From contig JAGVWE010000003.1 in NCBI GenBank assembly GCA_018304425.1, forward strand, positions 62,001-126,000: a DNA stretch of 64,000 nucleotides, given 5' to 3'. Shown piece by piece: positions 1 through 64,000 of this stretch (its first letter is position 1; every line of letters begins with the position of its first letter). The DNA is from Candidatus Iainarchaeum sp. Lineage in GTDB: Archaea; Iainarchaeota; Iainarchaeia; Iainarchaeales; UBA10219. The notes below the pieces were generated by a model that was given only the letters and a program-made list of their open reading frames with translations, was not told where the DNA came from and did no database searches. The position numbers were made by a program, and so were the translations under genes.

Positions 1-147
1 TATCCCAACCCGGCCGCGTCCTGTCGAGCATGGCCAGTAAATCTTCTATCGCACGGTTGTCACTAGCCGTATACCCGTGAACTGGACCTGACATACACCA
101 GATACACACACGACCCCAAATAAAAAGGTTACCTTCCTTCCTCTGTC

Positions 148-627
148 ATGGACCTCTTGTTCCACCTGCTCATCCCCTACACGCTTTTGCGGCTCCGGGG
201 TTATGGCAACCGCTACCTGGTCCCGTTGGCGGTGCTGGCCGTCCTCCCCGACCTCGACCGGTTCGCGTGGCTGCGGCGAAGCTGGCACAGCCTCCTCCTG
301 GGCCTTGCGCTGGTTGCCCTGGCCTGGTTCTTGGCGCGCAAGCGGGCGGACGGCAAACGCATCACTTTCATCAGCGGGTTCTACTTCTTCTCGCACCTCG
401 CCCTCGACTTGGGCGGGGAAATGGCGTGGCTGTGGCCCCTGGACTCCAGCTACTACGTGGTCACGCCCTACGTGAAGCTCGTCAACCTCTGGCCGATTTT
501 CGGCGTCGACTTCCAGGTGGTGCCAACCGTGGTCCAAGGCATTGGAACCGTGCTGAGCGCGGCTGGGTTTGGGGTGCTCGGGTTGCTACTGGGGTTGTGG
601 ACTGTGAACAGCCTGCGACGAAAATAG
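148..627 (+). CDS. Membrane-bound metal-dependent hydrolase (YdjM/DUF457-like)
   Basis: A 159-residue protein with about four hydrophobic segments. A PDLDRF motif near residue 34 and a SHLALDLGG motif near residue 84 resemble the His/Asp metal-site motifs of the YdjM family of membrane-bound hydrolases (often listed as LexA-regulated inner-membrane hydrolases); biochemical function in that family is unproven. The start ATG follows an A/T-rich TATA-like stretch around 116-128 by about 25 bases, fitting a leaderless transcript. It converges on the VapC gene, with one base between the ends. Family assignment is from motif and topology only. Confidence 0.6.
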   Translation: MDLLFHLLIPYTLLRLRGYGNRYLVPLAVLAVLPDLDRFAWLRRSWHSLLLGLALVALAWFLARKRADGKRITFISGFYFFSHLALDLGGEMAWLWPLDSSYYVVTPYVKLVNLWPIFGVDFQVVPTVVQGIGTVLSAAGFGVLGLLLGLWTVNSLRRK

Positions 628-628
628 T

Positions 629-1003
629 TTAGGCGCCTGGAATGAATTCGGCGAACGGCTTGCCGGAAAAGTGCTGGTCGCCGGTGAGCAGTTTCTTCTC
701 GGCGCTGGCATAGGAATAAATGATGGCGTCCGCCAAGTGCAGGCCCTCAGCCTCGCACAAGTTGCCGGCCTCTATGGCCCGCTCGGCAGTAAGGGGCAGC
801 ACGAGACTGTTCTGCATGACGTAATCAATGGCTTGATTCCGTTCAGCATCCGAAAATTTCCGTTTGACAAGGATTCTGGTGAGTTCACTTAGGACCAGGG
901 TTGGCGTTTCGAGGTAGTTCCCTTCCAGCATGGACTTGAAGGGGGAGGCAGCATCCCCAAAATAGGATACCCAAGCATAGGTGTCAACGATATAGGTCTT
1001 CAT
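629..1003 (-). CDS. vapC: PIN-domain ribonuclease toxin, VapC family
   Basis: A 124-residue PIN domain, normal size for VapC. The acidic residues expected to hold Mg2+ are all visible: D7 (VDTYAW), E40 (LSELTR), D92 (HLADAI) and D109 (LTGDQHF). VapC toxins cleave RNA, often tRNA, and are neutralised by the partner VapB. The gene begins inside the last 20 bases of the upstream antitoxin gene, so the two are translationally coupled. Nothing indicates inactivation. Confidence 0.9.
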   Translation of the reverse strand: MKTYIVDTYAWVSYFGDAASPFKSMLEGNYLETPTLVLSELTRILVKRKFSDAERNQAIDYVMQNSLVLPLTAERAIEAGNLCEAEGLHLADAIIYSYASAEKKLLTGDQHFSGKPFAEFIPGA

Positions 1004-1193
1004 GAATTTCTTCCTCGACGATGTCCTTGGTCGAAATGCGCCCGGCTAAGAAACCGGCCAAGCTCTTTTTCTTCTTGAACAGGCCCTCAACCAGGATTTC
1101 GTTGGCTAATTTGGATAGGTTGTCGGGAGAACGTTGGCGGAGCTTGGCGAAGACCGCTTCATCCAACACCAAGGTGGTGCGCACTTTGGACAT
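984..1193 (-). CDS. vapB: Ribbon-helix-helix antitoxin, VapB type
   Basis: A 69-residue protein. The N-terminal part (SKVRTTLVLDEAVFAKL) looks like the beta-strand and first helix of a ribbon-helix-helix DNA-binding domain; the basic then acidic C-terminus would wrap the toxin. I chose the ATG at 1193 over one six codons upstream because a TATA-like element (TAAATAAAAG on this strand, 1221-1230) places the transcript start almost at this ATG, giving a leaderless message. It overlaps vapC by 20 bases, the classical VapBC order; it should repress its own promoter. Confidence 0.85.
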   Translation of the reverse strand: MSKVRTTLVLDEAVFAKLRQRSPDNLSKLANEILVEGLFKKKKSLAGFLAGRISTKDIVEEEIHEDLYR

Positions 1194-1269
1194 AGTACCA
1201 GCATATAGCATACAGCATACCTTTTATTTAAGCTTAATTGCTATAAGCTAGGCACCAAAAGCAATATAA

Positions 1270-1295
1270 AATAATTCGTTGATTGACGAATTATT
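1270..1295. repeat. 10-bp perfect inverted repeat spanning the pyrG stop codon
   Basis: AATAATTCGT and its exact complement ACGAATTATT are separated by six bases. On the minus strand the hairpin is followed by a T-rich stretch, so it may end pyrG transcription. Its 16-base core (TTCGTTGATTGACGAA, 1275-1290) recurs with two substitutions at 56952-56967, which argues for a protein-binding site instead. It also lies about 45 bases upstream of the vapBC TATA box. Confidence 0.6.
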
Positions 1296-2991
1296 GTAGA
1301 CACGCCTTCACGAACCCCAAAAACAGGGGGTTGGGCTTCAGGGGCCGGGACGTGAACTCGGGGTGGAACTGCGTGCCCACGAAGAACTTGTGCACGGGCA
1401 ACTCCATGATTTGCATGATGCGCTTCTGGGGCGCGCGGCCGGAGAACACCAGGCCCTTGGCGGTCAACTGGTCGATGTACTGGGTGTTGACGTTGAAGCG
1501 GTGGCGGAAGCGTTCCCGGATTTTCGCGGCGCCATACAGCTTGTAGGCCAGCGTGCCTTTTTCCACGAGGACGTCGTAGCCGCCCAGCCGCATGGTGCCT
1601 CCAAGGCCTTCAATATCTTCCTGCTCGGGGAGGATGCAGATGACGGGATGCGGGGTCCTCGGGTTCACCTCCGTGGTGTTTGCGTCCTTCAAGCCACAGG
1701 CATTGCGCGCGAACTCAATCGTTGCCAACTGCATGCCATAGCAGAGGCCGAGATAGGGGATGCCGTGGGTGCGCGCGTAGCCGATGCAGGAAATCTTTCC
1801 CTCCACGCCGCGCGAGCCGAAGCCGCCGGGGACGATGAGGCCGTCAACGCCGGCCATGGCTTCTTCAACGGAACGCTTGCCCTTCTCGAGGTCGGTTGTT
1901 TCAATCCACTTCACGTTGACCTTGGACTGGGTCACGGCCGCGCAGTGTTCGAGCGCTTTCAGGATGCTGATATAAGAGTCGAAGAGACCGGTGTACTTTC
2001 CGGCGATGCCCACGGTCACGGCTTTCACGGGCTTTTCGACGACGTTGGCCTTGGTCCACTGCTCGAGGGCTTTCTGCTGGCCGTCAAGCTTGAACTTCTG
2101 GTCCCAGCCGAAGTGGACCAGGATGGCGGTGTCGACTCCCAGGTTGCGGAGGAACAGGGGCAGGCTGTAAATGTTGTCCACGTTGTGCATGCCGAACACG
2201 CGGTTCATGGGCACGTTGCAGTTGAGGCTTATTTTCTCGGTCACCTTCTGGGTGATGGGGTGCTCGGAGCGGCAGATGACCACGTCGGGTTGAAGGCCCA
2301 GCTCCAGCATTTTCTTGATGCCGAGCTGTGCGGCCTTGGTCTTGAACTCGCCGACCGAACTGGGTTCCAGGATGTAGGTGAGGTTGACCAGGCAAACGTT
2401 TTCCGCGCCCTCCTCATAGCGGAGCTGCCGCATGGCCTCCATGATGTGGAGGTTCTCGTAGTCTCCCACCGTGCCGCCGACCTCGATGAGGAGCATGTCC
2501 GCCTTAGACTTCACGGCGAGGTTGCGGAGGACGTTTTTGACTTCGCCGGTCACGTGGGGGACGAACTGCACGTCCCTTCCAAGATATTTTCCTTCGCGTT
2601 CCTTTTGGATGATGGACTGGTAGATGCGGCCGGATGTTACGAAGCTGTCCTTGTTGACGGTCAAGTCGAGGAACCGCTCGTAGCTGCCCAGGTCCATGTC
2701 GGTTTCCGTGCCGTCGTCCAAGACGAAGACTTCGCCGTGCCGGTAGGGGTTGAGGGTTCCCGCGTCCACGTTGAGGTAGGCCTCCATCTTGATGGGCACG
2801 ACCCTGAGCTTGCGGTTGATGAGGCACTTGCCGAGCGCCGAGGTAAACGTTCCCTTGCCGATGCCGGAGATGACCGAACCCGTTACAACCAGGTACTTGG
2901 TCTTGCCGGGCTTGTAGCCATCCGGGATGACGGAATAGAATTCCTCCGAGGAATGGGAGGCAATCTCGTCAAACACTTTCCTGGTATCCAA
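1291..2991 (-). CDS. pyrG: CTP synthase (divergent form)
   Basis: Converts UTP, ATP and glutamine to CTP. At 566 residues it is slightly longer than the usual 530-550 because of an N-terminal extension of about 30. The synthetase domain carries the P-loop GIGKG (43-47; most homologues have SLGKG), the Mg2+-site D98 in TDMDLG, and E170 in IEVGGTVGD. The C-terminal class I glutaminase domain has the nucleophile C417 (GLCYGMQ) and a HPE motif near the end. The start is TTG at 2991, behind a weak AGGGG; GTG at 2976 is an alternative. A TATA element (TTTAAATAA) lies at about 3047-3058. Single gene, no partner. Confidence 0.95.
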   Translation of the reverse strand: MDTRKVFDEIASHSSEEFYSVIPDGYKPGKTKYLVVTGSVISGIGKGTFTSALGKCLINRKLRVVPIKMEAYLNVDAGTLNPYRHGEVFVLDDGTETDMDLGSYERFLDLTVNKDSFVTSGRIYQSIIQKEREGKYLGRDVQFVPHVTGEVKNVLRNLAVKSKADMLLIEVGGTVGDYENLHIMEAMRQLRYEEGAENVCLVNLTYILEPSSVGEFKTKAAQLGIKKMLELGLQPDVVICRSEHPITQKVTEKISLNCNVPMNRVFGMHNVDNIYSLPLFLRNLGVDTAILVHFGWDQKFKLDGQQKALEQWTKANVVEKPVKAVTVGIAGKYTGLFDSYISILKALEHCAAVTQSKVNVKWIETTDLEKGKRSVEEAMAGVDGLIVPGGFGSRGVEGKISCIGYARTHGIPYLGLCYGMQLATIEFARNACGLKDANTTEVNPRTPHPVICILPEQEDIEGLGGTMRLGGYDVLVEKGTLAYKLYGAAKIRERFRHRFNVNTQYIDQLTAKGLVFSGRAPQKRIMQIMELPVHKFFVGTQFHPEFTSRPLKPNPLFLGFVKACLQ

Positions 2992-3046
2992 TCAAACCCC
3001 TACTTGAGATTATTTAACAAAAACAGACTAATTTATTGGCGCAACG

Positions 3047-3060
3047 GTTATTTAAACCTT
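3047..3060 (-). promoter_or_regulatory. TATA promoter of pyrG
   Basis: On the minus strand this reads AAGGTTTAAATAAC, an archaeal BRE/TATA-like element. A second A/T-rich TTAAATAAT at 3008-3016 lies nearer the start codon and could serve a shorter transcript. Confidence 0.6.
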
Positions 3061-3175
3061 TTTACAAACCCCGTTTGCGAAAAAAAGGCGAGAAAAGGCC
3101 CTAATTTGGGAAAAGCGTTCCACTGAAAAAACGATTTTACTTCGACTTTTTCCCATAATAGATGACGCGATTAGA

Positions 3176-3186
3176 GTTTAAATACC
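3176..3186 (+). promoter_or_regulatory. TATA box upstream of the structured RNA candidate
   Basis: GTTTAAATACC is a strong match to archaeal TATA elements found elsewhere in this window. No open reading frame follows; the next features are a foldable segment and tRNA-Pro, so it probably drives a non-coding transcript. A start about 25 bases downstream would fall just inside the folded segment, so its exact 5' end is uncertain. Confidence 0.55.
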
Positions 3187-3190
3187 TAAC

Positions 3191-3316
3191 GGGCGCCAAT
3201 CCTCTTTCCACGACAGACGGCGACTATTGAAGGACTACCGCCCCATCGAACCCTGCGGGTGAGATGGGGCACGTCCGCGATGTCAACCCCCATGGGGGCC
3301 TAATCGGCTGGCGCCT
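3191..3316 (+). ncRNA. Structured non-coding RNA candidate, unidentified
   Basis: About 126 bases between a TATA box and tRNA-Pro, with no gene. The ends pair: GGCGCCA at 3192-3198 with TGGCGCC at 3309-3315. Inside are an 8-bp stem GCCCCATC/GATGGGGC, topped by tandem G-A mismatches and an ACCC/GGGT stem, and a CCCC-CATG-GGGG hairpin near 3285-3296. The layout looks like a stable RNA closed by a terminal helix. Length is near 5S rRNA but the conserved 5S loops are not visible, nor are SRP helix-8 or RNase P motifs. It may be processed together with the tRNA, which starts 11 bases downstream. Confidence 0.5.
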
Positions 3317-3326
3317 CGTCAGTTGT

Positions 3327-3399
3327 GGGGGTGTAGTCTAGCCTGGCAGGATTCGAGGTTCGGGACCTCGCGGCAGGAGTTCAAATCTCCTCACCCCCA
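3327..3399 (+). tRNA. tRNA-Pro (anticodon CGG)
   Basis: Cloverleaf seen directly: acceptor GGGGGTG/CACCCCC (perfect seven pairs), D arm with GTCT/GGAT, anticodon stem CGAGG/CCTCG enclosing TTCGGGA with anticodon CGG, T arm AGGAG/CTCCT with loop TTCAAAT, and discriminator A. No intron. It reads CCG codons. It follows the structured RNA candidate by 11 bases and may be co-transcribed from its TATA box. CCA is not fully encoded (CCC then A, then T). Confidence 0.95.
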
Positions 3400-3404
3400 T
3401 TTTT

Positions 3405-4184
3405 TTATTGCAGGTCACGGATTTTCCCGAAGTAGTACGGCTGGTCCTCGATGACCCACACCTTGAAGTCGCCCAGCGGCTGTTTGAGGAACGGCGAAAT
3501 CACTTTTTCCTTCAAGATGTTGGTGCCGATGGTGACCGCGTTGTGCGACGGGATGACGATGAGCTCTTTGCCCTTGAATTTCCCGTGCAGGAAGCACTTG
3601 AACAACTCGGCTTTCACGCCCTCGCGGATGGAAATCGCTGGATGCTCGTTGCCGATGACGATTACTTTCGCTTTCCGGAATTCCTCGTTGTCGGGGACGA
3701 AAGCACCATGCGTGACATAGGTGCTGGTGGCAGGCAGGAAGAGGCCTTCCTCCAATACCTTCAAGCCCTTGAACCGGGCGATGGGGCCGAGAATCGTGTC
3801 ATGGTTGCCCTTGACGAGCACGATTTCCCGGCAGTGCTGCTGCAGGAAGTCCAGCATGCCCAAAACCTCCTTCCACTCCTGCTCGGAGATGCCGCCGAAC
3901 TCGTGCTTCAGGTCGCCATTGACGACAATCCGCTCGATTCCCTTGCCCTCGGCGGCAAGCGCCAGGAAGGCGAGGCCCAGCCGGCCGACGATGTCATGGA
4001 AGTTGAAGCGCGGAATCAGCACCCCCTCCCGGTTCAGCATCTCCTCATACCCGAGGTGCAAATCGGAGACGACGAAGGCCTTCTCCCGGACGAGGTAGAG
4101 GCCCAACCCGTAAATCTCGCAGCCGGGCAACACCTCTTTTTGGGACATGCGACCCGATTCCTTCTTCGCCGCTTTTTTCGCCAT
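3405..4184 (-). CDS. Calcineurin-like metallophosphoesterase, PdeM/COG1407 type
   Basis: A 259-residue metallophosphoesterase. Its metal motifs appear in order: SDLHLGYE, NGDLKHEFG, KGNHDTIL, then VTHG and GNEHP. This ICC-like subgroup (COG1407) includes bacterial PdeM, a nuclease/phosphoesterase in ligase-associated DNA-damage clusters that also contain an Lhr helicase. Here it follows the Lhr gene with two bases between them, so the pair is almost certainly one operon for DNA repair. The N-terminus is lysine-rich; an internal Met at residue 13 is an alternative start. Confidence 0.85.
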   Translation of the reverse strand: MAKKAAKKESGRMSQKEVLPGCEIYGLGLYLVREKAFVVSDLHLGYEEMLNREGVLIPRFNFHDIVGRLGLAFLALAAEGKGIERIVVNGDLKHEFGGISEQEWKEVLGMLDFLQQHCREIVLVKGNHDTILGPIARFKGLKVLEEGLFLPATSTYVTHGAFVPDNEEFRKAKVIVIGNEHPAISIREGVKAELFKCFLHGKFKGKELIVIPSHNAVTIGTNILKEKVISPFLKQPLGDFKVWVIEDQPYYFGKIRDLQ

Positions 4185-4186
4185 GG

Positions 4187-6793
4187 CTACACGACCTTCT
4201 GCTTCTCCGCGATGCGCTGCATGACGCGCTCGTGAATCCGGCGGATGAACGCCAGCCTATCCTCCATCTTCATGACATCCCCGTAGCCCTGCAGCAACAA
4301 GTTGAAGGCAAAAGGCGAGGGCAGGGGCGTCGCGATTTTCCGCACCTTCACCTGCCCGCTTTCCAGCCACTGGACTACTTTTGCCGCGGAATCGATGTCC
4401 ATGAGGTCCTCCAAGACTTCCCGCCTGGCCTCGCGGAGGATGCAGAAGTCGCGGGAAATGCGCCGGACCGCGCTGATGAGCAGCCTCGAACTCATCTGCT
4501 GCCGGCCCGCGCTCTTGGTCTTTCCGCGGTAGCTGCGCAGAATCATCAGGGCGCGCGTGGCGCAATGCCTAAACCTCCGGCTCAGCACTTCCGTGCGGTC
4601 CAGGGCCATTTCCAGGAGCATGCGCAGGTCCGGGCTCTTGACTATCCGTAAGGCGGTGTCAATGGGCAGCTTCCCCTCCGAGGTAATCACGAAGCCGTTG
4701 TCGCCCATGCTCAACTCCACGTCCTTGTGCGTGAGCCGGGAGAGGGCATAGGCATATGCTTTGCTCAGGGCGTCGTTCGTCCTCCTCCCGAACAGGGAGT
4801 GGAAAATCAAATGAGTCAACTCGCCCTCGCAGTAGGCTTCAATCACCAGTTTCTTGTCGTGGGGGATTTCCGCGAACAAGAACTGCTCGTGGAAGTACTC
4901 GTAGATGGCGTTCGCGGAATTCTCGTCCACGTACAGGTATTCGTGCAGCCACTCGATGACCTCCGTCTTGGGCTTCCGGTAGACAAACTTTTCCTCCATG
5001 AGGCGCCGGAACCGCTGGATTTCCAGGGCCAGGTCGAAGGACAAGGGCAGCATCTCGCTCGCCCAGCTGGGAACCGTGGGAGGCCTTTTCTCGGCCGACC
5101 GCACCTGGATGGTCATGCCCCGGGAAAAGTTGAAGACATAGCTTTCCCCGCCCAAGACGAAGACGTCGTTCTTTTTGAGGCGCTCCAAGAACATTTCGTC
5201 GATGGTGCCGATGGTCTGCTCGCCGAGCTTGACCTTTATTTTGGCCTCGTCCGGGATGGTGCCGACATTGGTCATGTAAATGATGCGCGCCATCTTGCCG
5301 CGCTTGCCAATCCACCCCGTTTCCCGGTCAAACCATATCTTGGCGTAGACATAGCGCAGCTCCAGGGAAGTGTACTCCCCGGCCAGATAGTCTATGACCT
5401 CGAAGAAATCGGTTCGCTTGAGGGAATGATAGGGAAAGGCACGCGTGACCAACCGGAACAGGTCCTCGACCTGGATCTTGTCCTCAATGGCTATTCCGAA
5501 AATGTGCTGGGCCAGCACATCCAGGCAGTTCAGGGGCACCTGGATCTTGTCAATCTTTTTCTCGAGCGCGTTCTTCAACAGGACCGCGCATTCCACGAGG
5601 TCATCGCGGTCGAGGACAATGATTCGGCCTTTCACCTGGTCATGGAGCTTGTGCCCGGACCGGCCCATGCGCTGGATGGCCCGCGCCACGCTCTTCGGGC
5701 TGCCCAGGAGGATTACCAGGTCGATGAAGCCGATGTCGATGCCCAGTTCGAGACTCGTGCTGCACACCACGCACTTGAGCTTGCCTTGCTTGAGCCGGTT
5801 CTCGATGTTCAGCCGGTGCTCGCGGCTCAGGCTGCTGTGGTGCGCGCCAATGTTCCCGGACAAATACTTTTTGGGGAACTTTTCCTTCAGGTGGTGCACG
5901 ACCCGCTCCGTGGCCGAACGCGTGTTGGTGAACACCAGGGTGGTCTGGTGGCCCTGGATAAGCTTGTCCAGGGTGTCGTAGAGGGCGCGATGCACCTGTT
6001 CCGGCGTAACGTCAATGAAGTTGGGCAACGGAGAGAGGACTTTCAAGTCCATTTTCTTGAGGAACGAGACATCCACGATTTTGCAGGGGCGTTGGACGCG
6101 CTCGCTTTCGTAGCCCACCAGGTACTCGGCGACCAGCTCCAGCGGGGCCACGGTGGCACTCAAGCCGATGCGCGTCATTTCCGGGGCCAGCCGCTGCAGG
6201 CGCTCCAGGCTCAGGGCCAGGTGCACGCCGCGCTTGTTGCTGGCCAGGGCATGGATTTCGTCGACAATGCACCATTTGACTCCCCGGAGGTTTTCCCGGA
6301 ACTTGGGCGCGTTCAAGAGGATGGCAATGGTTTCAGGCGTGGTGATCAGAATGTGGGGCGGTTTGCGCAGCATTTTTGCGCGCTCGGAAGTGGTCGTGTC
6401 GCCGGTTCTAACCGCCACGCGGATGCCCAGTTTCCGTTCCTTCTTCCCTTGAACGGCGGCAATCTCTTCCAGGGGCTCCAGGAGGTTGCGCTGGATGTCG
6501 TTGTTCAGCGCGCGCAGCGGCGAGACGTAAACGCAGTAGACCTTGTCCTCGAGCTGGTTGCCCTGGGAGAGGTTCAACAGCTCGGAGATGACCGCGGTGA
6601 ACGCGGAAAGGGTCTTGCCGGTGCCGGTCTCCGCGCTGACCAGGGTGTTCAACCGGGCATGGATGTTGAGAATGGAATAGCGCTGGGGCTCGGTGAAGCT
6701 GCCGAACTTCTGCCTGAACCACGCCGAAAGCAAGGGGTTCAGGTTGCGGTGGATTTCTTCGTCCGAGTACTTCTCGGTCTGGCGTTCAATCAT
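4187..6793 (-). CDS. lhr: Lhr-type superfamily 2 DNA helicase
   Basis: A 868-residue ATP-dependent 3'-5' helicase, the usual size for archaeal Lhr core proteins. Visible motifs: Walker A in ETGTGKT (about 55-61), DEIH (about 178-181), SAT in GLSATVAP, and motif VI QRMGRSGH, then the winged-helix and Lhr C-terminal regions. Family members unwind DNA and RNA-DNA hybrids in repair and replication restart. The frame stays open for about 150 codons upstream, but that stretch is antisense to a lipoprotein gene; the ATG at 6793 begins the conserved region (MIERQTEKYS). The PdeM-like gene follows immediately. Confidence 0.95.
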   Translation of the reverse strand: MIERQTEKYSDEEIHRNLNPLLSAWFRQKFGSFTEPQRYSILNIHARLNTLVSAETGTGKTLSAFTAVISELLNLSQGNQLEDKVYCVYVSPLRALNNDIQRNLLEPLEEIAAVQGKKERKLGIRVAVRTGDTTTSERAKMLRKPPHILITTPETIAILLNAPKFRENLRGVKWCIVDEIHALASNKRGVHLALSLERLQRLAPEMTRIGLSATVAPLELVAEYLVGYESERVQRPCKIVDVSFLKKMDLKVLSPLPNFIDVTPEQVHRALYDTLDKLIQGHQTTLVFTNTRSATERVVHHLKEKFPKKYLSGNIGAHHSSLSREHRLNIENRLKQGKLKCVVCSTSLELGIDIGFIDLVILLGSPKSVARAIQRMGRSGHKLHDQVKGRIIVLDRDDLVECAVLLKNALEKKIDKIQVPLNCLDVLAQHIFGIAIEDKIQVEDLFRLVTRAFPYHSLKRTDFFEVIDYLAGEYTSLELRYVYAKIWFDRETGWIGKRGKMARIIYMTNVGTIPDEAKIKVKLGEQTIGTIDEMFLERLKKNDVFVLGGESYVFNFSRGMTIQVRSAEKRPPTVPSWASEMLPLSFDLALEIQRFRRLMEEKFVYRKPKTEVIEWLHEYLYVDENSANAIYEYFHEQFLFAEIPHDKKLVIEAYCEGELTHLIFHSLFGRRTNDALSKAYAYALSRLTHKDVELSMGDNGFVITSEGKLPIDTALRIVKSPDLRMLLEMALDRTEVLSRRFRHCATRALMILRSYRGKTKSAGRQQMSSRLLISAVRRISRDFCILREARREVLEDLMDIDSAAKVVQWLESGQVKVRKIATPLPSPFAFNLLLQGYGDVMKMEDRLAFIRRIHERVMQRIAEKQKVV

Positions 6794-6839
6794 GGCGGGC
6801 CCCAGGAAAAGAGTCGAGCAAGGAATTGCGTCGGAATAG

Positions 6840-6850
6840 GAATAAAATAC
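6840..6850. promoter_or_regulatory. Shared divergent TATA element, lhr / lipoprotein
   Basis: GAATAAAATACC-type sequence lying 17-27 bases before the lipoprotein ATG and about 50 bases before the lhr ATG on the other strand. No second TATA-like stretch is seen, so both genes may use it. Confidence 0.5.
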
Positions 6851-6866
6851 CTTGGCTCCCCCACTT

Positions 6867-7238
6867 ATGCAAATGAAAGCGCCTTCCTTGCTTGCCCTGC
6901 TCCTGCTGACCCTGGTTTTGATTGGGTTGTCCGGCTGCCTTGCATCCGGGCCGCAAAAGTTGGACAAGGAAAAGCTGCCGCCCCTGCCCAACAACAAAAC
7001 CGATTGCGAGGCAACGGGCGGAAGCTGGGGGCTGTTCTCCGGGGGCCCGGAGGAATCCTGTTTCCTGCGTACGACGGACGCCGGCAGGCCGTGCACGAAC
7101 TCCGACCAGTGCGAGGGCGCGTGCGAAGCGGACCAGGAAGGCGCAACGACCGGCGCATGCACCAAGAGGAGGCCCGTGATGGGCGGCTGCCACGCTTTCG
7201 TGGAAAACGGCCCGGCTCGCACGGTATGCATTAATTGA
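6867..7238 (+). CDS. Small cysteine-rich lipoprotein
   Basis: A 123-residue exported protein. A hydrophobic signal peptide ends in the lipobox LSGC, so the mature protein should be lipid-anchored at the cell surface. The rest has eight further cysteines, including CEATGG, GRPCTNSDQCEG and GACEAD, spaced as in small disulphide-bonded extracellular domains. I know no function. The start at 6867 puts two Met close together (MQMKAPS); either works. Divergent from lhr. Confidence 0.7.
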   Translation: MQMKAPSLLALLLLTLVLIGLSGCLASGPQKLDKEKLPPLPNNKTDCEATGGSWGLFSGGPEESCFLRTTDAGRPCTNSDQCEGACEADQEGATTGACTKRRPVMGGCHAFVENGPARTVCIN

Positions 7239-7290
7239 AGGCCCACGCACACCGCTTTTAAACCCTTTACAACCCCATTCCTTGGATTGC

Positions 7291-8436
7291 ATGGAGCGCG
7301 TCTACTTCAAGGACAAGGAAATCGTTTTGGTGGGCACGGCGCACATCAGCCAGGCCAGCATCGACCAGGTCAAGAAGGCCATCGAGGAAGAGAAGCCGGA
7401 CTGTGTGGGCGTGGAGTTGGACGCACAGCGGTTCGAACAGCTCCAGCAGGGCAGCCGCTGGCGGGAAATGGATTTGGTGAAGGTCATCCGGGAAGGCAAG
7501 GGCTACTTATTTTTGTTGAACATCTTGTTGGCGAACATCCAGCGGCAGCTCGGCGACCAAGTGGGGGTCAAGCCCGGCGAGGAAATGCTGGCAGCCGTGA
7601 ACGCGGCCAGGGAAAAGAACATCCCGGTGGCGTTGCTGGACCGCGACGTACGCATCACCTTGAAGCGCGCCATGGCCCGGATGTCCGCCCTCGAAAAATT
7701 CAAGTTATTGTATGCGGTGTTGCTGGCCTTGTTCGAGATGCACGAGCCCCTCACCAAGGAAAAGGTCGAGGAGCTCAAGCAACAGGACACCCTGAACGCG
7801 TTGCTCAAAGAACTCGGGCGGGAGGCTCCCGGTGTCAAGCAGGTGCTGGTCGATGAAAGAGACCAGTTCATTGCCAACAAGATTCTGGCGGCGAACGGCA
7901 AGAAGATTGTCGCGGTCGTGGGAGCCGGGCACATCGAGGGCATCCAAAAGCACTTGGCGCACCAGATGCCGATTGCGCACTTGAACCTCGAGCCCACCAA
8001 GAACGTGTGGATGGAGTTCCTCAAATTCGTGGTGCCCGTGGTATTCATTGCTTTGCTGGCCTATGGCCTGGTGAACAAGGGGTTTTCCACGGGCCTCGAA
8101 ATGATTGGATGGTGGATTGCCATCACGGGCGGCTTGTCCGCCTTGGGCGTGCTGGTGGCGCGGGGGCATCCCTTCGCCATTGCCACGGCTTTCCTGGCCG
8201 CGCCCCTCACGACCTTACACCCCGCGCTGGCGGCCGGCTGGTTTGCCGGCCTCGTGGAAGCCAAGATCCGCATTCCCCTGGTGAAGGACTTTGAGGGGTT
8301 GAACAAGCTGAACAGCCTCTCGGACTTGAACAACAACCGCGTGACTCACATCCTGATGGTTACTGCCCTGGCCAACCTGGGGGCCACGATGGGCACGCTT
8401 ATTGCGTTCCCCTATCTCTTGAGCCTGCTGGGCTGA
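7291..8436 (+). CDS. TraB/PrgY-family membrane protein
   Basis: 381 residues. The N-terminal domain begins VYFKDKEIVLVGTAHIS and contains GVELDAQRF, the GTAH and E/D/R motifs of the TraB family (a Tiki-like fold; archaeal function unknown, some relatives bind pheromone). A second histidine motif, GAGHIEGI, lies near residue 214. Four hydrophobic segments form the C-terminal third. An upstream TTG at 7282 is possible, but TATA-like CTTTTAAACC at about 7255-7264 fits a leaderless start at ATG 7291. Confidence 0.88.
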   Translation: MERVYFKDKEIVLVGTAHISQASIDQVKKAIEEEKPDCVGVELDAQRFEQLQQGSRWREMDLVKVIREGKGYLFLLNILLANIQRQLGDQVGVKPGEEMLAAVNAAREKNIPVALLDRDVRITLKRAMARMSALEKFKLLYAVLLALFEMHEPLTKEKVEELKQQDTLNALLKELGREAPGVKQVLVDERDQFIANKILAANGKKIVAVVGAGHIEGIQKHLAHQMPIAHLNLEPTKNVWMEFLKFVVPVVFIALLAYGLVNKGFSTGLEMIGWWIAITGGLSALGVLVARGHPFAIATAFLAAPLTTLHPALAAGWFAGLVEAKIRIPLVKDFEGLNKLNSLSDLNNNRVTHILMVTALANLGATMGTLIAFPYLLSLLG

Positions 8437-8502
8437 TTTTTAAAGCCGCAAGCCAAGGAGAAACGAATAAATACTTCGTGCGAGACAATATTAGTGGTTT
8501 GA

Positions 8503-9078
8503 ATGAAGTACTGGGCCTTGGTTTCGTTGCTGGTGCTGGCCGTTGTCTTGGCTGGCTGCACCTCAGGCACGGGCCAAGCCATTAGCGCGCCGCTGCTGCC
8601 TGACCGGGAGAACCGCACCTCGGTCTTTGTCATGGAAGACCTTGTCATGTACGGTTTTGGCAGCAAGAAACTGGAGGTAAACAGCGAGGGCCTCAAGATA
8701 CTGCCCCAGTATGGAAAGCTGTTGGCCGGCGTCAGAGCCCAGTTCAAAGCAGCCAGGGACGGGGAAGCCGATACCTCGGGGAAAGCCGATAAGTCGGGTC
8801 ACAAGTACACGGTGCACTTTTACTGCGACCGCTGCTATCTTGGACTCAACATGGCGTCCGACATTCGGGTCAGAATATACCCGCCATCCGTTAAGAAGGG
8901 AGAGAAGGCGACCGGAGAGGCCGGGGTCTGGTCGCTGCCCTACGCAAATCCCTGCGGGGAAAAAACCAAGATAAGGGCCGTATTGGAATTTGAGGACCTC
9001 AATACCAAGAAAATCACGGAACTCGAGTCCAAGGAAGTCGAATTCATTGTCCGGGGCTCGGGCACCTGCACTAAATAG
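8503..9078 (+). CDS. Lipoprotein, paralogue of the next gene
   Basis: 191 residues with a signal peptide and lipobox VVLAGC followed by TSGTGQA. The mature part looks beta-rich and has a short CDRC motif and two further cysteines. No family recognised. A TATA-like AATAAATAC at about 8468-8476 lies 28 bases upstream of the ATG, so the message is probably leaderless. The signal peptide and SGTGQA linker are nearly the same as in the next gene and the bodies share length and layout, indicating a tandem duplication that has diverged. Confidence 0.7.
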   Translation: MKYWALVSLLVLAVVLAGCTSGTGQAISAPLLPDRENRTSVFVMEDLVMYGFGSKKLEVNSEGLKILPQYGKLLAGVRAQFKAARDGEADTSGKADKSGHKYTVHFYCDRCYLGLNMASDIRVRIYPPSVKKGEKATGEAGVWSLPYANPCGEKTKIRAVLEFEDLNTKKITELESKEVEFIVRGSGTCTK

Positions 9079-9090
9079 GGAGAATGACAA

Positions 9091-9642
9091 ATGCAAAAAC
9101 CAATCCTCGTTTTAGTTCTTGTTCTCGCCGTTGTCTTGGCGGGTTGCGCTTCTGGCACGGGCCAAGCCTATAGCGCGGATGATTTGCCAAGCGGAAAGAA
9201 TGCCGCCGTCCAGTTGAGCGACAAAATCACGGTCAGTTACATTGACACCAAAAACCCCGATTACAAGCCCTGGAACCCCGAAAAGTTCAGGGTTGAGGTG
9301 CCGGTGGGCGGCAGCCTCCTGAAATACGGGGCCTACAGCGACGTCGACATTGATGCGAAGATTGTGGATGATAAACGGATGGACGAAGACCACCAGTACT
9401 GGATTCGGTTCAAGGTTGAGGGCTCGGGCATCACGCTGACGAACAGCAAGCCCTTTGAGGAGTTCCGGGTTAAGAAGTCCGTCCGGGGCACGAACATCAA
9501 GGGCAGCGTCTACTCGAATTTGATGGACTGCGGAAAACCCGGCACTATCGTGGTTCAACTCATCTTCAGGAACCCGAAGAAAGGCCATGAAGTGGTGCTA
9601 AAGGAAATCCGCAGCGGAACCTATTACGGTAGCAACTGCTAG
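9091..9642 (+). CDS. Lipoprotein, paralogue of the preceding gene
   Basis: 183 residues with signal peptide, lipobox VVLAGC and the same SGTGQA linker as its neighbour. The mature domain is predicted mostly beta with two cysteines near the C-terminus (MDCGKPG and the final Cys). A ribosome-binding site AGGGAG sits 12 bases before the ATG, and only 12 bases separate it from the previous stop, so it is translated from the shared transcript. Function unknown. Confidence 0.7.
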   Translation: MQKPILVLVLVLAVVLAGCASGTGQAYSADDLPSGKNAAVQLSDKITVSYIDTKNPDYKPWNPEKFRVEVPVGGSLLKYGAYSDVDIDAKIVDDKRMDEDHQYWIRFKVEGSGITLTNSKPFEEFRVKKSVRGTNIKGSVYSNLMDCGKPGTIVVQLIFRNPKKGHEVVLKEIRSGTYYGSNC

Positions 9643-9682
9643 AACGCAGGCGCCCTATTCCACTCTCGTGCCCGGGCTTTCT

Positions 9683-10357
9683 TCACTCTCTTTCACGGCC
9701 TTCTTTGAGGTAGGGCAGCAGCGCGCCCTTGGCTTCGGCTTCCTGGATGAGTTTTTTCGCGAACTCCATGCGTTGCAGGCACCCGGCCAGGGCCAAAACC
9801 GCGATGAGGCCGAGGGCCAACTGCATGGGCTTGAAGCCCGCAAGGGAGGGGACGAAGGCAGATGCCAGGAGGCCCAGCAGGAACACGAGCAGCCGCTCCG
9901 CGTGCTCGCCGATGCCTGGCCAGTCGCGGTTGTCGGTTACAATCACCAGGCCTGCGCGGGGCTTGGCGTAGCTGGCGATGAACGACAGGCCGATGGCCAG
10001 CGCGGTCTCGAGGGGAAACCGGGGGGCAAAGGCCGCGTAGAGGAACAGCTCGACAAATTTGTCCATCAAGGCGTCGAAGTAGTTGCCGAAAGGCGAGCGC
10101 TTGTTCAAGAGTTTTGCCACGCTGCCGTCAATCAAGTCCATGGAGGCCGCCAGCACGGCGAAGAAGAAGGCCAACAGATACCGGCCTTGGAAGACGAAGG
10201 CAGCCGCAACTAAGGCGAAGACCACGCCCAACAGCGAAACCTGGTTGGGGGAGATTCCAAGGGCGGCAAAGGGTTTGGCTAACGCAGTGCAAATCCCGCG
10301 CACCCGGTTGCGTGTAGCCTGGCCCAGCATGCCCATCAGCCTTCCTTGTGCCCGCAA
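9683..10357 (-). CDS. CDP-alcohol phosphatidyltransferase
   Basis: A 224-residue integral membrane enzyme that would join a CDP-activated lipid to an alcohol head group. The diagnostic motif is complete in spacing: D74, D77-G78, A81, G91, D95 and D99, with Lys82 where Arg is commonest. About six hydrophobic helices. In archaea such enzymes make archaetidyl-inositol, -serine or -glycerol phosphates; which one cannot be told. Last gene of a run metK-ybaK-HAD-this gene; its 5' end overlaps the HAD gene by 22 bases. A Met at residue 10 is an alternative start. Confidence 0.88.
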   Translation of the reverse strand: MRAQGRLMGMLGQATRNRVRGICTALAKPFAALGISPNQVSLLGVVFALVAAAFVFQGRYLLAFFFAVLAASMDLIDGSVAKLLNKRSPFGNYFDALMDKFVELFLYAAFAPRFPLETALAIGLSFIASYAKPRAGLVIVTDNRDWPGIGEHAERLLVFLLGLLASAFVPSLAGFKPMQLALGLIAVLALAGCLQRMEFAKKLIQEAEAKGALLPYLKEGRERE

Positions 10358-10947
10358 ACCCTTTTAAGGTCTGCTTTCAGTTGTTCCGGGGAATGAAAGT
10401 AAACCACTTGGAAGCCCAGCAGGGTTGCGGCCAAGACATTGTACCAGGAATCGTCGACGAAGAGGGTTTCATCCGCCCTTGCGCCCACGGCCTTCAAGGC
10501 GGCTTCAAAGGCGGCGGGAAAGGGTTTCATGGCCTTTATTTCGTTGGAGAAAACCAGGGCATCGAAGCCGGCATAGCGCTTGAGCATGCGGTTGGTTGCA
10601 ACCTGGTAGTCCGAGGTGTTGGTCAGCAGCACGCATTTCACGCCGTTCCGCCGGAGGCCCGCCACCGCATCCAGCACGCCGTAGAATGGTTTGTTGGCTT
10701 TGTAGGGCGCGGTCAGCAGCTTCTCGAATTCCCCACGGGTCAGGGGAGCCCTGCCGTTGTCGAGCACGCGCGACCAGAACGAAAAGGAATCCATTTTTCC
10801 CGTCAGGTGCGCGCAGTTGTGCAGGCAGTAGCGGAAGAAGAACAGGGACAGGGGCACGCCTCGGGCCCTTGCCGCCGCCTGGAAGGTTTGGAAGTCGTTG
10901 TTCTCAATCACGACGCCGTTGAAGTCCAGGATGGCTGCTTTAATCAC
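10336..10947 (-). CDS. HAD-superfamily hydrolase with altered motif I
   Basis: 203 residues with the haloacid-dehalogenase fold: motif I DFNGVV (nucleophile D8), motif II LLTNTS, a lysine in IKAMKPF, and motif III FVDDSW. The second motif-I residue, usually the general acid Asp, is Asn10. Some HAD phosphatases tolerate a non-Asp here, so it may still be active. It overlaps YbaK by four bases and the phosphatidyltransferase by 22, so it belongs to that operon; a phosphatase acting on a lipid-phosphate intermediate is possible but is inference. Confidence 0.85.
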   Translation of the reverse strand: MIKAAILDFNGVVIENNDFQTFQAAARARGVPLSLFFFRYCLHNCAHLTGKMDSFSFWSRVLDNGRAPLTRGEFEKLLTAPYKANKPFYGVLDAVAGLRRNGVKCVLLTNTSDYQVATNRMLKRYAGFDALVFSNEIKAMKPFPAAFEAALKAVGARADETLFVDDSWYNVLAATLLGFQVVYFHSPEQLKADLKRVCGHKEG

Positions 10948-11405
10948 TCGCTCACGTCCTCGACGGAGGCCTCGAAGGCGTACTCCAGCAACTCGGCAGG
11001 CGTTATTTCGAGGAGGTGCGCGTCATCGCCGCCCCCGGCGTAAACCTTTTCCTTTGCCATGAGCTTCTGGTCAACCAGGGTTTTCACGCCGTACACGCTG
11101 ATGGGCGGAACGCCCCCGACTTCGTAGCCCGTCATTTCAAGGACCTGCTTGGGGTTGGCGAGTTGCAAAGCGGGGCCAAGGCCCATGGCTTTCGCGACCT
11201 TGGCCGGGCTGACCTTGTCGTCTCCCAGCAGCACCACCAGGACTGCCTGGCTGCGGTCGTAGACGAATACAATGGTTTTGGCGATGTCGTTGACGTTAAC
11301 CCCCAGCACATGGGCGGCTGCCTTGCAGTTGGGCACCTTGTCCACGCACTCGATGAGCTTGGCCTTCAAGCCGTTGGCTTCGATGAATTCGTCGAGCATA
11401 GGCAA
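10944..11405 (-). CDS. YbaK/ProX-type aminoacyl-tRNA deacylase
   Basis: 153 residues, matching single-domain YbaK/EbsC proteins that hydrolyse mischarged tRNA (Cys-tRNA-Pro, Ala-tRNA-Pro). The conserved lysine sits in IAKTIVF, and the GGVPPI and YAGGG loops that line the substrate pocket are present. It ends in an ATGA overlap with the HAD gene and starts 34 bases after metK ends, so it is probably in the metK transcript. Confidence 0.88.
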   Translation of the reverse strand: MPMLDEFIEANGLKAKLIECVDKVPNCKAAAHVLGVNVNDIAKTIVFVYDRSQAVLVVLLGDDKVSPAKVAKAMGLGPALQLANPKQVLEMTGYEVGGVPPISVYGVKTLVDQKLMAKEKVYAGGGDDAHLLEITPAELLEYAFEASVEDVSE

Positions 11406-11439
11406 GAAAACGGGAAAAAAAGGTTAAAAAGCCAAGGCT

Positions 11440-12615
11440 TTAGGCCCTGGCTTTGACCGCTGCGCACTCCCGCTTCAGGAGTTCGGCCTTGTCCGTGCGC
11501 TCCCAGGTGAAGTCCGGGTCGTCTCGTCCAAAGTGCCCGTAGGCGGAGGTCTTGGCGTAAATCGGGCGCCGCAGGTTCAGGGCCTTTATCATGGCTGCAG
11601 GCCGGAAGTCGAAGTGCTTGAGGACCGCGTTGTACAAGGCCTTTTTGTCGACTTTCTCGGTGCCGAAGGTGTCTACCATGACGCTGATGGGCTTTGCCCC
11701 GCCGATGGCATAGGAAAGCTGTATCTCGCACTTGTCGGCGAGGCCTGCGGCAACCACGTTCTTGGCCGCGTAGCGCGCCATGTAGGCTCCGGACTTGTCC
11801 ACCTTGGACGGGTCCTTACCGGAGAATGCCCCGCCGCCGTGGTTGCCGATGCCGCCATAGGTGTCGACGATTATTTTCCGGCCCGTGCAGCCGGCGTCCG
11901 CAACGGGCCCGCCGAGAACGAACCGGCCCGTGTTGTTGATGAAGTACTTCGTGTCCGCGTCCGCCAACGCGCCGCAAACCGGCTGGATGACTTCGCGCTT
12001 GATGTCTACCCTGAGCTTGTCCAGGGAAACATCGGGGTCGTGTTGCGCGGCGATGACCACGGCTTCCACGCGCTTGGGCTTCCCGTTCGCGTACTCGATG
12101 GTCACCTGGCTCTTGCCGTCCGGCCTGAGGTAAGTGAGCACGCCTTTCTTGCGGACTTCGGCCAGCTTGTGGCAGAGCCGGTGGGCCAGCAGGATGGGCA
12201 GGGGCATCAGCTCCGGGGTCTCGTTGGTCGCGTAGCCGGACATCATGCCCTGGTCGCCCGCTCCGACTTCCTTGTCACCGCTCGCGTCCACGCCCAACGC
12301 TATGTCGGGGCTCTGCTTGTTGATGGAAGTCAGCACGCCGACGCTCTGCGCGTCGAAACCGTACTCGGGCTTGGTGTAGCCGACTTCGCGGAGGACGTTG
12401 CGCACGATTTGCTGCACGTCAACGTAGGTCCGGGTCGTAATCTCGCCCGTGACCAAGATGAAGCCGTTGCCGGCCATGGTCTCGCAGCCGACCCGTGCCA
12501 GGGGATCGTCCTTGTAAATGGCGTCCAGGATCGAGTCGCTGATGCGGTCGCATACCTTGTCCGGGTGCCCTTCCGTTACTGCCTCCGACGTGAACAAAAA
12601 GTCTCCGTTGCGCAT
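11440..12615 (-). CDS. metK: S-adenosylmethionine synthetase, bacterial type
   Basis: 391 residues. Makes S-adenosylmethionine from methionine and ATP. Bacterial MetK landmarks are clear: [22 protein letters not shown] and [14 protein letters not shown]. Archaea normally use a different family with little sequence similarity, so this copy points to transfer from bacteria or a lineage-specific replacement. Start is ATG 12615 with a strong ribosome-binding site GGGAGGAA seven bases upstream, unlike the mostly leaderless neighbours. A TATA-like element lies at about 12663-12680. The HTH-CBS regulator diverges from it. Confidence 0.97.
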
Positions 12616-12662
12616 GGTGTTTCCTCCCAAGAAAGAAGTATTCCCTGGATTAGATAGGGACC

Positions 12663-12712
12663 GGTTTATATTAATAATTTCCTGCTGTAATTATTCGCAT
12701 AAGAATAAATAG
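12663..12712. promoter_or_regulatory. Divergent promoter region, metK / HTH-CBS regulator
   Basis: Two separate A/T boxes: AAATTATTAATATAAACC on the minus strand (12663-12680) for metK, about 30 bases of leader before its start, and AATAAATAGG on the plus strand (12703-12712) for the regulator, about 32 bases before its ATG. A regulator binding between them could control both genes. Confidence 0.6.
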
Positions 12713-12743
12713 GGTTTTAAAGGGTTTGAGACAAGGGTATTTC

Positions 12744-13316
12744 ATGCTGCCGGAATTGGGCGACATCAAGTTCAGGCGCAAGCAGTTCGGCTTGACGCAG
12801 TCCGAGCTGGGCCACCGCGCCGGGGTCTCCCAGTCCCTCATCGCGAAAATCGAGGCCGGCAGCCTCGTGCCGAGCTATGAGAACGCCAAGAAATTGTTCG
12901 ACTTGCTGGACCAGCTGCACGAGGAAGTCAAGGTGAAGGCATCCGATCTGATGACGCACAAGGTGTTGAGCATCCCCAGCAACGCGAGCCTGGCGCGGGC
13001 CGCGAAGGCCATGAAGGAGAAGGGGGTGTCCCAGCTCCCGGTCATGGACAACGAAAAAATCGTGGGCACCCTTTCCGAGAAGGACATCCTGCAGCGCATC
13101 CATGACACGGATCACGCCATTGACCTGGGGCAGTTGACGGTTGCCGAGGTCATGGGCGAGCCGCTTCCCCTCATCCGGGAGGACACGACCTTCAGCCTTA
13201 TCTCCTCCCTGCTGGAACACTATCCGGCCGTGCTCATCGGAAAGAAAGGCAAAGCGGTTGGCATCATCTCCAAGTCCGACTTGCTGAAGGTCCTCCTTAA
13301 TAGAAAGAAGAAATAA
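12744..13316 (+). CDS. HTH-XRE / double-CBS transcription regulator
   Basis: 190 residues. An XRE-type helix-turn-helix fills the first 60 (LTQSELGHRAGVSQSLIAKI is the recognition region), followed by two CBS domains (about 65-120 and 130-185; motifs DLMTHKVLSI, GTLSEKDIL, AIGIISKSDLL-like). CBS pairs bind adenosine nucleotides, and some archaeal ones bind S-adenosylmethionine or methylthioadenosine. Position directly opposite metK suggests it could sense S-adenosylmethionine, which is inference. The ATG at 12744 is preferred over a TTG six codons upstream because it starts the HTH and lies 32 bases from the TATA box. Confidence 0.88.
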   Translation: MLPELGDIKFRRKQFGLTQSELGHRAGVSQSLIAKIEAGSLVPSYENAKKLFDLLDQLHEEVKVKASDLMTHKVLSIPSNASLARAAKAMKEKGVSQLPVMDNEKIVGTLSEKDILQRIHDTDHAIDLGQLTVAEVMGEPLPLIREDTTFSLISSLLEHYPAVLIGKKGKAVGIISKSDLLKVLLNRKKK

Positions 13317-13343
13317 TAGTAGGCAGGGGGCGCCGGAGCAAAG

Positions 13344-13394
13344 GTTTAAATACGTAAGCCGCACATAGTAATGTAGGTAGTAACTTTTTACTAC
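13344..13394 (+). promoter_or_regulatory. Promoter and palindromic operator of the Tyr-rich surface operon
   Basis: TATA box GTTTAAATAC (about 13344-13353) is followed by TAGTAA at 13366-13371, then the palindrome TAGTAA (13378-13383)-N4-TTACTA (13388-13393), extended to a perfect 7+7 with flanking G and C. The palindrome covers the expected transcription start. The same TAGTAA-N4-TTACTA occurs at the TrmB-type gene promoter (26769-26784). A leader of about 65 bases ends with a GGGAGGAGGGAG ribosome-binding site. Confidence 0.7.
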
Positions 13395-13441
13395 TAACGA
13401 GTGACAAAGGTTTCCACTCGGAAGGGAGGAGGGAGTATTGG

Positions 13442-13744
13442 ATGAATAAGGCAATGGCTTTGGCGTTGATTGCATTGTTTGCTTTGACCGCTTTGCCTAG
13501 CTTTGTCTCAGCCTATTATCCCTATGGGTATTATGGCGGCTACCGCCCCGGCGTTTATAACTACGGGGCACCGTATTATGGCTCGTACTATAACTACGCG
13601 CCAGGCTCGTACTACAACTACGCGCCATTCGTGTACAGCTACGCCTACTACAGGCCGGCCGTATACAACCGGTACTACGCCTACCCAATGGGTTACCCCT
13701 ATCAGTATGGGGGATGCGGCTGGGGTCCATGCGGGTATTGGTGA
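13442..13744 (+). CDS. Secreted tyrosine-rich low-complexity protein
   Basis: 100 residues: a 24-residue signal peptide ending FVSA, then 76 residues of which 28 are tyrosine, the rest mostly Gly, Pro, Ala and Asn. The unit SYYNYAP is repeated, and the tail GGCGWGPCGYW has two cysteines. No family recognised; composition is reminiscent of structural or adhesive matrix proteins, where Tyr allows stacking or cross-links, but that is analogy. First gene of an operon of exported proteins, behind a strong ribosome-binding site; the promoter carries the TAGTAA-N4-TTACTA operator. Confidence 0.75.
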   Translation: MNKAMALALIALFALTALPSFVSAYYPYGYYGGYRPGVYNYGAPYYGSYYNYAPGSYYNYAPFVYSYAYYRPAVYNRYYAYPMGYPYQYGGCGWGPCGYW

Positions 13745-13804
13745 AGGCAGTAACGGCATGAAGTCTTGCCGCCTAGCTTACAGCAGCGTTGAAAAGGGAA
13801 AAAC

Positions 13805-14332
13805 ATGCGGAAAACCATTTTACTGGCGGGAATGATGGTGCTTGCGTTTTTTGCAGGCAACGCCCTTGCCGCCCCGTTTTACTACTACGGCGAGCAACGG
13901 GCCACGCCTGACTACTTCAACAGCATCGACCCCTTGATCGGCTCGCCCTATTACCCGGAAACCGCCCGGACCTATAGCCTGCGCGGCTACTTCTTCCACC
14001 GCAACTACCCGGTGAGCGCGCTCTCCATGGCCTATGAGCCGCTACGCTCCGAGGAACGGTTTCCCTATGGCAACGTCTACTCGTATGACCCGTTCACGGG
14101 CCTGACCTATCTCACGGGCAGCAAAGGCTACCGGCCATTCGACTACCGCTACAACCAAGGCCTCGGCAGTGCCTGGAACGGCCAAGGCCTTTCGGGCCGA
14201 AGCGCCGGCCGAGACCCCTCGGGTCGAGGCCAGGGCTACCAGTACCTGGACGGCGTGGCCTATAAGCAGCCCGCGGCAGCCAGCCCGGGCTTTGACTTTG
14301 ACACGTATGCCAGAGGGGTAACCTACAGGTGA
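13805..14332 (+). CDS. Secreted Tyr/Gly-rich protein
   Basis: 175 residues with a signal peptide ending NALA, then a mature chain starting APFYYYGEQ and rich in Tyr, Gly, Arg and Ser. A Gly/Arg/Ser-rich patch lies near residues 120-140. No cysteine and no membrane anchor, so it should be released or held by the other cluster products. Sixty bases after the first gene; five bases before the next start. The TGA stop is part of the GGTGA ribosome-binding site of the next gene. No homologous family known to me. Confidence 0.7.
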   Translation: MRKTILLAGMMVLAFFAGNALAAPFYYYGEQRATPDYFNSIDPLIGSPYYPETARTYSLRGYFFHRNYPVSALSMAYEPLRSEERFPYGNVYSYDPFTGLTYLTGSKGYRPFDYRYNQGLGSAWNGQGLSGRSAGRDPSGRGQGYQYLDGVAYKQPAAASPGFDFDTYARGVTYR

Positions 14333-14336
14333 AAAC

Positions 14337-15137
14337 ATGAAAACCACTGCCTATCTTTTGGGAATAATCTTTTTGGCCTTGTTCGCGGCCAACGCGTTCG
14401 CGCAGGCCACGGTCCAACAGAACCCCATCGATTACACGTACTACGGTTACCCGACGGACTACCCCCTTAACTATATCCTGAAGAATAAGTTCCAGTTGTC
14501 GGGACCGGCCATGTTCGACTTCCGGTTCCTCTCACGGTACATCCCCAACGGAAAGCCGAACATCCTCGAAGAAGGCGTGTGCGTGGACGACGCCTGCTAC
14601 TGCAAGGTGAGATACGGCTTGCACGACAACACGAGTCACGTGCTGCCGCGCGACTACCAGATTTACATCACGCACCACAACAGCGCCAGCGACTACTCCG
14701 CGCCCAGGGGCTCACACAAGGGCTTGTACATGGACTGCGGGCAAAGCGTTTACCCTCCGAACCCCTATTATCCCGGGGAACGGAAGCCGCCCTACGTGCC
14801 CCAGGCTTACACGGCTGAAACCCTGGGCTCCAAGTACGGGACTCCGGTCAGCTGGAGCGTGGCCTATGACTACGCGAAGAACCTGCTCAAGCAACAGCCG
14901 CAGTCGGCCTACACCTACCAGCAGTTCTACGGCTATGGGAACACAAGCAACCCGCAGTTCAACCAGTACACGCGCCAGGGCGCCTACGACTGGGGGTATC
15001 CCATTAACACGACCTACAACCCCTACCAGACCGGAAGCTCTTACCAGGGGCCTACCAGCATTGGAGACCCCCTAGCGGGGGCAGGCGGCTATAGGACCAC
15101 CTACCGGCCGGGGTATACCTATCCCTACAATGGGTGA
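14337..15137 (+). CDS. Secreted Tyr-rich protein with a small cysteine motif
   Basis: 266 residues, signal peptide ending NAFA. A middle part with three clustered cysteines (EEGVCVDDACYCKVRYG) and one more (MDCGQS) looks folded; the flanks are Tyr, Pro, Gly and Asn rich (YTYYGYPTDYP, TYRPGYTYPYNG). No membrane anchor. Start ATG follows GGTGA, which overlaps the stop of the gene before, so translation is coupled. Function unknown; membership in the surface cluster is clear from spacing. Confidence 0.7.
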   Translation: MKTTAYLLGIIFLALFAANAFAQATVQQNPIDYTYYGYPTDYPLNYILKNKFQLSGPAMFDFRFLSRYIPNGKPNILEEGVCVDDACYCKVRYGLHDNTSHVLPRDYQIYITHHNSASDYSAPRGSHKGLYMDCGQSVYPPNPYYPGERKPPYVPQAYTAETLGSKYGTPVSWSVAYDYAKNLLKQQPQSAYTYQQFYGYGNTSNPQFNQYTRQGAYDWGYPINTTYNPYQTGSSYQGPTSIGDPLAGAGGYRTTYRPGYTYPYNG

Positions 15138-15142
15138 AAACC

Positions 15143-17521
15143 ATGCTGTCGCACAAAACTGTCCTCGCACTGGCCTTGTTGGTCTTGCTCGCTTCGAGCG
15201 CACTGGCCCAGACCTACAACTATTATAACCAGCCCACGGTCATCCCCGGGCAGCAGACTTCCAGGATTTCGCAGGCCGACATCGAGAAGGCCTTGCGGGA
15301 AATAGCCCGTGTCTACGGCCAAGTCCAGGGCAGGTTCATTGCCGAACAGCAGACCGGCTACCAGCTTCCAACCGTTGCCCAGGGACAGCCTTCGCTGGCC
15401 GGGCAACTGCAGAAGTACCTGCCCCAACCCACTGCCGCTGCCCAAGGACAACAGGCCAACCCGTTCCTGACCTATGGCTTCCAGCAGGACGTGACTGACT
15501 TGTTCAGCCGGGACTTCGTCCGGCAGCAACAAGGCGAGAACCCCCTGTACTCGCTGCCCCAGTACAAGCAGGACCCCCAGGCCCAAGCCGCTTACCAGCA
15601 GGCGCAACTCCCCGATTACCGGGAAGTGCGGCTGGTGGAATTGCGGGAGCGCAGCGTGCTCCAGGGAAACATGGAGTTCTTTGACGTGGAAATCAGGAAC
15701 ACGAACTTCATGCCCCGGGCCTATGCCTTGCACGTTGAGAAAGAGGATGCTTCCCTGAAGACCTCGCTGTCGGAGAGCGCGTTTTCGCTGGCTCCAGGCG
15801 AGGCCCGGACCGTGAAGGCCATCGTGGAGCCCACCAAGGAGACCAAGCCGGGCGCCAAGGCGGTTTACGTCGTGGTTACGAGCAGCCCCACCACGAGCGC
15901 CCCTACTGGCACTGGTTTGGGGCAACCCAGCTATTATGGCCAGGAATACGATTATGGTGGGGCCTCGGCTCTGGCCTCGGCTGCGGCCTCGGCTTTGCCC
16001 GCGCCCGTGATGGGGTTGCAGCGGCTGGTCGTTTCATTGGAGGACTTCCAGAAACCCGTCAAGGCCGAAACCGTCGTGTTGAAAGTCAACCGCCAGGAGT
16101 ATGACGTGGGCGCGAAGGGCTTTGACGTCCAGGTCAGCCCGAACAAGGTGGGCGGTTCGGACAAGGTAGAGGTCAGCATCGCTGAAGACTTTTTCGTGGG
16201 CAGCCAGCCTGCCGTGGTGGAAGTCCTGTTCATGGATGCGTTCGACAACGCGTACTCGCTTTCCTTTGAGTTGGTGCCCTCCAAGTACGAGGTCCAGGCC
16301 CGCAACCTCGAGTTCAAGGCCCAGGTCTTCAAGGCTTTGCAGTATGGCCGCGAGTTGCGGAACGCTTACTTCCGCGCGAGGGCTTCGACCGGCAAGTACG
16401 TGAAGAACAACGCGTACCAGTTGCAGGGGCCCCGGGCGTTCGTGAAGCTGGAGGAAACCATTCCAGTGGGCTCGAAGAATAACTTCGAGTTTTATGCGGA
16501 AGACCAGTTTGGCACTTACTTCAAGACGGTGGGAAGCTTCACCATCCGGTTCCTCGTGGCTCCCCAAGGCATGGGCTTGCCCGAGCAGGGCTACCGGGAG
16601 TACGGCAACAAGCAGGAGTACCGGGAACCGCTGACCCTGAGTGTCGTGGAAAAGCCGGTCTTGGCGGACGTGCTGCAGATTACCGCTTATCCGGCTGAAA
16701 TTAGCCTTAAAGGCGGGGAAAGCCGGGCTTTTGAGGTCAGCGTCTTGAATGCGGGCACGGAGCCGGCCAGGGACCTGGACCTGGCTTTGAGGGGGCTGCC
16801 GCAGGGCGTTGAATTCACGGCGAGCCAGGTGGATGAACTGCCGGCCGGAAAGTCCGCTGTGTTCAAGGCCACGCTGGCCACTGGTCTGGACGTCGAAAAA
16901 TCGTTCAGCCTGGAACTCGAGGCAAACGGCCTGGGCTTGATTGCCGCAGGCAAGGCATTGACCCTGAAATTGGAGCCCAAGCCACGGGTGTCCGAGCAGA
17001 ACCTGGTCAGCGAAGTCGTTGAACGCGAGCTCTCAAAGACCACGGTGAAGAGCAAGGTCTCCGACGAACAAATCAAGGCCGAAGTCGAGAAGATGATTTC
17101 CGCCCTGCAGTCCGAGGGCTTGAAGAAGGAGTCCGCCGAAAAAATCAGGGAACTGATTCCGGTGGACTTCGCCGTGAAGGCGAACATCTTGAATGCCGAG
17201 GGTGAGAAGGTGGACGCGCTTTACGGGATCAAGAAGGGCAAGGACTTGTTTGTCACGCGCGTGTATGACGGCATCGTGAACTCGGAGGTCAACCTGGACT
17301 ACGATACCTTGAACCGGTTGGCCGTGGAGAACATGGTGGGTTCCTTTGGCCAGGCGGGCCTGGTGGGCTTTGGGGTCAGCGACCAGGGAGTCGCAGTGGG
17401 TTTGGTCATCCTGGTGATTGGCCTGGTCGCCGTCATTTTGCTGTTCCGGGAAAAGCACAGTTCCAACGAGAAGTTCCTCCGCAAGCGGAACTTCGCCGTG
17501 ATTAAGGCCAAAAACCATTAA
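15143..17521 (+). CDS. Membrane-anchored surface protein, last gene of the first surface operon
   Basis: 792 residues: signal peptide ending SALA, a Gln/Tyr-rich N-terminal part (to about 160), several beta domains, an Ala/Ser linker near 275, a COG1470/NEW3-like Ig domain (about 515-610, LNAGTEPARDLDLALRGLP), a charged helical region, and a C-terminal transmembrane helix (GLVILVIGLVAVILLF) with a basic cytosolic tail. This could anchor the three small secreted proteins encoded upstream. The ATG at 15143 is preferred over GTG 15134 because GGTGA lies before it. The linker DNA is one arm of an exact 33-bp inverted repeat. Confidence 0.75.
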   Translation: MLSHKTVLALALLVLLASSALAQTYNYYNQPTVIPGQQTSRISQADIEKALREIARVYGQVQGRFIAEQQTGYQLPTVAQGQPSLAGQLQKYLPQPTAAAQGQQANPFLTYGFQQDVTDLFSRDFVRQQQGENPLYSLPQYKQDPQAQAAYQQAQLPDYREVRLVELRERSVLQGNMEFFDVEIRNTNFMPRAYALHVEKEDASLKTSLSESAFSLAPGEARTVKAIVEPTKETKPGAKAVYVVVTSSPTTSAPTGTGLGQPSYYGQEYDYGGASALASAAASALPAPVMGLQRLVVSLEDFQKPVKAETVVLKVNRQEYDVGAKGFDVQVSPNKVGGSDKVEVSIAEDFFVGSQPAVVEVLFMDAFDNAYSLSFELVPSKYEVQARNLEFKAQVFKALQYGRELRNAYFRARASTGKYVKNNAYQLQGPRAFVKLEETIPVGSKNNFEFYAEDQFGTYFKTVGSFTIRFLVAPQGMGLPEQGYREYGNKQEYREPLTLSVVEKPVLADVLQITAYPAEISLKGGESRAFEVSVLNAGTEPARDLDLALRGLPQGVEFTASQVDELPAGKSAVFKATLATGLDVEKSFSLELEANGLGLIAAGKALTLKLEPKPRVSEQNLVSEVVERELSKTTVKSKVSDEQIKAEVEKMISALQSEGLKKESAEKIRELIPVDFAVKANILNAEGEKVDALYGIKKGKDLFVTRVYDGIVNSEVNLDYDTLNRLAVENMVGSFGQAGLVGFGVSDQGVAVGLVILVIGLVAVILLFREKHSSNEKFLRKRNFAVIKAKNH
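15961..15993 (+). repeat. 33-bp exact inverted repeat, left arm
   Basis: Encodes an Ala/Ser/Leu linker (ASALASAAASA). Its reverse complement is present without mismatch at 19521-19553, where it encodes an Ala/Glu/Arg linker in another gene. The match includes the non-repetitive codons, so it is more than shared GCC/GAG periodicity. Confidence 0.8.
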
Positions 17522-17532
17522 CCCCCTGGAAA

Positions 17533-17567
17533 GCCTTGATAAGGCCTGGGAGGCTTATTCTAGCCTC
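17533..17567 (+). terminator. Two tandem hairpins after the first surface operon
   Basis: GCCTT-GAT-AAGGC (17533-17545) and GAGGCT-TATTCT-AGCCTC (17550-17567) lie just after the stop codon and before the next promoter. They probably mark the 3' end of the first operon, though no long T-run follows. Confidence 0.5.
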
Positions 17568-17584
17568 AATTGCCGCCAGAGATA

Positions 17585-17638
17585 GGTTTAAATACTACCT
17601 CGGCAGCATGGTATATGTAGCTTGTTCACATGAACAAG
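17585..17638 (+). promoter_or_regulatory. Promoter and palindromic operator of the second surface operon
   Basis: TATA box GGTTTAAATACT (about 17585-17596) followed by a perfect palindrome CTTGTTC-ACAT-GAACAAG (17621-17638) at the expected transcription start. The geometry, a 7+7 palindrome with a 4-base spacer about 25 bases after the TATA box, copies that of the first surface operon, but the half-site sequence differs. Confidence 0.7.
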
Positions 17639-17657
17639 TTAATCAAGGTGGGTTTTG

Positions 17658-18191
17658 GTGAAAAACACGGCAATCTTCCTGGCACTCTTGTTGGTGGTTA
17701 CAACCATCCGGGCAGAAGTCCTTGAACTGCCTGCCGAAGTCCAGTTTAGCGGACAGCCGGTCGAACTCTCTTTTAAGGTACGCAATGAGGCCTTCCAGGC
17801 CCTGCCGGTGCAGGTCGACGTCCAAGTCGTTTCCTTCAAGGTCCTGCGCAAGCCCGACCTCGTCCAACCCGGGGAAGTCCAGGAAATCCGGCTGCAGCTT
17901 CAACCCAGGAACGACCTCCTCGGCTCAACCTACCAGTCCACTATCACGGTCAAGATGGGGGCCCAGGAAACCCGGAAAGAAGTCAAATTCGTTTTCGGGG
18001 AAGCCCCCAAGCAGGCCCCGAAGAAAAATGCCCTCCCTCCAGCCACTCCAAAGGCTCCCACCGCATTCGCGGTGCTGCCCCTGGCCTTCAACGAGTTCAT
18101 GATGAACCTGGGGCTCGCGTTGCTGGCGGCCATTCTCTTGATTTCGTTCATTGCAAGGCTTACCAAAAGATTCATGCAAAACAGGGGTTGA
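17658..18191 (+). CDS. Small membrane-anchored beta-domain protein
   Basis: 177 residues starting at GTG 17658, five bases after an AAGGTGGG ribosome-binding site. A signal peptide, one Ig-like beta domain (about 25-105, LSFKVRNEAFQALPVQVDVQV resembles NEW3-type domains), an Ala/Pro/Lys linker, and a C-terminal transmembrane helix followed by KRFMQNRG. It looks like a short version of the large anchored protein at the end of the first operon. First gene of a three-gene unit; function unknown. Confidence 0.65.
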   Translation: MKNTAIFLALLLVVTTIRAEVLELPAEVQFSGQPVELSFKVRNEAFQALPVQVDVQVVSFKVLRKPDLVQPGEVQEIRLQLQPRNDLLGSTYQSTITVKMGAQETRKEVKFVFGEAPKQAPKKNALPPATPKAPTAFAVLPLAFNEFMMNLGLALLAAILLISFIARLTKRFMQNRG

Positions 18192-18197
18192 AAAAAG

Positions 18198-19715
18198 ATG
18201 GACAAAGTCTTCCTCACGGGTTTGTTGATGGTCTTCCTGCTCGGATTGCCTGGTCTAGCCGGCGCCGTGACTTTCTCTGACCGGCTGCCAACAGGCGATA
18301 GCTCGAACGACCCCCTCCAAAAGATTGCCGTAACCCTTTCCGACCCGGACGGCATCAACAAGGACAAGGTTTACTTCGAAGTCGACGGCTTCAACTATGC
18401 CTTGAACGACCCCCGCATGAGCTATAACGAGGCCACGGGCCGCCTGGAATATACTCCCATCCGGGAGCGGGACGAACTCGACAAGGTGGACGTACTCGTT
18501 TCAGCCGAAGACACCCTGGGAGAAAAAGGCGAACTCCGGTTTTCCTTCACGATTAACTCCATCGGCCCGGCACCCATTGACTTCCTTTCCTTCGAAGCCG
18601 GCGTGCTCCGGTGGGCAAAGCCCTTGTCCCTGGACTCGGTGGCCAAGTACAAAGTCTACCGGGACACTTCCAGAATCAAGGACAACGGCAAGTCAGCCTA
18701 CTTCCTGGCCGAGGCTACGGGATTGAATTACACGGACTCCACAAGGGAAGAAGGAAAGAGATACTTCTACGCCGTTACGGCGGTGGACAACGCAGGCAGC
18801 GAAGGCCGGATTGCCTTGAACGTCTCCAGTGACGGACAGGTCTTCCCGGTCGGCCAGCCGGCTCCGGCTCCCCTGCCCCTGCCGTTCCCGGTTTACCCGG
18901 CACCCACTCCATTCCCTCCGACGGTGCCATACCCCGGCTTCGAAGGATTCGACCCTTACCCCCTGCCGAGCCCCAGCATCCCGTTCACGGGCCGCGTGGA
19001 CTTCGCTCCGAAGGGAGAAGTCATCCAACTCGAGCGCGGCGGCATTTCAAAGGCCGACTTCTCGGTCTCCAACGGTTTGCCCGTGGAAGTCACGGTCCGC
19101 TTCGAGATGAGTCAGGCCTCCATCGGCAACGGAACCGTTTTCATGTTCCAGCCCCAGAGCCAGCAGCTCCGCTACGGCAGGGGCTCCGGCTTCAAGCTCG
19201 CACCCGGCGAGACCACGTTTATCAGCCTGCCCGTAAAGGCCTCCGAACAGGCGTTGCCAGGCATTTACCTGCTGGGCATCGATTTAATCGCCTTGGACGA
19301 GGAAGGCCGCATGGTCTACTCGGACAGCTCCGGGGCGGAAGTGCAGGTATTCGCGCCCCTGCCCGAGCCTTTGGCTGCCGACCTGGTTCCCGCCAACTAT
19401 TACCAAGAGCTGGCACCGGTTGAAGACAACGGCCGCATCGAGGCCAGAATCGTCGAAGCGCCTCAGCCACTTATCCGCATCGCCGTGGAAGACGCCCAGG
19501 TTGCGCCCAAGCAAAAGGCAGCCGAGGCCGCAGCCGAGGCCAGAGCCGAGGCCCGTCAACCGCTGACCCAGGTCGCAGTCAAAGAGGCAGGCAATGCCCC
19601 TGCCGGGTTCTTCAACCTGGCCGCCATGACCACCCTGAACATGGCCCTCGGCTTCCTGGTGCTGGCCTTGTTGCTGGTGTACGGTTTAATCAGGCTTTCA
19701 GTGGAGAGGCGGTGA
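18198..19715 (+). CDS. Membrane-anchored surface protein with FnIII-like domain
   Basis: 505 residues: signal peptide ending LAGA, a cadherin-like region (SDPDGINKDKVYFEVDG), a fibronectin-III-like domain (about 120-215, YKVYRDTSRIK to YFYAVTAVDNAGSEG), a Pro-rich stalk (about 220-265), a beta domain, an Ala/Glu/Arg linker, and a C-terminal transmembrane helix with RLSVERR tail. The linker DNA is the right arm of the 33-bp inverted repeat. Six bases from the previous gene and overlapping the next possible start, so one operon. Confidence 0.7.
   Translation: MDKVFLTGLLMVFLLGLPGLAGAVTFSDRLPTGDSSNDPLQKIAVTLSDPDGINKDKVYFEVDGFNYALNDPRMSYNEATGRLEYTPIRERDELDKVDVLVSAEDTLGEKGELRFSFTINSIGPAPIDFLSFEAGVLRWAKPLSLDSVAKYKVYRDTSRIKDNGKSAYFLAEATGLNYTDSTREEGKRYFYAVTAVDNAGSEGRIALNVSSDGQVFPVGQPAPAPLPLPFPVYPAPTPFPPTVPYPGFEGFDPYPLPSPSIPFTGRVDFAPKGEVIQLERGGISKADFSVSNGLPVEVTVRFEMSQASIGNGTVFMFQPQSQQLRYGRGSGFKLAPGETTFISLPVKASEQALPGIYLLGIDLIALDEEGRMVYSDSSGAEVQVFAPLPEPLAADLVPANYYQELAPVEDNGRIEARIVEAPQPLIRIAVEDAQVAPKQKAAEAAAEARAEARQPLTQVAVKEAGNAPAGFFNLAAMTTLNMALGFLVLALLLVYGLIRLSVERR
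19521..19553 (-). repeat. 33-bp exact inverted repeat, right arm
   Basis: Exact reverse complement of 15961-15993. Here read as GCC GAG GCC GCA GCC GAG and so on, giving AEAAAEARAEA. Recombination between the arms would invert about 3.6 kb containing the end of the first surface operon and the promoter of the second. Confidence 0.8.
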
Positions 19716-19723
19716 AACAAGTC

Positions 19724-21544
19724 ATGAACACGAAAATCGTTTTAGCTGGACTGGTATTGCTGCTCGTGGCAGGCCTTGCCGCGTTCGCAAAAGCCGAACC
19801 CATGGTAATGGCAGGCCAGGCAAAAACCTTGACGGTGGAACTCACCAACACGAAGAGTGTGGCCGAGACCCTGGACTTGTCCATTGAAAACCAGAACACG
19901 GGCATCATCGCCGAAGTCGAGCAAAAAGCGCTGACGCTCAAGGCCGGCGAACGCCGGACCGTGAACGTGATAGTCAAGGCACTGCCGGACGCCAGGGAAG
20001 GAACCTATTCCATCCGCTTGGTCGGCAAAAAGATGGTAACAGTCCAGGCCCAGCCGCAACCCATGCAGCCAGTAACGGCTCCCGGAGCGGTTCCAGCCAT
20101 GAACCAGCCCATGATGCCCATTCCGCCTGTTTACGGCCAGGCACCCGCTTACAACCAGGCCCTCCCAGGGTTTTCACCCGGACAGCCTGGAAGGCCGGTG
20201 TTCTATCCAACCATTCCAGGCAGGCCCCCGCTCCTCGTCGACGAAGGCGAAATGGATGTGGATGGCGCCCTAGCCATCGAAGCACATCTCTCCAATGCCG
20301 TGGACCCCGACAGCGTGAGGCTGGGCGTTAGGAACGAACTCTTTGACGCGAGCCGCAGGGAACTCAACGTGAGAGGCATCCCCGGCGGCGCCATCGTGGA
20401 ATTCGCAGATGATTTTTTCGAGAAAAAGGAAATCGTGCCCGTGTTCCTTGCCCTCGGCGACAGCCGCGGCAACGAGTACCGGTTTTCCTATGCCTTCAGC
20501 CCAGTGACCCTTGCCGTGGAAGACCCGCGGCTCTCGGTCCGGATCAACGAACTGGATGACGTGGACCCGACCTCGGTGCGGTTCGACCTCCGCGCCAACG
20601 ACTTTGGCGGAACCTTCACCGCTGACGGGCCGGGCATTTCCCTGAACCCCGTGACCGGCGAGATCGTGGCCGACCTGCGCGGCGCGCCGCTGCGGCTCGG
20701 CAGCCGGATTCCCTTCAGCGTGTACGCGAAGGACCTGGTGGGAAAGGAGTTCCGGGTCTCGGGAGACTTCGTGCTTGACTTTGACGACCGGCTTGCCGCC
20801 GCAGGCCAGGCAGTGAACAGCGGTGACACGCTCAAGGACTTCGTGGACTCGGTGGACCGGCAAAAGTACCGGGACTACATCCTCTACCGGAGGAACGTGA
20901 CCGAACCCTACATCAACTCGAGGAACTACATTGACAGCGTGAACCGACAGATGGACATCGACGCGGTAAGATACGGCGGGCCCATCTACCCGGCCAGCGA
21001 ACCATTCCTGGTGCAGGACCGGGACCGCATCACGTACTTCCAGGACGCGGAAATGGATGGCAGCCCCTACGCGGACGCCATTCCATTCGGGCCCATGAAC
21101 CCCTTCCTGGGGGACAGCTTCCCGGCACCCGAAGCAGGCCAGTTCGAGCCCAGGGAAACCGTGCGCGAAGAAGTGGTCTTCGAGAAAGCACTTTCCTTCC
21201 GAGTAGTGAACGAACGGGCTTCCACGGCCGCTCCATCCACGCGAGTAGCCGGGAAACCAGCCAAGCCCAACGCGGCCCAGGCTTTTGCCTCGCCCGTGCG
21301 GGTCACGGAAGCAGGGACCTCACCGGTAGCCGGCTTTGTTTCCTTCAGCTCCGTTGCCGCCATCGGAACGATTGGCGCGGGCATCGTCGTGGTGCTCTTG
21401 CTGGCCTTCATCGTGGGCTCGCTGAGCCGGCCTACGGGCCAGCCAACGGTTCGACCGGCCAGAACCGGGAACCGTTTGCCCCGGAAAAGAACTGGAAACA
21501 TTTCACCGGCCATGCACGTCATCCTCAACTACCGAAGCGGATGA
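19724..21544 (+). CDS. Membrane-anchored surface protein, Pro-rich
   Basis: 606 residues: signal peptide, a NEW3-like beta domain (about 25-105, LTLKAGERRTVNVIVKA), a Met/Pro/Gln-rich stalk (about 110-165), two or more cadherin-like beta domains (VDPDSVRLGVRNELFD and VDPTSVRFDLRANDF are repeated motifs), a charged region, then a C-terminal transmembrane helix (GIVVVLLLAFIVGSL) and basic tail. ATG 19724 follows GGTGA; GTG 19712 overlapping the previous stop is the alternative. Last gene of the second surface operon, ending 52 bases from a converging ABC permease gene. Confidence 0.7.
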   Translation: MNTKIVLAGLVLLLVAGLAAFAKAEPMVMAGQAKTLTVELTNTKSVAETLDLSIENQNTGIIAEVEQKALTLKAGERRTVNVIVKALPDAREGTYSIRLVGKKMVTVQAQPQPMQPVTAPGAVPAMNQPMMPIPPVYGQAPAYNQALPGFSPGQPGRPVFYPTIPGRPPLLVDEGEMDVDGALAIEAHLSNAVDPDSVRLGVRNELFDASRRELNVRGIPGGAIVEFADDFFEKKEIVPVFLALGDSRGNEYRFSYAFSPVTLAVEDPRLSVRINELDDVDPTSVRFDLRANDFGGTFTADGPGISLNPVTGEIVADLRGAPLRLGSRIPFSVYAKDLVGKEFRVSGDFVLDFDDRLAAAGQAVNSGDTLKDFVDSVDRQKYRDYILYRRNVTEPYINSRNYIDSVNRQMDIDAVRYGGPIYPASEPFLVQDRDRITYFQDAEMDGSPYADAIPFGPMNPFLGDSFPAPEAGQFEPRETVREEVVFEKALSFRVVNERASTAAPSTRVAGKPAKPNAAQAFASPVRVTEAGTSPVAGFVSFSSVAAIGTIGAGIVVVLLLAFIVGSLSRPTGQPTVRPARTGNRLPRKRTGNISPAMHVILNYRSG

Positions 21545-21596
21545 CGTCCCCTATTTTTCTTTCAACCGCCCAGCCCGCGCTTGACCACCGGCACGT

Positions 21597-23456
21597 TCAA
21601 CGCTCCTTTCGAACCCAGGCCAGGGCAGTCAACAGCAGGGCATAGCCCCCTAACAAGCCCAGTAAAGGCGTGAGCGCGGCCAGGGAGAGGCCTTTCACCA
21701 TCAAGGCCAGCAGGACCTCTTTTGCTGCAGTCAAGGGCAGGAACCTGCTTATCGTGGCAATCCCGGCCGGCATGAACTCGAAGGGGAAAATCGTTCCGCT
21801 CAGGAACAGCATGGGAATCATGGCCAGCAACGAGCCAAGGATGGCCGTGGACAGGGTTTGCGTGAACTGGGCAATGAACAAGCCCAGCGCCGAAAAGGCG
21901 AGCGCGATGACGACCAGCACGGCCAACAACTCCAGGGGCTGCGCGTGCAGGGGCACGTTGAAGGCGAACACGGCCAAGCCCAGCACGATGCCGGCCTCCA
22001 CCAAGGCGAACGCGAGTTGGCCGAACAGTTTGCCCGCCAGCCAGGTTCCCCTCGAGACGCTGGACAAGGCCACGCGTTTGGAAATCCCGGCATTGCGTTC
22101 GAGCACGACCGACAACGCGGTCAAGAGGATGCAGGTCAAGAGCAGGACAATGGCCACCCCTACGGGGGTCACCACCGCCAGTTGGCTGGCCTGGAACGCC
22201 TCTTTTTCCGTGACCTCGACTGGCGTCACCAGGTACGCGGGCTGGTAGGCCTTGAAGCCGTGCACGTTTTCCAGCATGCCGTCCATCAAAGCGCGCGTTT
22301 TCTTGACGTCCTCGTTGAGTTCGGCCTGGGATTCCTTGGCCTCGAAAACGGTTGGCTTGCCTTCGGCGACCGTTTGCTCGAGCGAGGAAACGCTGTCCTC
22401 GAAGCCGCCCAGCGATTTCCTGGCGTCCTCGAGCCCGACCTCAGTGGCGTCAACGCCGGAAAGGGCTCCTTCGACGCGCGCGGCCGTGGAATCGATGTCC
22501 ACCAGGACGCTGCGCAAGTCCGTGGAAACCTTGTTCATGGAATTCACCTGCACGGCCAGGCTGTTCTGCATCTGCTGGAGCTGCGAGCGCAGGGGTTCCG
22601 CGGTGTAGGCCTGCATCTGGGCCAGGTTTTGCCGCATGCGGAGCAATTCGCTGGTCTGCGCGCCCGACGTGTTCTGGGCGTCGAAGACTTTTTTCTTGTA
22701 GCCGGTGAGCAGCGCGCGCGTGTCCTCCAGGCCGGAACGCGAGGACTCCAGGCGGGTCTTCGTGTCGCCATAGAACGAGTTGAAGGCGTCCAGGTCACCG
22801 GTTTCCTTTTCCAGGTCAATGGAATCGAATTGTTGGCTGAGCTTTTCCAGTTTTTCGCGGGTGCGCGCCAGGGTCTCGGAGAACGAGAGCAGCTTCTGGT
22901 TCTCGCTGTCCAAGTCGGCCTCGATTTTTCCCAGGTCGGACCAGATGTCGCCCAGGAGCTCGGTCGCCGTCTGGTAGGCCACGCCGCGCACGGCCGCACT
23001 GACCTGGGCGGCAACGGCTTTGCCGGCCACGACCGAGGAATTGTCGTACACGACTTCCACGGAAACCGGCTGGTTCTTGGCCGAGGGCCGCTGCACCAGG
23101 ATGGCCACCGTTTTTTGCCCGGAGGCGACGGCTTGCCGTGCCGCTTCCGGCGTGGAAACGAATTCGAGTTTCAACGCGTTCTGGTCCGAAATCTTTTCCA
23201 AAAAGCTTTCGCGGTCAAAGCCTTCCCCGGATTCAGGGAGGTAGAGGGCGGCCGAGACGCTTTCGATGGCCGGCTTTCCCAGGGCTTCCGCGTACGCCGT
23301 GCCCTGCCCAAAGGCGAGGGCCAGGGAGAGCATGACCAGCGCAGGGTAGACCAGCACCAGGGCCAGGGCAATCCGTTGCGCGCCGATGAGCTTGACTTCC
23401 TTGGAGGCGATGGCGCCCAGTTGGAGCAGGGGCTGGAAGGGGCTAGGGCTTGGCAC
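21597..23456 (-). CDS. ABC-2 type exporter permease with coiled-coil ectodomain
   Basis: 619 residues. One N-terminal transmembrane helix, a large external domain (about 50-420) whose middle is a long coiled coil (many Leu/Glu/Gln heptads, residues about 170-400), then five or six C-terminal helices. This is the layout of YhgE/Pip-like ABC-2 permeases. It overlaps the ATP-binding gene by 14 bases, so the pair forms one exporter. Placement next to the surface-protein cluster makes export or assembly of surface material a reasonable guess. Substrate unknown. Confidence 0.85.
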   Translation of the reverse strand: MPSPSPFQPLLQLGAIASKEVKLIGAQRIALALVLVYPALVMLSLALAFGQGTAYAEALGKPAIESVSAALYLPESGEGFDRESFLEKISDQNALKLEFVSTPEAARQAVASGQKTVAILVQRPSAKNQPVSVEVVYDNSSVVAGKAVAAQVSAAVRGVAYQTATELLGDIWSDLGKIEADLDSENQKLLSFSETLARTREKLEKLSQQFDSIDLEKETGDLDAFNSFYGDTKTRLESSRSGLEDTRALLTGYKKKVFDAQNTSGAQTSELLRMRQNLAQMQAYTAEPLRSQLQQMQNSLAVQVNSMNKVSTDLRSVLVDIDSTAARVEGALSGVDATEVGLEDARKSLGGFEDSVSSLEQTVAEGKPTVFEAKESQAELNEDVKKTRALMDGMLENVHGFKAYQPAYLVTPVEVTEKEAFQASQLAVVTPVGVAIVLLLTCILLTALSVVLERNAGISKRVALSSVSRGTWLAGKLFGQLAFALVEAGIVLGLAVFAFNVPLHAQPLELLAVLVVIALAFSALGLFIAQFTQTLSTAILGSLLAMIPMLFLSGTIFPFEFMPAGIATISRFLPLTAAKEVLLALMVKGLSLAALTPLLGLLGGYALLLTALAWVRKER

Positions 23457-24435
23457 TGGCCTTCACCCCCGCAGGGGGCAGGTGCCTTTCCCCCGTCAAG
23501 TGGATGAACACGTCTTCGAGTTCGGGTTCCTTCAACTGCTGGCTCAACACCTTGATGCCCTTGCCTTCCACCAGGGAAACGATTTTGCCAGCGGCCTCAA
23601 CCTGATTCCTTTCAGGCAGGGAAACGAAGAGGAAGTGGTGCTTCCACTGGACGCCGGCCTTCGGGTAGAGTCGGTGGATGCCGGCCAGCAGCTCTTTTTC
23701 GCGTTCCAGGTCCGTGCCTTCCGCGGCGCGGAGGGCCAGGATTTTTTCCCCGCCAAAGCGCGCGATGAGTTCCTTGGGGCTGCCGTGGGCCAGGATTTCC
23801 CCGTGGAACAGGATGGCCAGCTCGTCGCACAGCTTCTGGGCTTCCTCCATGTAGTGGGTGGTCAAGACAATGGCTTTGCCCTGTTTTTTGAGTTCCACGA
23901 TTTTCTTCCAGAAGGTGTGCCGCACGTTGGGGTCCAAGGCAACCGTGGGCTCGTCGAAGAAAACGAGGTCGGGGTCGTGGACCAGCGAGCACGCGATGTT
24001 CAGCAGGCGGCGGTAACCGCCCGAGAGTCGCTCGGCGCGCGTTGCCGCAAAGGGCCTGAGTTCCAGCCACCCGAGGAGGGCGGACACGCGTTCATTCAAT
24101 GCCGCGCCGCCCAGGCCGTTGAGGCAGCCGAAGAAGCGGAGGTTTTCTTCCACGGAAAAGGAGGGGTAAAAGCATTCCTCCTGGGGCACGACTCCGAGGA
24201 ACGCGTGCAGGTCCTTGCCGTATTCCTTCAAATCGCGGCCGCGGATTTTCACGTGGCCGGCATCGCTGGGGTAGAGGCCGGAGAGGATGCCGAGCAGGGT
24301 GGACTTGCCCGCGCCGTTCGGGCCCAGGAGGCCGAAGACCTGGCCGTTTTCCACGGCAAAGGAAACCCCTTTCAACAAGGCCCGGCCCTGGAAGGACTTG
24401 CCAATGCCCTGTGCCTCTAACGCCGATTTCATCAT
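23443..24435 (-). CDS. ABC transporter ATP-binding protein
   Basis: About 330 residues with every ABC ATPase motif: Walker A GPNGAGKST, Q-loop VVPQEE, signature LSGGYRR, Walker B LVFFDEP and H-loop TTHYMEEA. The C-terminal 100 residues are a typical DrrA-like extension. Two consecutive ATGs (24435, 24432) lie about 25 bases from a TATA-like element (TTTTAACC on the minus strand, about 24455-24463), so the message is leaderless. Energises the overlapping permease. Confidence 0.95.
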   Translation of the reverse strand: MMKSALEAQGIGKSFQGRALLKGVSFAVENGQVFGLLGPNGAGKSTLLGILSGLYPSDAGHVKIRGRDLKEYGKDLHAFLGVVPQEECFYPSFSVEENLRFFGCLNGLGGAALNERVSALLGWLELRPFAATRAERLSGGYRRLLNIACSLVHDPDLVFFDEPTVALDPNVRHTFWKKIVELKKQGKAIVLTTHYMEEAQKLCDELAILFHGEILAHGSPKELIARFGGEKILALRAAEGTDLEREKELLAGIHRLYPKAGVQWKHHFLFVSLPERNQVEAAGKIVSLVEGKGIKVLSQQLKEPELEDVFIHLTGERHLPPAGVKASAKP

Positions 24436-24603
24436 AGAATTGGGGCCTATGGGGTTAAAATGCGTTTCCAAGGCGTTGGCTTTGCTCTTAAAGTCGCTTT
24501 CGCTCCTTAAGTCGGGGTCTGCTCAGGTAGCCCCCCTGTTCGAATTAAGGCCCAATCAAGGCCAATAGGAAATAATGCCTGTTTCAGCACAACTACTAAT
24601 TAC
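24436..24603. other. Gene-free stretch between ABC and Fic genes
   Basis: Contains the ABC promoter (about 24455-24463). The rest shows no open frame or clear structure. A short TTCGAAT flanked by weakly pairing bases near 24535-24555 recalls a tRNA T arm but is not convincing. Confidence 0.4.
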
Positions 24604-24679
24604 TACTAATTTAGTTAAAATTAGTAATATCGATAGGTTTTTATTACTAACATTTACTAATTTAGTTAAGATTAGTAAT
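24604..24679 (+). promoter_or_regulatory. Duplicated operator around the Fic gene promoter
   Basis: Two 25-bp copies (24604-24628 and 24655-24679) differing at one base. Each contains a perfect inverted repeat TACTAAT-N9-ATTAGTA. They flank a T-rich TATA-like element (about 24635-24645). The spacing of 51 bases, close to five helical turns, would put both on the same face of DNA. The most likely ligand is the winged helix at the C-terminus of the Fic protein itself. Confidence 0.7.
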
Positions 24680-24691
24680 TGAGTTGTTCGT

Positions 24692-26050
24692 ATGAAGACC
24701 CCTGAAAAACCGCCGAGCTGGCCTAGTGAATTACGTACTTTCGTGAAAACAAACGATTTGCCAAAAATGCTTCAGGACAGCGAATTGTCCGGCATAATCA
24801 AGGAGAGCCAGAGAAAATATCTGTATTGGGAGGAACTCAGGCACCGCTACCCTAACCCGTCTCATCCCCACAAGTCCATCTGGGCGATTATCAAGCTTTT
24901 CAGGGTACAGCAATACAAGTCCATTGTGATAGGGGGTCGAGTTTTCAATTACTTTCTCACAGAGTCAGCACAAGAAAAACTTCGTTACGCTGATTCGCAT
25001 GCCGGACAAATAATTGGTTCGGAATCTCCCCGCGATAAGTTTCAGGGCGGGGAAAGGAAGCGCTACCTGATTAATTCCCTGATGGAGGAAGCCATTGCTT
25101 CAAGCCAATTGGAGGGGGCAATGACTACTCGCAAGGTCGCCAAAGAAATGCTTAGAACAAAACGCGAGCCAAGAAGCAAAAACGAGTTAATGATTTACAA
25201 CAACTACCAAACAATTAAATACATTAAAGACCTTTTTGAGACCTCAAACGCAGGGGACAGCAAACTAACGTCTTCCTTGATTTTATCATTGCATAAGCTC
25301 ATAACTAAAGGCACGCTTAAGAACCCGCGAGCCGAAGGAAAGTTCAGGGGCACGGATGACATAATAGTCCGAGATGATGCCAACGAAGTAGAATACGTTC
25401 CCCCACCACATAATCAAGTCCCCACCCTAGTCAACGACTTATGCGATTTTGTGAATGCTCCAGCCCTCCCGTTCATTCACCCGCTAATTAAGGCCATAAT
25501 ACTCCACTTTCTGGTTGGATATATTCATCCATTTGAGGACGGCAACGGCAGGGCTGCGAGAGCCTTATTTTACTGGTTTTGCTTAAAGTCCGGTTACTGG
25601 CCCTTTGAGTTCATGCCCATTTCAAGGATAATAAAGAAAGCACCGGCAAAGTACGCGAGAGCATTTCTTTTCACGGAATACGATGACTTGGACATGAATT
25701 ACTTCATTGAATTCAATTTAGACGCGATAAAGCAGGCAATCGTTGAACTTGGCGCTTACCTGAAGAAAAAACAAAAAGAAAAAAACGAGGCGCTACAGTT
25801 AATGACTAAATTGGCCAAGGACCTTAATCTACGCCAATCCCTTATATTGAAGGACTTAGTGGAAGAACCTGAAAAAGCTCTCTCAATAAAAGAAACAAGT
25901 GCGAAATACAATGTAACCTATCAAACAGCGAGAACGGATTTATTGGAACTCTCAAAAAAAGGCTATCTTGGCCTACACAAGAAACGAAAGCAGTTCGTGT
26001 TTTATAAATCAGACAAATTCGACGAAAAAATAAGAACGGACAAAAACTGA
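24692..26050 (+). CDS. Fic-family AMP-transferase with C-terminal winged helix
   Basis: 452 residues. The catalytic loop HPFEDGNGR (H279 to R287) is intact, so it should transfer AMP or a related group to a target protein. An N-terminal inhibitory motif S137-S-Q-L-E141-G142 marks class II (self-inhibited) Fic proteins. Residues about 385-445 form a winged helix (SIKETSAKYNVTYQTARTDLLEL). The DNA is clearly richer in A/T than its neighbours and uses AAA/ATA/TTA codons more, suggesting recent acquisition. Stands alone with its own promoter and double operator. Confidence 0.93.
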   Translation: MKTPEKPPSWPSELRTFVKTNDLPKMLQDSELSGIIKESQRKYLYWEELRHRYPNPSHPHKSIWAIIKLFRVQQYKSIVIGGRVFNYFLTESAQEKLRYADSHAGQIIGSESPRDKFQGGERKRYLINSLMEEAIASSQLEGAMTTRKVAKEMLRTKREPRSKNELMIYNNYQTIKYIKDLFETSNAGDSKLTSSLILSLHKLITKGTLKNPRAEGKFRGTDDIIVRDDANEVEYVPPPHNQVPTLVNDLCDFVNAPALPFIHPLIKAIILHFLVGYIHPFEDGNGRAARALFYWFCLKSGYWPFEFMPISRIIKKAPAKYARAFLFTEYDDLDMNYFIEFNLDAIKQAIVELGAYLKKKQKEKNEALQLMTKLAKDLNLRQSLILKDLVEEPEKALSIKETSAKYNVTYQTARTDLLELSKKGYLGLHKKRKQFVFYKSDKFDEKIRTDKN

Positions 26051-26064
26051 AACGCCCAAGGCGT

Positions 26065-26754
26065 TCAAGGCTTTTTAAGGGGGTGCAGGTGGGCCGCGAG
26101 GAACGGGCTTTCCAGGAAGAGCGCGCGCTCCTTGCGGGGGTCTTCCAGGGGCGGGTGCAAGAACAAGAGCACGCGTTTTTGGTCGAAAACCGCATATCTC
26201 CCGGTCGGGCTTGCCTTATAATGGACTTTAACGCCTTTCCTGGCCAACTTATCGTTTTTTGCAGACAAGACCCCTTGTTTTCGCTTGATTCCCTCCCGGT
26301 CCGAGCAAATTACCACGCTTTCCCTGCAATTATCCGTTTCCTCGGCGATACGGTTGTAGATGGTGTGCCGGCCGGTGAGGATGACTGCGTCCTCGGCAAC
26401 GCCTTGGCGTTCCTCTTTGGCGCCCTCGAGGAGGCTGGACAAGGAGAACGCAATGGTCTTCAATTCCTGCAAGTCCTTGTGGTGGCGCTCCGTTTTGTCC
26501 AGGGCCAGGTTCTTGTACACGGTTTCCAGGCGAAGGGCCTTGAACTCCACGGGCTTGCTGGGCCTCCGCACCACGAAGCCCTTGGCCTCCAGGGAGGAAA
26601 GCACGTCATAGATGCGCGCCCGGGGAATGCCCGCGTCCTTCGACAACACCGCCGGCGTAGCGGACCCGAACCGCGAGAGCGCGGAATAGGTCTTGGACTC
26701 GTACTCGTTCAAGCCCAACCGCTTCAAGGAATCCAGGAGCTCGTGTCTAGGCAT
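26065..26754 (-). CDS. TrmB-family transcription regulator
   Basis: 229 residues. The N-terminal winged helix (LKRLGLNEYESKTYSALSR to ARIYDVLSSLEAKGFV) is typical TrmB; a coiled linker follows and then a C-terminal ligand domain (about 115-229). TrmB proteins usually respond to sugars and control transport genes. Its promoter holds TAGTAA-N4-TTACTA, identical in half-sites and spacing to the operator of the Tyr-rich surface operon, so it may control itself and that operon. It ends 14 bases from the converging Fic gene. Confidence 0.9.
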   Translation of the reverse strand: MPRHELLDSLKRLGLNEYESKTYSALSRFGSATPAVLSKDAGIPRARIYDVLSSLEAKGFVVRRPSKPVEFKALRLETVYKNLALDKTERHHKDLQELKTIAFSLSSLLEGAKEERQGVAEDAVILTGRHTIYNRIAEETDNCRESVVICSDREGIKRKQGVLSAKNDKLARKGVKVHYKASPTGRYAVFDQKRVLLFLHPPLEDPRKERALFLESPFLAAHLHPLKKP

Positions 26755-26768
26755 TCACCATCGACTAG

Positions 26769-26793
26769 TAGTAAGTCGTTACTAGAATAAATA
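26769..26793 (-). promoter_or_regulatory. Promoter and palindromic operator of the TrmB-type gene
   Basis: Palindrome TAGTAA (26769-26774)-GTCG-TTACTA (26779-26784) lies between an A/T box (26785-26793, ATTTATT on the minus strand) and the ATG at 26754, covering the expected transcript start. Same palindrome as at 13378-13393. Confidence 0.7.
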
Positions 26794-26857
26794 GGTTGCG
26801 CGCCCGGGCAAGCCGTGGTTGCCACGGTTTTTAAACCCCTGCCCAGTCATTACCGCT

Positions 26858-27475
26858 ATGTGGGGGCCCGTTCGCAACCTGTTTTACTTTTTCTTCGACC
26901 TGCTCTCCAACCCGGCCAAGTGGTCGGTGTACCAATTCCTCCACCACCCCCTGCCGCCCTACCAGGTCAACGTGGGCTGCAACAAGAACCTGGTGAGCGG
27001 CTGGATCAACGTGGACCGGGGCGGCAACGCCCGCCGCGCGCTGCGCATCGACATCCTGGGCGGCCTGCCCTTTGAGAATAACTCGGTCCGGTTCATGGCC
27101 AGCAGCCACTTCCTCGAGCATTTGACGCGGGCGGAAGCCAGGCAATGGTTCCGGGAAATCCAGCGCGTCCTCCAACCAGGGGGCGTTGCCCGCTTCGCCT
27201 TCCCCGAACTCGGCTACTTCGTGCGGCAATACGCGGCAGGCCGGATGCAGGCCTTCCTCAACGACCCCGACACCAATGGAGACAAGTTCAACCACTTGTT
27301 CTACGACTACGAGCACCGCTATATCTACGACGAGGAAACCCTTCGAAAGGACCTCACGACAGCCGGTTTCAGGGAAGTCCGCTCCGCGTCATGGAACCAA
27401 AGCCAGTGCAAGGAATTGCAGGGCCTCGAAGGGGACAACCCCTACAAGGTTCCCTGCTACGAGGCCGTCAAGTGA
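26858..27475 (+). CDS. SAM-dependent methyltransferase (Methyltransf_11-like)
   Basis: 205 residues. Starts with a short aromatic segment, then NVGCNKN (motif I region, in place of the usual GxGxG), WINVDRG, ASHFLEHL (the motif seen in methyltransferases that act on glycans or surface polymers, with His-Phe-Leu-Glu-His), and VLQPGGVARFAFPE. Lacks a full glycine-rich motif I, common in this subgroup. ATG 26858 fits a leaderless message from TTTTTAAACC (about 26828-26837). A surface-polymer substrate is inference from subgroup and context. Confidence 0.75.
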   Translation: MWGPVRNLFYFFFDLLSNPAKWSVYQFLHHPLPPYQVNVGCNKNLVSGWINVDRGGNARRALRIDILGGLPFENNSVRFMASSHFLEHLTRAEARQWFREIQRVLQPGGVARFAFPELGYFVRQYAAGRMQAFLNDPDTNGDKFNHLFYDYEHRYIYDEETLRKDLTTAGFREVRSASWNQSQCKELQGLEGDNPYKVPCYEAVK

Positions 27476-27503
27476 ACCCCGGCCGTCAAATGAGCCCGTT
27501 GCT

Positions 27504-28127
27504 TCACATCGTGGCCAGGAAGGCGGCCAAGCCGTTCGTCACCAGTTGCACGGCGAGCGCGGCCAGGAGCAGGCCCATGACGCGGGCAAAGGCCTTCAAC
27601 GCCAGGTGGGGCACGCGTTCCTGGAGGGCCGCTCCCCGGGAGAGGATGAGGTAAGCCAGGACAAAGGCCAGCACCGTGGCGCCGAGGAATTCAAGGGCCA
27701 GTTGAGGGGAACCGGCTTGGTTGGCCAGGACAACCCCGGTTGTGATGGCGCCTGGCCCGACAATCAGGGGCATGGCGAGGGGGAAGGCGGCGATGTCCTC
27801 CATTTGAAGGGCTTTTTCCCGCTCGTTTTCGCTGAACTCGGTCTGGGTCTTCAAGCCGAACAGCATCTCCAAGGCGATGACGAACAAGAGGATGCCTCCC
27901 GCGATTTCAAAGGAATACATCTTGATGTGCAGGTAGTCGAAGACCAGGTTGCCGAAGAACGAGGCCAGGACGAAGACCGTGAACGCGATGAGCACGGCCT
28001 TGCGCACGATGTCCGTGCATTCCCCGCCATTGCACTTGTTGAGGAGGGCCACGAAGATGGGCACGTTCGCGAACGAGTCTAGGATGATGAAGATGGAGAC
28101 GAAGGCCAGCAGGAGGAACTCGAACAT
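27504..28127 (-). CDS. MarC-family membrane protein
   Basis: 207 residues with six hydrophobic helices, the size and layout of MarC/UPF0056 proteins. Recognisable stretches are LDSFANVPIFVALL and PLAMPLIVGPGAITTGV, which carry the conserved N-x-P and GPGAI motifs. The family is widespread; transport of small metabolites has been proposed, but function is not established. The start lies 28 bases from the centre of a TATA element shared with the divergent methyltransferase gene. Confidence 0.88.
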   Translation of the reverse strand: MFEFLLLAFVSIFIILDSFANVPIFVALLNKCNGGECTDIVRKAVLIAFTVFVLASFFGNLVFDYLHIKMYSFEIAGGILLFVIALEMLFGLKTQTEFSENEREKALQMEDIAAFPLAMPLIVGPGAITTGVVLANQAGSPQLALEFLGATVLAFVLAYLILSRGAALQERVPHLALKAFARVMGLLLAALAVQLVTNGLAAFLATM

Positions 28128-28148
28128 GCTTCAACTAACAGGGAGTAT

Positions 28149-28160
28149 GGAATATTAATA
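28149..28160. promoter_or_regulatory. Shared divergent TATA, MarC / interrupted methyltransferase
   Basis: GAATATTAATAC is nearly palindromic and lies 28 bases from both start codons (28127 minus, 28183 plus), so one element can serve two leaderless messages. Confidence 0.65.
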
Positions 28161-28182
28161 CGTATCGGAATCAGTTTAGTGG

Positions 28183-28880
28183 ATGCAGGGAATCCACCCA
28201 CGGATATGGTTTTGGCGCCTGGAGGGGAAAGTCAAGCACCTACTTTTGCCGAGCCGGTTCAAAGAGCTATACAAGAAGTCAAGGCCATTGATGACTATTC
28301 TGGAGGCCAAACAACTGTACGACCTCGCGAAAAAGAATGCCCGCCAAGGCATCCTCGTCGAAATCGGGAGCGCCTGGGGCGGAAGCGCGTGCCTCCTCTC
28401 CCAAGCCTCGAAGGAAGCCAGCAGAAATAAAGTGTACTGCGTCGACTCCTGGTCCAGCCCGGAAAAAAGCATTGAAACCCTCTGGAACAAGGAATCGTTG
28501 GGGGTGGGGGGGGGGGCAAACCACTCACAAGCGACTCCTTCTACGGCAAGTTCCTTGCCAACACCCGCGAAAACGGCGTGCCCGGACTGATTGAACCCAT
28601 CCGCGGGAAGTCGGTGGAGGTCGCAAGACATTGGGACAAACCCATCCAGTTGCTTTTCATTGACGGAGCACACGAATACGAGGACACCAAAGCCGACTTC
28701 ACGGCCTGGGAACCCTTCCTCGCCAAAGGAGGCACCATCGCGTTCCACGACTATGAGCTCTCGCCGTGCCCGGTGTACGGCGTCACGCAGGCGGTCAATG
28801 AACTGATTGCGCCGTCAAAAAGGTTTTCAAAACTCGAAAGAATAAATTCCCTGGTTTGGGCGACGAAAATAGCGGAGTAA
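28183..28880 (+). pseudogene. Class I methyltransferase interrupted at an 11-G tract
   Basis: Two adjacent frames make one protein of about 232 residues. The first part has LVEIGSAWGGSACLL (SAM-binding motif I) and VYCVDSW; the second has LLFIDGAHEYEDTKADF and GGTIAFHDYE, the layout of Methyltransf_24-type enzymes. The frame breaks at eleven G (28506-28516): nine or twelve G would read through into GKPLTSDSFYGKF. As sequenced, the first frame ends at 28590 after unrelated residues. Either a phase-variable gene, a gene rescued by polymerase slippage, a recent pseudogene, or a homopolymer sequencing error. Confidence 0.8.
28506..28516 (+). repeat. Homopolymeric tract of 11 G
   Basis: Eleven consecutive G, preceded by five G and one T. 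Sits exactly at the frame break of the methyltransferase gene. Confidence 0.9.
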
Positions 28881-28906
28881 GCCCGGAAAGAGGGCCGGAA
28901 AACTCA

Positions 28907-30826
28907 CTAATCCTTTTCCCAGAACGTCTTAATATACTTTTCCGGTTCCTCTGTGACGATCGGGGCAAAGCCCTTGGGGAAGCAGTTGCGGTAATTGTCC
29001 CAGGTGTAACGCTTGTCCAGGAACACGACAATGCCCTCGTCCGTGGGGCTGCGGATGACCCTCCCAGAGGCCTGGATGGCCTTGGTGATGGCGGGATACA
29101 GGTAACCGTAATGCCAGCCGCGCGCGAATTTCTCGTCAAAGTAGTCGATGAGGCACTGGACTTCCAGGCTCATTTCCGCCAGGGGGATGCCGACGATGAC
29201 CGCGCCCAGCAGCTGGTTGCCGGGGAAGTCCAGGCCTTCCGCGACGCTGCCCCCTGCCACGGCCAGCAGCACGGCGCCGAAGGCCGAGCCCGCGTTCCGG
29301 AACCGCGTGAGGAGATTCGAGAGCTCGCTCGAAGTCATCCGGCCGTTTTGGCGGATGATTTCCCGCGAAACCAGGGGGGCAAGGAAAGGATAAACACTGT
29401 CAAGGACCTGGTAGCTGGGAAAGAATGCCACGGAGTTGCCGGGAACCACGTTCACGACCTTCGCGATTTCCTTCGCGATTTTCTGGTATTCCTCGAAGTT
29501 GCGACTCGTGTACTTGGTGGAAACGGTTGGAACGACCAGGTGCAGGCGGTTTTCGAGCGGGAAGGGGGACTTGTATTCCTTCATCACGGTGCGCTCGCGT
29601 GGCAGGCCGAGGGTATCCGCGTACATCTCCAGTGGAAGGAGGGTGCCTGACATCAGCACCGCTGAATGGACCTGGTCGAAAATGCCCCGCGAAACCAGGG
29701 CCGGGTCAAGGGCCTTCATCGAGAGCGAGTAGTCCTCGCCGTTGTTCATGCGCTTGACGATGCGCACATGCCCTTCCAGGTTCCCAGGCCATCGCTCGAC
29801 GAAGTTCGCGAGTTGCACGAGGTAACTCGAGGACTTGTTGGTTGCTTCCATGTACTCCACTCCCTGTTCCCTGAGCTCCGTGGCCAAGGCCTCGAAGTCA
29901 TCGATTTCCCCCTTGAGGGGGTCGAGCAACTTGTCCTTGGACACCAATGCCTCGTGACGCTCCAAGGAGAGAGAGGCCCTGGCAATGGCTTTTACGGCCT
30001 TCTCCAGGGCTTTCAGCTTTTCCCGCAGGCCCTCCTGGTTGAGCTTGAAGAGCTCTTCTTCGGCCTTCCGGAGGGCGAAGGTAGTGAGGGAACAGCTCAT
30101 CAGCTTGCGCACGCGCTCGGGCAGGTTGTGGGCCTCGTCCACGATGACGATGGCGTCCTCCAGTTTCTTGGCGAGCTTCTTGAGCATGACCTCGCCGATG
30201 GACGGGGCCAGCAAATGGTAGTAATCGGCGATGACGACGTTGCATTCGCGCGCCACTTGCACGCTGAGTTCGTAGGCGCACAGGGGCAGTTCGTCCTTGC
30301 CGAGCCTGAAGTTGACCGCGTAGTCGCGCAGTTGATGATGCGACCACACCACGCCATACTTTGACAGCGTCGCGTCCAGGTAGGCCTTCGCGGAATCGCG
30401 GGCCTTCTTATCGAAGCCGGGAAAGTTCGCGTAGAACGCGCACTGTTCCCTGCGTACACGCTTGCTGCAGACCTCGTAGAAGCCGTCGAACTCGGCCTGG
30501 GAGAGCACGGGGTCGGAGCACATGTACTTCTTGCCCACCAAGTCAACCGCGCGCACGTTGAGCTTGAACTTTTTCGCCAACCCGTTCACGACCTGCACGG
30601 CGATGTCGTGCTGCGAGATTTTGGGCGTCAAAAAAAAGACGGTCTTGTGGTGTTTCAAGGCATAGGAGAGCGCGGGCCCCAGGGCGGCGTCGGTCTTGCC
30701 CATGCCCAGGGGCGCGTGGCAGAGGATGTGCTTGCCCTGCTCGATGGCGTTGCCGATGTCCAGCATCAACGCGTCCTGGTGCGGCCGGGGCTGGTCAAAA
30801 CGGAAATAAATGTCCGAAAGCTCCAT
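28907..30826 (-). CDS. XPD/Rad3-family Fe-S DNA helicase
   Basis: 639 residues, superfamily 2 5'-3' helicase. Walker A is GMGKT (41-45), DEAH is at 230-233, and motif VI is QASGRVIRSPTDEG. Four cysteines at 103, 120, 129 and 183 lie between motifs Ia and II, as the 4Fe-4S cluster ligands of XPD do. Acts in DNA repair or replication-associated unwinding. A TATA-like TTTTAAAACC region (around 30840-30855 on the minus strand) is close upstream, so the message is short-leadered. Its 3' end is 26 bases from the converging methyltransferase gene. Confidence 0.93.
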   Translation of the reverse strand: MELSDIYFRFDQPRPHQDALMLDIGNAIEQGKHILCHAPLGMGKTDAALGPALSYALKHHKTVFFLTPKISQHDIAVQVVNGLAKKFKLNVRAVDLVGKKYMCSDPVLSQAEFDGFYEVCSKRVRREQCAFYANFPGFDKKARDSAKAYLDATLSKYGVVWSHHQLRDYAVNFRLGKDELPLCAYELSVQVARECNVVIADYYHLLAPSIGEVMLKKLAKKLEDAIVIVDEAHNLPERVRKLMSCSLTTFALRKAEEELFKLNQEGLREKLKALEKAVKAIARASLSLERHEALVSKDKLLDPLKGEIDDFEALATELREQGVEYMEATNKSSSYLVQLANFVERWPGNLEGHVRIVKRMNNGEDYSLSMKALDPALVSRGIFDQVHSAVLMSGTLLPLEMYADTLGLPRERTVMKEYKSPFPLENRLHLVVPTVSTKYTSRNFEEYQKIAKEIAKVVNVVPGNSVAFFPSYQVLDSVYPFLAPLVSREIIRQNGRMTSSELSNLLTRFRNAGSAFGAVLLAVAGGSVAEGLDFPGNQLLGAVIVGIPLAEMSLEVQCLIDYFDEKFARGWHYGYLYPAITKAIQASGRVIRSPTDEGIVVFLDKRYTWDNYRNCFPKGFAPIVTEEPEKYIKTFWEKD

Positions 30827-30885
30827 CCAAGGAATGGGGCTAAAACGGGTTTTTAAAGCCTTGGAGGGTGGATTTCCGGTGCGGC

Positions 30886-33800
30886 TTACACCCGGATGGT
30901 CTTCCCACTTTCATGGTAGCGTTTCAAGGTGTAGGCTGCCAAGAAGGAAACGCCGATTTCGGCGAGGGCCGCGATGACGCCCAGGCCGAGCCTCGAGGAG
31001 AGGCCCAGCCACAGCGGCAGCGCGAAGGCCAGCAGGGCCAGGAAGGCCTGCACGAGTTTCTCGCGCTTCAAGTGCGTCGTCGACTTGGGCCCGGGCGGGA
31101 AGAACGCCCGCGCCTGCGAGTACACGAGGTAGGCGGCGGCCATGGCGCATACCAGCAGCAGGACCACGGCAAAGGGGCCGACCTGCTCGATGGCCTCGAT
31201 GGTGGGTTCCAGGGAACTCGAAATCGAGTTCAAGATCGAGCCGAACAAGTCCAGGGCGCTGAAAGACTTTTCCGCGGAAAGCTGTTCCTTGACGACTTTC
31301 ACGGCGTACACGCCCGGCACCTTCACCGTGAACTCGACCTTGCCCAGCTCGTCCGTGAGCGCCTCCAGCTTTTCGCCGTCCGGGGCCTCCGCGATGACGG
31401 TCGCGGCGCGGATGGTGTTGCCCAACTGGTTCCTGACTTCCACGACCTGCCGCTCGCCGATGGTCAACGACTGCTTCAAGGCAATCAGGAGTTCCTCGGG
31501 CTCCGAGCAGTCCGAGGCCTTGTCCCGGCAGGTGCCGTCCGCGCACTGGACCGTTTCCTCCGGACACTCGCAGTTGCCGGACTCCAGCGAACAACGCGCG
31601 CCGCGCTCGCAGTTGCTGATCAACCCCTCGCAGTCCCCGCACACGCAGGACTCGTCCAGGCCGCACACCCCATCCGCCTCGCAGGAAGCCGGCTGGCCGC
31701 AGAGCATGCTAGGCTTGCAGCTTCCGTCCGTGCACCGGTTGGTTCCGGCCGGGCAAGCCGCGACCGGCGAGCACTTGCCGCGCGCGTCCAGCACCGTTCC
31801 CTTTGGACAGGCACAGGCGCTCAACCGCACATTGCAGGCCACGGTGGAAGCACAGATGCCTTGCTTGCCGTCGCAGTCCCGGCACGAGCAGTCCTCGCTG
31901 GCCTCGCACACGCGGTCGTTGTCGCACAGCCGGGGAGAAGGCGGCTCGCTCACGGCCAGGTCCAAAATGAATTCCCCGAAACCCTGCTCGCCTTCCAAGA
32001 ACACGACCTTCAACCCGTTGGGCAGGCGCTCAATGCCTGCCGCCAGGTTGCTGCCCAACGCCTCGCTGAACTCGAATTTGATGCGTTCCGCGACCTTGAG
32101 CCGGCCCAGGGAAAACGAGAGCTTGTTGGGCGAGGGAAGCAGGTAACCGGGCTTTCCGGGCTTGTCCTTGCCGTAAATCCGCATGGAGGCCGGGGTCTTG
32201 ACCTTCAAGCCGATTTTTTTTGCGGCAAAGTTGGCCTGCGGTTGCTCAACTTCGAAGACCAGGTCGTCCACGGTCTTCAGGTCCTGCGCGGCCTTGAACC
32301 GGAAGTCCAGGGAAAACCTCCCGGAAGCCGAGTCCCGCACCGAGGACTTCAAGCTGTAGAACTGGCCGTTCACGAAGCGGTCCGAGTACTGCACCTGGAC
32401 GTTCTTGTTGCCACCCGAGACCCTGAGCTTCGCGCCCTCCGGCACCGGGACCCCATTGGCTTGGAATTCCACGCTGCCCTGCTGCAAGGGCTTTGAAAAG
32501 TTTTCAAAGGTCAGGTTGATCTTCATGTCCACGGGCCCCGGAACCAGCGAACAATCAGGGCGACAGCTGTTGTCCGCGCAGAGGTTGGTTCCAGGCAAGC
32601 AGCCGCCGGCCTTGCAGGTTCCGTCCGGGGCCAGCACGGTTCCGGTGGGGCAACCGCACAAGCCGGTTCCGGTTGAGCCCACGGTCTCGCCGAAGTAACG
32701 GCAGGCCGAGGCATCCACGCAGCCGTCCTTTTGGCTAGCACAATCCGAACAATTGCAGGCCTCCGTGGTTTCACACGCGCCGTCCCGGTTGCAGGGCAAG
32801 AAATTGCCGGAACCACAGTCCACCTTGCAGGTGTTGTCCAGGCAACGAGTCGTTCCCACCGGACAGCCTCCACCTACCGAACCGCAGTCCACCTTGCAGG
32901 TGTTGTCCGAGCACAGGCTCTGACCAACCGGACACTGCAAGGGGGGACCGCAATAGTCGCGGCAGCTGCCGTCCACACAGGCAGTTTTTCCAACCGGGCA
33001 AATAGGACAATTAACTTGACAAATCGGGGGCCCACAGTCCAGCCGACAGGCGCTGTCCGAGCACAGGGTTTGGCCGACCGGGCAGGGCCCGCAAAACGTG
33101 CGGCAGGTGTTGTCCGCGCAACGCGTTTGCCCTCCTGGGCAAGGCAAGCAGTTGCTTTTACAGGGGCCGGGACCTGGGTCGGGCGTGCACAGCCAACTGC
33201 ACGAGCCATTGGAGCATCTGGTTTTGGGCGGCAGGCAAGGCGGGCCCGAACCGCAGTCGGCTTGGCAAGTATTGTCTTCACAGCGCTGTAAACCATTGGG
33301 GCAGGGCAGGCATTCGACAAAAATCCCGGTGCAGGGTCCGGGCCCGCAATCGGTTTGACAACTATTGTCTCCGCACAACTGCTGGCCCGGTGGGCAGGCA
33401 CCGGTTCCGCAGTCCGGCCGGCAGACATCGTCCGCGCACAAGGCTTGCCCGAGCTGGCAGGGGCCACAGAATTCCCTGCAGGAACCGTCCAGGCATGGAA
33501 TCCTTCCAGGGGGACAGGACGGACAGTTCACCTGGCAGGGACCTGGCCCCCGGCCGCTGCCGCAATCAAAGCGGCAAACGTTGTCCTCGCACACCTTCTT
33601 GGGAGGCAAACAGGGCTCGCCCCCACCCGGCCCACAGTCGACCTGGCAGGAACCATTGGCGCACCGGTTCAGGCCGGGCAGGCAAGGCACGCAGTTGACC
33701 TGGCAGGGACCCGGCCCACAATCCAGCCGGCAGGAGTTGTCATTGCATGTTTGGCTGGGTGGCGTGCAAGCCTGGCCCTGGCATTGGCTGGGAGGCTGGC

Positions 33801-36800
33801 AGGTGCCATCCAGGCAACGCGTCAACCCCTCTGGGCAGGGAAGCGATTGGCAGTAGGGGCTGCAGCTCCCGTCCACGCACAAACCGCTGCCCGGCGGACA
33901 GGACTGGCGCGGGCAACGGCCTGGGGCCGCGCATTGATTGCAGCCCTCGCACAAAACCGTTCCCTGGCTGCACTCGCAGACATTGGCGGCGGGGAGTTCG
34001 CCGGAAAGCATGGCCAAGCCGTTCACGCAGGGGCTTGACGAGCCCACGGGGCAGGGAGTGATGAGGGGCAGCAACCGGCTTTGGAGGTTGCCGCGAACCA
34101 CTGAGTAAAGGGAGAGGGACGACTGCTGGAGCTTGAGTTCTGCCAGGACATAGGCGTTGCCGCTGGACTGGGTTTCGGTGGCAAGAACGGTGGGCATGGA
34201 AGTGAGTTGCCCGTTAAACAAGGGAAGGGCTCTATTCGAAGCGTCGACGAGTTGCAGCATGCATTGGGGGACGGCTGGCCGGGTCAGGCAATAGTCGATG
34301 AACTTCACGGAATAGTGGCGGAGGCCGCGGGTGCCGAGGACATTTCCCTTCTGGGCAAAGGCGTCTTGGCTGGGGCAGGAGGCCTTGGTCAGCCCTTCCC
34401 AGGGGGTGGCGCGCAGGCAGGCGTTGCCCTGCAGCTTGCAGTACAAGGCAGGCAAACCGTTTTCTTCGAGCAAGGCCCAGTCCACGGCGCCCGCGCAGTG
34501 CAGGAGGGGTGCGGCTTGCAGGGGCACGCTTGGCTCCACGTAAAACGCCGTGACGCTGTTCAAGCCCGAGTTCCCGGGCATGGGCTGGGAGTAGGCAACC
34601 AGGATGTTTTCGCGGCCTTCCCTGGCCAGCTGGTTTTTGGCGGGTTCCGCGCACTTCGCTCCCTGGATGCAGCTGCTGGGCTGGCCAAAGCAGTCGCTGC
34701 AGGAACAGTTCTCGTTGACTTCGCATAGCTTGTTTTCATTGCAAGGCAGGCTTCCCTGGTTCGCGCCTGGGCAGGCCGTCGCGCACAAGCCGGTGGGGCA
34801 GCGCGTGGTGCCGGGCGGGCAGTTGCTGTTGGTGGGCTGGTTGAGTTTTTCCTGGCAGGCCAGTGGGACTTCCATGGTTTGCTGGGTGCAGTCCACTTCG
34901 AGGGGAATCAGGTAGCTTTGCACGCTGGCCGTGGGCGGCAGCCCGATCACGGGCGGCATGCCTCCGGGGAAGAGGAAGGAAGTCAGGAGGTTGACGAAGT
35001 TGTTGCCGCTGCATTCCGTGAAATCGTCCGCGCCGTTGAGGTTGTTGTCGTCCAAGCCGTTGTTGCAGGTGCCGACGAGGAAGGGCCGTGCAAGGAAGTT
35101 GCCCGCGGACTGGTTGAGTTGCACGAGCAGGAGCAGGAGGTCTCCTTGCTTGGCCTGGCTAGTGTCGAGGAAGGACTCGTAGGAAGGCGTGGAGCCCAGG
35201 GCCAGGGGAGTGGAACCCGGCGGGTCGAAGGCATTAGGGGGAACTGTCCAGGGGCTGGACTGGCCTGGATTGTCCGATGGCTGCCGGGAGTAGGGGGGCA
35301 CTGAACCGGCTGGGACCAGGATCCAGGCCGCGCCCGTGAAGGGCAGGACAAAGTGGGAGTCCAGGTAGTTGAAGGAATTCGGCGAGCGGAACAAGAGGGT
35401 GATGGCGGCCGGCAACTTCATGAACATATTCATGATGACGGGCATGGGCAGGCCAGAAAAACAGGAGTTGCCTGGCAGGGTGAGCTGGCCGAGGGCGCCT
35501 GCGTTCACCGTGGTGGGGCAGCTGATGCCCAACGGCTTGGCATCGATGAGGAAGGTGTTGGTCCAATAGGCTTGGGGGTTCGAGCAGCCCTGCACGGCCG
35601 GGCAGTCCGAGCAACCGCAGCCCTCGCCGTAATTGCAGGCGTTGTCGTAGTTGCAGTAAGCGGAAACGTTGAGGGGGTTGGCAATCGTGTTGAGTTGCAG
35701 GCGCACCCGGGTCCTGCCGCTGAACGCGGAATTCTGGGGGCAGATTTTGATGCCGGGCTGGAGGATGCTGGTGCCGCCCGGGGTGGGCAACTGCGTGTAC
35801 GTGGTTCCGGGGTTGGTGGGGCTTGAAATGAGGGGGCCCATGATGCGCAGCACTTTGTCGGTGGAGTCTGCGATGGAAATCTGTTGGAGCGAGAAATGGG
35901 GGCTGGTGAGGGAAGCAACCGGCGGCGTGTAAGAATAGGTGACGGTTATGCTTGCCGTCAGGGTGTAGGCCGGGATGGTTCCGCCGGGACCGATGGCGTT
36001 CGGGTTTCCAGAGCTTGGCAGGCTGGTTTGGGCTGGGACGGTGGCTGAAACCGTGACGGTGTTCTGGCCCGGGCTCAGCGAAACGTTCCGGGTCATGGAG
36101 CCGTTTCCTTGGCCGGTAACCTGCACCGAGTTGTTGACGGCCAGCGAGTAGGACAAGGGGCTGGGGGACGTGAGGGTGAATGCGATGGGAATCGTGGCCG
36201 TGGTGAAGGAGGCATTGTTTGCCGGGGAATTGATTACGAGGGTGGGGGTGGTGGGCGCATTGTACCAGATACGGTGCCAGCGGTAGGCCCAGGCTCCGTC
36301 CCGGGCCTTGGCGTACAAGCGGAGGATGTTCGAGCCCGGGTTCAGGCCGGAAATGGTTTTCTGGAACGAGCCGCGTCCATAGCCGGCGTAAAGCTGTTTT
36401 CCATTCAACTGAATGGTGTAGTAAAGGGGACTGGGCCGCGTGCGCAGGTCGTCAATGAAGAAGCTGGCGTTGATGACCGAACTGGTGAACCGTTGGTCGG
36501 GGTAGGGAGAGAGGATGGATGTGGTAACCCGGTTGGAGGTCATGGGTGGCGTGGGAAAGGAGGGAAGGGAGGGATTCGGGAAGGGCAGGGAGGACGGGGG
36601 CAGGTTGATGCCCTGGAGGTTCAGTACGAGGGGCTTGCCGCTTTTTTCCCTGCTGGCAAGGTGGCCGGAACCGCTGCCGGAGCCACTGGAGCTTCCTTCT
36701 TCGACTACTATGTAAACGGTGTCGGAAGCCGTTTTGTCCAAATAGGTGGCCTGGACCCGAATGGGAATGCTTCCGGTCTCGGTCAGGGCCAGGGGCACCT

Positions 36801-39800
36801 CAAAGCGCTGGCCGAACAAGGGCAGCTCACCCAGGAACTGGTCGTTGACGAACAATTGAATACTGGCTCGCCCGGCTTCCGCGCCTTCCACGGTTCCGGA
36901 TAGTTCAATGCCGGCCACGGGCGGGGAAGCGCCGTAGCCGTGGGAAGCGTTTTCCGCCACGAAGTTCTCGTAGTTGGCCGCGAGGACCAAACCGTCAGCG
37001 GGGGAAAGGATTTGGACGCGGAGCGGAACCGGCGGCGGTGACCTGGGCTGGTCATAGGTTACGTGGATGGTGTGGCTTGCCGCCAGCTGATCGGCGTTCA
37101 GGGCTTCCGCCGTGATTGTGTTTTCCCCGGGCACGAGGCCAACGGCGGCTGAAAAGGTCCCTGCCTGGTTCACGGCAAACGATTGAACGGGCTGGAAGTT
37201 CACGAAGAGGGTGAGGGAAACCGCGTTCGTGGCCTTGATGGATACCTGAGCCAGGTGGCTACCGGTCCGGGTTTTGTCGGCGGGCGCGACCAGGGTCACG
37301 GTGGGAGGTTCGACCGGCGGAGGCTGCTTGGTCCGTACTGGCTCATAGGTCACGGAGTAAATCGTGCTGCCCTTGTTTCCCCTGGCATCGCTTGCCTCAA
37401 ACCGGAAGGAGTTCAGGCCCTCGGACAGGCTCACGCCCACGGAAAAGTTTCCGGCCGCGTCCAAGGGCACGGAGGAGACTTGGTTGCTTCCCTTGAAGAC
37501 CTGCACGAGCGGGGGCTCGACTTTCACGTTGTCGGAAGCGTTTCCACTGATAAGAAAACTGGGTTCCGAGGTCCTGGTTTGCGTGGACGAGAAGAGAATG
37601 CGGGGTTTCTCCTCGTCAATGAAGGGGAGGAATGGCTGCGAGCGCGTGACCGCAACGGATTGGTATCCGGTGTTGCCGGCCTTATCCAGGGCTGCGACCG
37701 TGATGAGGTTGGAGCCCAGTAAGAGGGCTACGACGCCTGCAAAGGTTCCATTGGAAACCGCCACGGTGAGGGGTTGGCCGCCGTTCACCGTAATCCAGGC
37801 CGAGTCCCGGATTGAAACATTGTCCCTGACCTCGCCCGTGACTTCGATGGTGGCGGATTCCGTGGACGCATTGCTGGCCGGGCTCCGGATGAAGATGCTG
37901 GGGGGCAGGTCGTCAACGGGTTCCCAGGGTGGCTTGGGCCCCAATGGGTTTCTGGCCACCGTGAATTCCGTGACTGCCGCGTTTCCCGAGGCATCTGTGG
38001 CCGTGAGCTGGAATGCGTTGGAGCCCAACTGCAAGTTGCTCACCGTGTTGAAATGGCTGGTCGCGTCCAGGGCCAGCGGAGTTGGGCTGCCGCCGTTCAC
38101 GCGCAAGGAAAGGCCACCGAGGCCTTGGCCGAGGCTTCGGTTGTCGGTAACTTTTCCCTTGACTTCGATGGCGGTTTCCTGGGTGTGCAAGCCGTCCGCG
38201 GGGCTCGAGATCACGATGACAGGCGCTATGTTGTCGGCTTCGACGTAGAACACGGTCAAAGAAGTGGTTGCTGTGTTGCCGGCCAGGTCCCGGGCGCGCA
38301 CCGAGAGGAGGTTGGAGCCAGGCACCAGGGAAATCGGGAGCGAGGAAAATAGCGCGCCCTGGGGGATGAGGGAAAGCAGGGGACCGTTGTTCACGTTGTA
38401 CGCCAGAGAGGCGATGCCGACATTGTCGATGGCCGAGCCCCTCAATGTCGCTGTGGACGTGAGGAGGGTTTCCCCGTTCAAGGGGCTTGAAATGCTGACG
38501 ACCGGTGGTTGGTCATCCTCGCCTGGCGGGGGGGTAATGGACACGCGGTAGAAGGTAATCGTTGCATTGGATGTGTTGGCCAGGGAGTCCGCTACCGTCA
38601 TGCGCAGGGTGTGCTGTCCCTCGGAGAGGTTGGAGAGCGTGAAGGAAAAGGCCGGGGTCGGGGCCAGGACTTGTTGGACTCCATTGTCCAGGCTATAGCT
38701 GATGAAGGAGAGGCCGCTGGCATCACTGGCCGTGCCGGTCACGGTCAAAAACGAGCTGGTGAAGCTGGCGTTGTTTGCGGGTTGCGTAATCGCCAGGATG
38801 GGACCGTCCTTGTCAACGGGGGGCACAATGGCGGCTTCATAGGTTATGGAAAGCAGGCGCGTGGTCTTGTTGCCGGCCTCGTCCTGGGCTGCTAGGGAAA
38901 GGGTGTTGGGGCCCGGGGTCAAACCCATTACCATAACGCGGAAAGCGTTGTTGGTCACAGGGTACAGCGTGGACGCGCTTCCGTTCAAGGAAAGGCCGAT
39001 GGTGGTCATCGTTGAGCGGTCATCGGAAACGCTGCCGGCCACATTGACTTGGGACTGGGAAACAATGGCTCCATTGACCGGCTCGGCAACGGTCAATGCC
39101 GGGGCAACCGTGTCAGGTACGGCAAATGAAACGGAGAGGCTGTGGCTGGTGCGGTTGCCGGCCGCGTCCTGGACCATGAAGGAGAGGTTGTTGGTGCCGA
39201 CTGCGAGGCCGAAAACCTCGAAGTCGAAGGCATTGTTGGTAACCGGGTAAACCTGGGGCGGACCGTTGTTCAGCCGTGCTTCGACTGCCAGGGTTCCGGG
39301 CCGGTCATCCGAGGCATTGCCCTTGACCTGCACTTTGTTCGTGGACACGGTTTCCCGGTCAAGGGGCTGCGTGATTTCCAGGAAGGGGGCCACAATATCT
39401 TGTGGGGGCGTTGACACCGCGTCGCGGAAATAGGTTTGGGTGTTGCTTCCCTGGTTGCCCTGTGTGTCCAGGGCCATCACTTCCACGGCATAGGCTCCCA
39501 CGGTGGGCATCAGCAGGGGAAATGAAAAAGTTGCCGACACCGGCAGGTTTTGCAGGGTGCCCCCGTTCACGCGGAAGGCAAGGGAAGCAAGGCCGCTGGA
39601 ATCACTAGCCGTGCCAGCAATGGGCAGGGACGCGTTGGTTGTCCGGAAGCCGTTGGGTGGAGTGGTGAACGTGATTTCGGGGGCAAGGGTATCGGGCTTG
39701 GCATAGGTTACGGTCAAGGCAGCGGTGCCGGTGTTGTTGGCTGCGTCCTTGGCCCTCACGACCAGGGCGTTAAGCCCTTCTGCCAGGGCGAGGTTCGCGG

Positions 39801-41565
39801 AAAATGCGCCAGTGACTGGGTTGAAGGCGATGCTGGTCTGGGGGCCGTTGTTCAAGGAATAGGTCATGACCGATAGGCCCCTGTTGTCCGTTGCAACGCC
39901 GGCCAGGGGGATGAAGGGAGTGGAAACCGTGTCCAGGTTTTTGGGCGTTGAAATGCTGATGACCGGGGCTTGCTCGTCGGGAGGGGGAGGCGTGGGCAGG
40001 AATTGCACGCGGGTAATCGTCACCTGGTTGGATTGCCCGGTGTTTCCAGCCGCGTCCACGGCGGTGGCCAGAACCTGGTTGGCGCCCAGGGCCAGGTTGA
40101 CGGAGGCGGAAAACAATCCACCGTTTACCGGAACCGGTGCCTGGGCCACGCCGTTTACTTTGGGGGTAATGGAGGCAAGGACGGAAACATTGTCGGTTGC
40201 GGTTCCTTGTATGCCCATCGAGTCCGTGGAAACCGTGGGGTTGCCAGTGGGCGAGGTGATGGCAAGGGTGGGCGGCAGATTGTCCAGGGGCGTGTAGGTG
40301 ATAGTGGCCGTGAACCTTCCCTCGTTGCCTGCAGCGTCCAGCGCGGTGAGGGTCAGGGTGTTGGAACCAGGGGCAAGGTTGACTTCAAAGCCGAAGCTTC
40401 CATCCACTTGGTTGACAGCGCGGTTGAAGGAATAGGATAGCGCCCCGCTGACGGCCACGTTGACGTTCGAGGGCTTGGAGGCATTGTCTTGGACCGTGCC
40501 GGTGAGGGTGAGGGGCGTGGTGGTCGTGGCGGCTGGCGCGGTCAAGCTGATGACGGGGGGCAGGGTATCGTTTGGAGGTGGAGGGCTTGAATCCTGCTTG
40601 GTGAGGGTAAGGAGGATGACTGGGCTGGCGTTCCCGCTGGAGTCCATGGCCCAGAGCTGGAGGGCATTGGTTCCGTTGACGAGGCCGCTGACCGCAAACG
40701 AATAGGCTCCGGCGCTGATGGGCACGCTGACTTCGGGGCCCGCGTTGAGTTTGTACTGGATGGCGGCAAGGGCTACATTGTCGGTGGCGGTGCCGGCAAC
40801 CATTACCGTTGCCGTGGAAATCACGGAGTTGTCGGCTGGGCTGGAGACCGTGAACTGGGGGGGAATGTCGTCGGCGTGGGTGAGGTGGAGGACGGCCATT
40901 CCCATGTTGTTGGCTGCGTCCTTGGCCGTGACGGTAATGGTATTGGGCCCGAAGGCGAGGGTAACCGGGAAGCCAAAAGAGCCATTGGAGGCCGTGGCGG
41001 GAAAGTTCTGGCCTGCGCTGGTGGAAACGGTTAGGAGGGTGATGGGTCCGGCGTTGTCTGAAACCGTGCCCGTGACCATCACCTGAGAAGTGCGGAGGAC
41101 CGCGTTTTCAAAGGGGCTGGTGAAGTCGATGACCGGGGGAAGGGTGTCTGTGGTCGGAACCTGCAGGGTGAGGGTGTGCGTGGCCGTGGAGGTTGCATTG
41201 CGGCTGTCCCTGGCCGTGAAGGAAAAGGTGTTGGTGCCTGCCTGCAGGAAAAAGGGGTAGGAAAAAACCGGGCTGTCGATGGGGTATTGGCTGGGCTGGG
41301 TGGGTTGGCCGTTGCGGTTGACCAAGAGGGTGCCGGGAAAGGCAAAGGATGCAGGTGGGTTGATTTCAAAGTCGACGAGCTGGGGGGAACTGGTTGCGGC
41401 AGAGTTGTTGGGCGGGTTGGTCACGACGAGCGTGAATTCCGGGAGGGGCTGGATTTGGAAATAGAGCTTGCCGGGCTTGTACTGGGGGGCGGCGTAGGCC
41501 GCGGAAGACAGGAGTAACACCGCTGCCAAGAAGCAGACTAGGCCCCTGCCTGTCCATGCGTTCAT
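30886..41565 (-). CDS. Giant multidomain surface protein (3,559 residues)
   Basis: Signal peptide ends AAYA. Residues up to about 1,700 hold about 18 Ig-like repeats with the pattern PP-I-I-x-SP, V-x-G-x-x-x-D-N, N-x-L-x-x-x-A-x-D-x-x-GN (Big-type adhesin repeats). From about 1,950 on comes a Cys-rich region: roughly 18 knots of form C-x-D-x-x-C-x-x-DC and five motifs of form C-x5-C-x5-C-x-CSDC. A beta domain and Ig-like segment follow, then a C-terminal region with two or three transmembrane helices and a short basic tail. This is likely an adhesin or cell-contact protein. No frame breaks over 10.7 kb. Confidence 0.9.
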   Translation of the reverse strand: MNAWTGRGLVCFLAAVLLLSSAAYAAPQYKPGKLYFQIQPLPEFTLVVTNPPNNSAATSSPQLVDFEINPPASFAFPGTLLVNRNGQPTQPSQYPIDSPVFSYPFFLQAGTNTFSFTARDSRNATSTATHTLTLQVPTTDTLPPVIDFTSPFENAVLRTSQVMVTGTVSDNAGPITLLTVSTSAGQNFPATASNGSFGFPVTLAFGPNTITVTAKDAANNMGMAVLHLTHADDIPPQFTVSSPADNSVISTATVMVAGTATDNVALAAIQYKLNAGPEVSVPISAGAYSFAVSGLVNGTNALQLWAMDSSGNASPVILLTLTKQDSSPPPPNDTLPPVISLTAPAATTTTPLTLTGTVQDNASKPSNVNVAVSGALSYSFNRAVNQVDGSFGFEVNLAPGSNTLTLTALDAAGNEGRFTATITYTPLDNLPPTLAITSPTGNPTVSTDSMGIQGTATDNVSVLASITPKVNGVAQAPVPVNGGLFSASVNLALGANQVLATAVDAAGNTGQSNQVTITRVQFLPTPPPPDEQAPVISISTPKNLDTVSTPFIPLAGVATDNRGLSVMTYSLNNGPQTSIAFNPVTGAFSANLALAEGLNALVVRAKDAANNTGTAALTVTYAKPDTLAPEITFTTPPNGFRTTNASLPIAGTASDSSGLASLAFRVNGGTLQNLPVSATFSFPLLMPTVGAYAVEVMALDTQGNQGSNTQTYFRDAVSTPPQDIVAPFLEITQPLDRETVSTNKVQVKGNASDDRPGTLAVEARLNNGPPQVYPVTNNAFDFEVFGLAVGTNNLSFMVQDAAGNRTSHSLSVSFAVPDTVAPALTVAEPVNGAIVSQSQVNVAGSVSDDRSTMTTIGLSLNGSASTLYPVTNNAFRVMVMGLTPGPNTLSLAAQDEAGNKTTRLLSITYEAAIVPPVDKDGPILAITQPANNASFTSSFLTVTGTASDASGLSFISYSLDNGVQQVLAPTPAFSFTLSNLSEGQHTLRMTVADSLANTSNATITFYRVSITPPPGEDDQPPVVSISSPLNGETLLTSTATLRGSAIDNVGIASLAYNVNNGPLLSLIPQGALFSSLPISLVPGSNLLSVRARDLAGNTATTSLTVFYVEADNIAPVIVISSPADGLHTQETAIEVKGKVTDNRSLGQGLGGLSLRVNGGSPTPLALDATSHFNTVSNLQLGSNAFQLTATDASGNAAVTEFTVARNPLGPKPPWEPVDDLPPSIFIRSPASNASTESATIEVTGEVRDNVSIRDSAWITVNGGQPLTVAVSNGTFAGVVALLLGSNLITVAALDKAGNTGYQSVAVTRSQPFLPFIDEEKPRILFSSTQTRTSEPSFLISGNASDNVKVEPPLVQVFKGSNQVSSVPLDAAGNFSVGVSLSEGLNSFRFEASDARGNKGSTIYSVTYEPVRTKQPPPVEPPTVTLVAPADKTRTGSHLAQVSIKATNAVSLTLFVNFQPVQSFAVNQAGTFSAAVGLVPGENTITAEALNADQLAASHTIHVTYDQPRSPPPVPLRVQILSPADGLVLAANYENFVAENASHGYGASPPVAGIELSGTVEGAEAGRASIQLFVNDQFLGELPLFGQRFEVPLALTETGSIPIRVQATYLDKTASDTVYIVVEEGSSSGSGSGSGHLASREKSGKPLVLNLQGINLPPSSLPFPNPSLPSFPTPPMTSNRVTTSILSPYPDQRFTSSVINASFFIDDLRTRPSPLYYTIQLNGKQLYAGYGRGSFQKTISGLNPGSNILRLYAKARDGAWAYRWHRIWYNAPTTPTLVINSPANNASFTTATIPIAFTLTSPSPLSYSLAVNNSVQVTGQGNGSMTRNVSLSPGQNTVTVSATVPAQTSLPSSGNPNAIGPGGTIPAYTLTASITVTYSYTPPVASLTSPHFSLQQISIADSTDKVLRIMGPLISSPTNPGTTYTQLPTPGGTSILQPGIKICPQNSAFSGRTRVRLQLNTIANPLNVSAYCNYDNACNYGEGCGCSDCPAVQGCSNPQAYWTNTFLIDAKPLGISCPTTVNAGALGQLTLPGNSCFSGLPMPVIMNMFMKLPAAITLLFRSPNSFNYLDSHFVLPFTGAAWILVPAGSVPPYSRQPSDNPGQSSPWTVPPNAFDPPGSTPLALGSTPSYESFLDTSQAKQGDLLLLLVQLNQSAGNFLARPFLVGTCNNGLDDNNLNGADDFTECSGNNFVNLLTSFLFPGGMPPVIGLPPTASVQSYLIPLEVDCTQQTMEVPLACQEKLNQPTNSNCPPGTTRCPTGLCATACPGANQGSLPCNENKLCEVNENCSCSDCFGQPSSCIQGAKCAEPAKNQLAREGRENILVAYSQPMPGNSGLNSVTAFYVEPSVPLQAAPLLHCAGAVDWALLEENGLPALYCKLQGNACLRATPWEGLTKASCPSQDAFAQKGNVLGTRGLRHYSVKFIDYCLTRPAVPQCMLQLVDASNRALPLFNGQLTSMPTVLATETQSSGNAYVLAELKLQQSSLSLYSVVRGNLQSRLLPLITPCPVGSSSPCVNGLAMLSGELPAANVCECSQGTVLCEGCNQCAAPGRCPRQSCPPGSGLCVDGSCSPYCQSLPCPEGLTRCLDGTCQPPSQCQGQACTPPSQTCNDNSCRLDCGPGPCQVNCVPCLPGLNRCANGSCQVDCGPGGGEPCLPPKKVCEDNVCRFDCGSGRGPGPCQVNCPSCPPGRIPCLDGSCREFCGPCQLGQALCADDVCRPDCGTGACPPGQQLCGDNSCQTDCGPGPCTGIFVECLPCPNGLQRCEDNTCQADCGSGPPCLPPKTRCSNGSCSWLCTPDPGPGPCKSNCLPCPGGQTRCADNTCRTFCGPCPVGQTLCSDSACRLDCGPPICQVNCPICPVGKTACVDGSCRDYCGPPLQCPVGQSLCSDNTCKVDCGSVGGGCPVGTTRCLDNTCKVDCGSGNFLPCNRDGACETTEACNCSDCASQKDGCVDASACRYFGETVGSTGTGLCGCPTGTVLAPDGTCKAGGCLPGTNLCADNSCRPDCSLVPGPVDMKINLTFENFSKPLQQGSVEFQANGVPVPEGAKLRVSGGNKNVQVQYSDRFVNGQFYSLKSSVRDSASGRFSLDFRFKAAQDLKTVDDLVFEVEQPQANFAAKKIGLKVKTPASMRIYGKDKPGKPGYLLPSPNKLSFSLGRLKVAERIKFEFSEALGSNLAAGIERLPNGLKVVFLEGEQGFGEFILDLAVSEPPSPRLCDNDRVCEASEDCSCRDCDGKQGICASTVACNVRLSACACPKGTVLDARGKCSPVAACPAGTNRCTDGSCKPSMLCGQPASCEADGVCGLDESCVCGDCEGLISNCERGARCSLESGNCECPEETVQCADGTCRDKASDCSEPEELLIALKQSLTIGERQVVEVRNQLGNTIRAATVIAEAPDGEKLEALTDELGKVEFTVKVPGVYAVKVVKEQLSAEKSFSALDLFGSILNSISSSLEPTIEAIEQVGPFAVVLLLVCAMAAAYLVYSQARAFFPPGPKSTTHLKREKLVQAFLALLAFALPLWLGLSSRLGLGVIAALAEIGVSFLAAYTLKRYHESGKTIRV

Positions 41566-41589
41566 GATTAACCCTTACCCCGTAAATTG

Positions 41590-41623
41590 CTATTAAATAA
41601 TTCATTATGCCAATATAAATGGA
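41590..41623 (-). promoter_or_regulatory. Promoter region of the giant surface protein gene
   Basis: Two A/T boxes on the minus strand: CCATTTATATTGG (41611-41623) and GAATTATTTAATAGC (about 41590-41604). The first is better placed for a start site about 20 bases before the ATG at 41565. Confidence 0.5.
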
Positions 41624-41657
41624 TTGCCTTGGCTGGACGGCGTCTCCTGGAAGGCTT

Positions 41658-41677
41658 TTATATTTAATGTTATATAA
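41658..41677 (+). promoter_or_regulatory. Promoter/operator of the RHH gene
   Basis: Perfect inverted repeat TTATAT-N8-ATATAA overlapping the TATA box, 19 bases before the ATG. The position would let the ribbon-helix-helix protein encoded next shut off its own promoter. Confidence 0.6.
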
Positions 41678-41695
41678 GCTTCTAAAGGCGCGGGC

Positions 41696-41965
41696 ATGAA
41701 AATGAAGCAGTACAACCTGGTCATTGATGAGAAACTGATCGACGAAGTGGACCGCTTCATCCGGAAGCGGGGATTGTTCCACTCGCGCTCGGACTTCATC
41801 CGGGACGCCATCCGGTCGCGGCTCATCGAAATCAAGAAAGTCGTCTTCGAAGAAGAGGCCGCGGCCAGGCACGAACACGACCACCCGGACGAGGAAACCA
41901 GCAAGGAAGCCATGGAAGCCCTCCTCAAGGCCCACGACGAGAAGAAGTTCACGGGCGTGCACTAG
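41696..41965 (+). CDS. Ribbon-helix-helix regulator with His-rich segment
   Basis: 89 residues. The first 45 (KQYNLVIDEKLIDEVDRFIRK then SRSDFIRDAIRSRL) form a classic RHH DNA-binding domain. A short HEHDHPDEE stretch near residues 62-70 could bind metal, as in NikR-like sensors, though the NikR ACT domain is absent. The gene ends with GTG CAC TAG, the first unit of a tandem GTGCAC array. Probably a local repressor of itself, and perhaps of the divergent giant surface gene. Leaderless. Confidence 0.85.
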   Translation: MKMKQYNLVIDEKLIDEVDRFIRKRGLFHSRSDFIRDAIRSRLIEIKKVVFEEEAAARHEHDHPDEETSKEAMEALLKAHDEKKFTGVH

Positions 41966-41991
41966 CGTGCACTAGCGTGCACGAGGTGCAC
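41956..41991. repeat. Tandem GTGCAC palindromes at helical spacing
   Basis: GTGCAC at 41957, 41967, 41977 and 41986, that is steps of 10, 10 and 9 bases, with unit GCGTGCACTA repeated. The array overlaps the end of the RHH gene and precedes the promoter of the next gene. One-turn spacing suggests cooperative binding of a repressor, or simple slippage duplication. Confidence 0.65.
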
Positions 41992-42036
41992 GACCCACGG
42001 ACGCGCAGGGCATAAATCCGCTTTATTAATTCTTTT

Positions 42037-42828
42037 ATGCACCTTATTTCAGGGGATGGAATGGCAGCAATCGGCTCTTCGAATGGCAGGTTCGCACTGG
42101 TCTTGTCCGAAAAGGAGTTCAACGAGCTGGGTTTCGAGCCCAACCACGAGTTCGAGGTCGTGAAGGCCAAGCCCGGTTTGTGGGTGGTGGTGGACAAGGG
42201 CGTGAAGCCCGTGGACGCTCTTGACCGGGAAACGGCCGAACTGGAGAAAAAAATCGGCGGACTACTGCGTGGAAAGGGCTTGAGCGAGCGCGTGGAAGGC
42301 AAGTTCGAGAAGTACTTGAACAACAAGGAACTCGCGCACTTCCAGAAAATGCTGAAAGAAAAGAAAATCATCCTGTTCAAGCTCAACGAGAGCTACAAGC
42401 ACGGCGTCTACAAGCTGCCCGAAGAAATCGAGGCCCGGAAAAGCCCTTCCGCCCCGCAGGCCCCGGCGGACCCCGCGGCCGAGAAAAAACCCGAAGACTA
42501 TTCCCTGGAAACAGACGGCTTCGCGGTGCTGCGGAACGAGGGCGAGGCCCGGAAGGCCTCCGAGGGCCTGCGCGACCAGATAAGGGCGGGAACCATCAAG
42601 GGCTTGAAGTCCTTTGAAGGCGATTACTTCCTGGTGCGGGTCGAGGCCCTGGCAAAGCACCGAAAGCGGTTGCTCGACTACCTGGCGACCAAGAAGCTGA
42701 CCGGCATCGAGAACGCGGCAAAAGACTTAAATATGTCCAAGACCCTTATCAGGGTGGTGGCCGAGTTCCTCAAAGAGGACGGCGAGATAGCCGAGAAGCG
42801 AAAGGGCTTGTACCAGCTCATCACGTGA
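42037..42828 (+). CDS. Unknown protein, AbrB-like N-terminus and winged-helix C-terminus
   Basis: 263 residues. The N-terminal 60 (GRFALVLSEKEFNELGFEPNHEFEVVKA) resemble a swapped-hairpin AbrB fold; a charged middle with an Ala/Pro linker (about 130-150) follows; the last 70 (TGIENAAKDLNMSKTLIRVVAEFLKEDG) look like a winged helix. Two DNA-binding-like ends suggest a chromatin or transcription factor, but I recognise no named family. ATG 42061 is an alternative start. The next gene begins six bases after this stop, so they are an operon. Confidence 0.65.
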   Translation: MHLISGDGMAAIGSSNGRFALVLSEKEFNELGFEPNHEFEVVKAKPGLWVVVDKGVKPVDALDRETAELEKKIGGLLRGKGLSERVEGKFEKYLNNKELAHFQKMLKEKKIILFKLNESYKHGVYKLPEEIEARKSPSAPQAPADPAAEKKPEDYSLETDGFAVLRNEGEARKASEGLRDQIRAGTIKGLKSFEGDYFLVRVEALAKHRKRLLDYLATKKLTGIENAAKDLNMSKTLIRVVAEFLKEDGEIAEKRKGLYQLIT

Positions 42829-42833
42829 CCTCC

Positions 42834-43202
42834 ATGAAAGTCTTGATTCCCCTGCTGTCCAAGCAAGAGGATTCCCCTGAATTCGTCGAGAAAGCCACGA
42901 AGGGCGCGCTCGAAGTGTTCCTGGTGCTGGTCATCGACCCCTCGGACCTGGCCGGCGAGTTCGGCTTCGCCGCCCACGAAATCTCGAAGGGCAACAAGAT
43001 GATGGGCCTCGTCACCGAGTTGATTGGCCCCGAGAAAGCCGTGCACCAAATCGTGGAATGGGGCGAGACCCTCAGCAAAATCGAGAACCTCTACAAGCTC
43101 AAGGAAGCCGACGAAATCTGCTTGAAAAAACAGGACAACTACTGGTTCCAGGACATCGTCAAGAAACTCAAGGAAAAAGACTTGAAAGTGAAGGTCATCT
43201 GA
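42834..43202 (+). CDS. Small protein, universal-stress-protein-like
   Basis: 122 residues. The start MKVLIPLLSKQEDSPEFVEKATKGA and the alternating strands and helices recall one UspA domain, but the glycine-rich ATP loop of UspA is not obvious (KMMGLVTELIG is the nearest region). A helical end is rich in Lys. Second gene of a pair with the AbrB-like gene. The ATG at 42834 is preferred over a GTG three codons upstream that overlaps the previous stop. Function unknown. Confidence 0.55.
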   Translation: MKVLIPLLSKQEDSPEFVEKATKGALEVFLVLVIDPSDLAGEFGFAAHEISKGNKMMGLVTELIGPEKAVHQIVEWGETLSKIENLYKLKEADEICLKKQDNYWFQDIVKKLKEKDLKVKVI

Positions 43203-43214
43203 CGCTTACCGTTT

Positions 43215-44348
43215 CTATTTCTTTCCCGGCGCCCACAGGAACTTTTCCGGCTGGGCGCGCTGCCTCGCCGCCTGGTGCTTGGCCAGGAACGCGGTCAGCT
43301 TCTCGATGAGGATGGCCTTGAGTTCCCCGCTCAGCAGCTTGCCCGACTTGTAGTCGCGGTAGATGCGCTCGAGCTTCGCGTCGTCTTCCTCGAAGAACAG
43401 CAGCCACTGGTAGCTTACGTCAACGTCGGGGTTCCCGCCCAGGCGCCGGTGCGCTTCCACGGTTTCCCTGCCGCCGGAAAACGCGTACTTGTTTATCTTC
43501 TGCTTCACGGCCTTCGCGTCATCCGTGGTGTAAATGGTTGCCTGGTCGCCGCTCGTGCTGGACATCTTGCCGTCCTTCTCCATCCCCGCCAGACCCGGAA
43601 GGAAACGGCACTGAATCGACGCGGGCTTCGGATAACCCAGCCTGGGAATCACGTCCCTCGAAACCCGGAAATGCGGGTCCTGGTCGATGGCGTGGGGAAT
43701 CAGGCAAGGCAGGGGCTTCTTTCGCAGGACGCTGGGCAGGAAAGCCGGCACGGCCTGCATCGCCGTGTAAAAGATGGCGCCGATGTTCTGCTCATTAGAG
43801 AAGCCGAAGGCGGCCTTGGCGGTGGAAAACGTAATGCGCTTCGCCACCTTGATGGCCTCCGGAAACATCACGCCCGCGTGCCGCGTGTCGACGAGGAAAT
43901 GCGTTTTCTTTGGGTCGAAGCCCAACGCGATGACGTCCTTCATGTTCTCCTCGGTGTAGCGAGCGGTTTCCTCCAGCGTGAGCTCCTCCTTGAACAAGAA
44001 CTTCTCCTCGTCCGGGAACTGGAACCACAACTCCACGTCGAAGACGTCCTGCAACCACTTGGTGAAGAGCCAGGGCACCAGGTGACCCAAATGGGTGTTG
44101 CCGGACGGCGCGCGGCCCGTGTACAAGAAGAACCGGTTGCCCTTCTCGTATTCGTCGAGGATGAATTTCAGGTCCCGGTGGGCGAAGAATATATGCCGCC
44201 GGAGCAGGTGATGCAGAACCAGGCCCTTCTTCTTGGCGTGCTTTTCCAGGCGCGCCAGCAGCGCGGAATCGATTTTCTCGACGCCGAACTCCTGGACGAT
44301 CTTGTCGTAGTCGATGGTGCCCTTTACTTCCCAGGGCGTGAGGGTCAT
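43215..44348 (-). CDS. trpS: Tryptophanyl-tRNA synthetase, archaeal/eukaryotic type
   Basis: 377 residues, class Ic. Charges tRNA-Trp. The archaeal-type N-terminus LTPWEVKGTIDYDKIV is present. The HIGH-like signature is in GRAPSGNTHLGHL, and KMSST carries the KMSKS loop. ATG 44348 begins the family homology; ATGs at 44360 and 44366 are possible because the shared TATA predicts a transcript start near 44358. Diverges from the tRNA-splicing endonuclease gene from one TATA element. Confidence 0.97.
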   Translation of the reverse strand: MTLTPWEVKGTIDYDKIVQEFGVEKIDSALLARLEKHAKKKGLVLHHLLRRHIFFAHRDLKFILDEYEKGNRFFLYTGRAPSGNTHLGHLVPWLFTKWLQDVFDVELWFQFPDEEKFLFKEELTLEETARYTEENMKDVIALGFDPKKTHFLVDTRHAGVMFPEAIKVAKRITFSTAKAAFGFSNEQNIGAIFYTAMQAVPAFLPSVLRKKPLPCLIPHAIDQDPHFRVSRDVIPRLGYPKPASIQCRFLPGLAGMEKDGKMSSTSGDQATIYTTDDAKAVKQKINKYAFSGGRETVEAHRRLGGNPDVDVSYQWLLFFEEDDAKLERIYRDYKSGKLLSGELKAILIEKLTAFLAKHQAARQRAQPEKFLWAPGKK

Positions 44349-44381
44349 CCCGGCAACCATAGCCAAGAACAGGGGTTAAAC

Positions 44382-44392
44382 GGTTTATATTG
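44382..44392. promoter_or_regulatory. Shared divergent TATA, trpS / endA
   Basis: GGTTTATATTGC reads as a TATA box on both strands. Its centre is about 27 bases before the endA ATG and about 26-38 bases before the trpS ATGs. Confidence 0.6.
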
Positions 44393-44413
44393 CTTTCGGG
44401 GGGCAGTAACTGC

Positions 44414-44923
44414 ATGGCCTTGCTCTTGGAAAACAAGGTGCTCGTGCACGAGCGGAGGACGGCCGACCAGTTCACCCAAAAGGGCTTCGGCGAGCGCGAA
44501 GACCGCGACCTCGTCCTCGACCTCTGGGAAGCCGCTTACCTCTGCGACAAGGAAAAACTCGAAGTCGTGGACGAGCACCGCAAGCCGGTTGCCCGCGACC
44601 AGTTGCTGGCCCACGCCGGCAAGAAGGACAAGCGGTTTTACTCGAAGTACCTGGTCTACGCCGACCTCCGCACCCGCGGCTACATCGTGAAGACCGGCTT
44701 CAAGTTCGGGGCCGACTTCCGCGTCTACCCCCGCGGCAAGAAACCCGGCGAAGCCCACACCGAGTGGGTCGTGCACGTCTTCACCCAGGACGACAAGTTC
44801 ACGTTCACCGAGTTCAGCCGCATGGTGCGCCTCGCCGGCAACCTGAAAACCAAGATGCTGGCCGCGGTCGTGGACGCCGAAAACGCAGTCAACTATTACG
44901 CCGTTGACCGCGTGACGCCGTGA
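44414..44923 (+). CDS. endA: tRNA-splicing endonuclease
   Basis: 169 residues, the size of homotetrameric archaeal EndA. Cuts tRNA and rRNA introns at bulge-helix-bulge sites. Catalytic triad is visible: Y105 (DFRVYPRG), H115 (AHTEW) and a lysine at 145 or 147 (NLKTKMLAAVVD). ATG 44414 fits the TATA at 44382-44392 for a leaderless message; the eight preceding in-frame codons are unlikely to be coding. Confidence 0.95.
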   Translation: MALLLENKVLVHERRTADQFTQKGFGEREDRDLVLDLWEAAYLCDKEKLEVVDEHRKPVARDQLLAHAGKKDKRFYSKYLVYADLRTRGYIVKTGFKFGADFRVYPRGKKPGEAHTEWVVHVFTQDDKFTFTEFSRMVRLAGNLKTKMLAAVVDAENAVNYYAVDRVTP

Positions 44924-44932
44924 ATGGCCAGG

Positions 44933-45208
44933 TCAATCTACCCTCACCCCCAGCGTCCGGCGGATGATAGACTTGATTTCCTGCGCACGCTCCGGATTGA
45001 GGGAGACCTGGAGGCCATAATTGGTTGGCTTCTTGAACACCAACCCCATGTGAATGAGCTCGTCGGCGGCCTCCATGGCTTTGCCCCTCAAATGGGATTT
45101 AAAGCCGCGGGCCACGTGTTCATAGGCTGCATGGGAGCCGCCGTATTTATGGCGTCTGTGGAGGTTGTAAAGCACTTCCGCCATAATTACGTCAAATGAC
45201 GTGTCCAT
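44933..45208 (-). CDS. Small protein, probable helix-turn-helix
   Basis: 91 residues with the conserved-looking core MAEVLYNLHRRHKYGGSHAAYEHVARG and GKAMEAADELIHMGLVFKKP, suggesting a winged helix. I do not know a named family. A plus-strand frame covers nearly the same bases, but this strand has the right promoter distance (28 bases from the TATA centre) and better composition. Tail-to-tail with endA. Confidence 0.65.
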   Translation of the reverse strand: MDTSFDVIMAEVLYNLHRRHKYGGSHAAYEHVARGFKSHLRGKAMEAADELIHMGLVFKKPTNYGLQVSLNPERAQEIKSIIRRTLGVRVD

Positions 45209-45227
45209 GTAATCATACTTTCAACGT

Positions 45228-45241
45228 ATGTTCTTAAATAC
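45228..45241. promoter_or_regulatory. Shared divergent TATA between two small HTH genes
   Basis: TTCTTAAATACC lies with its centre 28 bases from both starts (45208 minus, 45264 plus). A CATAC-N7-GTATG inverted repeat (about 45214-45230) sits on the minus-strand side and may be an operator. Confidence 0.65.
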
Positions 45242-45263
45242 CTGAGCTGCACAAGGTTCTACT

Positions 45264-45617
45264 ATGGAAAAATACGAATACGGGCCCACCATTACCACGG
45301 AATTTTTTGGCGACACCCCCTTCTGGAGGCTTGTGGACGAGTTCATTGCCGGCATCCACCAAGACTTCTCCAAAAAGGAAATCACTGAAATCGCTTGCGT
45401 CAGCAAGGCAGCCACCTTCAAGCACTGGCCCAAGCTCGTGAAGTACGGCCTCATCAAGCCCACCCGCCGCTACGGCAAGGCCCAGCTCTATACCCTCAAC
45501 CGCGAAAGCAAGCTGGTGAAGGCCCTGCTCCAACTGGAATGGGAACTCATCGACCGCGAACCCCTCCCCACCAAAACCGAGCAAGCGGTGGCTGCGCCTG
45601 CCACAAAAGCAAAGTGA
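45264..45617 (+). CDS. Winged-helix transcription regulator
   Basis: 117 residues. The core DFSKKEITEIACVSKAATFKHWPKLVKYGLIKPTRR is a winged helix with recognition helix near residues 47-58. The N-terminus is short and acidic; the C-terminus is low-complexity (EQAVAAPATKAK). MarR/ArsR-like families are possible. Leaderless, from the TATA shared with the divergent small HTH gene. A CGCGGC hairpin follows at 45677. Confidence 0.75.
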   Translation: MEKYEYGPTITTEFFGDTPFWRLVDEFIAGIHQDFSKKEITEIACVSKAATFKHWPKLVKYGLIKPTRRYGKAQLYTLNRESKLVKALLQLEWELIDREPLPTKTEQAVAAPATKAK

Positions 45618-45676
45618 AACCGGGCAAAACGCATATTAATTCCGGCCCAACCAATTATGGCATGCCCCATGGACCC

Positions 45677-45694
45677 CGCGGCTATTATGCCGCG
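45677..45694. terminator. Hairpin after the winged-helix gene
   Basis: CGCGGC-TATTAT-GCCGCG, a perfect 6-bp stem 60 bases after the stop codon. Could end the transcript or bind a protein. Confidence 0.4.
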
Positions 45695-45740
45695 TCCTTC
45701 GTGGACGTTGGATGAGGCTTTGCCTGGGTTTCACCCACCC

Positions 45741-45750
45741 ATATATAAAG
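45741..45750 (+). promoter_or_regulatory. TATA box of the DsbA-like gene
   Basis: ATATATAAAG, a near-ideal TATA box 41 bases before the ATG, giving a leader of about 20 bases. Confidence 0.7.
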
Positions 45751-45790
45751 TTTCAGCATCAATGGATTGTAATTCCTTGAGTGGGCCGCC

Positions 45791-46714
45791 ATGATTTGCT
45801 TGATTGCCTTGGTCGTTTTCGGCGTGCTAGCCATCTTCAGCGCCAAGCATAGGCCATTGGCCCGGGAAGCCCTGGACTGTGTGCTGCGCCGCATCACGTT
45901 CCGGCCCTGCGTGGCCAACCTCGACCAGAAGCTCAAGGGCCAGACCGCGGGCTGGCTGCTCGAACACGCGCCCTGGCTTGCCAAGCCAGTCTACAAGAAC
46001 TTTGAATTTATTTCCTGGGTTTTCACCTTCCTCCTCTTCCTGAGCATCGCGGGCTCGCTGTGGGGGTTCTACAACTGGTGGGCTTATGGCAACTGCAATG
46101 GCCCCGAGCAAACGGGTTTCTGCGTGTTCAACGCGGTGGCGAAAGGCGAGGGCCTTAACTGGGGCTCCCTACTTGGCTTGAAGCCCGCGCTCACGCGGCC
46201 GGAAGGCAAAGCCGGTTGGCTGATTGGAAGCCCGGACGCGGAACTCACCGTCATCGAGTTTGGTTGCTACTCGTGTCCCTACACCAAGCAAGCCGAGCCC
46301 GTGGTCAAGCAATTGCTGGAACACTACCAGGGCCGCGTAAACGTTTTGTTCAAGGTGTTCCCGATTCCCGCGCACCCCTACGCCAAGGAGATGGCGTTGG
46401 CCGCCGAGGCCGCCGGCATGCAGGGAAAGTGGCTGGAAATGCACGAAAAACTGTTTGAACGCCAGGACTTCGCGAGGCTGAACGGCGAAAAAGAAATCAA
46501 GGCGATTGCAGGGAGCCTGGGACTGGACTTGGAGCGGTTTGAAAGAGACTTCAAGTCCGCGCAAGCCTTTGAACGCGTGGTCGCGACTTCTGCGGAGGGC
46601 GAGAAGGCCGGCATCTACGGCACGCCCACCTTTTTCATCGGCGAAAAAACCGTGGTCGGCCCCAAAGAGTTCGAAGAAATGCGGGCACTGATTGACGGCG
46701 AACTCGGAAAGTGA
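45791..46714 (+). CDS. Membrane-anchored DsbA-like thiol oxidoreductase
   Basis: 307 residues. Two N-terminal transmembrane segments (1-17 and about 75-97), then a thioredoxin/DsbA-type domain. Active site C159-Y-S-C162 lies in FGCYSCPYTKQ and the cis-proline loop is GTPTFF. The domain would face outside and form or shuffle disulphides in exported proteins. The Cys-rich giant surface protein and the lipoproteins in this window are candidate substrates. An extra C30/C40 pair (CVLRRITFRPC) sits after the first helix. Confidence 0.9.
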   Translation: MICLIALVVFGVLAIFSAKHRPLAREALDCVLRRITFRPCVANLDQKLKGQTAGWLLEHAPWLAKPVYKNFEFISWVFTFLLFLSIAGSLWGFYNWWAYGNCNGPEQTGFCVFNAVAKGEGLNWGSLLGLKPALTRPEGKAGWLIGSPDAELTVIEFGCYSCPYTKQAEPVVKQLLEHYQGRVNVLFKVFPIPAHPYAKEMALAAEAAGMQGKWLEMHEKLFERQDFARLNGEKEIKAIAGSLGLDLERFERDFKSAQAFERVVATSAEGEKAGIYGTPTFFIGEKTVVGPKEFEEMRALIDGELGK

Positions 46715-46784
46715 GCCTCTCGGCTGGCGGGAAAGAAAATGAAGGGGCAAGAGGATAGCTCCTCTTGAACCTTTGCCGTGAAGC

Positions 46785-46961
46785 TTAAAAGTCGTAGGGC
46801 TTTACGGTCTTGCGGCCGTTGGACTCGCATCTCTTGCAGGCCTGCTTGAGCCTTCGCTCGACGAAGTCGTTCAAGGCGTCATAGGTTTCTGCCGAGATCA
46901 TCATGTTCTGGCCCCTAATGAGCTCCGCGATCTTGGACTTAACGATTAATTGCTCCGCCAT
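46785..46961 (-). CDS. Short histone-fold protein A
   Basis: 58 residues. Layout: short helix (IVKSKIAELIRGQ), loop, long helix (AETYDALNDFVERRLKQACKRCESNG), then RKTVKPYDF and stop. This matches the histone fold but the third helix is missing, as in the alpha3-truncated prokaryotic histones. A CxxC pair (CKRC) sits at the end of helix 2. Strong ribosome-binding site GGAGG before the ATG. Follows its paralogue by 25 bases. Confidence 0.8.
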   Translation of the reverse strand: MAEQLIVKSKIAELIRGQNMMISAETYDALNDFVERRLKQACKRCESNGRKTVKPYDF

Positions 46962-46986
46962 GTGTGTTGCCTCCTTTTCCTTCCTT

Positions 46987-47169
46987 TTACTGGGTCAAGT
47001 CGTAGGGCTTAACCGTCTTCCTGCCGTTTGCCTGGCATCGCTCGCAGGCCCGCTTCACCTTGCTTGCTACCAGCATGCTCAAGGTGTCGTAGGCGTCCGA
47101 GGAAACCATCATGTTCTGGCCCCTGATTGTCTCAGCGACCTTGGACTTCACGATGTATGCTTCGACCAT
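46987..47169 (-). CDS. Short histone-fold protein B
   Basis: 60 residues and clearly paralogous to the next gene: IVKSKVAETIRGQNMMVSS, then helix 2 with CERC, then NGRKTVKPYDLTQ. The L2 loop RKTVKP is like the DNA-contacting loop of archaeal histones, and truncation follows soon after. Ribosome-binding site GGGAGGTAA. Both genes share a promoter with a TATA-like TTTATAAAT at about 47250-47258. Confidence 0.8.
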   Translation of the reverse strand: MVEAYIVKSKVAETIRGQNMMVSSDAYDTLSMLVASKVKRACERCQANGRKTVKPYDLTQ

Positions 47170-47247
47170 TGGATTACCTCCCTTCGGTTTACCCCATCAA
47201 TTGGGGCAATCCATCCAGTTAATGGCTACTCAATGCAATTAGTGGAA

Positions 47248-47262
47248 GGATTTATAAAAGCA
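47248..47262 (-). promoter_or_regulatory. TATA box of the histone-fold pair
   Basis: GCTTTTATAAATCC on the minus strand. The leader of roughly 55 bases contains CCCCA-N5-TGGGG (about 47192-47206), which could form a small hairpin before the first ribosome-binding site. Confidence 0.6.
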
Positions 47263-47332
47263 TAGCCAAAAACCCCCCCAAAACGGCCTCCAAATAGGGG
47301 TTTCACGGGCGAATTCGGGGGCTTCCCTGGGT

Positions 47333-47908
47333 TCACGTAAACACGAAGAATAAGCCGAATAACACGAACAGGCCACCTGAAACCAGCTTGAGTTGCTTGC
47401 GGGGCAGCCATTGCTGGAGTTTCCGGCCCAAGAAAATGCTCAACGCGCTGGCCAAGCCAAGGCCCAACGCGACCCCGGCCAGCACCTCAAAGGGGTGGCC
47501 CCACTGAAGGGCCAGCAAGCCCGCCGTTAGCTGGGATTTGTCTCCGAACTCGCTGAAGAAGATGGTGCCAAAGGCGGCCACGAAGGCGTTGCCGGCCTCA
47601 AAGGCCCGGGGTTCGCGCCCGGAACCGTCCTTGAAAGCCCGGTACAAGGAGTAAACGCCCAAACCCACGAACAAGAGGCCACCGCCTGCCTTGACGACCG
47701 ACAAGGGCACGAGCCGGGTGAGCGCGGCCCCAAAGTAGATGGCTACGCCGTCCACGATGATTTCCGCGAACCAGGCCCCCAAGAACACGTGCCAGGCCGA
47801 GCGATAACGAGTTGCAAGGGCCAACAAGAGGAGCTGGGTCTTGTCGCCGACCTCGGCAAGGAACAGGAGGGCAAACGCTGAAACGACGGCTTCCAGGCTA
47901 AAATTCAT
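47333..47908 (-). CDS. GDT1/TMEM165-family (UPF0016) cation transporter
   Basis: 191 residues, six hydrophobic helices. The two hallmark motifs, E-x-G-D-K/R-T/S, appear as AEVGDKTQ (first half) and SEFGDKSQ (second half). Homologues export Mn2+ or exchange Ca2+/Mn2+ for H+. Overlaps the end of the YkgJ-like gene by four bases, so both are on one transcript. A manganese role would fit the SOD elsewhere in the window, which is inference. Confidence 0.92.
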   Translation of the reverse strand: MNFSLEAVVSAFALLFLAEVGDKTQLLLLALATRYRSAWHVFLGAWFAEIIVDGVAIYFGAALTRLVPLSVVKAGGGLLFVGLGVYSLYRAFKDGSGREPRAFEAGNAFVAAFGTIFFSEFGDKSQLTAGLLALQWGHPFEVLAGVALGLGLASALSIFLGRKLQQWLPRKQLKLVSGGLFVLFGLFFVFT

Positions 47909-48669
47909 GGCAACGCCTCACCAGCCCTCACTTCGGCCAGCACCCGCTCCTTCACGGCAGGAAAGTCAATGGAAAAAAGCTTTTCAAGCAATGCCTTCCG
48001 CTGGAAGCCCTTGCCTTCCAGGAATTCATCCAAGGACATGACCGGCTTTCCCCTGACCCGGGTCTCGCCTTCCTGCGAGACCGCCAGCGGTTTGATGATG
48101 CCCTCCCCAATCAACTCGTCCACGAACTGCACCAGCCGCTTTTCGAGTTCTTCCTTGACGCGCGCCCACGCATAGTCGTCCGCATAGTAACGGTGATAGG
48201 CTTGCGCGAGTTCCCGGTTGGAGACGCGCCGCTCGCGGTGCTCGGGAAACGAGGCCGGAAAGAAGTCGTCCGGGCACGAGGTGCCCGCGAACTTCACCAG
48301 GCCGGTGTCGGGCTCCACGAAGGCCGGGCGCACGGGAAACGCGCGACAGTAAACAGGTCGGTGCGCATAATTCGCGCACCGGTTGTCCTCGCGCAGGAAC
48401 AGGCACGGCTCGGAAGCCGAGCACCAGCTGACGCCAATCGCTTGGCCGCTCAACTCATCCCACACCACGCGGCCCCAGCGGATGTCCACCTGCTTCCCCT
48501 GCCGCTTGGCTTCGCGTTCGAAAATTTCTTTTTCGGCCAGGTTCAAGGGCAAGCCGTTGTCCAAGACAAAAAAATGGCCGTAGCTCTGGTTGTGGTAGAA
48601 TTCCTTGCAGCACTTGCCGCACTCGGTGCACTTGAATGGCACAATCGCTGGCCGGGCCTCGGATGCCAT
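47905..48669 (-). CDS. YkgJ-family cysteine-cluster protein
   Basis: 254 residues. The N-terminal FKCTECGKCCKEF motif and later cysteines (SWCSASEPC, RCANYAHRPVYCRAFP) match the zinc- or iron-chelating YkgJ family (PF03692), of unknown role. The C-terminal 100 residues are helical and add to the usual length. Translationally coupled to the cation transporter. The ATG is 26 bases from the centre of the shared TATA. Confidence 0.88.
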   Translation of the reverse strand: MASEARPAIVPFKCTECGKCCKEFYHNQSYGHFFVLDNGLPLNLAEKEIFEREAKRQGKQVDIRWGRVVWDELSGQAIGVSWCSASEPCLFLREDNRCANYAHRPVYCRAFPVRPAFVEPDTGLVKFAGTSCPDDFFPASFPEHRERRVSNRELAQAYHRYYADDYAWARVKEELEKRLVQFVDELIGEGIIKPLAVSQEGETRVRGKPVMSLDEFLEGKGFQRKALLEKLFSIDFPAVKERVLAEVRAGEALP

Positions 48670-48688
48670 GAAAGTAATGGCCGGGAAA

Positions 48689-48700
48689 AGCCTTATTAAC
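48689..48700. promoter_or_regulatory. Shared divergent TATA, YkgJ-like / antiporter
   Basis: GCCTTATTAACC has its centre about 26-27 bases from both start codons (48669 minus, 48722 plus). Confidence 0.65.
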
Positions 48701-48721
48701 CCAGAATTCCTTTATGGGGGC

Positions 48722-49954
48722 ATGGAGCCTCTTTTGCTCATGGTTTCCCTGGTGGCGCTTGCATTCGCCGCGCAAGAGGCCTGCCGGTTCCTGCGGTTTC
48801 CCCGCGTCATCGGCTACATTGGAGTCGGCGTGCTCATCGGGCTGCAGCCCCTGCGCGCCCTCTGGTACAACGGGGAAAACACGCAAATCCTGGCCTTCCT
48901 GGCCCAGGTTGGCATCGTGCTGTTGTTCTTCTTCAGCGGTCTCGAAATCAGCTTGAAGCAGTTCAGGAAAAACTTTTCCCTGTCCTCCAAGGCCGCTTTC
49001 CTCAACACGCTCATTCCCCTGGCCCTCGGCTTCCTGGCGGCCAGGCAACTGGGCTTCAACGACATGGCTTCGGCCGTCATCGGCGTGAGCCTCTCGGTGT
49101 CCGCGGCCTCGCTGTCCGTGGAACTCCTCGAGGAAATGGACCTGCTCAAGAGCCGGCTCGCACAGGCCATCCTCTCCATCGCCGCGCTGAGCGACGTCCT
49201 ACAACTGGTGGCCATTTCCCTGCTGCTGGCCTGGCTCGGCGTGTCCGGCACCGGCCTCGCCCTCTACGCCGTGCCCCTCCAGTTCCTGGCCTTTGCCTTG
49301 GTCTTCCTGTTCTTCCGACAAATCATCGCGCCCAAAATCATCGCGCTGGCGGAAGCCCAGCAAAGCCACGCCACCCACTTCTCGGCCGCCCTGCTCATCA
49401 CCCTCCTGCTCGCGGTCATCGCCGAAGCGCTGGGCCTGGGCGTGCTGGTCGGCGCGATGTTCGGCGGCGCACTCGTACGCCACATCCTCCTAAGCAAGGC
49501 GGTCCACAAGCCCTGGGAAGAACACCAGCTCGCGGAAAGCGTGCACACGTTTTCCTTCGGCTTCTTCGTGCCCATGTTCTACGTGTGGGTGGGCTTCAAC
49601 ACGGGCTTGACCGAGCTCGCAGCCAACTGGTGGCTTGGCCTGCTGTTTGCGGTCATCGCATCCATCGGCAGCCTCACCGGCACCATCCTCGGCTCGCGGG
49701 GATCCGGCAAATCACTCAACGAGTCCCTGGTCATCGGCTGGGGCATCAACGGCAAGGGAGACGTTGAATTGGTGCTTGCGGCGCTCGCCCTCAAGGTTGG
49801 ATGGATTGACGCGGCCTTGTTTTCAACGCTGGTCTTGATGGCGGCCCTGACCATGTTCGCCTCCACCTTCATGTTCCAGCGCGCGGTCAAGCAGTGCACG
49901 CCCGAGCTGCTCAAGGAAGGCGAAATCAGCCAAGAACAGGCGGCCTCGTACTAA
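48722..49954 (+). CDS. CPA2-type cation/proton antiporter (Kef/NapA-like)
   Basis: 410 residues with about 12 transmembrane helices, no TrkA-N domain. Typical blocks: FPRVIGYIGVGVLIG near the start, FFFSGLEISLKQF, and GWGINGKGDVELVLA (family usually G-x-x-x-x-x-RGxxE/D). Exchanges Na+ or K+ for H+. In-frame codons run upstream to 48605 but that stretch lies over the divergent YkgJ-like gene; ATG 48722 fits the shared TATA. Potassium versus sodium cannot be told. Confidence 0.88.
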   Translation: MEPLLLMVSLVALAFAAQEACRFLRFPRVIGYIGVGVLIGLQPLRALWYNGENTQILAFLAQVGIVLLFFFSGLEISLKQFRKNFSLSSKAAFLNTLIPLALGFLAARQLGFNDMASAVIGVSLSVSAASLSVELLEEMDLLKSRLAQAILSIAALSDVLQLVAISLLLAWLGVSGTGLALYAVPLQFLAFALVFLFFRQIIAPKIIALAEAQQSHATHFSAALLITLLLAVIAEALGLGVLVGAMFGGALVRHILLSKAVHKPWEEHQLAESVHTFSFGFFVPMFYVWVGFNTGLTELAANWWLGLLFAVIASIGSLTGTILGSRGSGKSLNESLVIGWGINGKGDVELVLAALALKVGWIDAALFSTLVLMAALTMFASTFMFQRAVKQCTPELLKEGEISQEQAASY

Positions 49955-49960
49955 GCTGGC

Positions 49961-50659
49961 CTAGTGCCCGTGCTCGTCCAGGTCGTGGACTTGCGCGTGC
50001 TTTTTCTTCTCGTCTTCGGGCTTGGGTTTGGGCACCGGCTTGAGTTTCGCATAAAAGCCTTTGAGGAGCCGGGTGGCCTCGGCTTTCTTGAGGAGCCCGC
50101 GTTGTACGCCCGCGTCCACGATTTCGTCAAGAGCGCAAAGCGGAGCAAAGGGGACCTCGAGCCACGCGAAGGACTTCTGGTTGACCTTGGGGTTGGCGTC
50201 CACGATGGCCAAAAGCAGGGGCACGCGGCACCACCGCTGCCGGAGGGCGCGCAAGGCGGAAACCCATTCCAGGGTGTTGTCGAGCACGCTTTCCACGCAC
50301 ACGACGAAGTGGTTGCGGAGGAAAAACCCTTCTACGTGGTGCCGTTGCTCGCCGGTCTCGCCCAGCATTTCCGTCAAGTAAATGAGGGGCTTTTCCTGGC
50401 GGTCGGCGAGCCACGCCGCCCACGGCAGCGAGTCAAAGCCCACCGCGGCAAAGGAGTCCACCTTTGCCTGCCGAAGGTCCACCAGCTCGGACTCCAAGTG
50501 CTCGAGGATGGCCTTCCGGGTCTCGGGAAAGGCCAGGGCCATGGCCGGGTGAACAGCCAAGGCGAGTTCTTCCCTGCGCACGCCCGCCACTTTCACGGAA
50601 CGCTTGAAGGAAACGACGCCCAAGTCGATGAGCTTGCCGACCAATTGGGAGCGGTCCAT
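49961..50659 (-). CDS. Orotate phosphoribosyltransferase-like protein, degenerate PRPP site
   Basis: 232 residues. Its order of strands follows OPRTase: LIDLGVVSFKRSVK, a helix run, FAAVGFDSLPWAAWLADR, KPLIYL, a hairpin, then FVVCVESVLDNT where PyrE has the PRPP loop VEDVVTTG. The acidic pair and Thr-Thr-Gly are not kept, so normal PRPP binding is doubtful. The tail is basic then His/Asp-rich (HAQVHDLDEHGH). Could be a regulator or moonlighting relative. Leaderless from a TTAAAACC box near 50680. Confidence 0.65.
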   Translation of the reverse strand: MDRSQLVGKLIDLGVVSFKRSVKVAGVRREELALAVHPAMALAFPETRKAILEHLESELVDLRQAKVDSFAAVGFDSLPWAAWLADRQEKPLIYLTEMLGETGEQRHHVEGFFLRNHFVVCVESVLDNTLEWVSALRALRQRWCRVPLLLAIVDANPKVNQKSFAWLEVPFAPLCALDEIVDAGVQRGLLKKAEATRLLKGFYAKLKPVPKPKPEDEKKKHAQVHDLDEHGH

Positions 50660-50704
50660 GCAAGGAATGCATAGGAAAAAGGTTTTAAGCGGAAGCCCAA
50701 GAGA

Positions 50705-50739
50705 AAGCTTTTATATAACATCTATAGACTAATCTATAG
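50705..50739 (+). promoter_or_regulatory. Promoter and operator of the RelBE pair
   Basis: TATA box CTTTTATATAAC (about 50708-50719) followed by CTATAG (50722-50727)-N6-CTATAG (50734-50739), two palindromic hexamers, just before the ATG at 50748. Fits autoregulation by the antitoxin-toxin complex. Confidence 0.65.
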
Positions 50740-50747
50740 TGATTTGA

Positions 50748-50987
50748 ATGGCTTATACTTCCATCCAGATTCAGCCCAAAACGCGCGAAAAACTTTCGGA
50801 ATTGAAGTTCGGCCCCCGCGAGACCTACGACGAACTTATCAACAAATTGCTGGCCTTGGTGCCTGCGGGCGATGACGAGGGAGAATACACCGACGAGTTT
50901 AGGGTCGGCCTTCTGAATGCACGCCTGGAATCCCTGCACGGAAAGGGCATCAGCCACGAGCAAGCCAAGAAAATAATGGGGCTGTAG
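50748..50987 (+). CDS. Antitoxin, archaeal RelB-like
   Basis: 79 residues. Starts MAYTSIQIQPKTREKLSELKF, a beta strand and helix of the RHH/RelB kind, then a C-terminal part rich in charge (DEGEYTDEFRVGLLNARLESLHG) for toxin binding. One base separates its stop from the toxin start. Represses through CTATAG boxes upstream, by inference. Confidence 0.82.
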   Translation: MAYTSIQIQPKTREKLSELKFGPRETYDELINKLLALVPAGDDEGEYTDEFRVGLLNARLESLHGKGISHEQAKKIMGL

Positions 50988-50988
50988 C

Positions 50989-51255
50989 GTGCCTTGGTCG
51001 GTCAAGTGGATGCCCCAAGCATTACGGGATATGGAAGCCCTTGAAAAGAACGAGCGCGAGCGGATTGTAAGGAAAGTCGAAGAAGCCGCGGCAACCGACC
51101 CGTTCCGTGCTTTCCAGCGCCTGCGGGGATGCGACGAGCACCGCATGCGCGTGGGGGGTAATCGGGCCATCGCCCTCATCGCCCACTCCTCCAAAACGAT
51201 TGAAATCCATAGAGTCGGCCACCGCAAGCACATCTACAAGCGACTCTTCAAGTAA
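50989..51255 (+). CDS. RelE/ParE-family toxin
   Basis: 88 residues starting at GTG. WSVKWMPQALRDMEAL, LRGCDEHRMRVGGNRAIALI and HRVGHRKHIYKRLF are the RelE fold and its basic C-terminal active face (Arg/His/Lys/Tyr). RelE members cut mRNA on the ribosome; ParE members hit gyrase. The HRKxIYK end is closer to RelE. Makes a complete type II module with the RelB-like gene. Confidence 0.87.
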   Translation: MPWSVKWMPQALRDMEALEKNERERIVRKVEEAAATDPFRAFQRLRGCDEHRMRVGGNRAIALIAHSSKTIEIHRVGHRKHIYKRLFK

Positions 51256-51263
51256 TGCCGGCG

Positions 51264-52370
51264 TTAGCTGGAAGTGGTCTCGCCGTGGCCACCCCGAAGC
51301 ATGGCTTTCGAAACCCAGGCCGCGTCGAAATCAATGAGATAGGCTTTGGGCTGGCGCTTGCCGTCGCGCCGCTCCCACTCGATGCAGGCATTGCCGAAAT
51401 GGGCGTGGTTGTGGTGGATGCCCAAATCCAGCAGTTTTCGATCGAGTTCCTCGACTTGCCGCACCAATTCCGCCCGGTGCTCGGGGTGCCGTTCGGCTTC
51501 CGCCGAGTTCAAGTAGGCGTCGACGGTGGTTCCCAAGACCTTGGCCATCACCCACACATAGCCATTCTTGTCCTTCCAGAACCATGGCTTCCCATTCGGA
51601 CTCTTGAGGATGGGTTCGACGGCCAGGCCCGCGTCAAAGGCCTTCTTCCAGGCCTCGAATGCCTCGGGGCGAACAATGCGAATGATGGCTTTTCCCGCGT
51701 GCCTGCCGCCCAACACAAGGAGGCGGGAGCCGGTTTTCTTGAACTTCCGGGCACGGATGCGAGGGCCCTGGAAAAACGAATAATCCCGTTCCCTGTAGGC
51801 CGGCGCATACAGGGGGTGGAGCCTGCGGCTGGCGGGCTTCAAGTGCGTCAAGGCTTTCGTGGCAGCGAGAGAGACCAGAGGCCTTTTCCTTTTGCCCCTG
51901 GCAGACCGCGCGAGCAAGCGGAAAACCGTCAGCCGGTTGCCGGAGGAGAGTGGCTTCGCCTGGTCTGCCCCCAGGCTTTTTTCCAGCCCCGTCAGCAGGG
52001 TTAACGCAAGTTCCGGCACCATGAAGGCGAGGCCCCGCTGACGGCTAAGCGCTTCCAGGACGGGGATAAACCGCGCGCCCTCCATCTCGGCGATGCCTTT
52101 GAGCTTGCCTTCGATTATCCAATAGCGTTCGTTCTTGGATTCGTCCATCAATTCCGGCAAGAGCTTTCGCGCATTCCAGGACAGGCCTTTAGTCAAGCGC
52201 TTGACGCTGGGCCGCGAGAGGAAGGCGGCCATCTGCGCGGTATAGTCGGTCTGATACTCCATCCTGAGGGGGTATCGGACCATTCGCGCGGCATGCTCTT
52301 TCCTGAACTTCTTGGCATAAACCGGTTGGGTCCGGGGTTTGATGGGGCGCGACCGCTTCCAGGACGGCAT
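51264..52370 (-). CDS. Kinase-fold protein with unusual N-terminal half
   Basis: 368 residues. The last 170 look like an atypical protein kinase or aminoglycoside-phosphotransferase fold: a strand region with GKAIIRIVR, a hinge (VWVMAKVLGTTVDAYL), a catalytic loop HHNHAHFGN (HxHxxN replaces HxDxxN, with His at the Asp position) and YLIDFDAAW (the metal-binding DFD). The first 190 residues are basic and helical, unlike any domain I know. The His-for-Asp change may mean altered or no phosphotransfer. Leaderless. Confidence 0.6.
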   Translation of the reverse strand: MPSWKRSRPIKPRTQPVYAKKFRKEHAARMVRYPLRMEYQTDYTAQMAAFLSRPSVKRLTKGLSWNARKLLPELMDESKNERYWIIEGKLKGIAEMEGARFIPVLEALSRQRGLAFMVPELALTLLTGLEKSLGADQAKPLSSGNRLTVFRLLARSARGKRKRPLVSLAATKALTHLKPASRRLHPLYAPAYRERDYSFFQGPRIRARKFKKTGSRLLVLGGRHAGKAIIRIVRPEAFEAWKKAFDAGLAVEPILKSPNGKPWFWKDKNGYVWVMAKVLGTTVDAYLNSAEAERHPEHRAELVRQVEELDRKLLDLGIHHNHAHFGNACIEWERRDGKRQPKAYLIDFDAAWVSKAMLRGGHGETTSS

Positions 52371-52495
52371 ACCAATCCTTCGCAGGCCGCAAATATAAGG
52401 TTTTTGGGGAGGCTCCGGCGGCTTGTGGAGGGCCCCGGCGGTTTTAAATGGGTTTTGCTGGATTATCCCATTACTTTTCTTGGGGAGGTCATGGC

Positions 52496-53005
52496 ATGAG
52501 CGTCAAGGTTGGGGAAAGGGCCCCGGAGTTTCAGGCGGAGAGCACGGCTGGCAAGGTCGCGTTGAAGGACTTCAAGGGCAAGTGGGTGGTGTTGTTCTTT
52601 TACCCCCTGGACTTCACGTTTGTCTGCCCCACGGAAGTCGTTGAATTCAGCAAGCACTTGAAGTTGTTCAAGGACGCGAACACGGAAGTCCTGGGCTGCA
52701 GCATCGACTCGGTGCACGTCCACAAGGCGTGGACAAAGGAACTGGGTGGCCTCAACTACCCGCTCGTCTCGGACATCAACAAGGAGATGGGCCGCACGTA
52801 CGGGGTGCTCCTCGAAGACAAGGGCTATCACTTGCGCGGGTTGTTCATCATCGACCCCGATGGAATCATCCGCTACCAACTGGTGCACGACAACAGCGTG
52901 GGCCGAAGCGTGCAAGAAGTGTACCGGGTCCTGAAGGGCCTGCAGTCGGGTGGTTTATGCCCGGCCGAGTGGAAGCCGGGGCAAAAGACGCTCGAAGCGA
53001 AGTAA
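52496..53005 (+). CDS. Peroxiredoxin, AhpC/Prx1 type (2-Cys)
   Basis: 169 residues. Reduces H2O2 and organic peroxides. Peroxidatic C44 lies in TFVCPTEVVEF; resolving C155 is in GGLCPAEW. The C-terminal arm is short. ATG 52496 has GGGAGGT upstream and begins the family homology; the in-frame codons back to 52448 are not needed. TATA-like TTTTAAATG at 52442-52450. SOD follows after 18 bases, so they form an oxidative-stress operon. Confidence 0.96.
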   Translation: MSVKVGERAPEFQAESTAGKVALKDFKGKWVVLFFYPLDFTFVCPTEVVEFSKHLKLFKDANTEVLGCSIDSVHVHKAWTKELGGLNYPLVSDINKEMGRTYGVLLEDKGYHLRGLFIIDPDGIIRYQLVHDNSVGRSVQEVYRVLKGLQSGGLCPAEWKPGQKTLEAK

Positions 53006-53023
53006 AGGAAAGGGGGGCAAACC

Positions 53024-53626
53024 ATGGCAGAACGAACCGTCAAACCCTTGAAGTACAAGTCGTTGAACGGCTTGACCGAGAAACAACTCGCCGAACACCA
53101 CGACGTGTTGTACGCGGGCTACGTCAAAAAAACCAACGAAATCCGGCAGAAACTCGCGAACGTGGACGTTGCCACGCCGAACGCGACCTACTCTGACCTG
53201 CGGGAGCTCAAGGTAGAGGAGACCTTTGCCTTGAACGGCGTCAAACTCCACGAGGGCTACTTCGACAACCTCGGAGGAGACGGTAAGGCGCACGGCGTCG
53301 TGGCCGACTGGATTGGGAAGGATTTCGGCTCCTACGCCAAATGGGAGTCGGAGTTCAAGGCCTGCGGCATCGCGGCCCGCGGCTGGGTCGTCCTGGCCTT
53401 CGACCTCGAGGAAGGCTGCTTGTACAACTTCGTGTGCGACGTCCACAACCAGGGCGGGGTCTGGGGAACGATTCCCCTGCTCATCCTCGACGTCTACGAG
53501 CACGCCTACTTCCTGGACTATGCGACCGGCCGAAAGAACTACATCGAGGCCTTCATGAAGCTCATCGACTGGAAGGTCGTCAACGAGCAGGTCAAGAAAT
53601 TCGGTCTCGACAAGTTCCGGAAGTGA
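53024..53626 (+). CDS. Superoxide dismutase, Fe/Mn family
   Basis: 200 residues. Metal ligands visible: H25 or H26 (LAEHHDVLY), H76 (LHEGYFDNLGG), D156 and H160 (LDVYEHAYFLDY). Two features are atypical: KLHEGYFDNLGG in place of the usual FNxGGHxxHxxFW, and HNQGGVWGT for the second-sphere Gln region. Similar divergent Fe/Mn-SODs occur in anaerobes. Superoxide dismutation is expected, metal identity cannot be read. Directly behind the peroxiredoxin. Confidence 0.9.
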   Translation: MAERTVKPLKYKSLNGLTEKQLAEHHDVLYAGYVKKTNEIRQKLANVDVATPNATYSDLRELKVEETFALNGVKLHEGYFDNLGGDGKAHGVVADWIGKDFGSYAKWESEFKACGIAARGWVVLAFDLEEGCLYNFVCDVHNQGGVWGTIPLLILDVYEHAYFLDYATGRKNYIEAFMKLIDWKVVNEQVKKFGLDKFRK

Positions 53627-53677
53627 CGCCACCCGCCTGGCGTCCTGTTTTTCTTTTTAACCCACAGTCTTTCCTGC

Positions 53678-55441
53678 ATGAACGTCCTGGGCATCGACGC
53701 CAGCCACAACACGGCCGCGCTGGTGAAGGACGGGCGGCTCGTGGCCTCCGCCGAAGAAGAACGCTTTGACCGGTGCAAGCACTCCAGAAACCCGCCAGTC
53801 CACGCCATCCGCTTCTGCCTGGAATACGCTGGACTAGCCGCGGCCGACGTCGACTACGTCGCGGTGGGCATGGACGAGGTCGACCATTACGCGGGGCTGG
53901 GGCTCATCCTCTCCAAGGTGCTGTTCGACGGCTATCCTCCCGGCCTCCTCCGCAAGCGGTTCAGCGTGCTACGCCACCACCTGTTCACCGACCCGGCCAG
54001 GCTCCGCACCCACTCGCCGTTGTCCAGCGCGTACTGGGGGAAAAAAGTCGACGCTGCCACGGACGGAACCGGGCTTTCCGCGGAAATACGGGTCATCCCC
54101 CACCACGTCGCGCACGGGGCCTGGGCCTCCCTGCCCACGGGCTGGAAAAATGCCTCCTGCCTGGTCGCGGACGGCGCCGGCGACTGGGAGTCCACCACGG
54201 CCTATGCCTATCACGACCAATCCATCGAATTCCTGCGCAAGGAAACCTACGCGAATTCGCTGGGCTTCCTCTACTTCAATGCCACCGATTACCTGGGCTT
54301 CGGCTTCCTCCAGGAGGGGAAGACCATGGGGCTGGCGGCCTACGGCGACCCCCAGGACGTTCCGGGCGCGGTCCTCGACCAGATCGTGCGCGTGCCCGGC
54401 GAGCTGAGCCCGTGGTACACCGTGGACTCCCGCATCCTGACCGACTACTACTATGGCCGGGGCTATTTGTCCCACTTCACCCGCCTCTTTGGGGCGCCCA
54501 AGCGGCCGCCCGGCCTCGAGGCAACGACGCCCCCTTATCCGGTCGCCGCCGCGGCCGTCCAGCGCTCGCTCGAAAAAGCGCTGCTGCACACTGTCAAAAA
54601 AGTCGTTGAAAGCACGGGCGAGAAGAAGCTGTGCCTGGGCGGCGGGGTCGCCATGAACTGCTCGGCCAACGGCAAAATCTGGGCCTCCGGGCTCGTCGAC
54701 GAATTGGCCGTGCAGGTGGCACCCATGGACAGCGGCACGGCGGCCGGCGCGGCGTTGAGGCTGGCCCAGCAGCTGGGGGAGAAACCGTTGGTCGAACCGG
54801 ACAGGTCCGACTGGGGCCCGGAGTTTTCGGATGCGGAAATCGAAAAGGCCCTAGAAGCCGCCGGCCTCCGCTTCGAACGCTGCCCAGGTAGCTCCATTGC
54901 CGGCAAGGCCGCGGACCTGGTGGCTAAGGGAAAAATCGTGGGCTGGTTCCAGGGCCGGATGGAGTTGGGCGCCCGCGCGCTCGGCCACCGCAGCATCCTC
55001 GCCAACCCCGGCATCAAAGGAATGAACGACCGAGTGAACCGCGTCAAGCACCGGGAGCTTTGGCGGCCCTTCGCCCCCTCCATCGCCGCCGAGCGCCTGG
55101 GCGAATACGTGCAAAAACCCTGCCCCTCGCCTTTCATGCTCATCGCCTTCCACGCCAACCCAAACGGGAAACGAGAGTTGCCCACCGTCATCCACGTCGA
55201 CGGCACCACCCGCGTCCAAACCGTGGACAAGCGACTCGAACCCCTCTACTACCGGCTGCTCCGGGAAGTCGAGGGCCACACCTCGCACCCCGCCGTGCTC
55301 AACACCAGCTTCAATGATGCAGGCGAACCCATTGTCTGCTCGCCCCGGGACGCCATCCGGTCTTACTTCGGCATGGGTTTGGACGCGCTCGCCATCGGGA
55401 ATTATTTGGCGTTGAACCCTGAGCCAGGGGCCAAGCGCTGA
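53678..55441 (+). CDS. NodU/CmcH-family carbamoyltransferase
   Basis: 587 residues, full length. N-terminal domain: GIDASHNTAALVKDGRLVASAEEERF, HHVAHGAWA, DGAGDWES. C-terminal YrdC-like part: GWFQGRMELGARALGHRSILA and HPAVLNTSFNDAGEPIV. Members carbamoylate sugars, nodulation factors or antibiotics using carbamoyl phosphate and ATP. In an archaeon with many surface genes a glycan target is plausible, but no glycan genes are adjacent. Starts 51 bases after the SOD gene. Confidence 0.95.
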   Translation: MNVLGIDASHNTAALVKDGRLVASAEEERFDRCKHSRNPPVHAIRFCLEYAGLAAADVDYVAVGMDEVDHYAGLGLILSKVLFDGYPPGLLRKRFSVLRHHLFTDPARLRTHSPLSSAYWGKKVDAATDGTGLSAEIRVIPHHVAHGAWASLPTGWKNASCLVADGAGDWESTTAYAYHDQSIEFLRKETYANSLGFLYFNATDYLGFGFLQEGKTMGLAAYGDPQDVPGAVLDQIVRVPGELSPWYTVDSRILTDYYYGRGYLSHFTRLFGAPKRPPGLEATTPPYPVAAAAVQRSLEKALLHTVKKVVESTGEKKLCLGGGVAMNCSANGKIWASGLVDELAVQVAPMDSGTAAGAALRLAQQLGEKPLVEPDRSDWGPEFSDAEIEKALEAAGLRFERCPGSSIAGKAADLVAKGKIVGWFQGRMELGARALGHRSILANPGIKGMNDRVNRVKHRELWRPFAPSIAAERLGEYVQKPCPSPFMLIAFHANPNGKRELPTVIHVDGTTRVQTVDKRLEPLYYRLLREVEGHTSHPAVLNTSFNDAGEPIVCSPRDAIRSYFGMGLDALAIGNYLALNPEPGAKR

Positions 55442-55502
55442 CCCCAGCCGAAACTATATAAAATAATCGCTATCCAAGTTGTGTCTCTTCTCGGGGAAGC
55501 CC

Positions 55503-56249
55503 ATGACTACTGCGCCAGCCCAGCGGAAAACTTTGCACTCGGTTGTCTCCGGGGTCACCCAGCAGACCCATGACACGAAGTCCTTCCAAGTAAGGCTGCC
55601 AGAGGCCTTTGACTTCCAGCCTGGACAGTTCCTCATGCTTTCCCTGGAGGACCCCGGGAACCCCGACCTCAAAGGCAAGCAACGCGCGTACTCGATTGCC
55701 TCCTCTCCCACCACCCAGGAGTACGTGGAGGTCGTCATCAAGGAGACCCCCAACGGGTTCTTCTCCAAGTATATGGTGCGTGACTGCCGGGAAGGCGAGA
55801 AAGTCAAGTTCACGGGCCCCTGGGGGCACTTCGTCTACAACGAGTCCATGCCCGGGCATTTGGTGCTCATCGGCGCGGGCTCGGGCATCGCGCCCTTGCT
55901 GGCCATGATGCGGTATCTCACCGACAAGAGGCTTTCCAACAAGGCCACGCTGTTCTTCAGCAACAAGACCCGGGAAGACGTCATCTACGAGAAGAAGCTG
56001 GCGGAACTCCCGAGGCAGAACCCGAACCTCCGCGTCGTCAACACTCTCACCCGCGAAGAAGAAGGCGACGACTGGAAGGGCGAGCGCGGCCGGGTCTCCG
56101 CGGAGATGATCAAGAAGCACATCCCGGACGTCCATGGCGCCCTCTACTACCTATGCGGCCCGCCCCTGATGGTGGACGGGGTCGTCAAAATGCTCAAGGA
56201 AGAGCTGGGCGTCGACCCCGCGAAAATCAAGACCGAGAAATACGACTAG
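55503..56249 (+). CDS. FAD/NAD(P)-binding ferredoxin reductase-like oxidoreductase
   Basis: 248 residues. N-terminal FAD domain: RAYSIASSP (flavin-binding RxYS) after FQPGQFLMLSL; C-terminal nucleotide domain: IGAGSGIAPLLAMMR, FFSNKTREDVIYEKKL and YLCGPPLMVDGVVKML. Resembles ferredoxin-NADP+ reductases and phenol-hydroxylase-type reductases, without a 2Fe-2S domain. It could pair with the ferredoxins later in the window. TATA-like CTATATAAAATAATC at about 55452-55466; ATG 55503 has a GGGGAAG upstream. Confidence 0.92.
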   Translation: MTTAPAQRKTLHSVVSGVTQQTHDTKSFQVRLPEAFDFQPGQFLMLSLEDPGNPDLKGKQRAYSIASSPTTQEYVEVVIKETPNGFFSKYMVRDCREGEKVKFTGPWGHFVYNESMPGHLVLIGAGSGIAPLLAMMRYLTDKRLSNKATLFFSNKTREDVIYEKKLAELPRQNPNLRVVNTLTREEEGDDWKGERGRVSAEMIKKHIPDVHGALYYLCGPPLMVDGVVKMLKEELGVDPAKIKTEKYD

Positions 56250-56258
56250 GGGACTGAA

Positions 56259-56567
56259 TCAGGCCGTGCGCAACTCGATTTTTCCGTCGGCGCCTATTTT
56301 GAGCCGAAGCGTTTCCCCTTTCCGGAGTCCAAGCGCCCGCTGGGCTTCTTTTGGGATGCGGAGGATGAGGTTTGACCGCATCTGCCCGAGCTTCACCGGG
56401 AATTCGATGTGCTGGAGTTTGTTGAACAAGAGCAGGCGCTCGGCTTCCGCGCCATCAAAGTACTCTTCGCCGCACGCACACTTCCATCCCTTGATGTCAT
56501 GGCCTTGAAAGCGGAGGCTGGCTTCGGCCGCGATTTTTCCGCACTTTGCACAGATCATTCCCTTCAT
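56259..56567 (-). CDS. YgiT-type zinc-finger / AbrB antitoxin
   Basis: 102 residues. MKGMICAKCG and WKCACGEEYF form the YgiT-type four-Cys zinc finger followed by the family helix (AEAERLLLF). Residues about 55-102 form an AbrB-like swapped hairpin (LILRIPKEAQRALGLRKGETLRLKI). This combination is the usual antitoxin partner of DUF4258-type toxins. ATG 56567 is used; in-frame codons further upstream overlap the toxin gene. Second in a two-gene operon with an 11-base gap. Confidence 0.82.
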   Translation of the reverse strand: MKGMICAKCGKIAAEASLRFQGHDIKGWKCACGEEYFDGAEAERLLLFNKLQHIEFPVKLGQMRSNLILRIPKEAQRALGLRKGETLRLKIGADGKIELRTA

Positions 56568-56578
56568 AAGTTCACGCC

Positions 56579-56851
56579 CTAAAATACGCCAACATGGGTC
56601 AATAACCAACACTCGGAATCCAGCGAATAGTTTACCGACTTCACCGCCACGACCTTCAATGTTTTCTCCCCCACTTGGACGCACCGTTCCACGCATTCCA
56701 CGCGCCGGGGACTGCGTGCGCAGTCCAAACCGCATTCGAGGATTTCGACTGCGTCTTCAAGGGTCATGGCATGCTTCGCCAACTCCTTGAAGGCCGCCTT
56801 GCTGGGAAGCACCGGCAGGCCCTTGAAGGACGGGTAAAGCAACTCACCCAC
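56579..56851 (-). CDS. Putative toxin of the YgiT-linked pair
   Basis: 90 residues, GTG start. FKELAKHAMTLEDAVEILECG then RSPRRVECVERCVQVGEKTLKVVAVKSV and CWLLTHVGVF resemble the compact alpha-beta DUF4258 fold (RelE/BrnT-like). The family match is weak by eye, but size, order and the YgiT partner support a toxin. Four cysteines (LECGLDC, ECVERC) are unusual. Leaderless from ACATATATTAATG (about 56877-56889). Confidence 0.6.
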   Translation of the reverse strand: MGELLYPSFKGLPVLPSKAAFKELAKHAMTLEDAVEILECGLDCARSPRRVECVERCVQVGEKTLKVVAVKSVNYSLDSECWLLTHVGVF

Positions 56852-56852
56852 C

Positions 56853-56889
56853 CCTAAACATATTCTTTAGGCATATGTCATTAATATAT
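56853..56889 (-). promoter_or_regulatory. Promoter and operator of the YgiT-linked pair
   Basis: Perfect CCTAAA (56853-56858)-N7-TTTAGG (56866-56871) covers the expected start of a leaderless transcript. The A/T-rich TATA-like box lies just behind it at about 56877-56889. Confidence 0.6.
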
Positions 56890-57165
56890 GTTCTTGTTTG
56901 CCTTGCGCAACAAAGCATACCAAAGCAAGCAGCCGAACCGATTATAAATTATTCGTCAATTGACGAATATATCTGGAAACCCTGAAGGCCCCCTAAACCC
57001 TGCCTGACCGGCGCGCTTCTTTCGGGCCTACGCGATTACACGCCCCGACCGAGGCCTGCTTCCCGAGGCCCAGGGAAGGAGGAAGGAAGCCAGGAAGCGC
57101 CCGCCAAATTAGCCGGATCAGGGCGGGGGACGGGAGGGGCGGCCCACCTAAACAGCCCCAAAAAA
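56890..57165. other. Gene-free stretch with a palindrome and GC-rich tract
   Basis: Starts with an A/T-rich part that contains TATAAAT (56943-56949) and a perfect 20-bp palindrome at 56950-56969 (core TTCGTCAATTGACGAA). The following 190 bases are GC-rich, have no credible frame, and could fold (GGGCCT/AGGCCC arms around 57028-57075, C/G-rich tracts near 57120-57150). A small RNA is possible; I do not recognise one on either strand. Confidence 0.45.
56950..56969. repeat. 20-bp perfect palindrome
   Basis: TATTCGTCAATTGACGAATA, directly after TATAAAT. Shares the 16-base core with 1275-1290 except at two positions. Confidence 0.75.
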
Positions 57166-57208
57166 AGATATATTTAAATAGATGTACGTGTATATACGTG
57201 TATGGTTG

Positions 57209-57505
57209 GTGATATACATTCCAAGTTATGGGCAAAGAGGAAAAGGCAATATTAGAGCGCAAAGGCGACGCGAGAAAGATAGGGCAAGGACAAGACGCTA
57301 TTTAGCGACGCACCCTCCAGCCGAAGGGGAAACCATCCCAATATCCATTAGAGTGCCAGCTGACCTCCTTGAAGAACTATCAATCATTCGAGAGCAAACT
57401 GGTGTTTCTGTGACATTCCAGATGATTAAGGCCACCAGGGAATACCTGGCAAAGAGGAGAGCCGCAATAGAAAACAGGGGTGAACAGTCCGATGACGAAT
57501 ATTGA
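57209..57505 (+). CDS. Ribbon-helix-helix-like small protein
   Basis: About 98 residues. A basic N-terminus (RAQRRREKDRARTRRYLA) leads into IPISIRVPADLLEELSIIREQTGVSVTFQMIKATREYL, an RHH-type strand-helix-helix. The start is uncertain: TATA-like ATATTTAAATAG at 57169-57180 predicts a transcript start near 57200, favouring GTG 57209; ATG 57182 would be too close to the TATA box. Overlaps the next gene by 14 bases. AT content is higher than in the flanks. Confidence 0.6.
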   Translation: MIYIPSYGQRGKGNIRAQRRREKDRARTRRYLATHPPAEGETIPISIRVPADLLEELSIIREQTGVSVTFQMIKATREYLAKRRAAIENRGEQSDDEY

Positions 57506-58061
57506 TCTATTAGGCGTAATACTGCCAGCACTCGAAAAATACTGGTGGGCACTATTGGTGGCGCTGGCGCTAATTATTATGCCCCAATTCCGGGCGGCGT
57601 TGATACGGGTCAGTGACCACGTTTTGGCCAATCTAGTCGAGCTCATTGGCGTTATCACGTCGGGTTTTTTGCTGCTGGCCAAGCAAGCCACCACACAGGT
57701 TTTTCAAGCAGTGGAAGTAAACCATGTCCAAAAGATTGCGGCGGAAGCGCTGCGAAAACCATATTTTAGCAACGATTGCCGCCGGCTGGTTTGGCGCAAC
57801 CCGGACCGTGGCTTCTATGAATGCTTCTACAATAAGGACAAGGAAGACCCCTACTCAAACAACCTGGTCCATCACTGGGTGTGGAAAAAGCACACGGGAA
57901 GCTATCCAAAGCCAGGCAACGAAATCAACCACAAGGACGGGAATAAGTACAACAACGACTTCAGCAACCTGGAAGAATTACCCAAAGAAGAACACCGATC
58001 AAAGCACGCAAGAAACGAAGTGCCCCTTCAGGCAAAAATAGCCCCATATTGCCTGCTGTAA
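57492..58061 (+). CDS. Membrane-anchored HNH-type nuclease-like protein
   Basis: 189 residues. An N-terminal membrane part (about 10-65: a helix ending in the Met-Pro, then GVITSGFLLLAK), then a soluble domain with HHWVWKKHTGSYPKPGNEINHKDGNKYNNDFSNLEEL, which fits the HNH_3 motif (H, then N-H-K-D-G-N-x-x-N-N-x-x-N-L-E). Free-standing HNH domains nick or cut DNA; a membrane anchor on one is unusual. Overlaps the RHH gene, so the pair is co-translated. Looks like part of a small mobile or defence cassette. Confidence 0.65.
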   Translation: MTNIDLLGVILPALEKYWWALLVALALIIMPQFRAALIRVSDHVLANLVELIGVITSGFLLLAKQATTQVFQAVEVNHVQKIAAEALRKPYFSNDCRRLVWRNPDRGFYECFYNKDKEDPYSNNLVHHWVWKKHTGSYPKPGNEINHKDGNKYNNDFSNLEELPKEEHRSKHARNEVPLQAKIAPYCLL

Positions 58062-58114
58062 AAGTGCACGAGAGCCAGTTTCCTGTGCCAAGCAAGAAAA
58101 ATACGGGCCTAATT

Positions 58115-58498
58115 TCACTTTTTCAAATATTGCTCGATTATTTTTTTAGTGGGGCGTGACACGTGAATTTTGCGTTTTCCGGGTTCATGCCAATCATAAG
58201 CCGCTATGCCGTGCCCCCGCTGTATTGGAGTGTCCTTCGCCCGAATAAAGAAGACCTTGTGCAATACATAGGGGGCGTCAAGATAATCAAACAAATATCT
58301 ACAAGTAAGAGCGCGTAAGTGCAGTTCTTCGTATAGTTCCCGTTTAGCTGCTTGCGCCCCCGTCTCGCCCGGCTCGACCCTGCCACCAGGCAAAATATAA
58401 AGTTGCTTGTTTGGGGTTTCACCGCGAACAACAAGGAAACGATGCCCCGACTTAGACCAATCTCTAACAATTGCCGTGCCTCTATGTCGTGGGGGCAT
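58115..58498 (-). CDS. NUDIX hydrolase
   Basis: About 127 residues. Full NUDIX box: GGRVEPGETGAQAAKRELYEELHL. Cleaves nucleoside diphosphates linked to another group, or damaged nucleotides. The codons before MPPRHRG extend upstream, but TTTTAATT at about 58519-58526 (minus strand) supports ATG 58498, with 58504 a close alternative. Relatively AT-rich, part of the 57.2-58.5 kb islet. Confidence 0.85.
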   Translation of the reverse strand: MPPRHRGTAIVRDWSKSGHRFLVVRGETPNKQLYILPGGRVEPGETGAQAAKRELYEELHLRALTCRYLFDYLDAPYVLHKVFFIRAKDTPIQRGHGIAAYDWHEPGKRKIHVSRPTKKIIEQYLKK

Positions 58499-58556
58499 AC
58501 GCATAATCAGCACAAAAGCAATTAAAAGCCGCTGGGACACTAGATGACGCACCTAA

Positions 58557-58928
58557 TCAATACGGCAGATTCCCCGCCTTCTTGACCGCGCCCCACAGGA
58601 AGCCCCACATGATGATGATGTAGAGGAAGGCGCTGACGACGATGAAGGCCGGCGAGTACACGCGCAGGAGCGCCGCGGCCACCAGGGCCACCAGGACGTA
58701 ATTGCGTGGGATCATCATGGGCACGTTCATGACGACGAGCCAGGCGCCAAGGAAGAACTGGGCGAGGAACTCGTCCCCGATGATGCCGCTCAGAGTGAAG
58801 AACCCCGCGACCACGATGAGGAGCTTGAAGCGCGCGTCGTTGTTCTCCGCCTTCAGGAAGTAGATGGCGATGGCCAGGTAGACGCAGACCTTGACAACGA
58901 GGTTGTACAGGCTCAGCCAGTCCTCCAT
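58557..58928 (-). CDS. Small four-helix membrane protein
   Basis: 123 residues, about four transmembrane helices (LVVKVCVYLAIAIYFL; LLIVVAGFFTLSGIIG; YVLVALVAAALLRVY; FIVVSAFLYIIIMWGFLW). A charged loop KAENNDARFK separates helices one and two. No family recognised. Stands between the NUDIX gene and a 2Fe-2S protein gene, all on the minus strand but with separate starts. Confidence 0.7.
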   Translation of the reverse strand: MEDWLSLYNLVVKVCVYLAIAIYFLKAENNDARFKLLIVVAGFFTLSGIIGDEFLAQFFLGAWLVVMNVPMMIPRNYVLVALVAAALLRVYSPAFIVVSAFLYIIIMWGFLWGAVKKAGNLPY

Positions 58929-58959
58929 GCCACCTAGTACGGGTTTGAGGTTAATATAG

Positions 58960-59259
58960 TTATTTGGCTGGCCCGGGCCGGCAGTGCCTTTCCACCAGGG
59001 CTTTCACGTCTTCGGCTTTCACGCCCTTGTAGTACACGTTGTCGGGGAACACGGCCACGACGGGCCCTTGGCCGCAGTAGTCGAGGCACTTGGCTTGGCT
59101 GACGCGCACCCGGGACTTGAGGCCGCGCTCCTCGACCAGGGCTTTGAGCGCGTCCCTCACTTCCCTGCCACCCTGGGCCGCGCAGCAAGGCTTCCCGGCC
59201 TCGCGCTCGTTGACGCAGACGAAGAAGATTTTCTGGTAACTGGGCTTGAATTCCTGCAT
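58960..59259 (-). CDS. Thioredoxin-like [2Fe-2S] ferredoxin
   Basis: 99 residues. Cysteine pattern VCVNEREAGKPCCAAQGG and AKCLDYCGQGP matches the thioredoxin-fold 2Fe-2S ferredoxins (C-x10-12-C ... C-x3-C), as in the N-terminal parts of NuoE/HydB-like proteins. It ends VEDVKALVERH-like. ATG 59259 lies about 26 bases from the TATA it shares with the next gene. An electron carrier; partner unknown. Confidence 0.88.
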   Translation of the reverse strand: MQEFKPSYQKIFFVCVNEREAGKPCCAAQGGREVRDALKALVEERGLKSRVRVSQAKCLDYCGQGPVVAVFPDNVYYKGVKAEDVKALVERHCRPGPAK

Positions 59260-59279
59260 GCAGGGAATGGGCGGAATTG

Positions 59280-59291
59280 CGCTTAAAAGGC
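59280..59291. promoter_or_regulatory. Shared divergent TATA, [2Fe-2S] protein / unknown gene
   Basis: GCTTAAAAGGCT centred near 59285: 26 bases from the ferredoxin ATG and 38 from the TTG at 59323. Confidence 0.55.
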
Positions 59292-59322
59292 TTTGCAGGC
59301 AAGCATTTTTGGGGGAAAGGAC

Positions 59323-60384
59323 TTGGACTTGTTCGCGGAATTCCGGAAGGCCTTGGAACAGTCGCGGGAAAAAAAGGCCCTGGCGTTGTTTGACGAGCTC
59401 TACGCCAAGAAAAAGGAGTTCTACCGCGTCTTCCGGCAACTCGTTCTCGCGGGCGCGCGGCACAAGCCAGGCAGGCGGGAAACGCATGCCTTTCTGCCGT
59501 TGAGTGCATCCCTGCAGTCCATGCAGTTCCTGCGCTCCCGCGAGGAAGTGGCCGTGATGATGCGGCGGCTCATCCGCTACCTGTGCGCCTTGGACCAGGA
59601 AAAGACCACGCTGGAACGGCCGCTGCCCGACCGGCCCCTGCACGAGCACACGACTGCCATGGTGCATGCGGCCGCCACCGGCATCGAAGAGAAACCGGAA
59701 CGCTTTGCCTTGGCGTGCGCGGCCAAGGAGTTAGCGGACTACGTGGGGCAGCCGGACGCGCAAACGGTGTTGGCAGCCCGCGGGCTCGGCTTTGCGCCTA
59801 GCCCGGAATCATTCACCCAATGGAGGACCCCGAAACGGGAGCCGGACGAAATCCTGTTGGCGGCCAGCGCCCGGGCCGGTGCGGCCAACGAAAACCTGGT
59901 GTGGGCCGCTTGCCTGCTCAAGTCCAGGCGCCTGTTTTCGCCAAAAGCGGAAGCCCATTTGCTTGCCTGGCTTGAAAGAAAAATGGGGGCCGGAAAAAAA
60001 GCGTTGACCCCGAAATCCATTGACCAGACCATTGGGAAAACGCATGGCGAGCTCGCGTTGGGCGAAGACGAAGGCCAGGCCCTGCTGGAGCACCTCCTCG
60101 AACCCAACCCGGCGCATGCCTTGTACGTGCTGCGGGAACTCATTGAGTGGCGCGTGGGCTTGCGCACGCTGTACCCTGCCTTCCTGATTGGCGGCTACTC
60201 CTGTGGTCCCGTGGAATGCCTGGATGCCTTGGTGGCCGTGAACGCGGCCTGCCAGGTCGCGGAACGCATCGAGAAACCCCTGGCCTTGATTCCCCTGGCG
60301 CAAGCCGTTCAAACCATTGCGGCCCGGTTGAAGGCCGGCCAGCGCGTGGAAATCCCGTCCAAGACCGTGTTCCCCTGGGAGTGA
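59323..60384 (+). CDS. Helical protein of unknown function
   Basis: About 353 residues, almost all predicted helix. TTG 59323 is taken as start because GGGGGAAAGG precedes it by a few bases; TTG 59329 or 59293 are possible. Regions LHEHTTAMVHAAATGIEEK and ACAAKELADYVGQPDA recur in feel, as in alpha-solenoid or heat-repeat proteins. No signal peptide, no membrane span, no recognised catalytic motif. A TATA is shared with the ferredoxin gene on the other strand. Function not known. Confidence 0.6.
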   Translation: MDLFAEFRKALEQSREKKALALFDELYAKKKEFYRVFRQLVLAGARHKPGRRETHAFLPLSASLQSMQFLRSREEVAVMMRRLIRYLCALDQEKTTLERPLPDRPLHEHTTAMVHAAATGIEEKPERFALACAAKELADYVGQPDAQTVLAARGLGFAPSPESFTQWRTPKREPDEILLAASARAGAANENLVWAACLLKSRRLFSPKAEAHLLAWLERKMGAGKKALTPKSIDQTIGKTHGELALGEDEGQALLEHLLEPNPAHALYVLRELIEWRVGLRTLYPAFLIGGYSCGPVECLDALVAVNAACQVAERIEKPLALIPLAQAVQTIAARLKAGQRVEIPSKTVFPWE

Positions 60385-60498
60385 TTCGTTCGTTGACCCA
60401 AAACATTATTAAAGGTTAAAGGCCCTAGTTTTGTTAGAGCAGACCCAACGGGAGCTTATTGCAATCGATTCTCATCAGTGGATTGGGGGGAAAGCGTT

Positions 60499-60726
60499 AT
60501 GCCCAAATGGCAAATCATTCACGAACACGACAAATGCATTGGTTGCGGGGCCTGCGCCGCCATTGAGCCCAAGCACTGGGTCATGGAAGGCGACAAAGCC
60601 CACTTGATGGAGTCCCGCAAAGAGGGCACCAACGAAATCAAGGAAGTCGAGCAACTCGACGGCAACCAGGAAGCAGCCGACAGTTGCCCCGTGCCCTGCA
60701 TCTTCGTCAAGAAAATACAGGACTGA
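60499..60726 (+). CDS. [4Fe-4S] ferredoxin
   Basis: 75 residues. Cluster ligands C13-x2-C16-x2-C19 (CIGCGAC) and C63-P, the layout of single-cluster archaeal/Thermotoga ferredoxins; C67 may form a disulphide. Low-potential electron carrier. ATG 60499 is used, preceded by GGGGGGAAAG. A TATA-like ATTATTAAAGG lies at about 60404-60414; the 85-base leader shows nothing notable. Confidence 0.93.
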   Translation: MPKWQIIHEHDKCIGCGACAAIEPKHWVMEGDKAHLMESRKEGTNEIKEVEQLDGNQEAADSCPVPCIFVKKIQD

Positions 60727-60784
60727 ACCCGCTCCATCCCTCCCTCTCTTTTCCCTTTAAATTCCCTTTCGCTCATGGACTTGC

Positions 60785-61849
60785 ATGGCGCGGAAACCCT
60801 TCAACCCGAAAAAACTGCTGCTGCCAGTCTTCGTCTTGCTGCTGGCGGCCCTCTTCATGCGCCTGGGCCCCACCTACCTTCCACCCATGCCGGCCACCCC
60901 ACCGGAAACGGTGGCCCTCCAGGCCGTGGACTGGTCGGCTGGCCCCGGGCTTGTCGCGATGCACTCGATTGACGTCGGCCAAGGCGACGCCAGCCTGCTC
61001 GTGTTCCCCGACGGCAAAACCATTTTGGTGGACGCGGGCAACAACGGCAAAGGCAAGGCCATCCTGGCCTACCTTGACCAAATCGGCGTGCAGCAGATTG
61101 ACTGGCTGGTGGCAACGAACCCCGACGCCGACCACGTGGGCGGAGTGGACGACGTCGTCGAAGGCATTCCTGTCAAAAACTTCCTCGACCCGGGAGTCAA
61201 CTGCGTGACCAAAACCTGCAGGGACAACGATGCGGCGCTCGCCAAGGCAGGAATCCTCAAGACCTTTGCCCACCGGGGCGAGGCCCTGGACCTGGGCGAC
61301 GGGTTCAAGGTCGGCATCCTCAACCCGACAAAACCCCTGTCCTTCGACAAGGAAAACAACAACTCCATCGTCTTGTTCGTGGACACCCAAGGCAAGGACT
61401 TCCTGTTGCCAGGCGACTGCGAAAAAGAATGCGAGGCCCAACTCGTGCAAGCCTTTGGAGACCAGCTGAAGGCCGACGTCTACAAGGCCGGGCACCACGG
61501 CAGCCGCACGAGCTCCACCCAGGAATTCCTCGACCAAATCAAGCCCTCAATAACCGTGGTCTCCGCCGGAAAAGACAACCGCTGGGGCCATCCCCACCCG
61601 GAGACCCTGGAAAAACTCAGGACCATGAACGCGCGCGTCCTCCGCACCGACGAACTTGGAAACATCGCGCTCTACTCCGACCCAGCCCAGGGCTGCTGCC
61701 AGGAGTGCCGTGAAAGCCTCTCCCGGGATCCCCGCGGCGTGGGCCCTTCCGGAATCGCCTGCGCGTCGTACGGAAGCCAGTTGAGCCTGCTGTGCCGCGG
61801 GCAATTCGAGGCCGCGCCGAAGACGGCGGCAGAGTGCCTGGCCTCCTAG
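60785..61849 (+). CDS. Secreted ComEC/Rec2-like metallo-beta-lactamase-fold hydrolase
   Basis: 354 residues. One N-terminal transmembrane/signal segment, then the MBL fold: SIDVGQGDASLLVFPDG, TNPDADHVGG, LLPGDCEKEC, KAGHHGSRTSS, and HPHPETLEKL. These match the ComEC nuclease-like domain. The first metal His of S/T-H-x-D-A-D-H is Asn here. A Cys-rich C-terminal extension (GCCQECRES and later Cys) is unusual. It should act outside or at the membrane, possibly on DNA or phosphodiesters. Leaderless from CTTTAAATTCC. Confidence 0.85.
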   Translation: MARKPFNPKKLLLPVFVLLLAALFMRLGPTYLPPMPATPPETVALQAVDWSAGPGLVAMHSIDVGQGDASLLVFPDGKTILVDAGNNGKGKAILAYLDQIGVQQIDWLVATNPDADHVGGVDDVVEGIPVKNFLDPGVNCVTKTCRDNDAALAKAGILKTFAHRGEALDLGDGFKVGILNPTKPLSFDKENNNSIVLFVDTQGKDFLLPGDCEKECEAQLVQAFGDQLKADVYKAGHHGSRTSSTQEFLDQIKPSITVVSAGKDNRWGHPHPETLEKLRTMNARVLRTDELGNIALYSDPAQGCCQECRESLSRDPRGVGPSGIACASYGSQLSLLCRGQFEAAPKTAAECLAS

Positions 61850-61922
61850 GCCCACCCGGAAAACCCAGCCGGCCTGCACGGACGCCACACCGGTTTTAAA
61901 CTGCTTGCATTCCCCTTACCCT

Positions 61923-62786
61923 ATGCTTGGACTCCTCTTCGCCCTCGCCAGCGGGGTTTTCGAAACCCTGGTTTGGGTGCAACTCAAGGGCGCCCAAAAG
62001 AGAGGCACCCCCCTCCCGGTGCTGTTCGGCGTCGGCACGCTCCTATACGCGCTGATGTCCCTGGCCCTGCTTCCCTTCGCTGACCTGTCCAAGCTGACCC
62101 CGACGATGTGGATGCTTAGCGCGGTCAGCGCCGCCATCAACGTCATCGGCTGGTACTTCATGTTGAAAGCCATTGAGCGGCTGGAAGTCTCCATCCTCGG
62201 CTCGTTCGCCGGGGTCTACACCGTGTTTGCGGTCCTGGCCGGCGCCTTGACCCTGGGCGAATGGCCCTCGCCCCTGGGCTGGGCTGGCATTCTCCTCGTG
62301 TTTTTCGGCCTGCAACTGGTCGACCGGTTCAAGCTTGTGACCGACCGCAGGCAACTGTGGAAAAACCCGGGCGTGCAAGTCCGCTTGGCTGCCATCGCAG
62401 CCTGGGTCATCGAAGTGTATTTCGTCAAGGAGGGCGTGGTGCTGGCCGGGCCAGTGAATTTCCACCTGCTCCGGAACGGCTTCCTGCTCCTGTTCGCGTT
62501 GCCCCTGATGTACGCGCTGGATGCCCGGGCTTTCCGCCGGTTTGCGGGCAAGCCCTGGCTCTGGGGCCAGGCGGCGGTCTGGGCGTTCTCCCGCAACGCG
62601 CAAATCTTCACCAGTTTGGTTGCCATCTCCCTCACCTTCGTCGGCTACGCCTCGGCCGTCATGAACACGAACATCCTGTGGACCCTGGCGCTGGGCCACT
62701 TCATGCTGGGAGAAAAACGGGTGCGCGAAAAACTCGTGGCCTGTGGCGTCATCACCCTGGGAGCCGTGCTCGTCAGCCTGGCCTGA
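61923..62786 (+). CDS. EamA/DMT-family transporter
   Basis: 287 residues with ten hydrophobic helices in two EamA-like halves (ERLEVSILGSFAGVYTVFAVLAG is a typical stretch; LVAISLTFVGYASAVMNTNILWTLALG the second). Exports metabolites in known cases, substrate unknown. TTTTAAACTG at about 61893-61902 favours ATG 61923, six codons after the first possible Met at 61905. Starts 73 bases after the ComEC-like gene. Confidence 0.88.
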   Translation: MLGLLFALASGVFETLVWVQLKGAQKRGTPLPVLFGVGTLLYALMSLALLPFADLSKLTPTMWMLSAVSAAINVIGWYFMLKAIERLEVSILGSFAGVYTVFAVLAGALTLGEWPSPLGWAGILLVFFGLQLVDRFKLVTDRRQLWKNPGVQVRLAAIAAWVIEVYFVKEGVVLAGPVNFHLLRNGFLLLFALPLMYALDARAFRRFAGKPWLWGQAAVWAFSRNAQIFTSLVAISLTFVGYASAVMNTNILWTLALGHFMLGEKRVREKLVACGVITLGAVLVSLA

Positions 62787-62844
62787 CACCCGAAACGGCA
62801 GCATTTTAAACCCCAAAGCCTTACTTGTATGGGTTTTGGGGGAA

Positions 62845-63600
62845 ATGGGTTTGAATCGGAAAACAATTTGTTTGCTGGCATTGCTTGCCCTGATGGGCTA
62901 TGCCTGGGCCCACGGCGAAGCCGAAGAACACGCGGAAGAAGACCGCATGGAACCCTCCGAGTACCTTCCCGTGGACCCCTGGCCCCTGGCCTTGTACGCG
63001 GGCGCCTTCATCCTCCTCGTTTCCTTCGTGGCCTTCATCTCCCGAAACCTGACCACGGACGCCCACAAGAAAATGTTCTTCATCCTCATCGCTGTGCCAA
63101 CCGTCCTCGTCACCCTCTACATGGCCGCGACCACGGTCTACTTGAACCTGGCCTCGACCTCCGGGGGCCCGGTGCACTGGCACGCGGACTACGAGATATG
63201 GGCGTGCGGCGAAAAAGTCGAACACCTGGAGGACGCGGGCCTCCTGTCAAACACCGTTGGAAGCCCTGTGCTGCACCACCATGAAGACAACCGCATCCAC
63301 GTGGAAGGCCTGGTGGTGAACAAGGAAGACATTGCCCTCGCTAAGTTCTTCAAAGTTATCGGCGGCGGCCTCACCGATTCCGCTATTACCCTCCCATTGG
63401 AGGGTGGCGCCGTGAAAACCTACCGTAACGGGGACTTGTGCCCGGACGGAAAGCCCGGCACGCTCCGCCTCTACGTCAAGGAACACCAGACCGGCCAATT
63501 CTTTGAAAGCACGGAAATCGCGGGCTACGTCATCAAGCCGGGTTTCGAGGTGCCGCCCGGGGATTATTTGAAAATCGCGTTCGAGACGGAGGGGAACTGA
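62845..63600 (+). CDS. His-rich membrane protein beside CcdA
   Basis: 251 residues. Signal-like helix ends AWAHGEAEEHAEED (His/Glu-rich), two more transmembrane helices, then an external domain with GGPVHWHADYEIWACG and LHHHEDNRIHVEG, clusters of His that could bind copper or another metal. No named family. Three bases of stop then ATG of the CcdA gene follow, so the two act together; metal-linked thiol chemistry is inference. TATA-like ATTTTAAACCC near 62802-62812. Confidence 0.65.
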   Translation: MGLNRKTICLLALLALMGYAWAHGEAEEHAEEDRMEPSEYLPVDPWPLALYAGAFILLVSFVAFISRNLTTDAHKKMFFILIAVPTVLVTLYMAATTVYLNLASTSGGPVHWHADYEIWACGEKVEHLEDAGLLSNTVGSPVLHHHEDNRIHVEGLVVNKEDIALAKFFKVIGGGLTDSAITLPLEGGAVKTYRNGDLCPDGKPGTLRLYVKEHQTGQFFESTEIAGYVIKPGFEVPPGDYLKIAFETEGN

Positions 63601-64000
63601 ATGGCGGTAGCCGCTTCCCTGCCCCAACTCGGCACCGTGGTGTTCACGGCCGCCATCGACTCCATCAACCCCTGCGCGATTGGAGTGCTCATCCTCCTCA
63701 TCTCAGCCATCATCGCAACGGCGCAGTCACGGGGCAGGATGCTCAAACTCGGCCTGGCCTACATCGCCGCGGTCTACGTAACCTATTTCCTGGCCGGCAT
63801 CGGGTTGAGCCTGTTCTTCACCCAAATCCCCATCTGGCTCGCGGAATACATTTCCATCCTCGTGGGCGGCTTCATCGTCTTGGCCGGCCTCGTCGAAATC
63901 AAGGACTTCTTCTGGTACGGGCAGGGGTTTACGCTGGCGATTCACCCCGAAATGGCCAAGAGAATCAGCGACTACTCCAAGAACCTCTCGGTGCCGGGCG
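63601..64000 (+). CDS. CcdA/DsbD-like thiol-transfer membrane protein (partial)
   Basis: First 133 residues; the gene runs off the window. Three transmembrane helices so far. FTAAIDSINPCAIGVLILL carries the Cys of the first CcdA repeat in the usual INPCAIG. CcdA moves electrons from cytosolic thioredoxin across the membrane to reduce exported thiols. Begins directly after the His-rich gene's stop. Confidence 0.88.
   Translation, partial: MAVAASLPQLGTVVFTAAIDSINPCAIGVLILLISAIIATAQSRGRMLKLGLAYIAAVYVTYFLAGIGLSLFFTQIPIWLAEYISILVGGFIVLAGLVEIKDFFWYGQGFTLAIHPEMAKRISDYSKNLSVPG

Follow-up and report, generated by a model that had tools for sequence, protein, structure and literature searches.

The nearest described system to the locus reported here is the predicted archaeal secretion complex arCOG01314/arCOG02884, in which, as in our cluster, operons encode anchored and secreted proteins whose extracellular domains are Ig-like (PMC5898192). 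Archaeal Ig-domain surface clusters are a kind already known, and the present cluster is a variant of it. Its larger anchored proteins (P4, P6 and P7 below) resemble the archaeal Ig-like S-layer proteins in having a signal peptide, a tandem Ig-like ectodomain and a C-terminal membrane anchor, and a further member, P5, has an ectodomain fold like that of the PapD-like superfamily (pilus chaperones, MSP/VAP and HYDIN/ASH proteins). Tyr-rich proteins like those encoded beside them are known from Eimeria oocyst walls, where they are cross-linked (PMC4776368), and from a diatom, as a surface protein (PMC4220933). For the locus itself, we found no description in the open-access papers searched, subscription papers not being covered. 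To our knowledge, no member of the Diapherotrites is in pure culture, and their cell surface is poorly known. A locus present in nearly all good-quality genomes of one of their orders, and encoding a component that is most conserved in its membrane helix, is a concrete target for studying the surface and attachment of these archaea.

Genes and transcription signals in the window

The window, by which we mean the whole 64 kb stretch analysed, comes from Candidatus Iainarchaeum sp. (GCA_018304425.1, contig JAGVWE010000003.1, positions 62,001-126,000, forward strand). The genome measures 1.48 Mb and is the sole member of its own family among 75 species of the order. Seven genes form operon 1 (P1-P4, 13442-17521) and operon 2 (P5-P7, 17655-21544), with the following features.

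11440..12630, minus strand: metK (S-adenosylmethionine synthetase), from its translation; conserved left flank, adjoining the locus in most relatives
12726..13316, plus strand: regulator with HTH and two CBS domains (Pfam HTH_3 5e-12, CBS 1e-23); conserved left flank
13342..13353, plus strand: TATA-type promoter box of operon 1, AGGTTTAAATAC, exact copy
13377..13394, plus strand: perfect inverted repeat (7-bp arms, 4-nt loop) where transcription of operon 1 is predicted to begin
13442..13744, plus strand: P1, secreted; 76 aa mature, 37% Tyr, 17% Gly, 12% Pro
13805..14332, plus strand: P2, secreted, Tyr/Gly-rich; 14% Tyr in the mature form
14337..15137, plus strand: P3, secreted, Tyr/Pro/Gly-rich; 15% Tyr in the mature form, 4 Cys
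15134..17521, plus strand: P4, anchored, two Ig-like NEW3-type domains (PF10633); homologue of B
17584..17595, plus strand: TATA-type promoter box of operon 2, AGGTTTAAATAC, exact copy
17621..17638, plus strand: perfect inverted repeat (7-bp arms, 4-nt loop) where transcription of operon 2 is predicted to begin
17655..18191, plus strand: P5, protein A; PapD/MSP-like Ig domain, linker and conserved TM helix, from profile and model
18198..19715, plus strand: P6, anchored; its first 200 aa share homology with the N-terminal region of B from three relatives
19712..21544, plus strand: P7, anchored, N-terminal FixG_C/NEW3-type domain; occupies the C slot

A preliminary description of this DNA had claimed seven exported proteins in two tight operons, and all of these ORFs are present at the coordinates above, each with an N-terminal hydrophobic segment resembling a signal peptide. 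The intergenic gaps from P1 to P7 are 60, 4, -4, 133, 6 and -4 bp, and the GC3 of the seven ORFs (0.66-0.81) is as expected of coding sequence. The archaeal-type box AGGTTTAAATAC has two exact copies in the 64 kb, against a chance expectation of 0.15 with one mismatch allowed. Since these copies stand only upstream of P1 and P5, the two operons are, by sequence, real transcription units; they have the box in common and are probably co-expressed. About 24 nt beyond each box lies one of the inverted repeats, where an archaeal transcript start is expected; the two are alike in geometry and different in sequence, and the repeat at 13377..13394 is a candidate operator or 5' hairpin. Roughly one third of the relatives scanned have an inverted repeat upstream of A, but its place and sequence vary, so we treat it as a local feature only. 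The HTH/CBS gene stands between metK and A on the gene maps of most relatives, and its product is a candidate regulator of the locus.

The ABC exporter pair that had been linked to the cluster does converge on it from 21597, but it is not part of the locus, as no homologue occurs in the loci of about 45 relatives. Elsewhere in the window, the minus strand at 30886-41565 encodes a giant adhesin, an exported protein of 3559 aa that contains repeats of the OmpL47 and Ca2+-stabilised adhesin types. A fragment homologous to it adjoins a Tyr-rich gene in one relative (L032).

The order-wide locus and its anchored proteins

The preliminary description had presented the cluster as an isolated system, and this view has to be given up for its anchored half. 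Using a P5-like profile search, we found the A family in 56 of the 75 genomes of the order and in 21 of the 22 good-quality ones, several smaller genomes being without it; outside the order, one of 12 genomes in the phylum carries it. The carriers were deposited as Candidatus Diapherotrites, GW2011_AR10 included. On the gene maps of about 45 loci, YbaK and metK lie on one strand and HTH/CBS, A, B and C on the other, with A of ~180-330 aa, B of ~600-1100 aa and C of ~700-1050 aa. The window follows this plan in the order YbaK, metK, HTH/CBS, P1-P3, P4, P5, P6, P7, the YbaK/metK/regulator flank occupying 10944-13316. P5 corresponds to A (hhalign 99.6%) and has the family's signal peptide, Ig-like domain and TM motif AAILLIAFIAR; in most relatives A also has its own upstream TATA-like box, as P5 does here. 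Profile matches and gene order show that a locus is conserved across an order of Diapherotrites (Iainarchaeota), and the cluster is the shape it takes in one family. The locus is thus kept in synteny among relatives rather than scattered, although the exact seven-gene order that we looked for there occurs only here. The slot beside A has a different content in each family, and P1-P3 occupy it in the window, between the regulator and A.

The four proteins P4-P7 end in a hydrophobic helix with a short basic tail, as had been described, the tail of P6 being only a few residues long. P4 matches the B profile with an E-value of 9e-34 (hhalign 97.5% over 494-596), and its model has two confident beta-sandwich/Ig stretches, the remainder being mostly of low confidence. 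As a single query against the genome contigs P4 gave no match, and neither did the B alignment against PDB sequences. The N-terminal 200 residues of P6 matched B in three relatives by phmmer (L035, 3e-21; L082, 7e-10; L084, 2e-7). Family models placed one FixG_C-like domain in P7, and hhalign related its N-terminal domain to B (95.3%) and to the N-terminus of C (93.7%); P7 also shares a domain with P4 (1.5e-6) and with P6 (1.5e-4). By these comparisons P6 and P7 fill the places of B and C and are not their full-length orthologues. P4 is a B homologue but precedes A, and P6 and P7 have only domains in common with B and C; the anchored genes here thus read as B/C genes shuffled about an invariant A.

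In the AF2 model of P5 (mean pLDDT 80), a single Ig-type sandwich is joined by a disordered linker to a helix of 33 residues. This sandwich belongs to the PapD/MSP type, with VIA Z-scores of about 11 to Caf1M and FimC and near ties to VAP-A and others; the superposition on Caf1M has an rmsd of 2.6-2.8 over 101-102 residues, and identity to PapD-like proteins is 10-17%. Foldseek returned many Ig matches, a TRAP subunit and an S-layer SbsC domain among them. Such a fold, common to many unrelated families, tells the fold of P5 and not its function. The membrane helix of A, with the consensus LAIIAAILLIAFIARL, has a mean pairwise identity of 0.45 against 0.23 for the ectodomain, a contrast absent from B (0.27 vs 0.23) and C (0.27 vs 0.27). 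With conservation roughly double that of the ectodomain, this helix probably binds partners rather than serving as a plain anchor. Sequences and profiles, together with the confident fold of P5, point to Ig-like stalks on the cell surface, in agreement with the anchored beta-domain scaffolds proposed earlier.

Several further features of the locus in relatives were recorded. Three public contigs that carry it (L116, L126 and L127) bear the labels Thaumarchaeota, Falkowbacteria and Chloroflexota and are probably mislabelled bins of the order. In GW2011_AR10 (L045, 7403-10519 and 1573-4662), a large anchored protein before A contains a thioredoxin/DsbA domain, found only there among the relatives' proteins scanned, and the C protein contains vWA. 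C proteins (L086, L046, L045 and others) have a conserved lysine-rich cytoplasmic tail, KLEEIGKKK...KKK, past the membrane helix. In L032, L081, L085 and L086, a three-gene run recurs downstream of C, encoded on the other strand and pointing towards the locus; its products of ~250-480, 550-1000 and 200 aa mostly have export signals.

Tyrosine-rich products in the window and in relatives

The first product was said to be 37% Tyr after signal removal and the next two to be Tyr-rich as well, and both statements stand. Counted after the A-x-A site, P1 has Tyr at 28 of 76 mature residues (binomial chance at 4% Tyr, 5e-20), P2 at 22 of 153 (2e-7) and P3 at 36 of 244 (2e-11). No Pfam or NCBIfam model fitted P1-P3, and profile searches placed the small proteins in no known S-layer, pilin or archaellin family. 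Across the 75 genomes of the order we found no convincing homologue of P1 or P3, and viral contigs and plasmids contained none of P3. Matches to P1/P3 in L026 and L028 (0.02-0.03) were rejected, the one lying within a frame of 769 aa and the other within a short frame that contains a stop. In composition, P1-P3 are secreted and very Tyr-rich, as the cross-linked Tyr-rich wall proteins are. The cluster is free of enzymes, again as described; neither an oxidase or peroxidase nor any other enzyme for cross-linking is encoded in it.

Tyr-rich exported proteins or Tyr tracts occur at the locus in four families (f1, f16, f17 and f20). In f20, L032 and L090 encode small secreted proteins with 22-24% Tyr upstream of YbaK and A, and in a further genome (G019) a homologue of the L090 protein occupies a matching position, making three f20 species in all. 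Between G029 and G019 this protein shows 41% identity, with 13 of 21 Tyr positions kept and synonymous sites saturated; its composition is retained more than its sequence. A search for the Tyr-rich protein of L032 elsewhere in the order gave only a weak, chance-like match. In f17, Tyr/Cys-rich proteins of 274-380 aa lie between A and B, and their GWxCKD...CxxGCxxGxC module recurs at the N-terminus of the anchored B of L038, a fusion which ties the secreted and anchored parts together. In f16, Tyr tracts such as YYNGDYYDNHYYDDYYG stand within a large anchored protein between the regulator and A.

As a control, we sampled about 704 kb in total from outside the locus, in stretches covering part of each of five genomes (G000, G029, G043, G016 and G048). 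None of the 279 exported-like ORFs there reached 12% Tyr, although a less strict criterion (6 Tyr in 20) does pick out one control protein. The Tyr-rich proteins of different families are, by sequence comparison, unrelated to each other and recurrent in kind. This recurrence supports a link with the locus and does not prove it, as it concerns a minority of relatives, in small numbers and from partly related species.

A proposed surface apparatus and its comparison with known systems

The reading that we favour, and hold to be only just probable, is that A-B-C are anchored stalks holding a secreted cargo specific to each family, here a Tyr-rich coat of P1-P3. A, B and C (P5; P4/P6; P7) would be exported by Sec, anchored by their C-terminal helices and displayed as Ig-like stalks on the cell surface. 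A would be the fixed core, whose helix packs against partner helices; since that helix is more conserved than the ectodomain, A probably joins the stalks into one complex. The variable slot beside A would supply exported cargo differing by family, here the unanchored Tyr/Gly/Pro-rich P1-P3, which may be released and then retained by the stalks. P1-P3 might cohere by aromatic stacking, perhaps with Tyr-Tyr cross-links in addition, and so form a thin coat or an adhesive layer. We connect them with the stalks by position, shared export and recurrent composition, not by descent. We infer the coat and its chemistry, and the sheath, pilus-like or adhesive function suggested in the preliminary description would likewise be a possible role. 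Only tentatively do we entertain the broader idea of an order-general envelope-assembly apparatus, in which a single-domain PapD-like A, through its conserved membrane helix, organises Ig-like stalks that capture the secreted matrix proteins of each family. In this genome these would be chains of up to 37% Tyr, cohering by themselves or cross-linked into a coat, with an archaeal Tyr-rich extracellular matrix as the result.

The same anchored proteins could be arranged differently, with B and C (here P4, P6 and P7) forming an S-layer or its membrane-bound underlayer, A acting as spacer or anchor and the Tyr-rich proteins being minor S-layer-associated components. Tandem Ig-like ectodomains with a C-terminal membrane helix, the near-universal presence of A among the good-quality genomes, the SbsC domain among the many Ig matches of P5 and a weak similarity of P7 to the putative S-layer model NF033506 agree with this arrangement. 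We consider it unlikely, however, since the P7 match scores only 16.1 bits where the cut-off is 110, the cluster proteins match no S-layer or sorting-signal family, N-glycosylation sequons are few (0-3 per protein) and A is missing from several smaller genomes. The fold of P5, with its Z of about 11 to Caf1M, FimC and VAP-A and its TRAP match, and the unusually conserved helix of A would also suit a complex for chaperoning or secretion, bound to the membrane outside the Sec pore and comparable with TRAP or the fimbrial chaperones, with the Tyr-rich proteins as substrates; related Ig-membrane proteins are predicted in the archaeal secretion system (PMC5898192). This is quite improbable in our estimate, because the PapD-like fold is too widespread to indicate function, P5 has one Ig domain whereas pilus chaperones have two, usher, ATPase and DUF4350 protein are all absent from the cluster, and most relatives carry A-B-C without a visible gene for a small secreted substrate.

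The Tyr-rich genes might also be young, fast-changing orphans that landed in a permissive slot and do no joint work with A-B-C, as the missing homologues of P1 and P3, the unrelated sequences in other families and a slot content varying family by family would allow. We regard this as still less probable, in view of the Tyr-rich composition recurring at the locus in several families and absent from the control stretches, the f20 gene kept in two species with a Tyr-rich gene in the third, the f17 module fused to B and the promoter box common to both operons in the window. A pilus built by the cluster, with P1 as its type IV pilin-like subunit, is extremely improbable: the start of P1, MNKAMALALIALF, fits a loose prepilin-peptidase motif by eye, but P1 has a clean A-x-A-type Sec site (FVSA|YY), P2 and P3 lack the motif by eye, no pilin family matched, and the cluster contains neither a pilus ATPase nor a platform protein.

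Stalks holding a family-specific cargo can be set against each of the known systems. Compared with the arCOG01314 complex, in which vWA is fused to Ig domains as in the AR10-type C protein of one relative, the cluster has fixed neighbours (metK and the HTH/CBS regulator) and adds Tyr-rich secreted proteins. It contains no DUF4350, the genome's only DUF4350-like match, below cut-off, being about 85 kb off at C5:168666-169223, and a scan of ten proteins from the cluster and its flanks found no MoxR-type AAA ATPase. That DUF4350-like protein (L166) may itself mark, elsewhere on the contig, a system related to arCOG01314. In contrast to the S-layer proteins, the locus encodes at least three different anchored proteins, one of which is short, has a single domain and possesses a conserved membrane helix, and it has no above-cut-off match to S-layer models. 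P5 differs from the PapD chaperones in being single-domain, membrane-anchored and outside the cell, with no usher or pilin partner. P1-P3 differ from the Eimeria and diatom proteins in being archaeal, with no oxidase identified and no sequence relation expected. The likeness is one of analogy only; all are secreted, Tyr-rich and of a wall or surface, and their mode of action may match. If P1-P3 do form a coat, it would be an archaeal parallel to the Tyr-rich walls of eukaryotic cysts and possibly a new class of adhesive or fibre-forming sequences.
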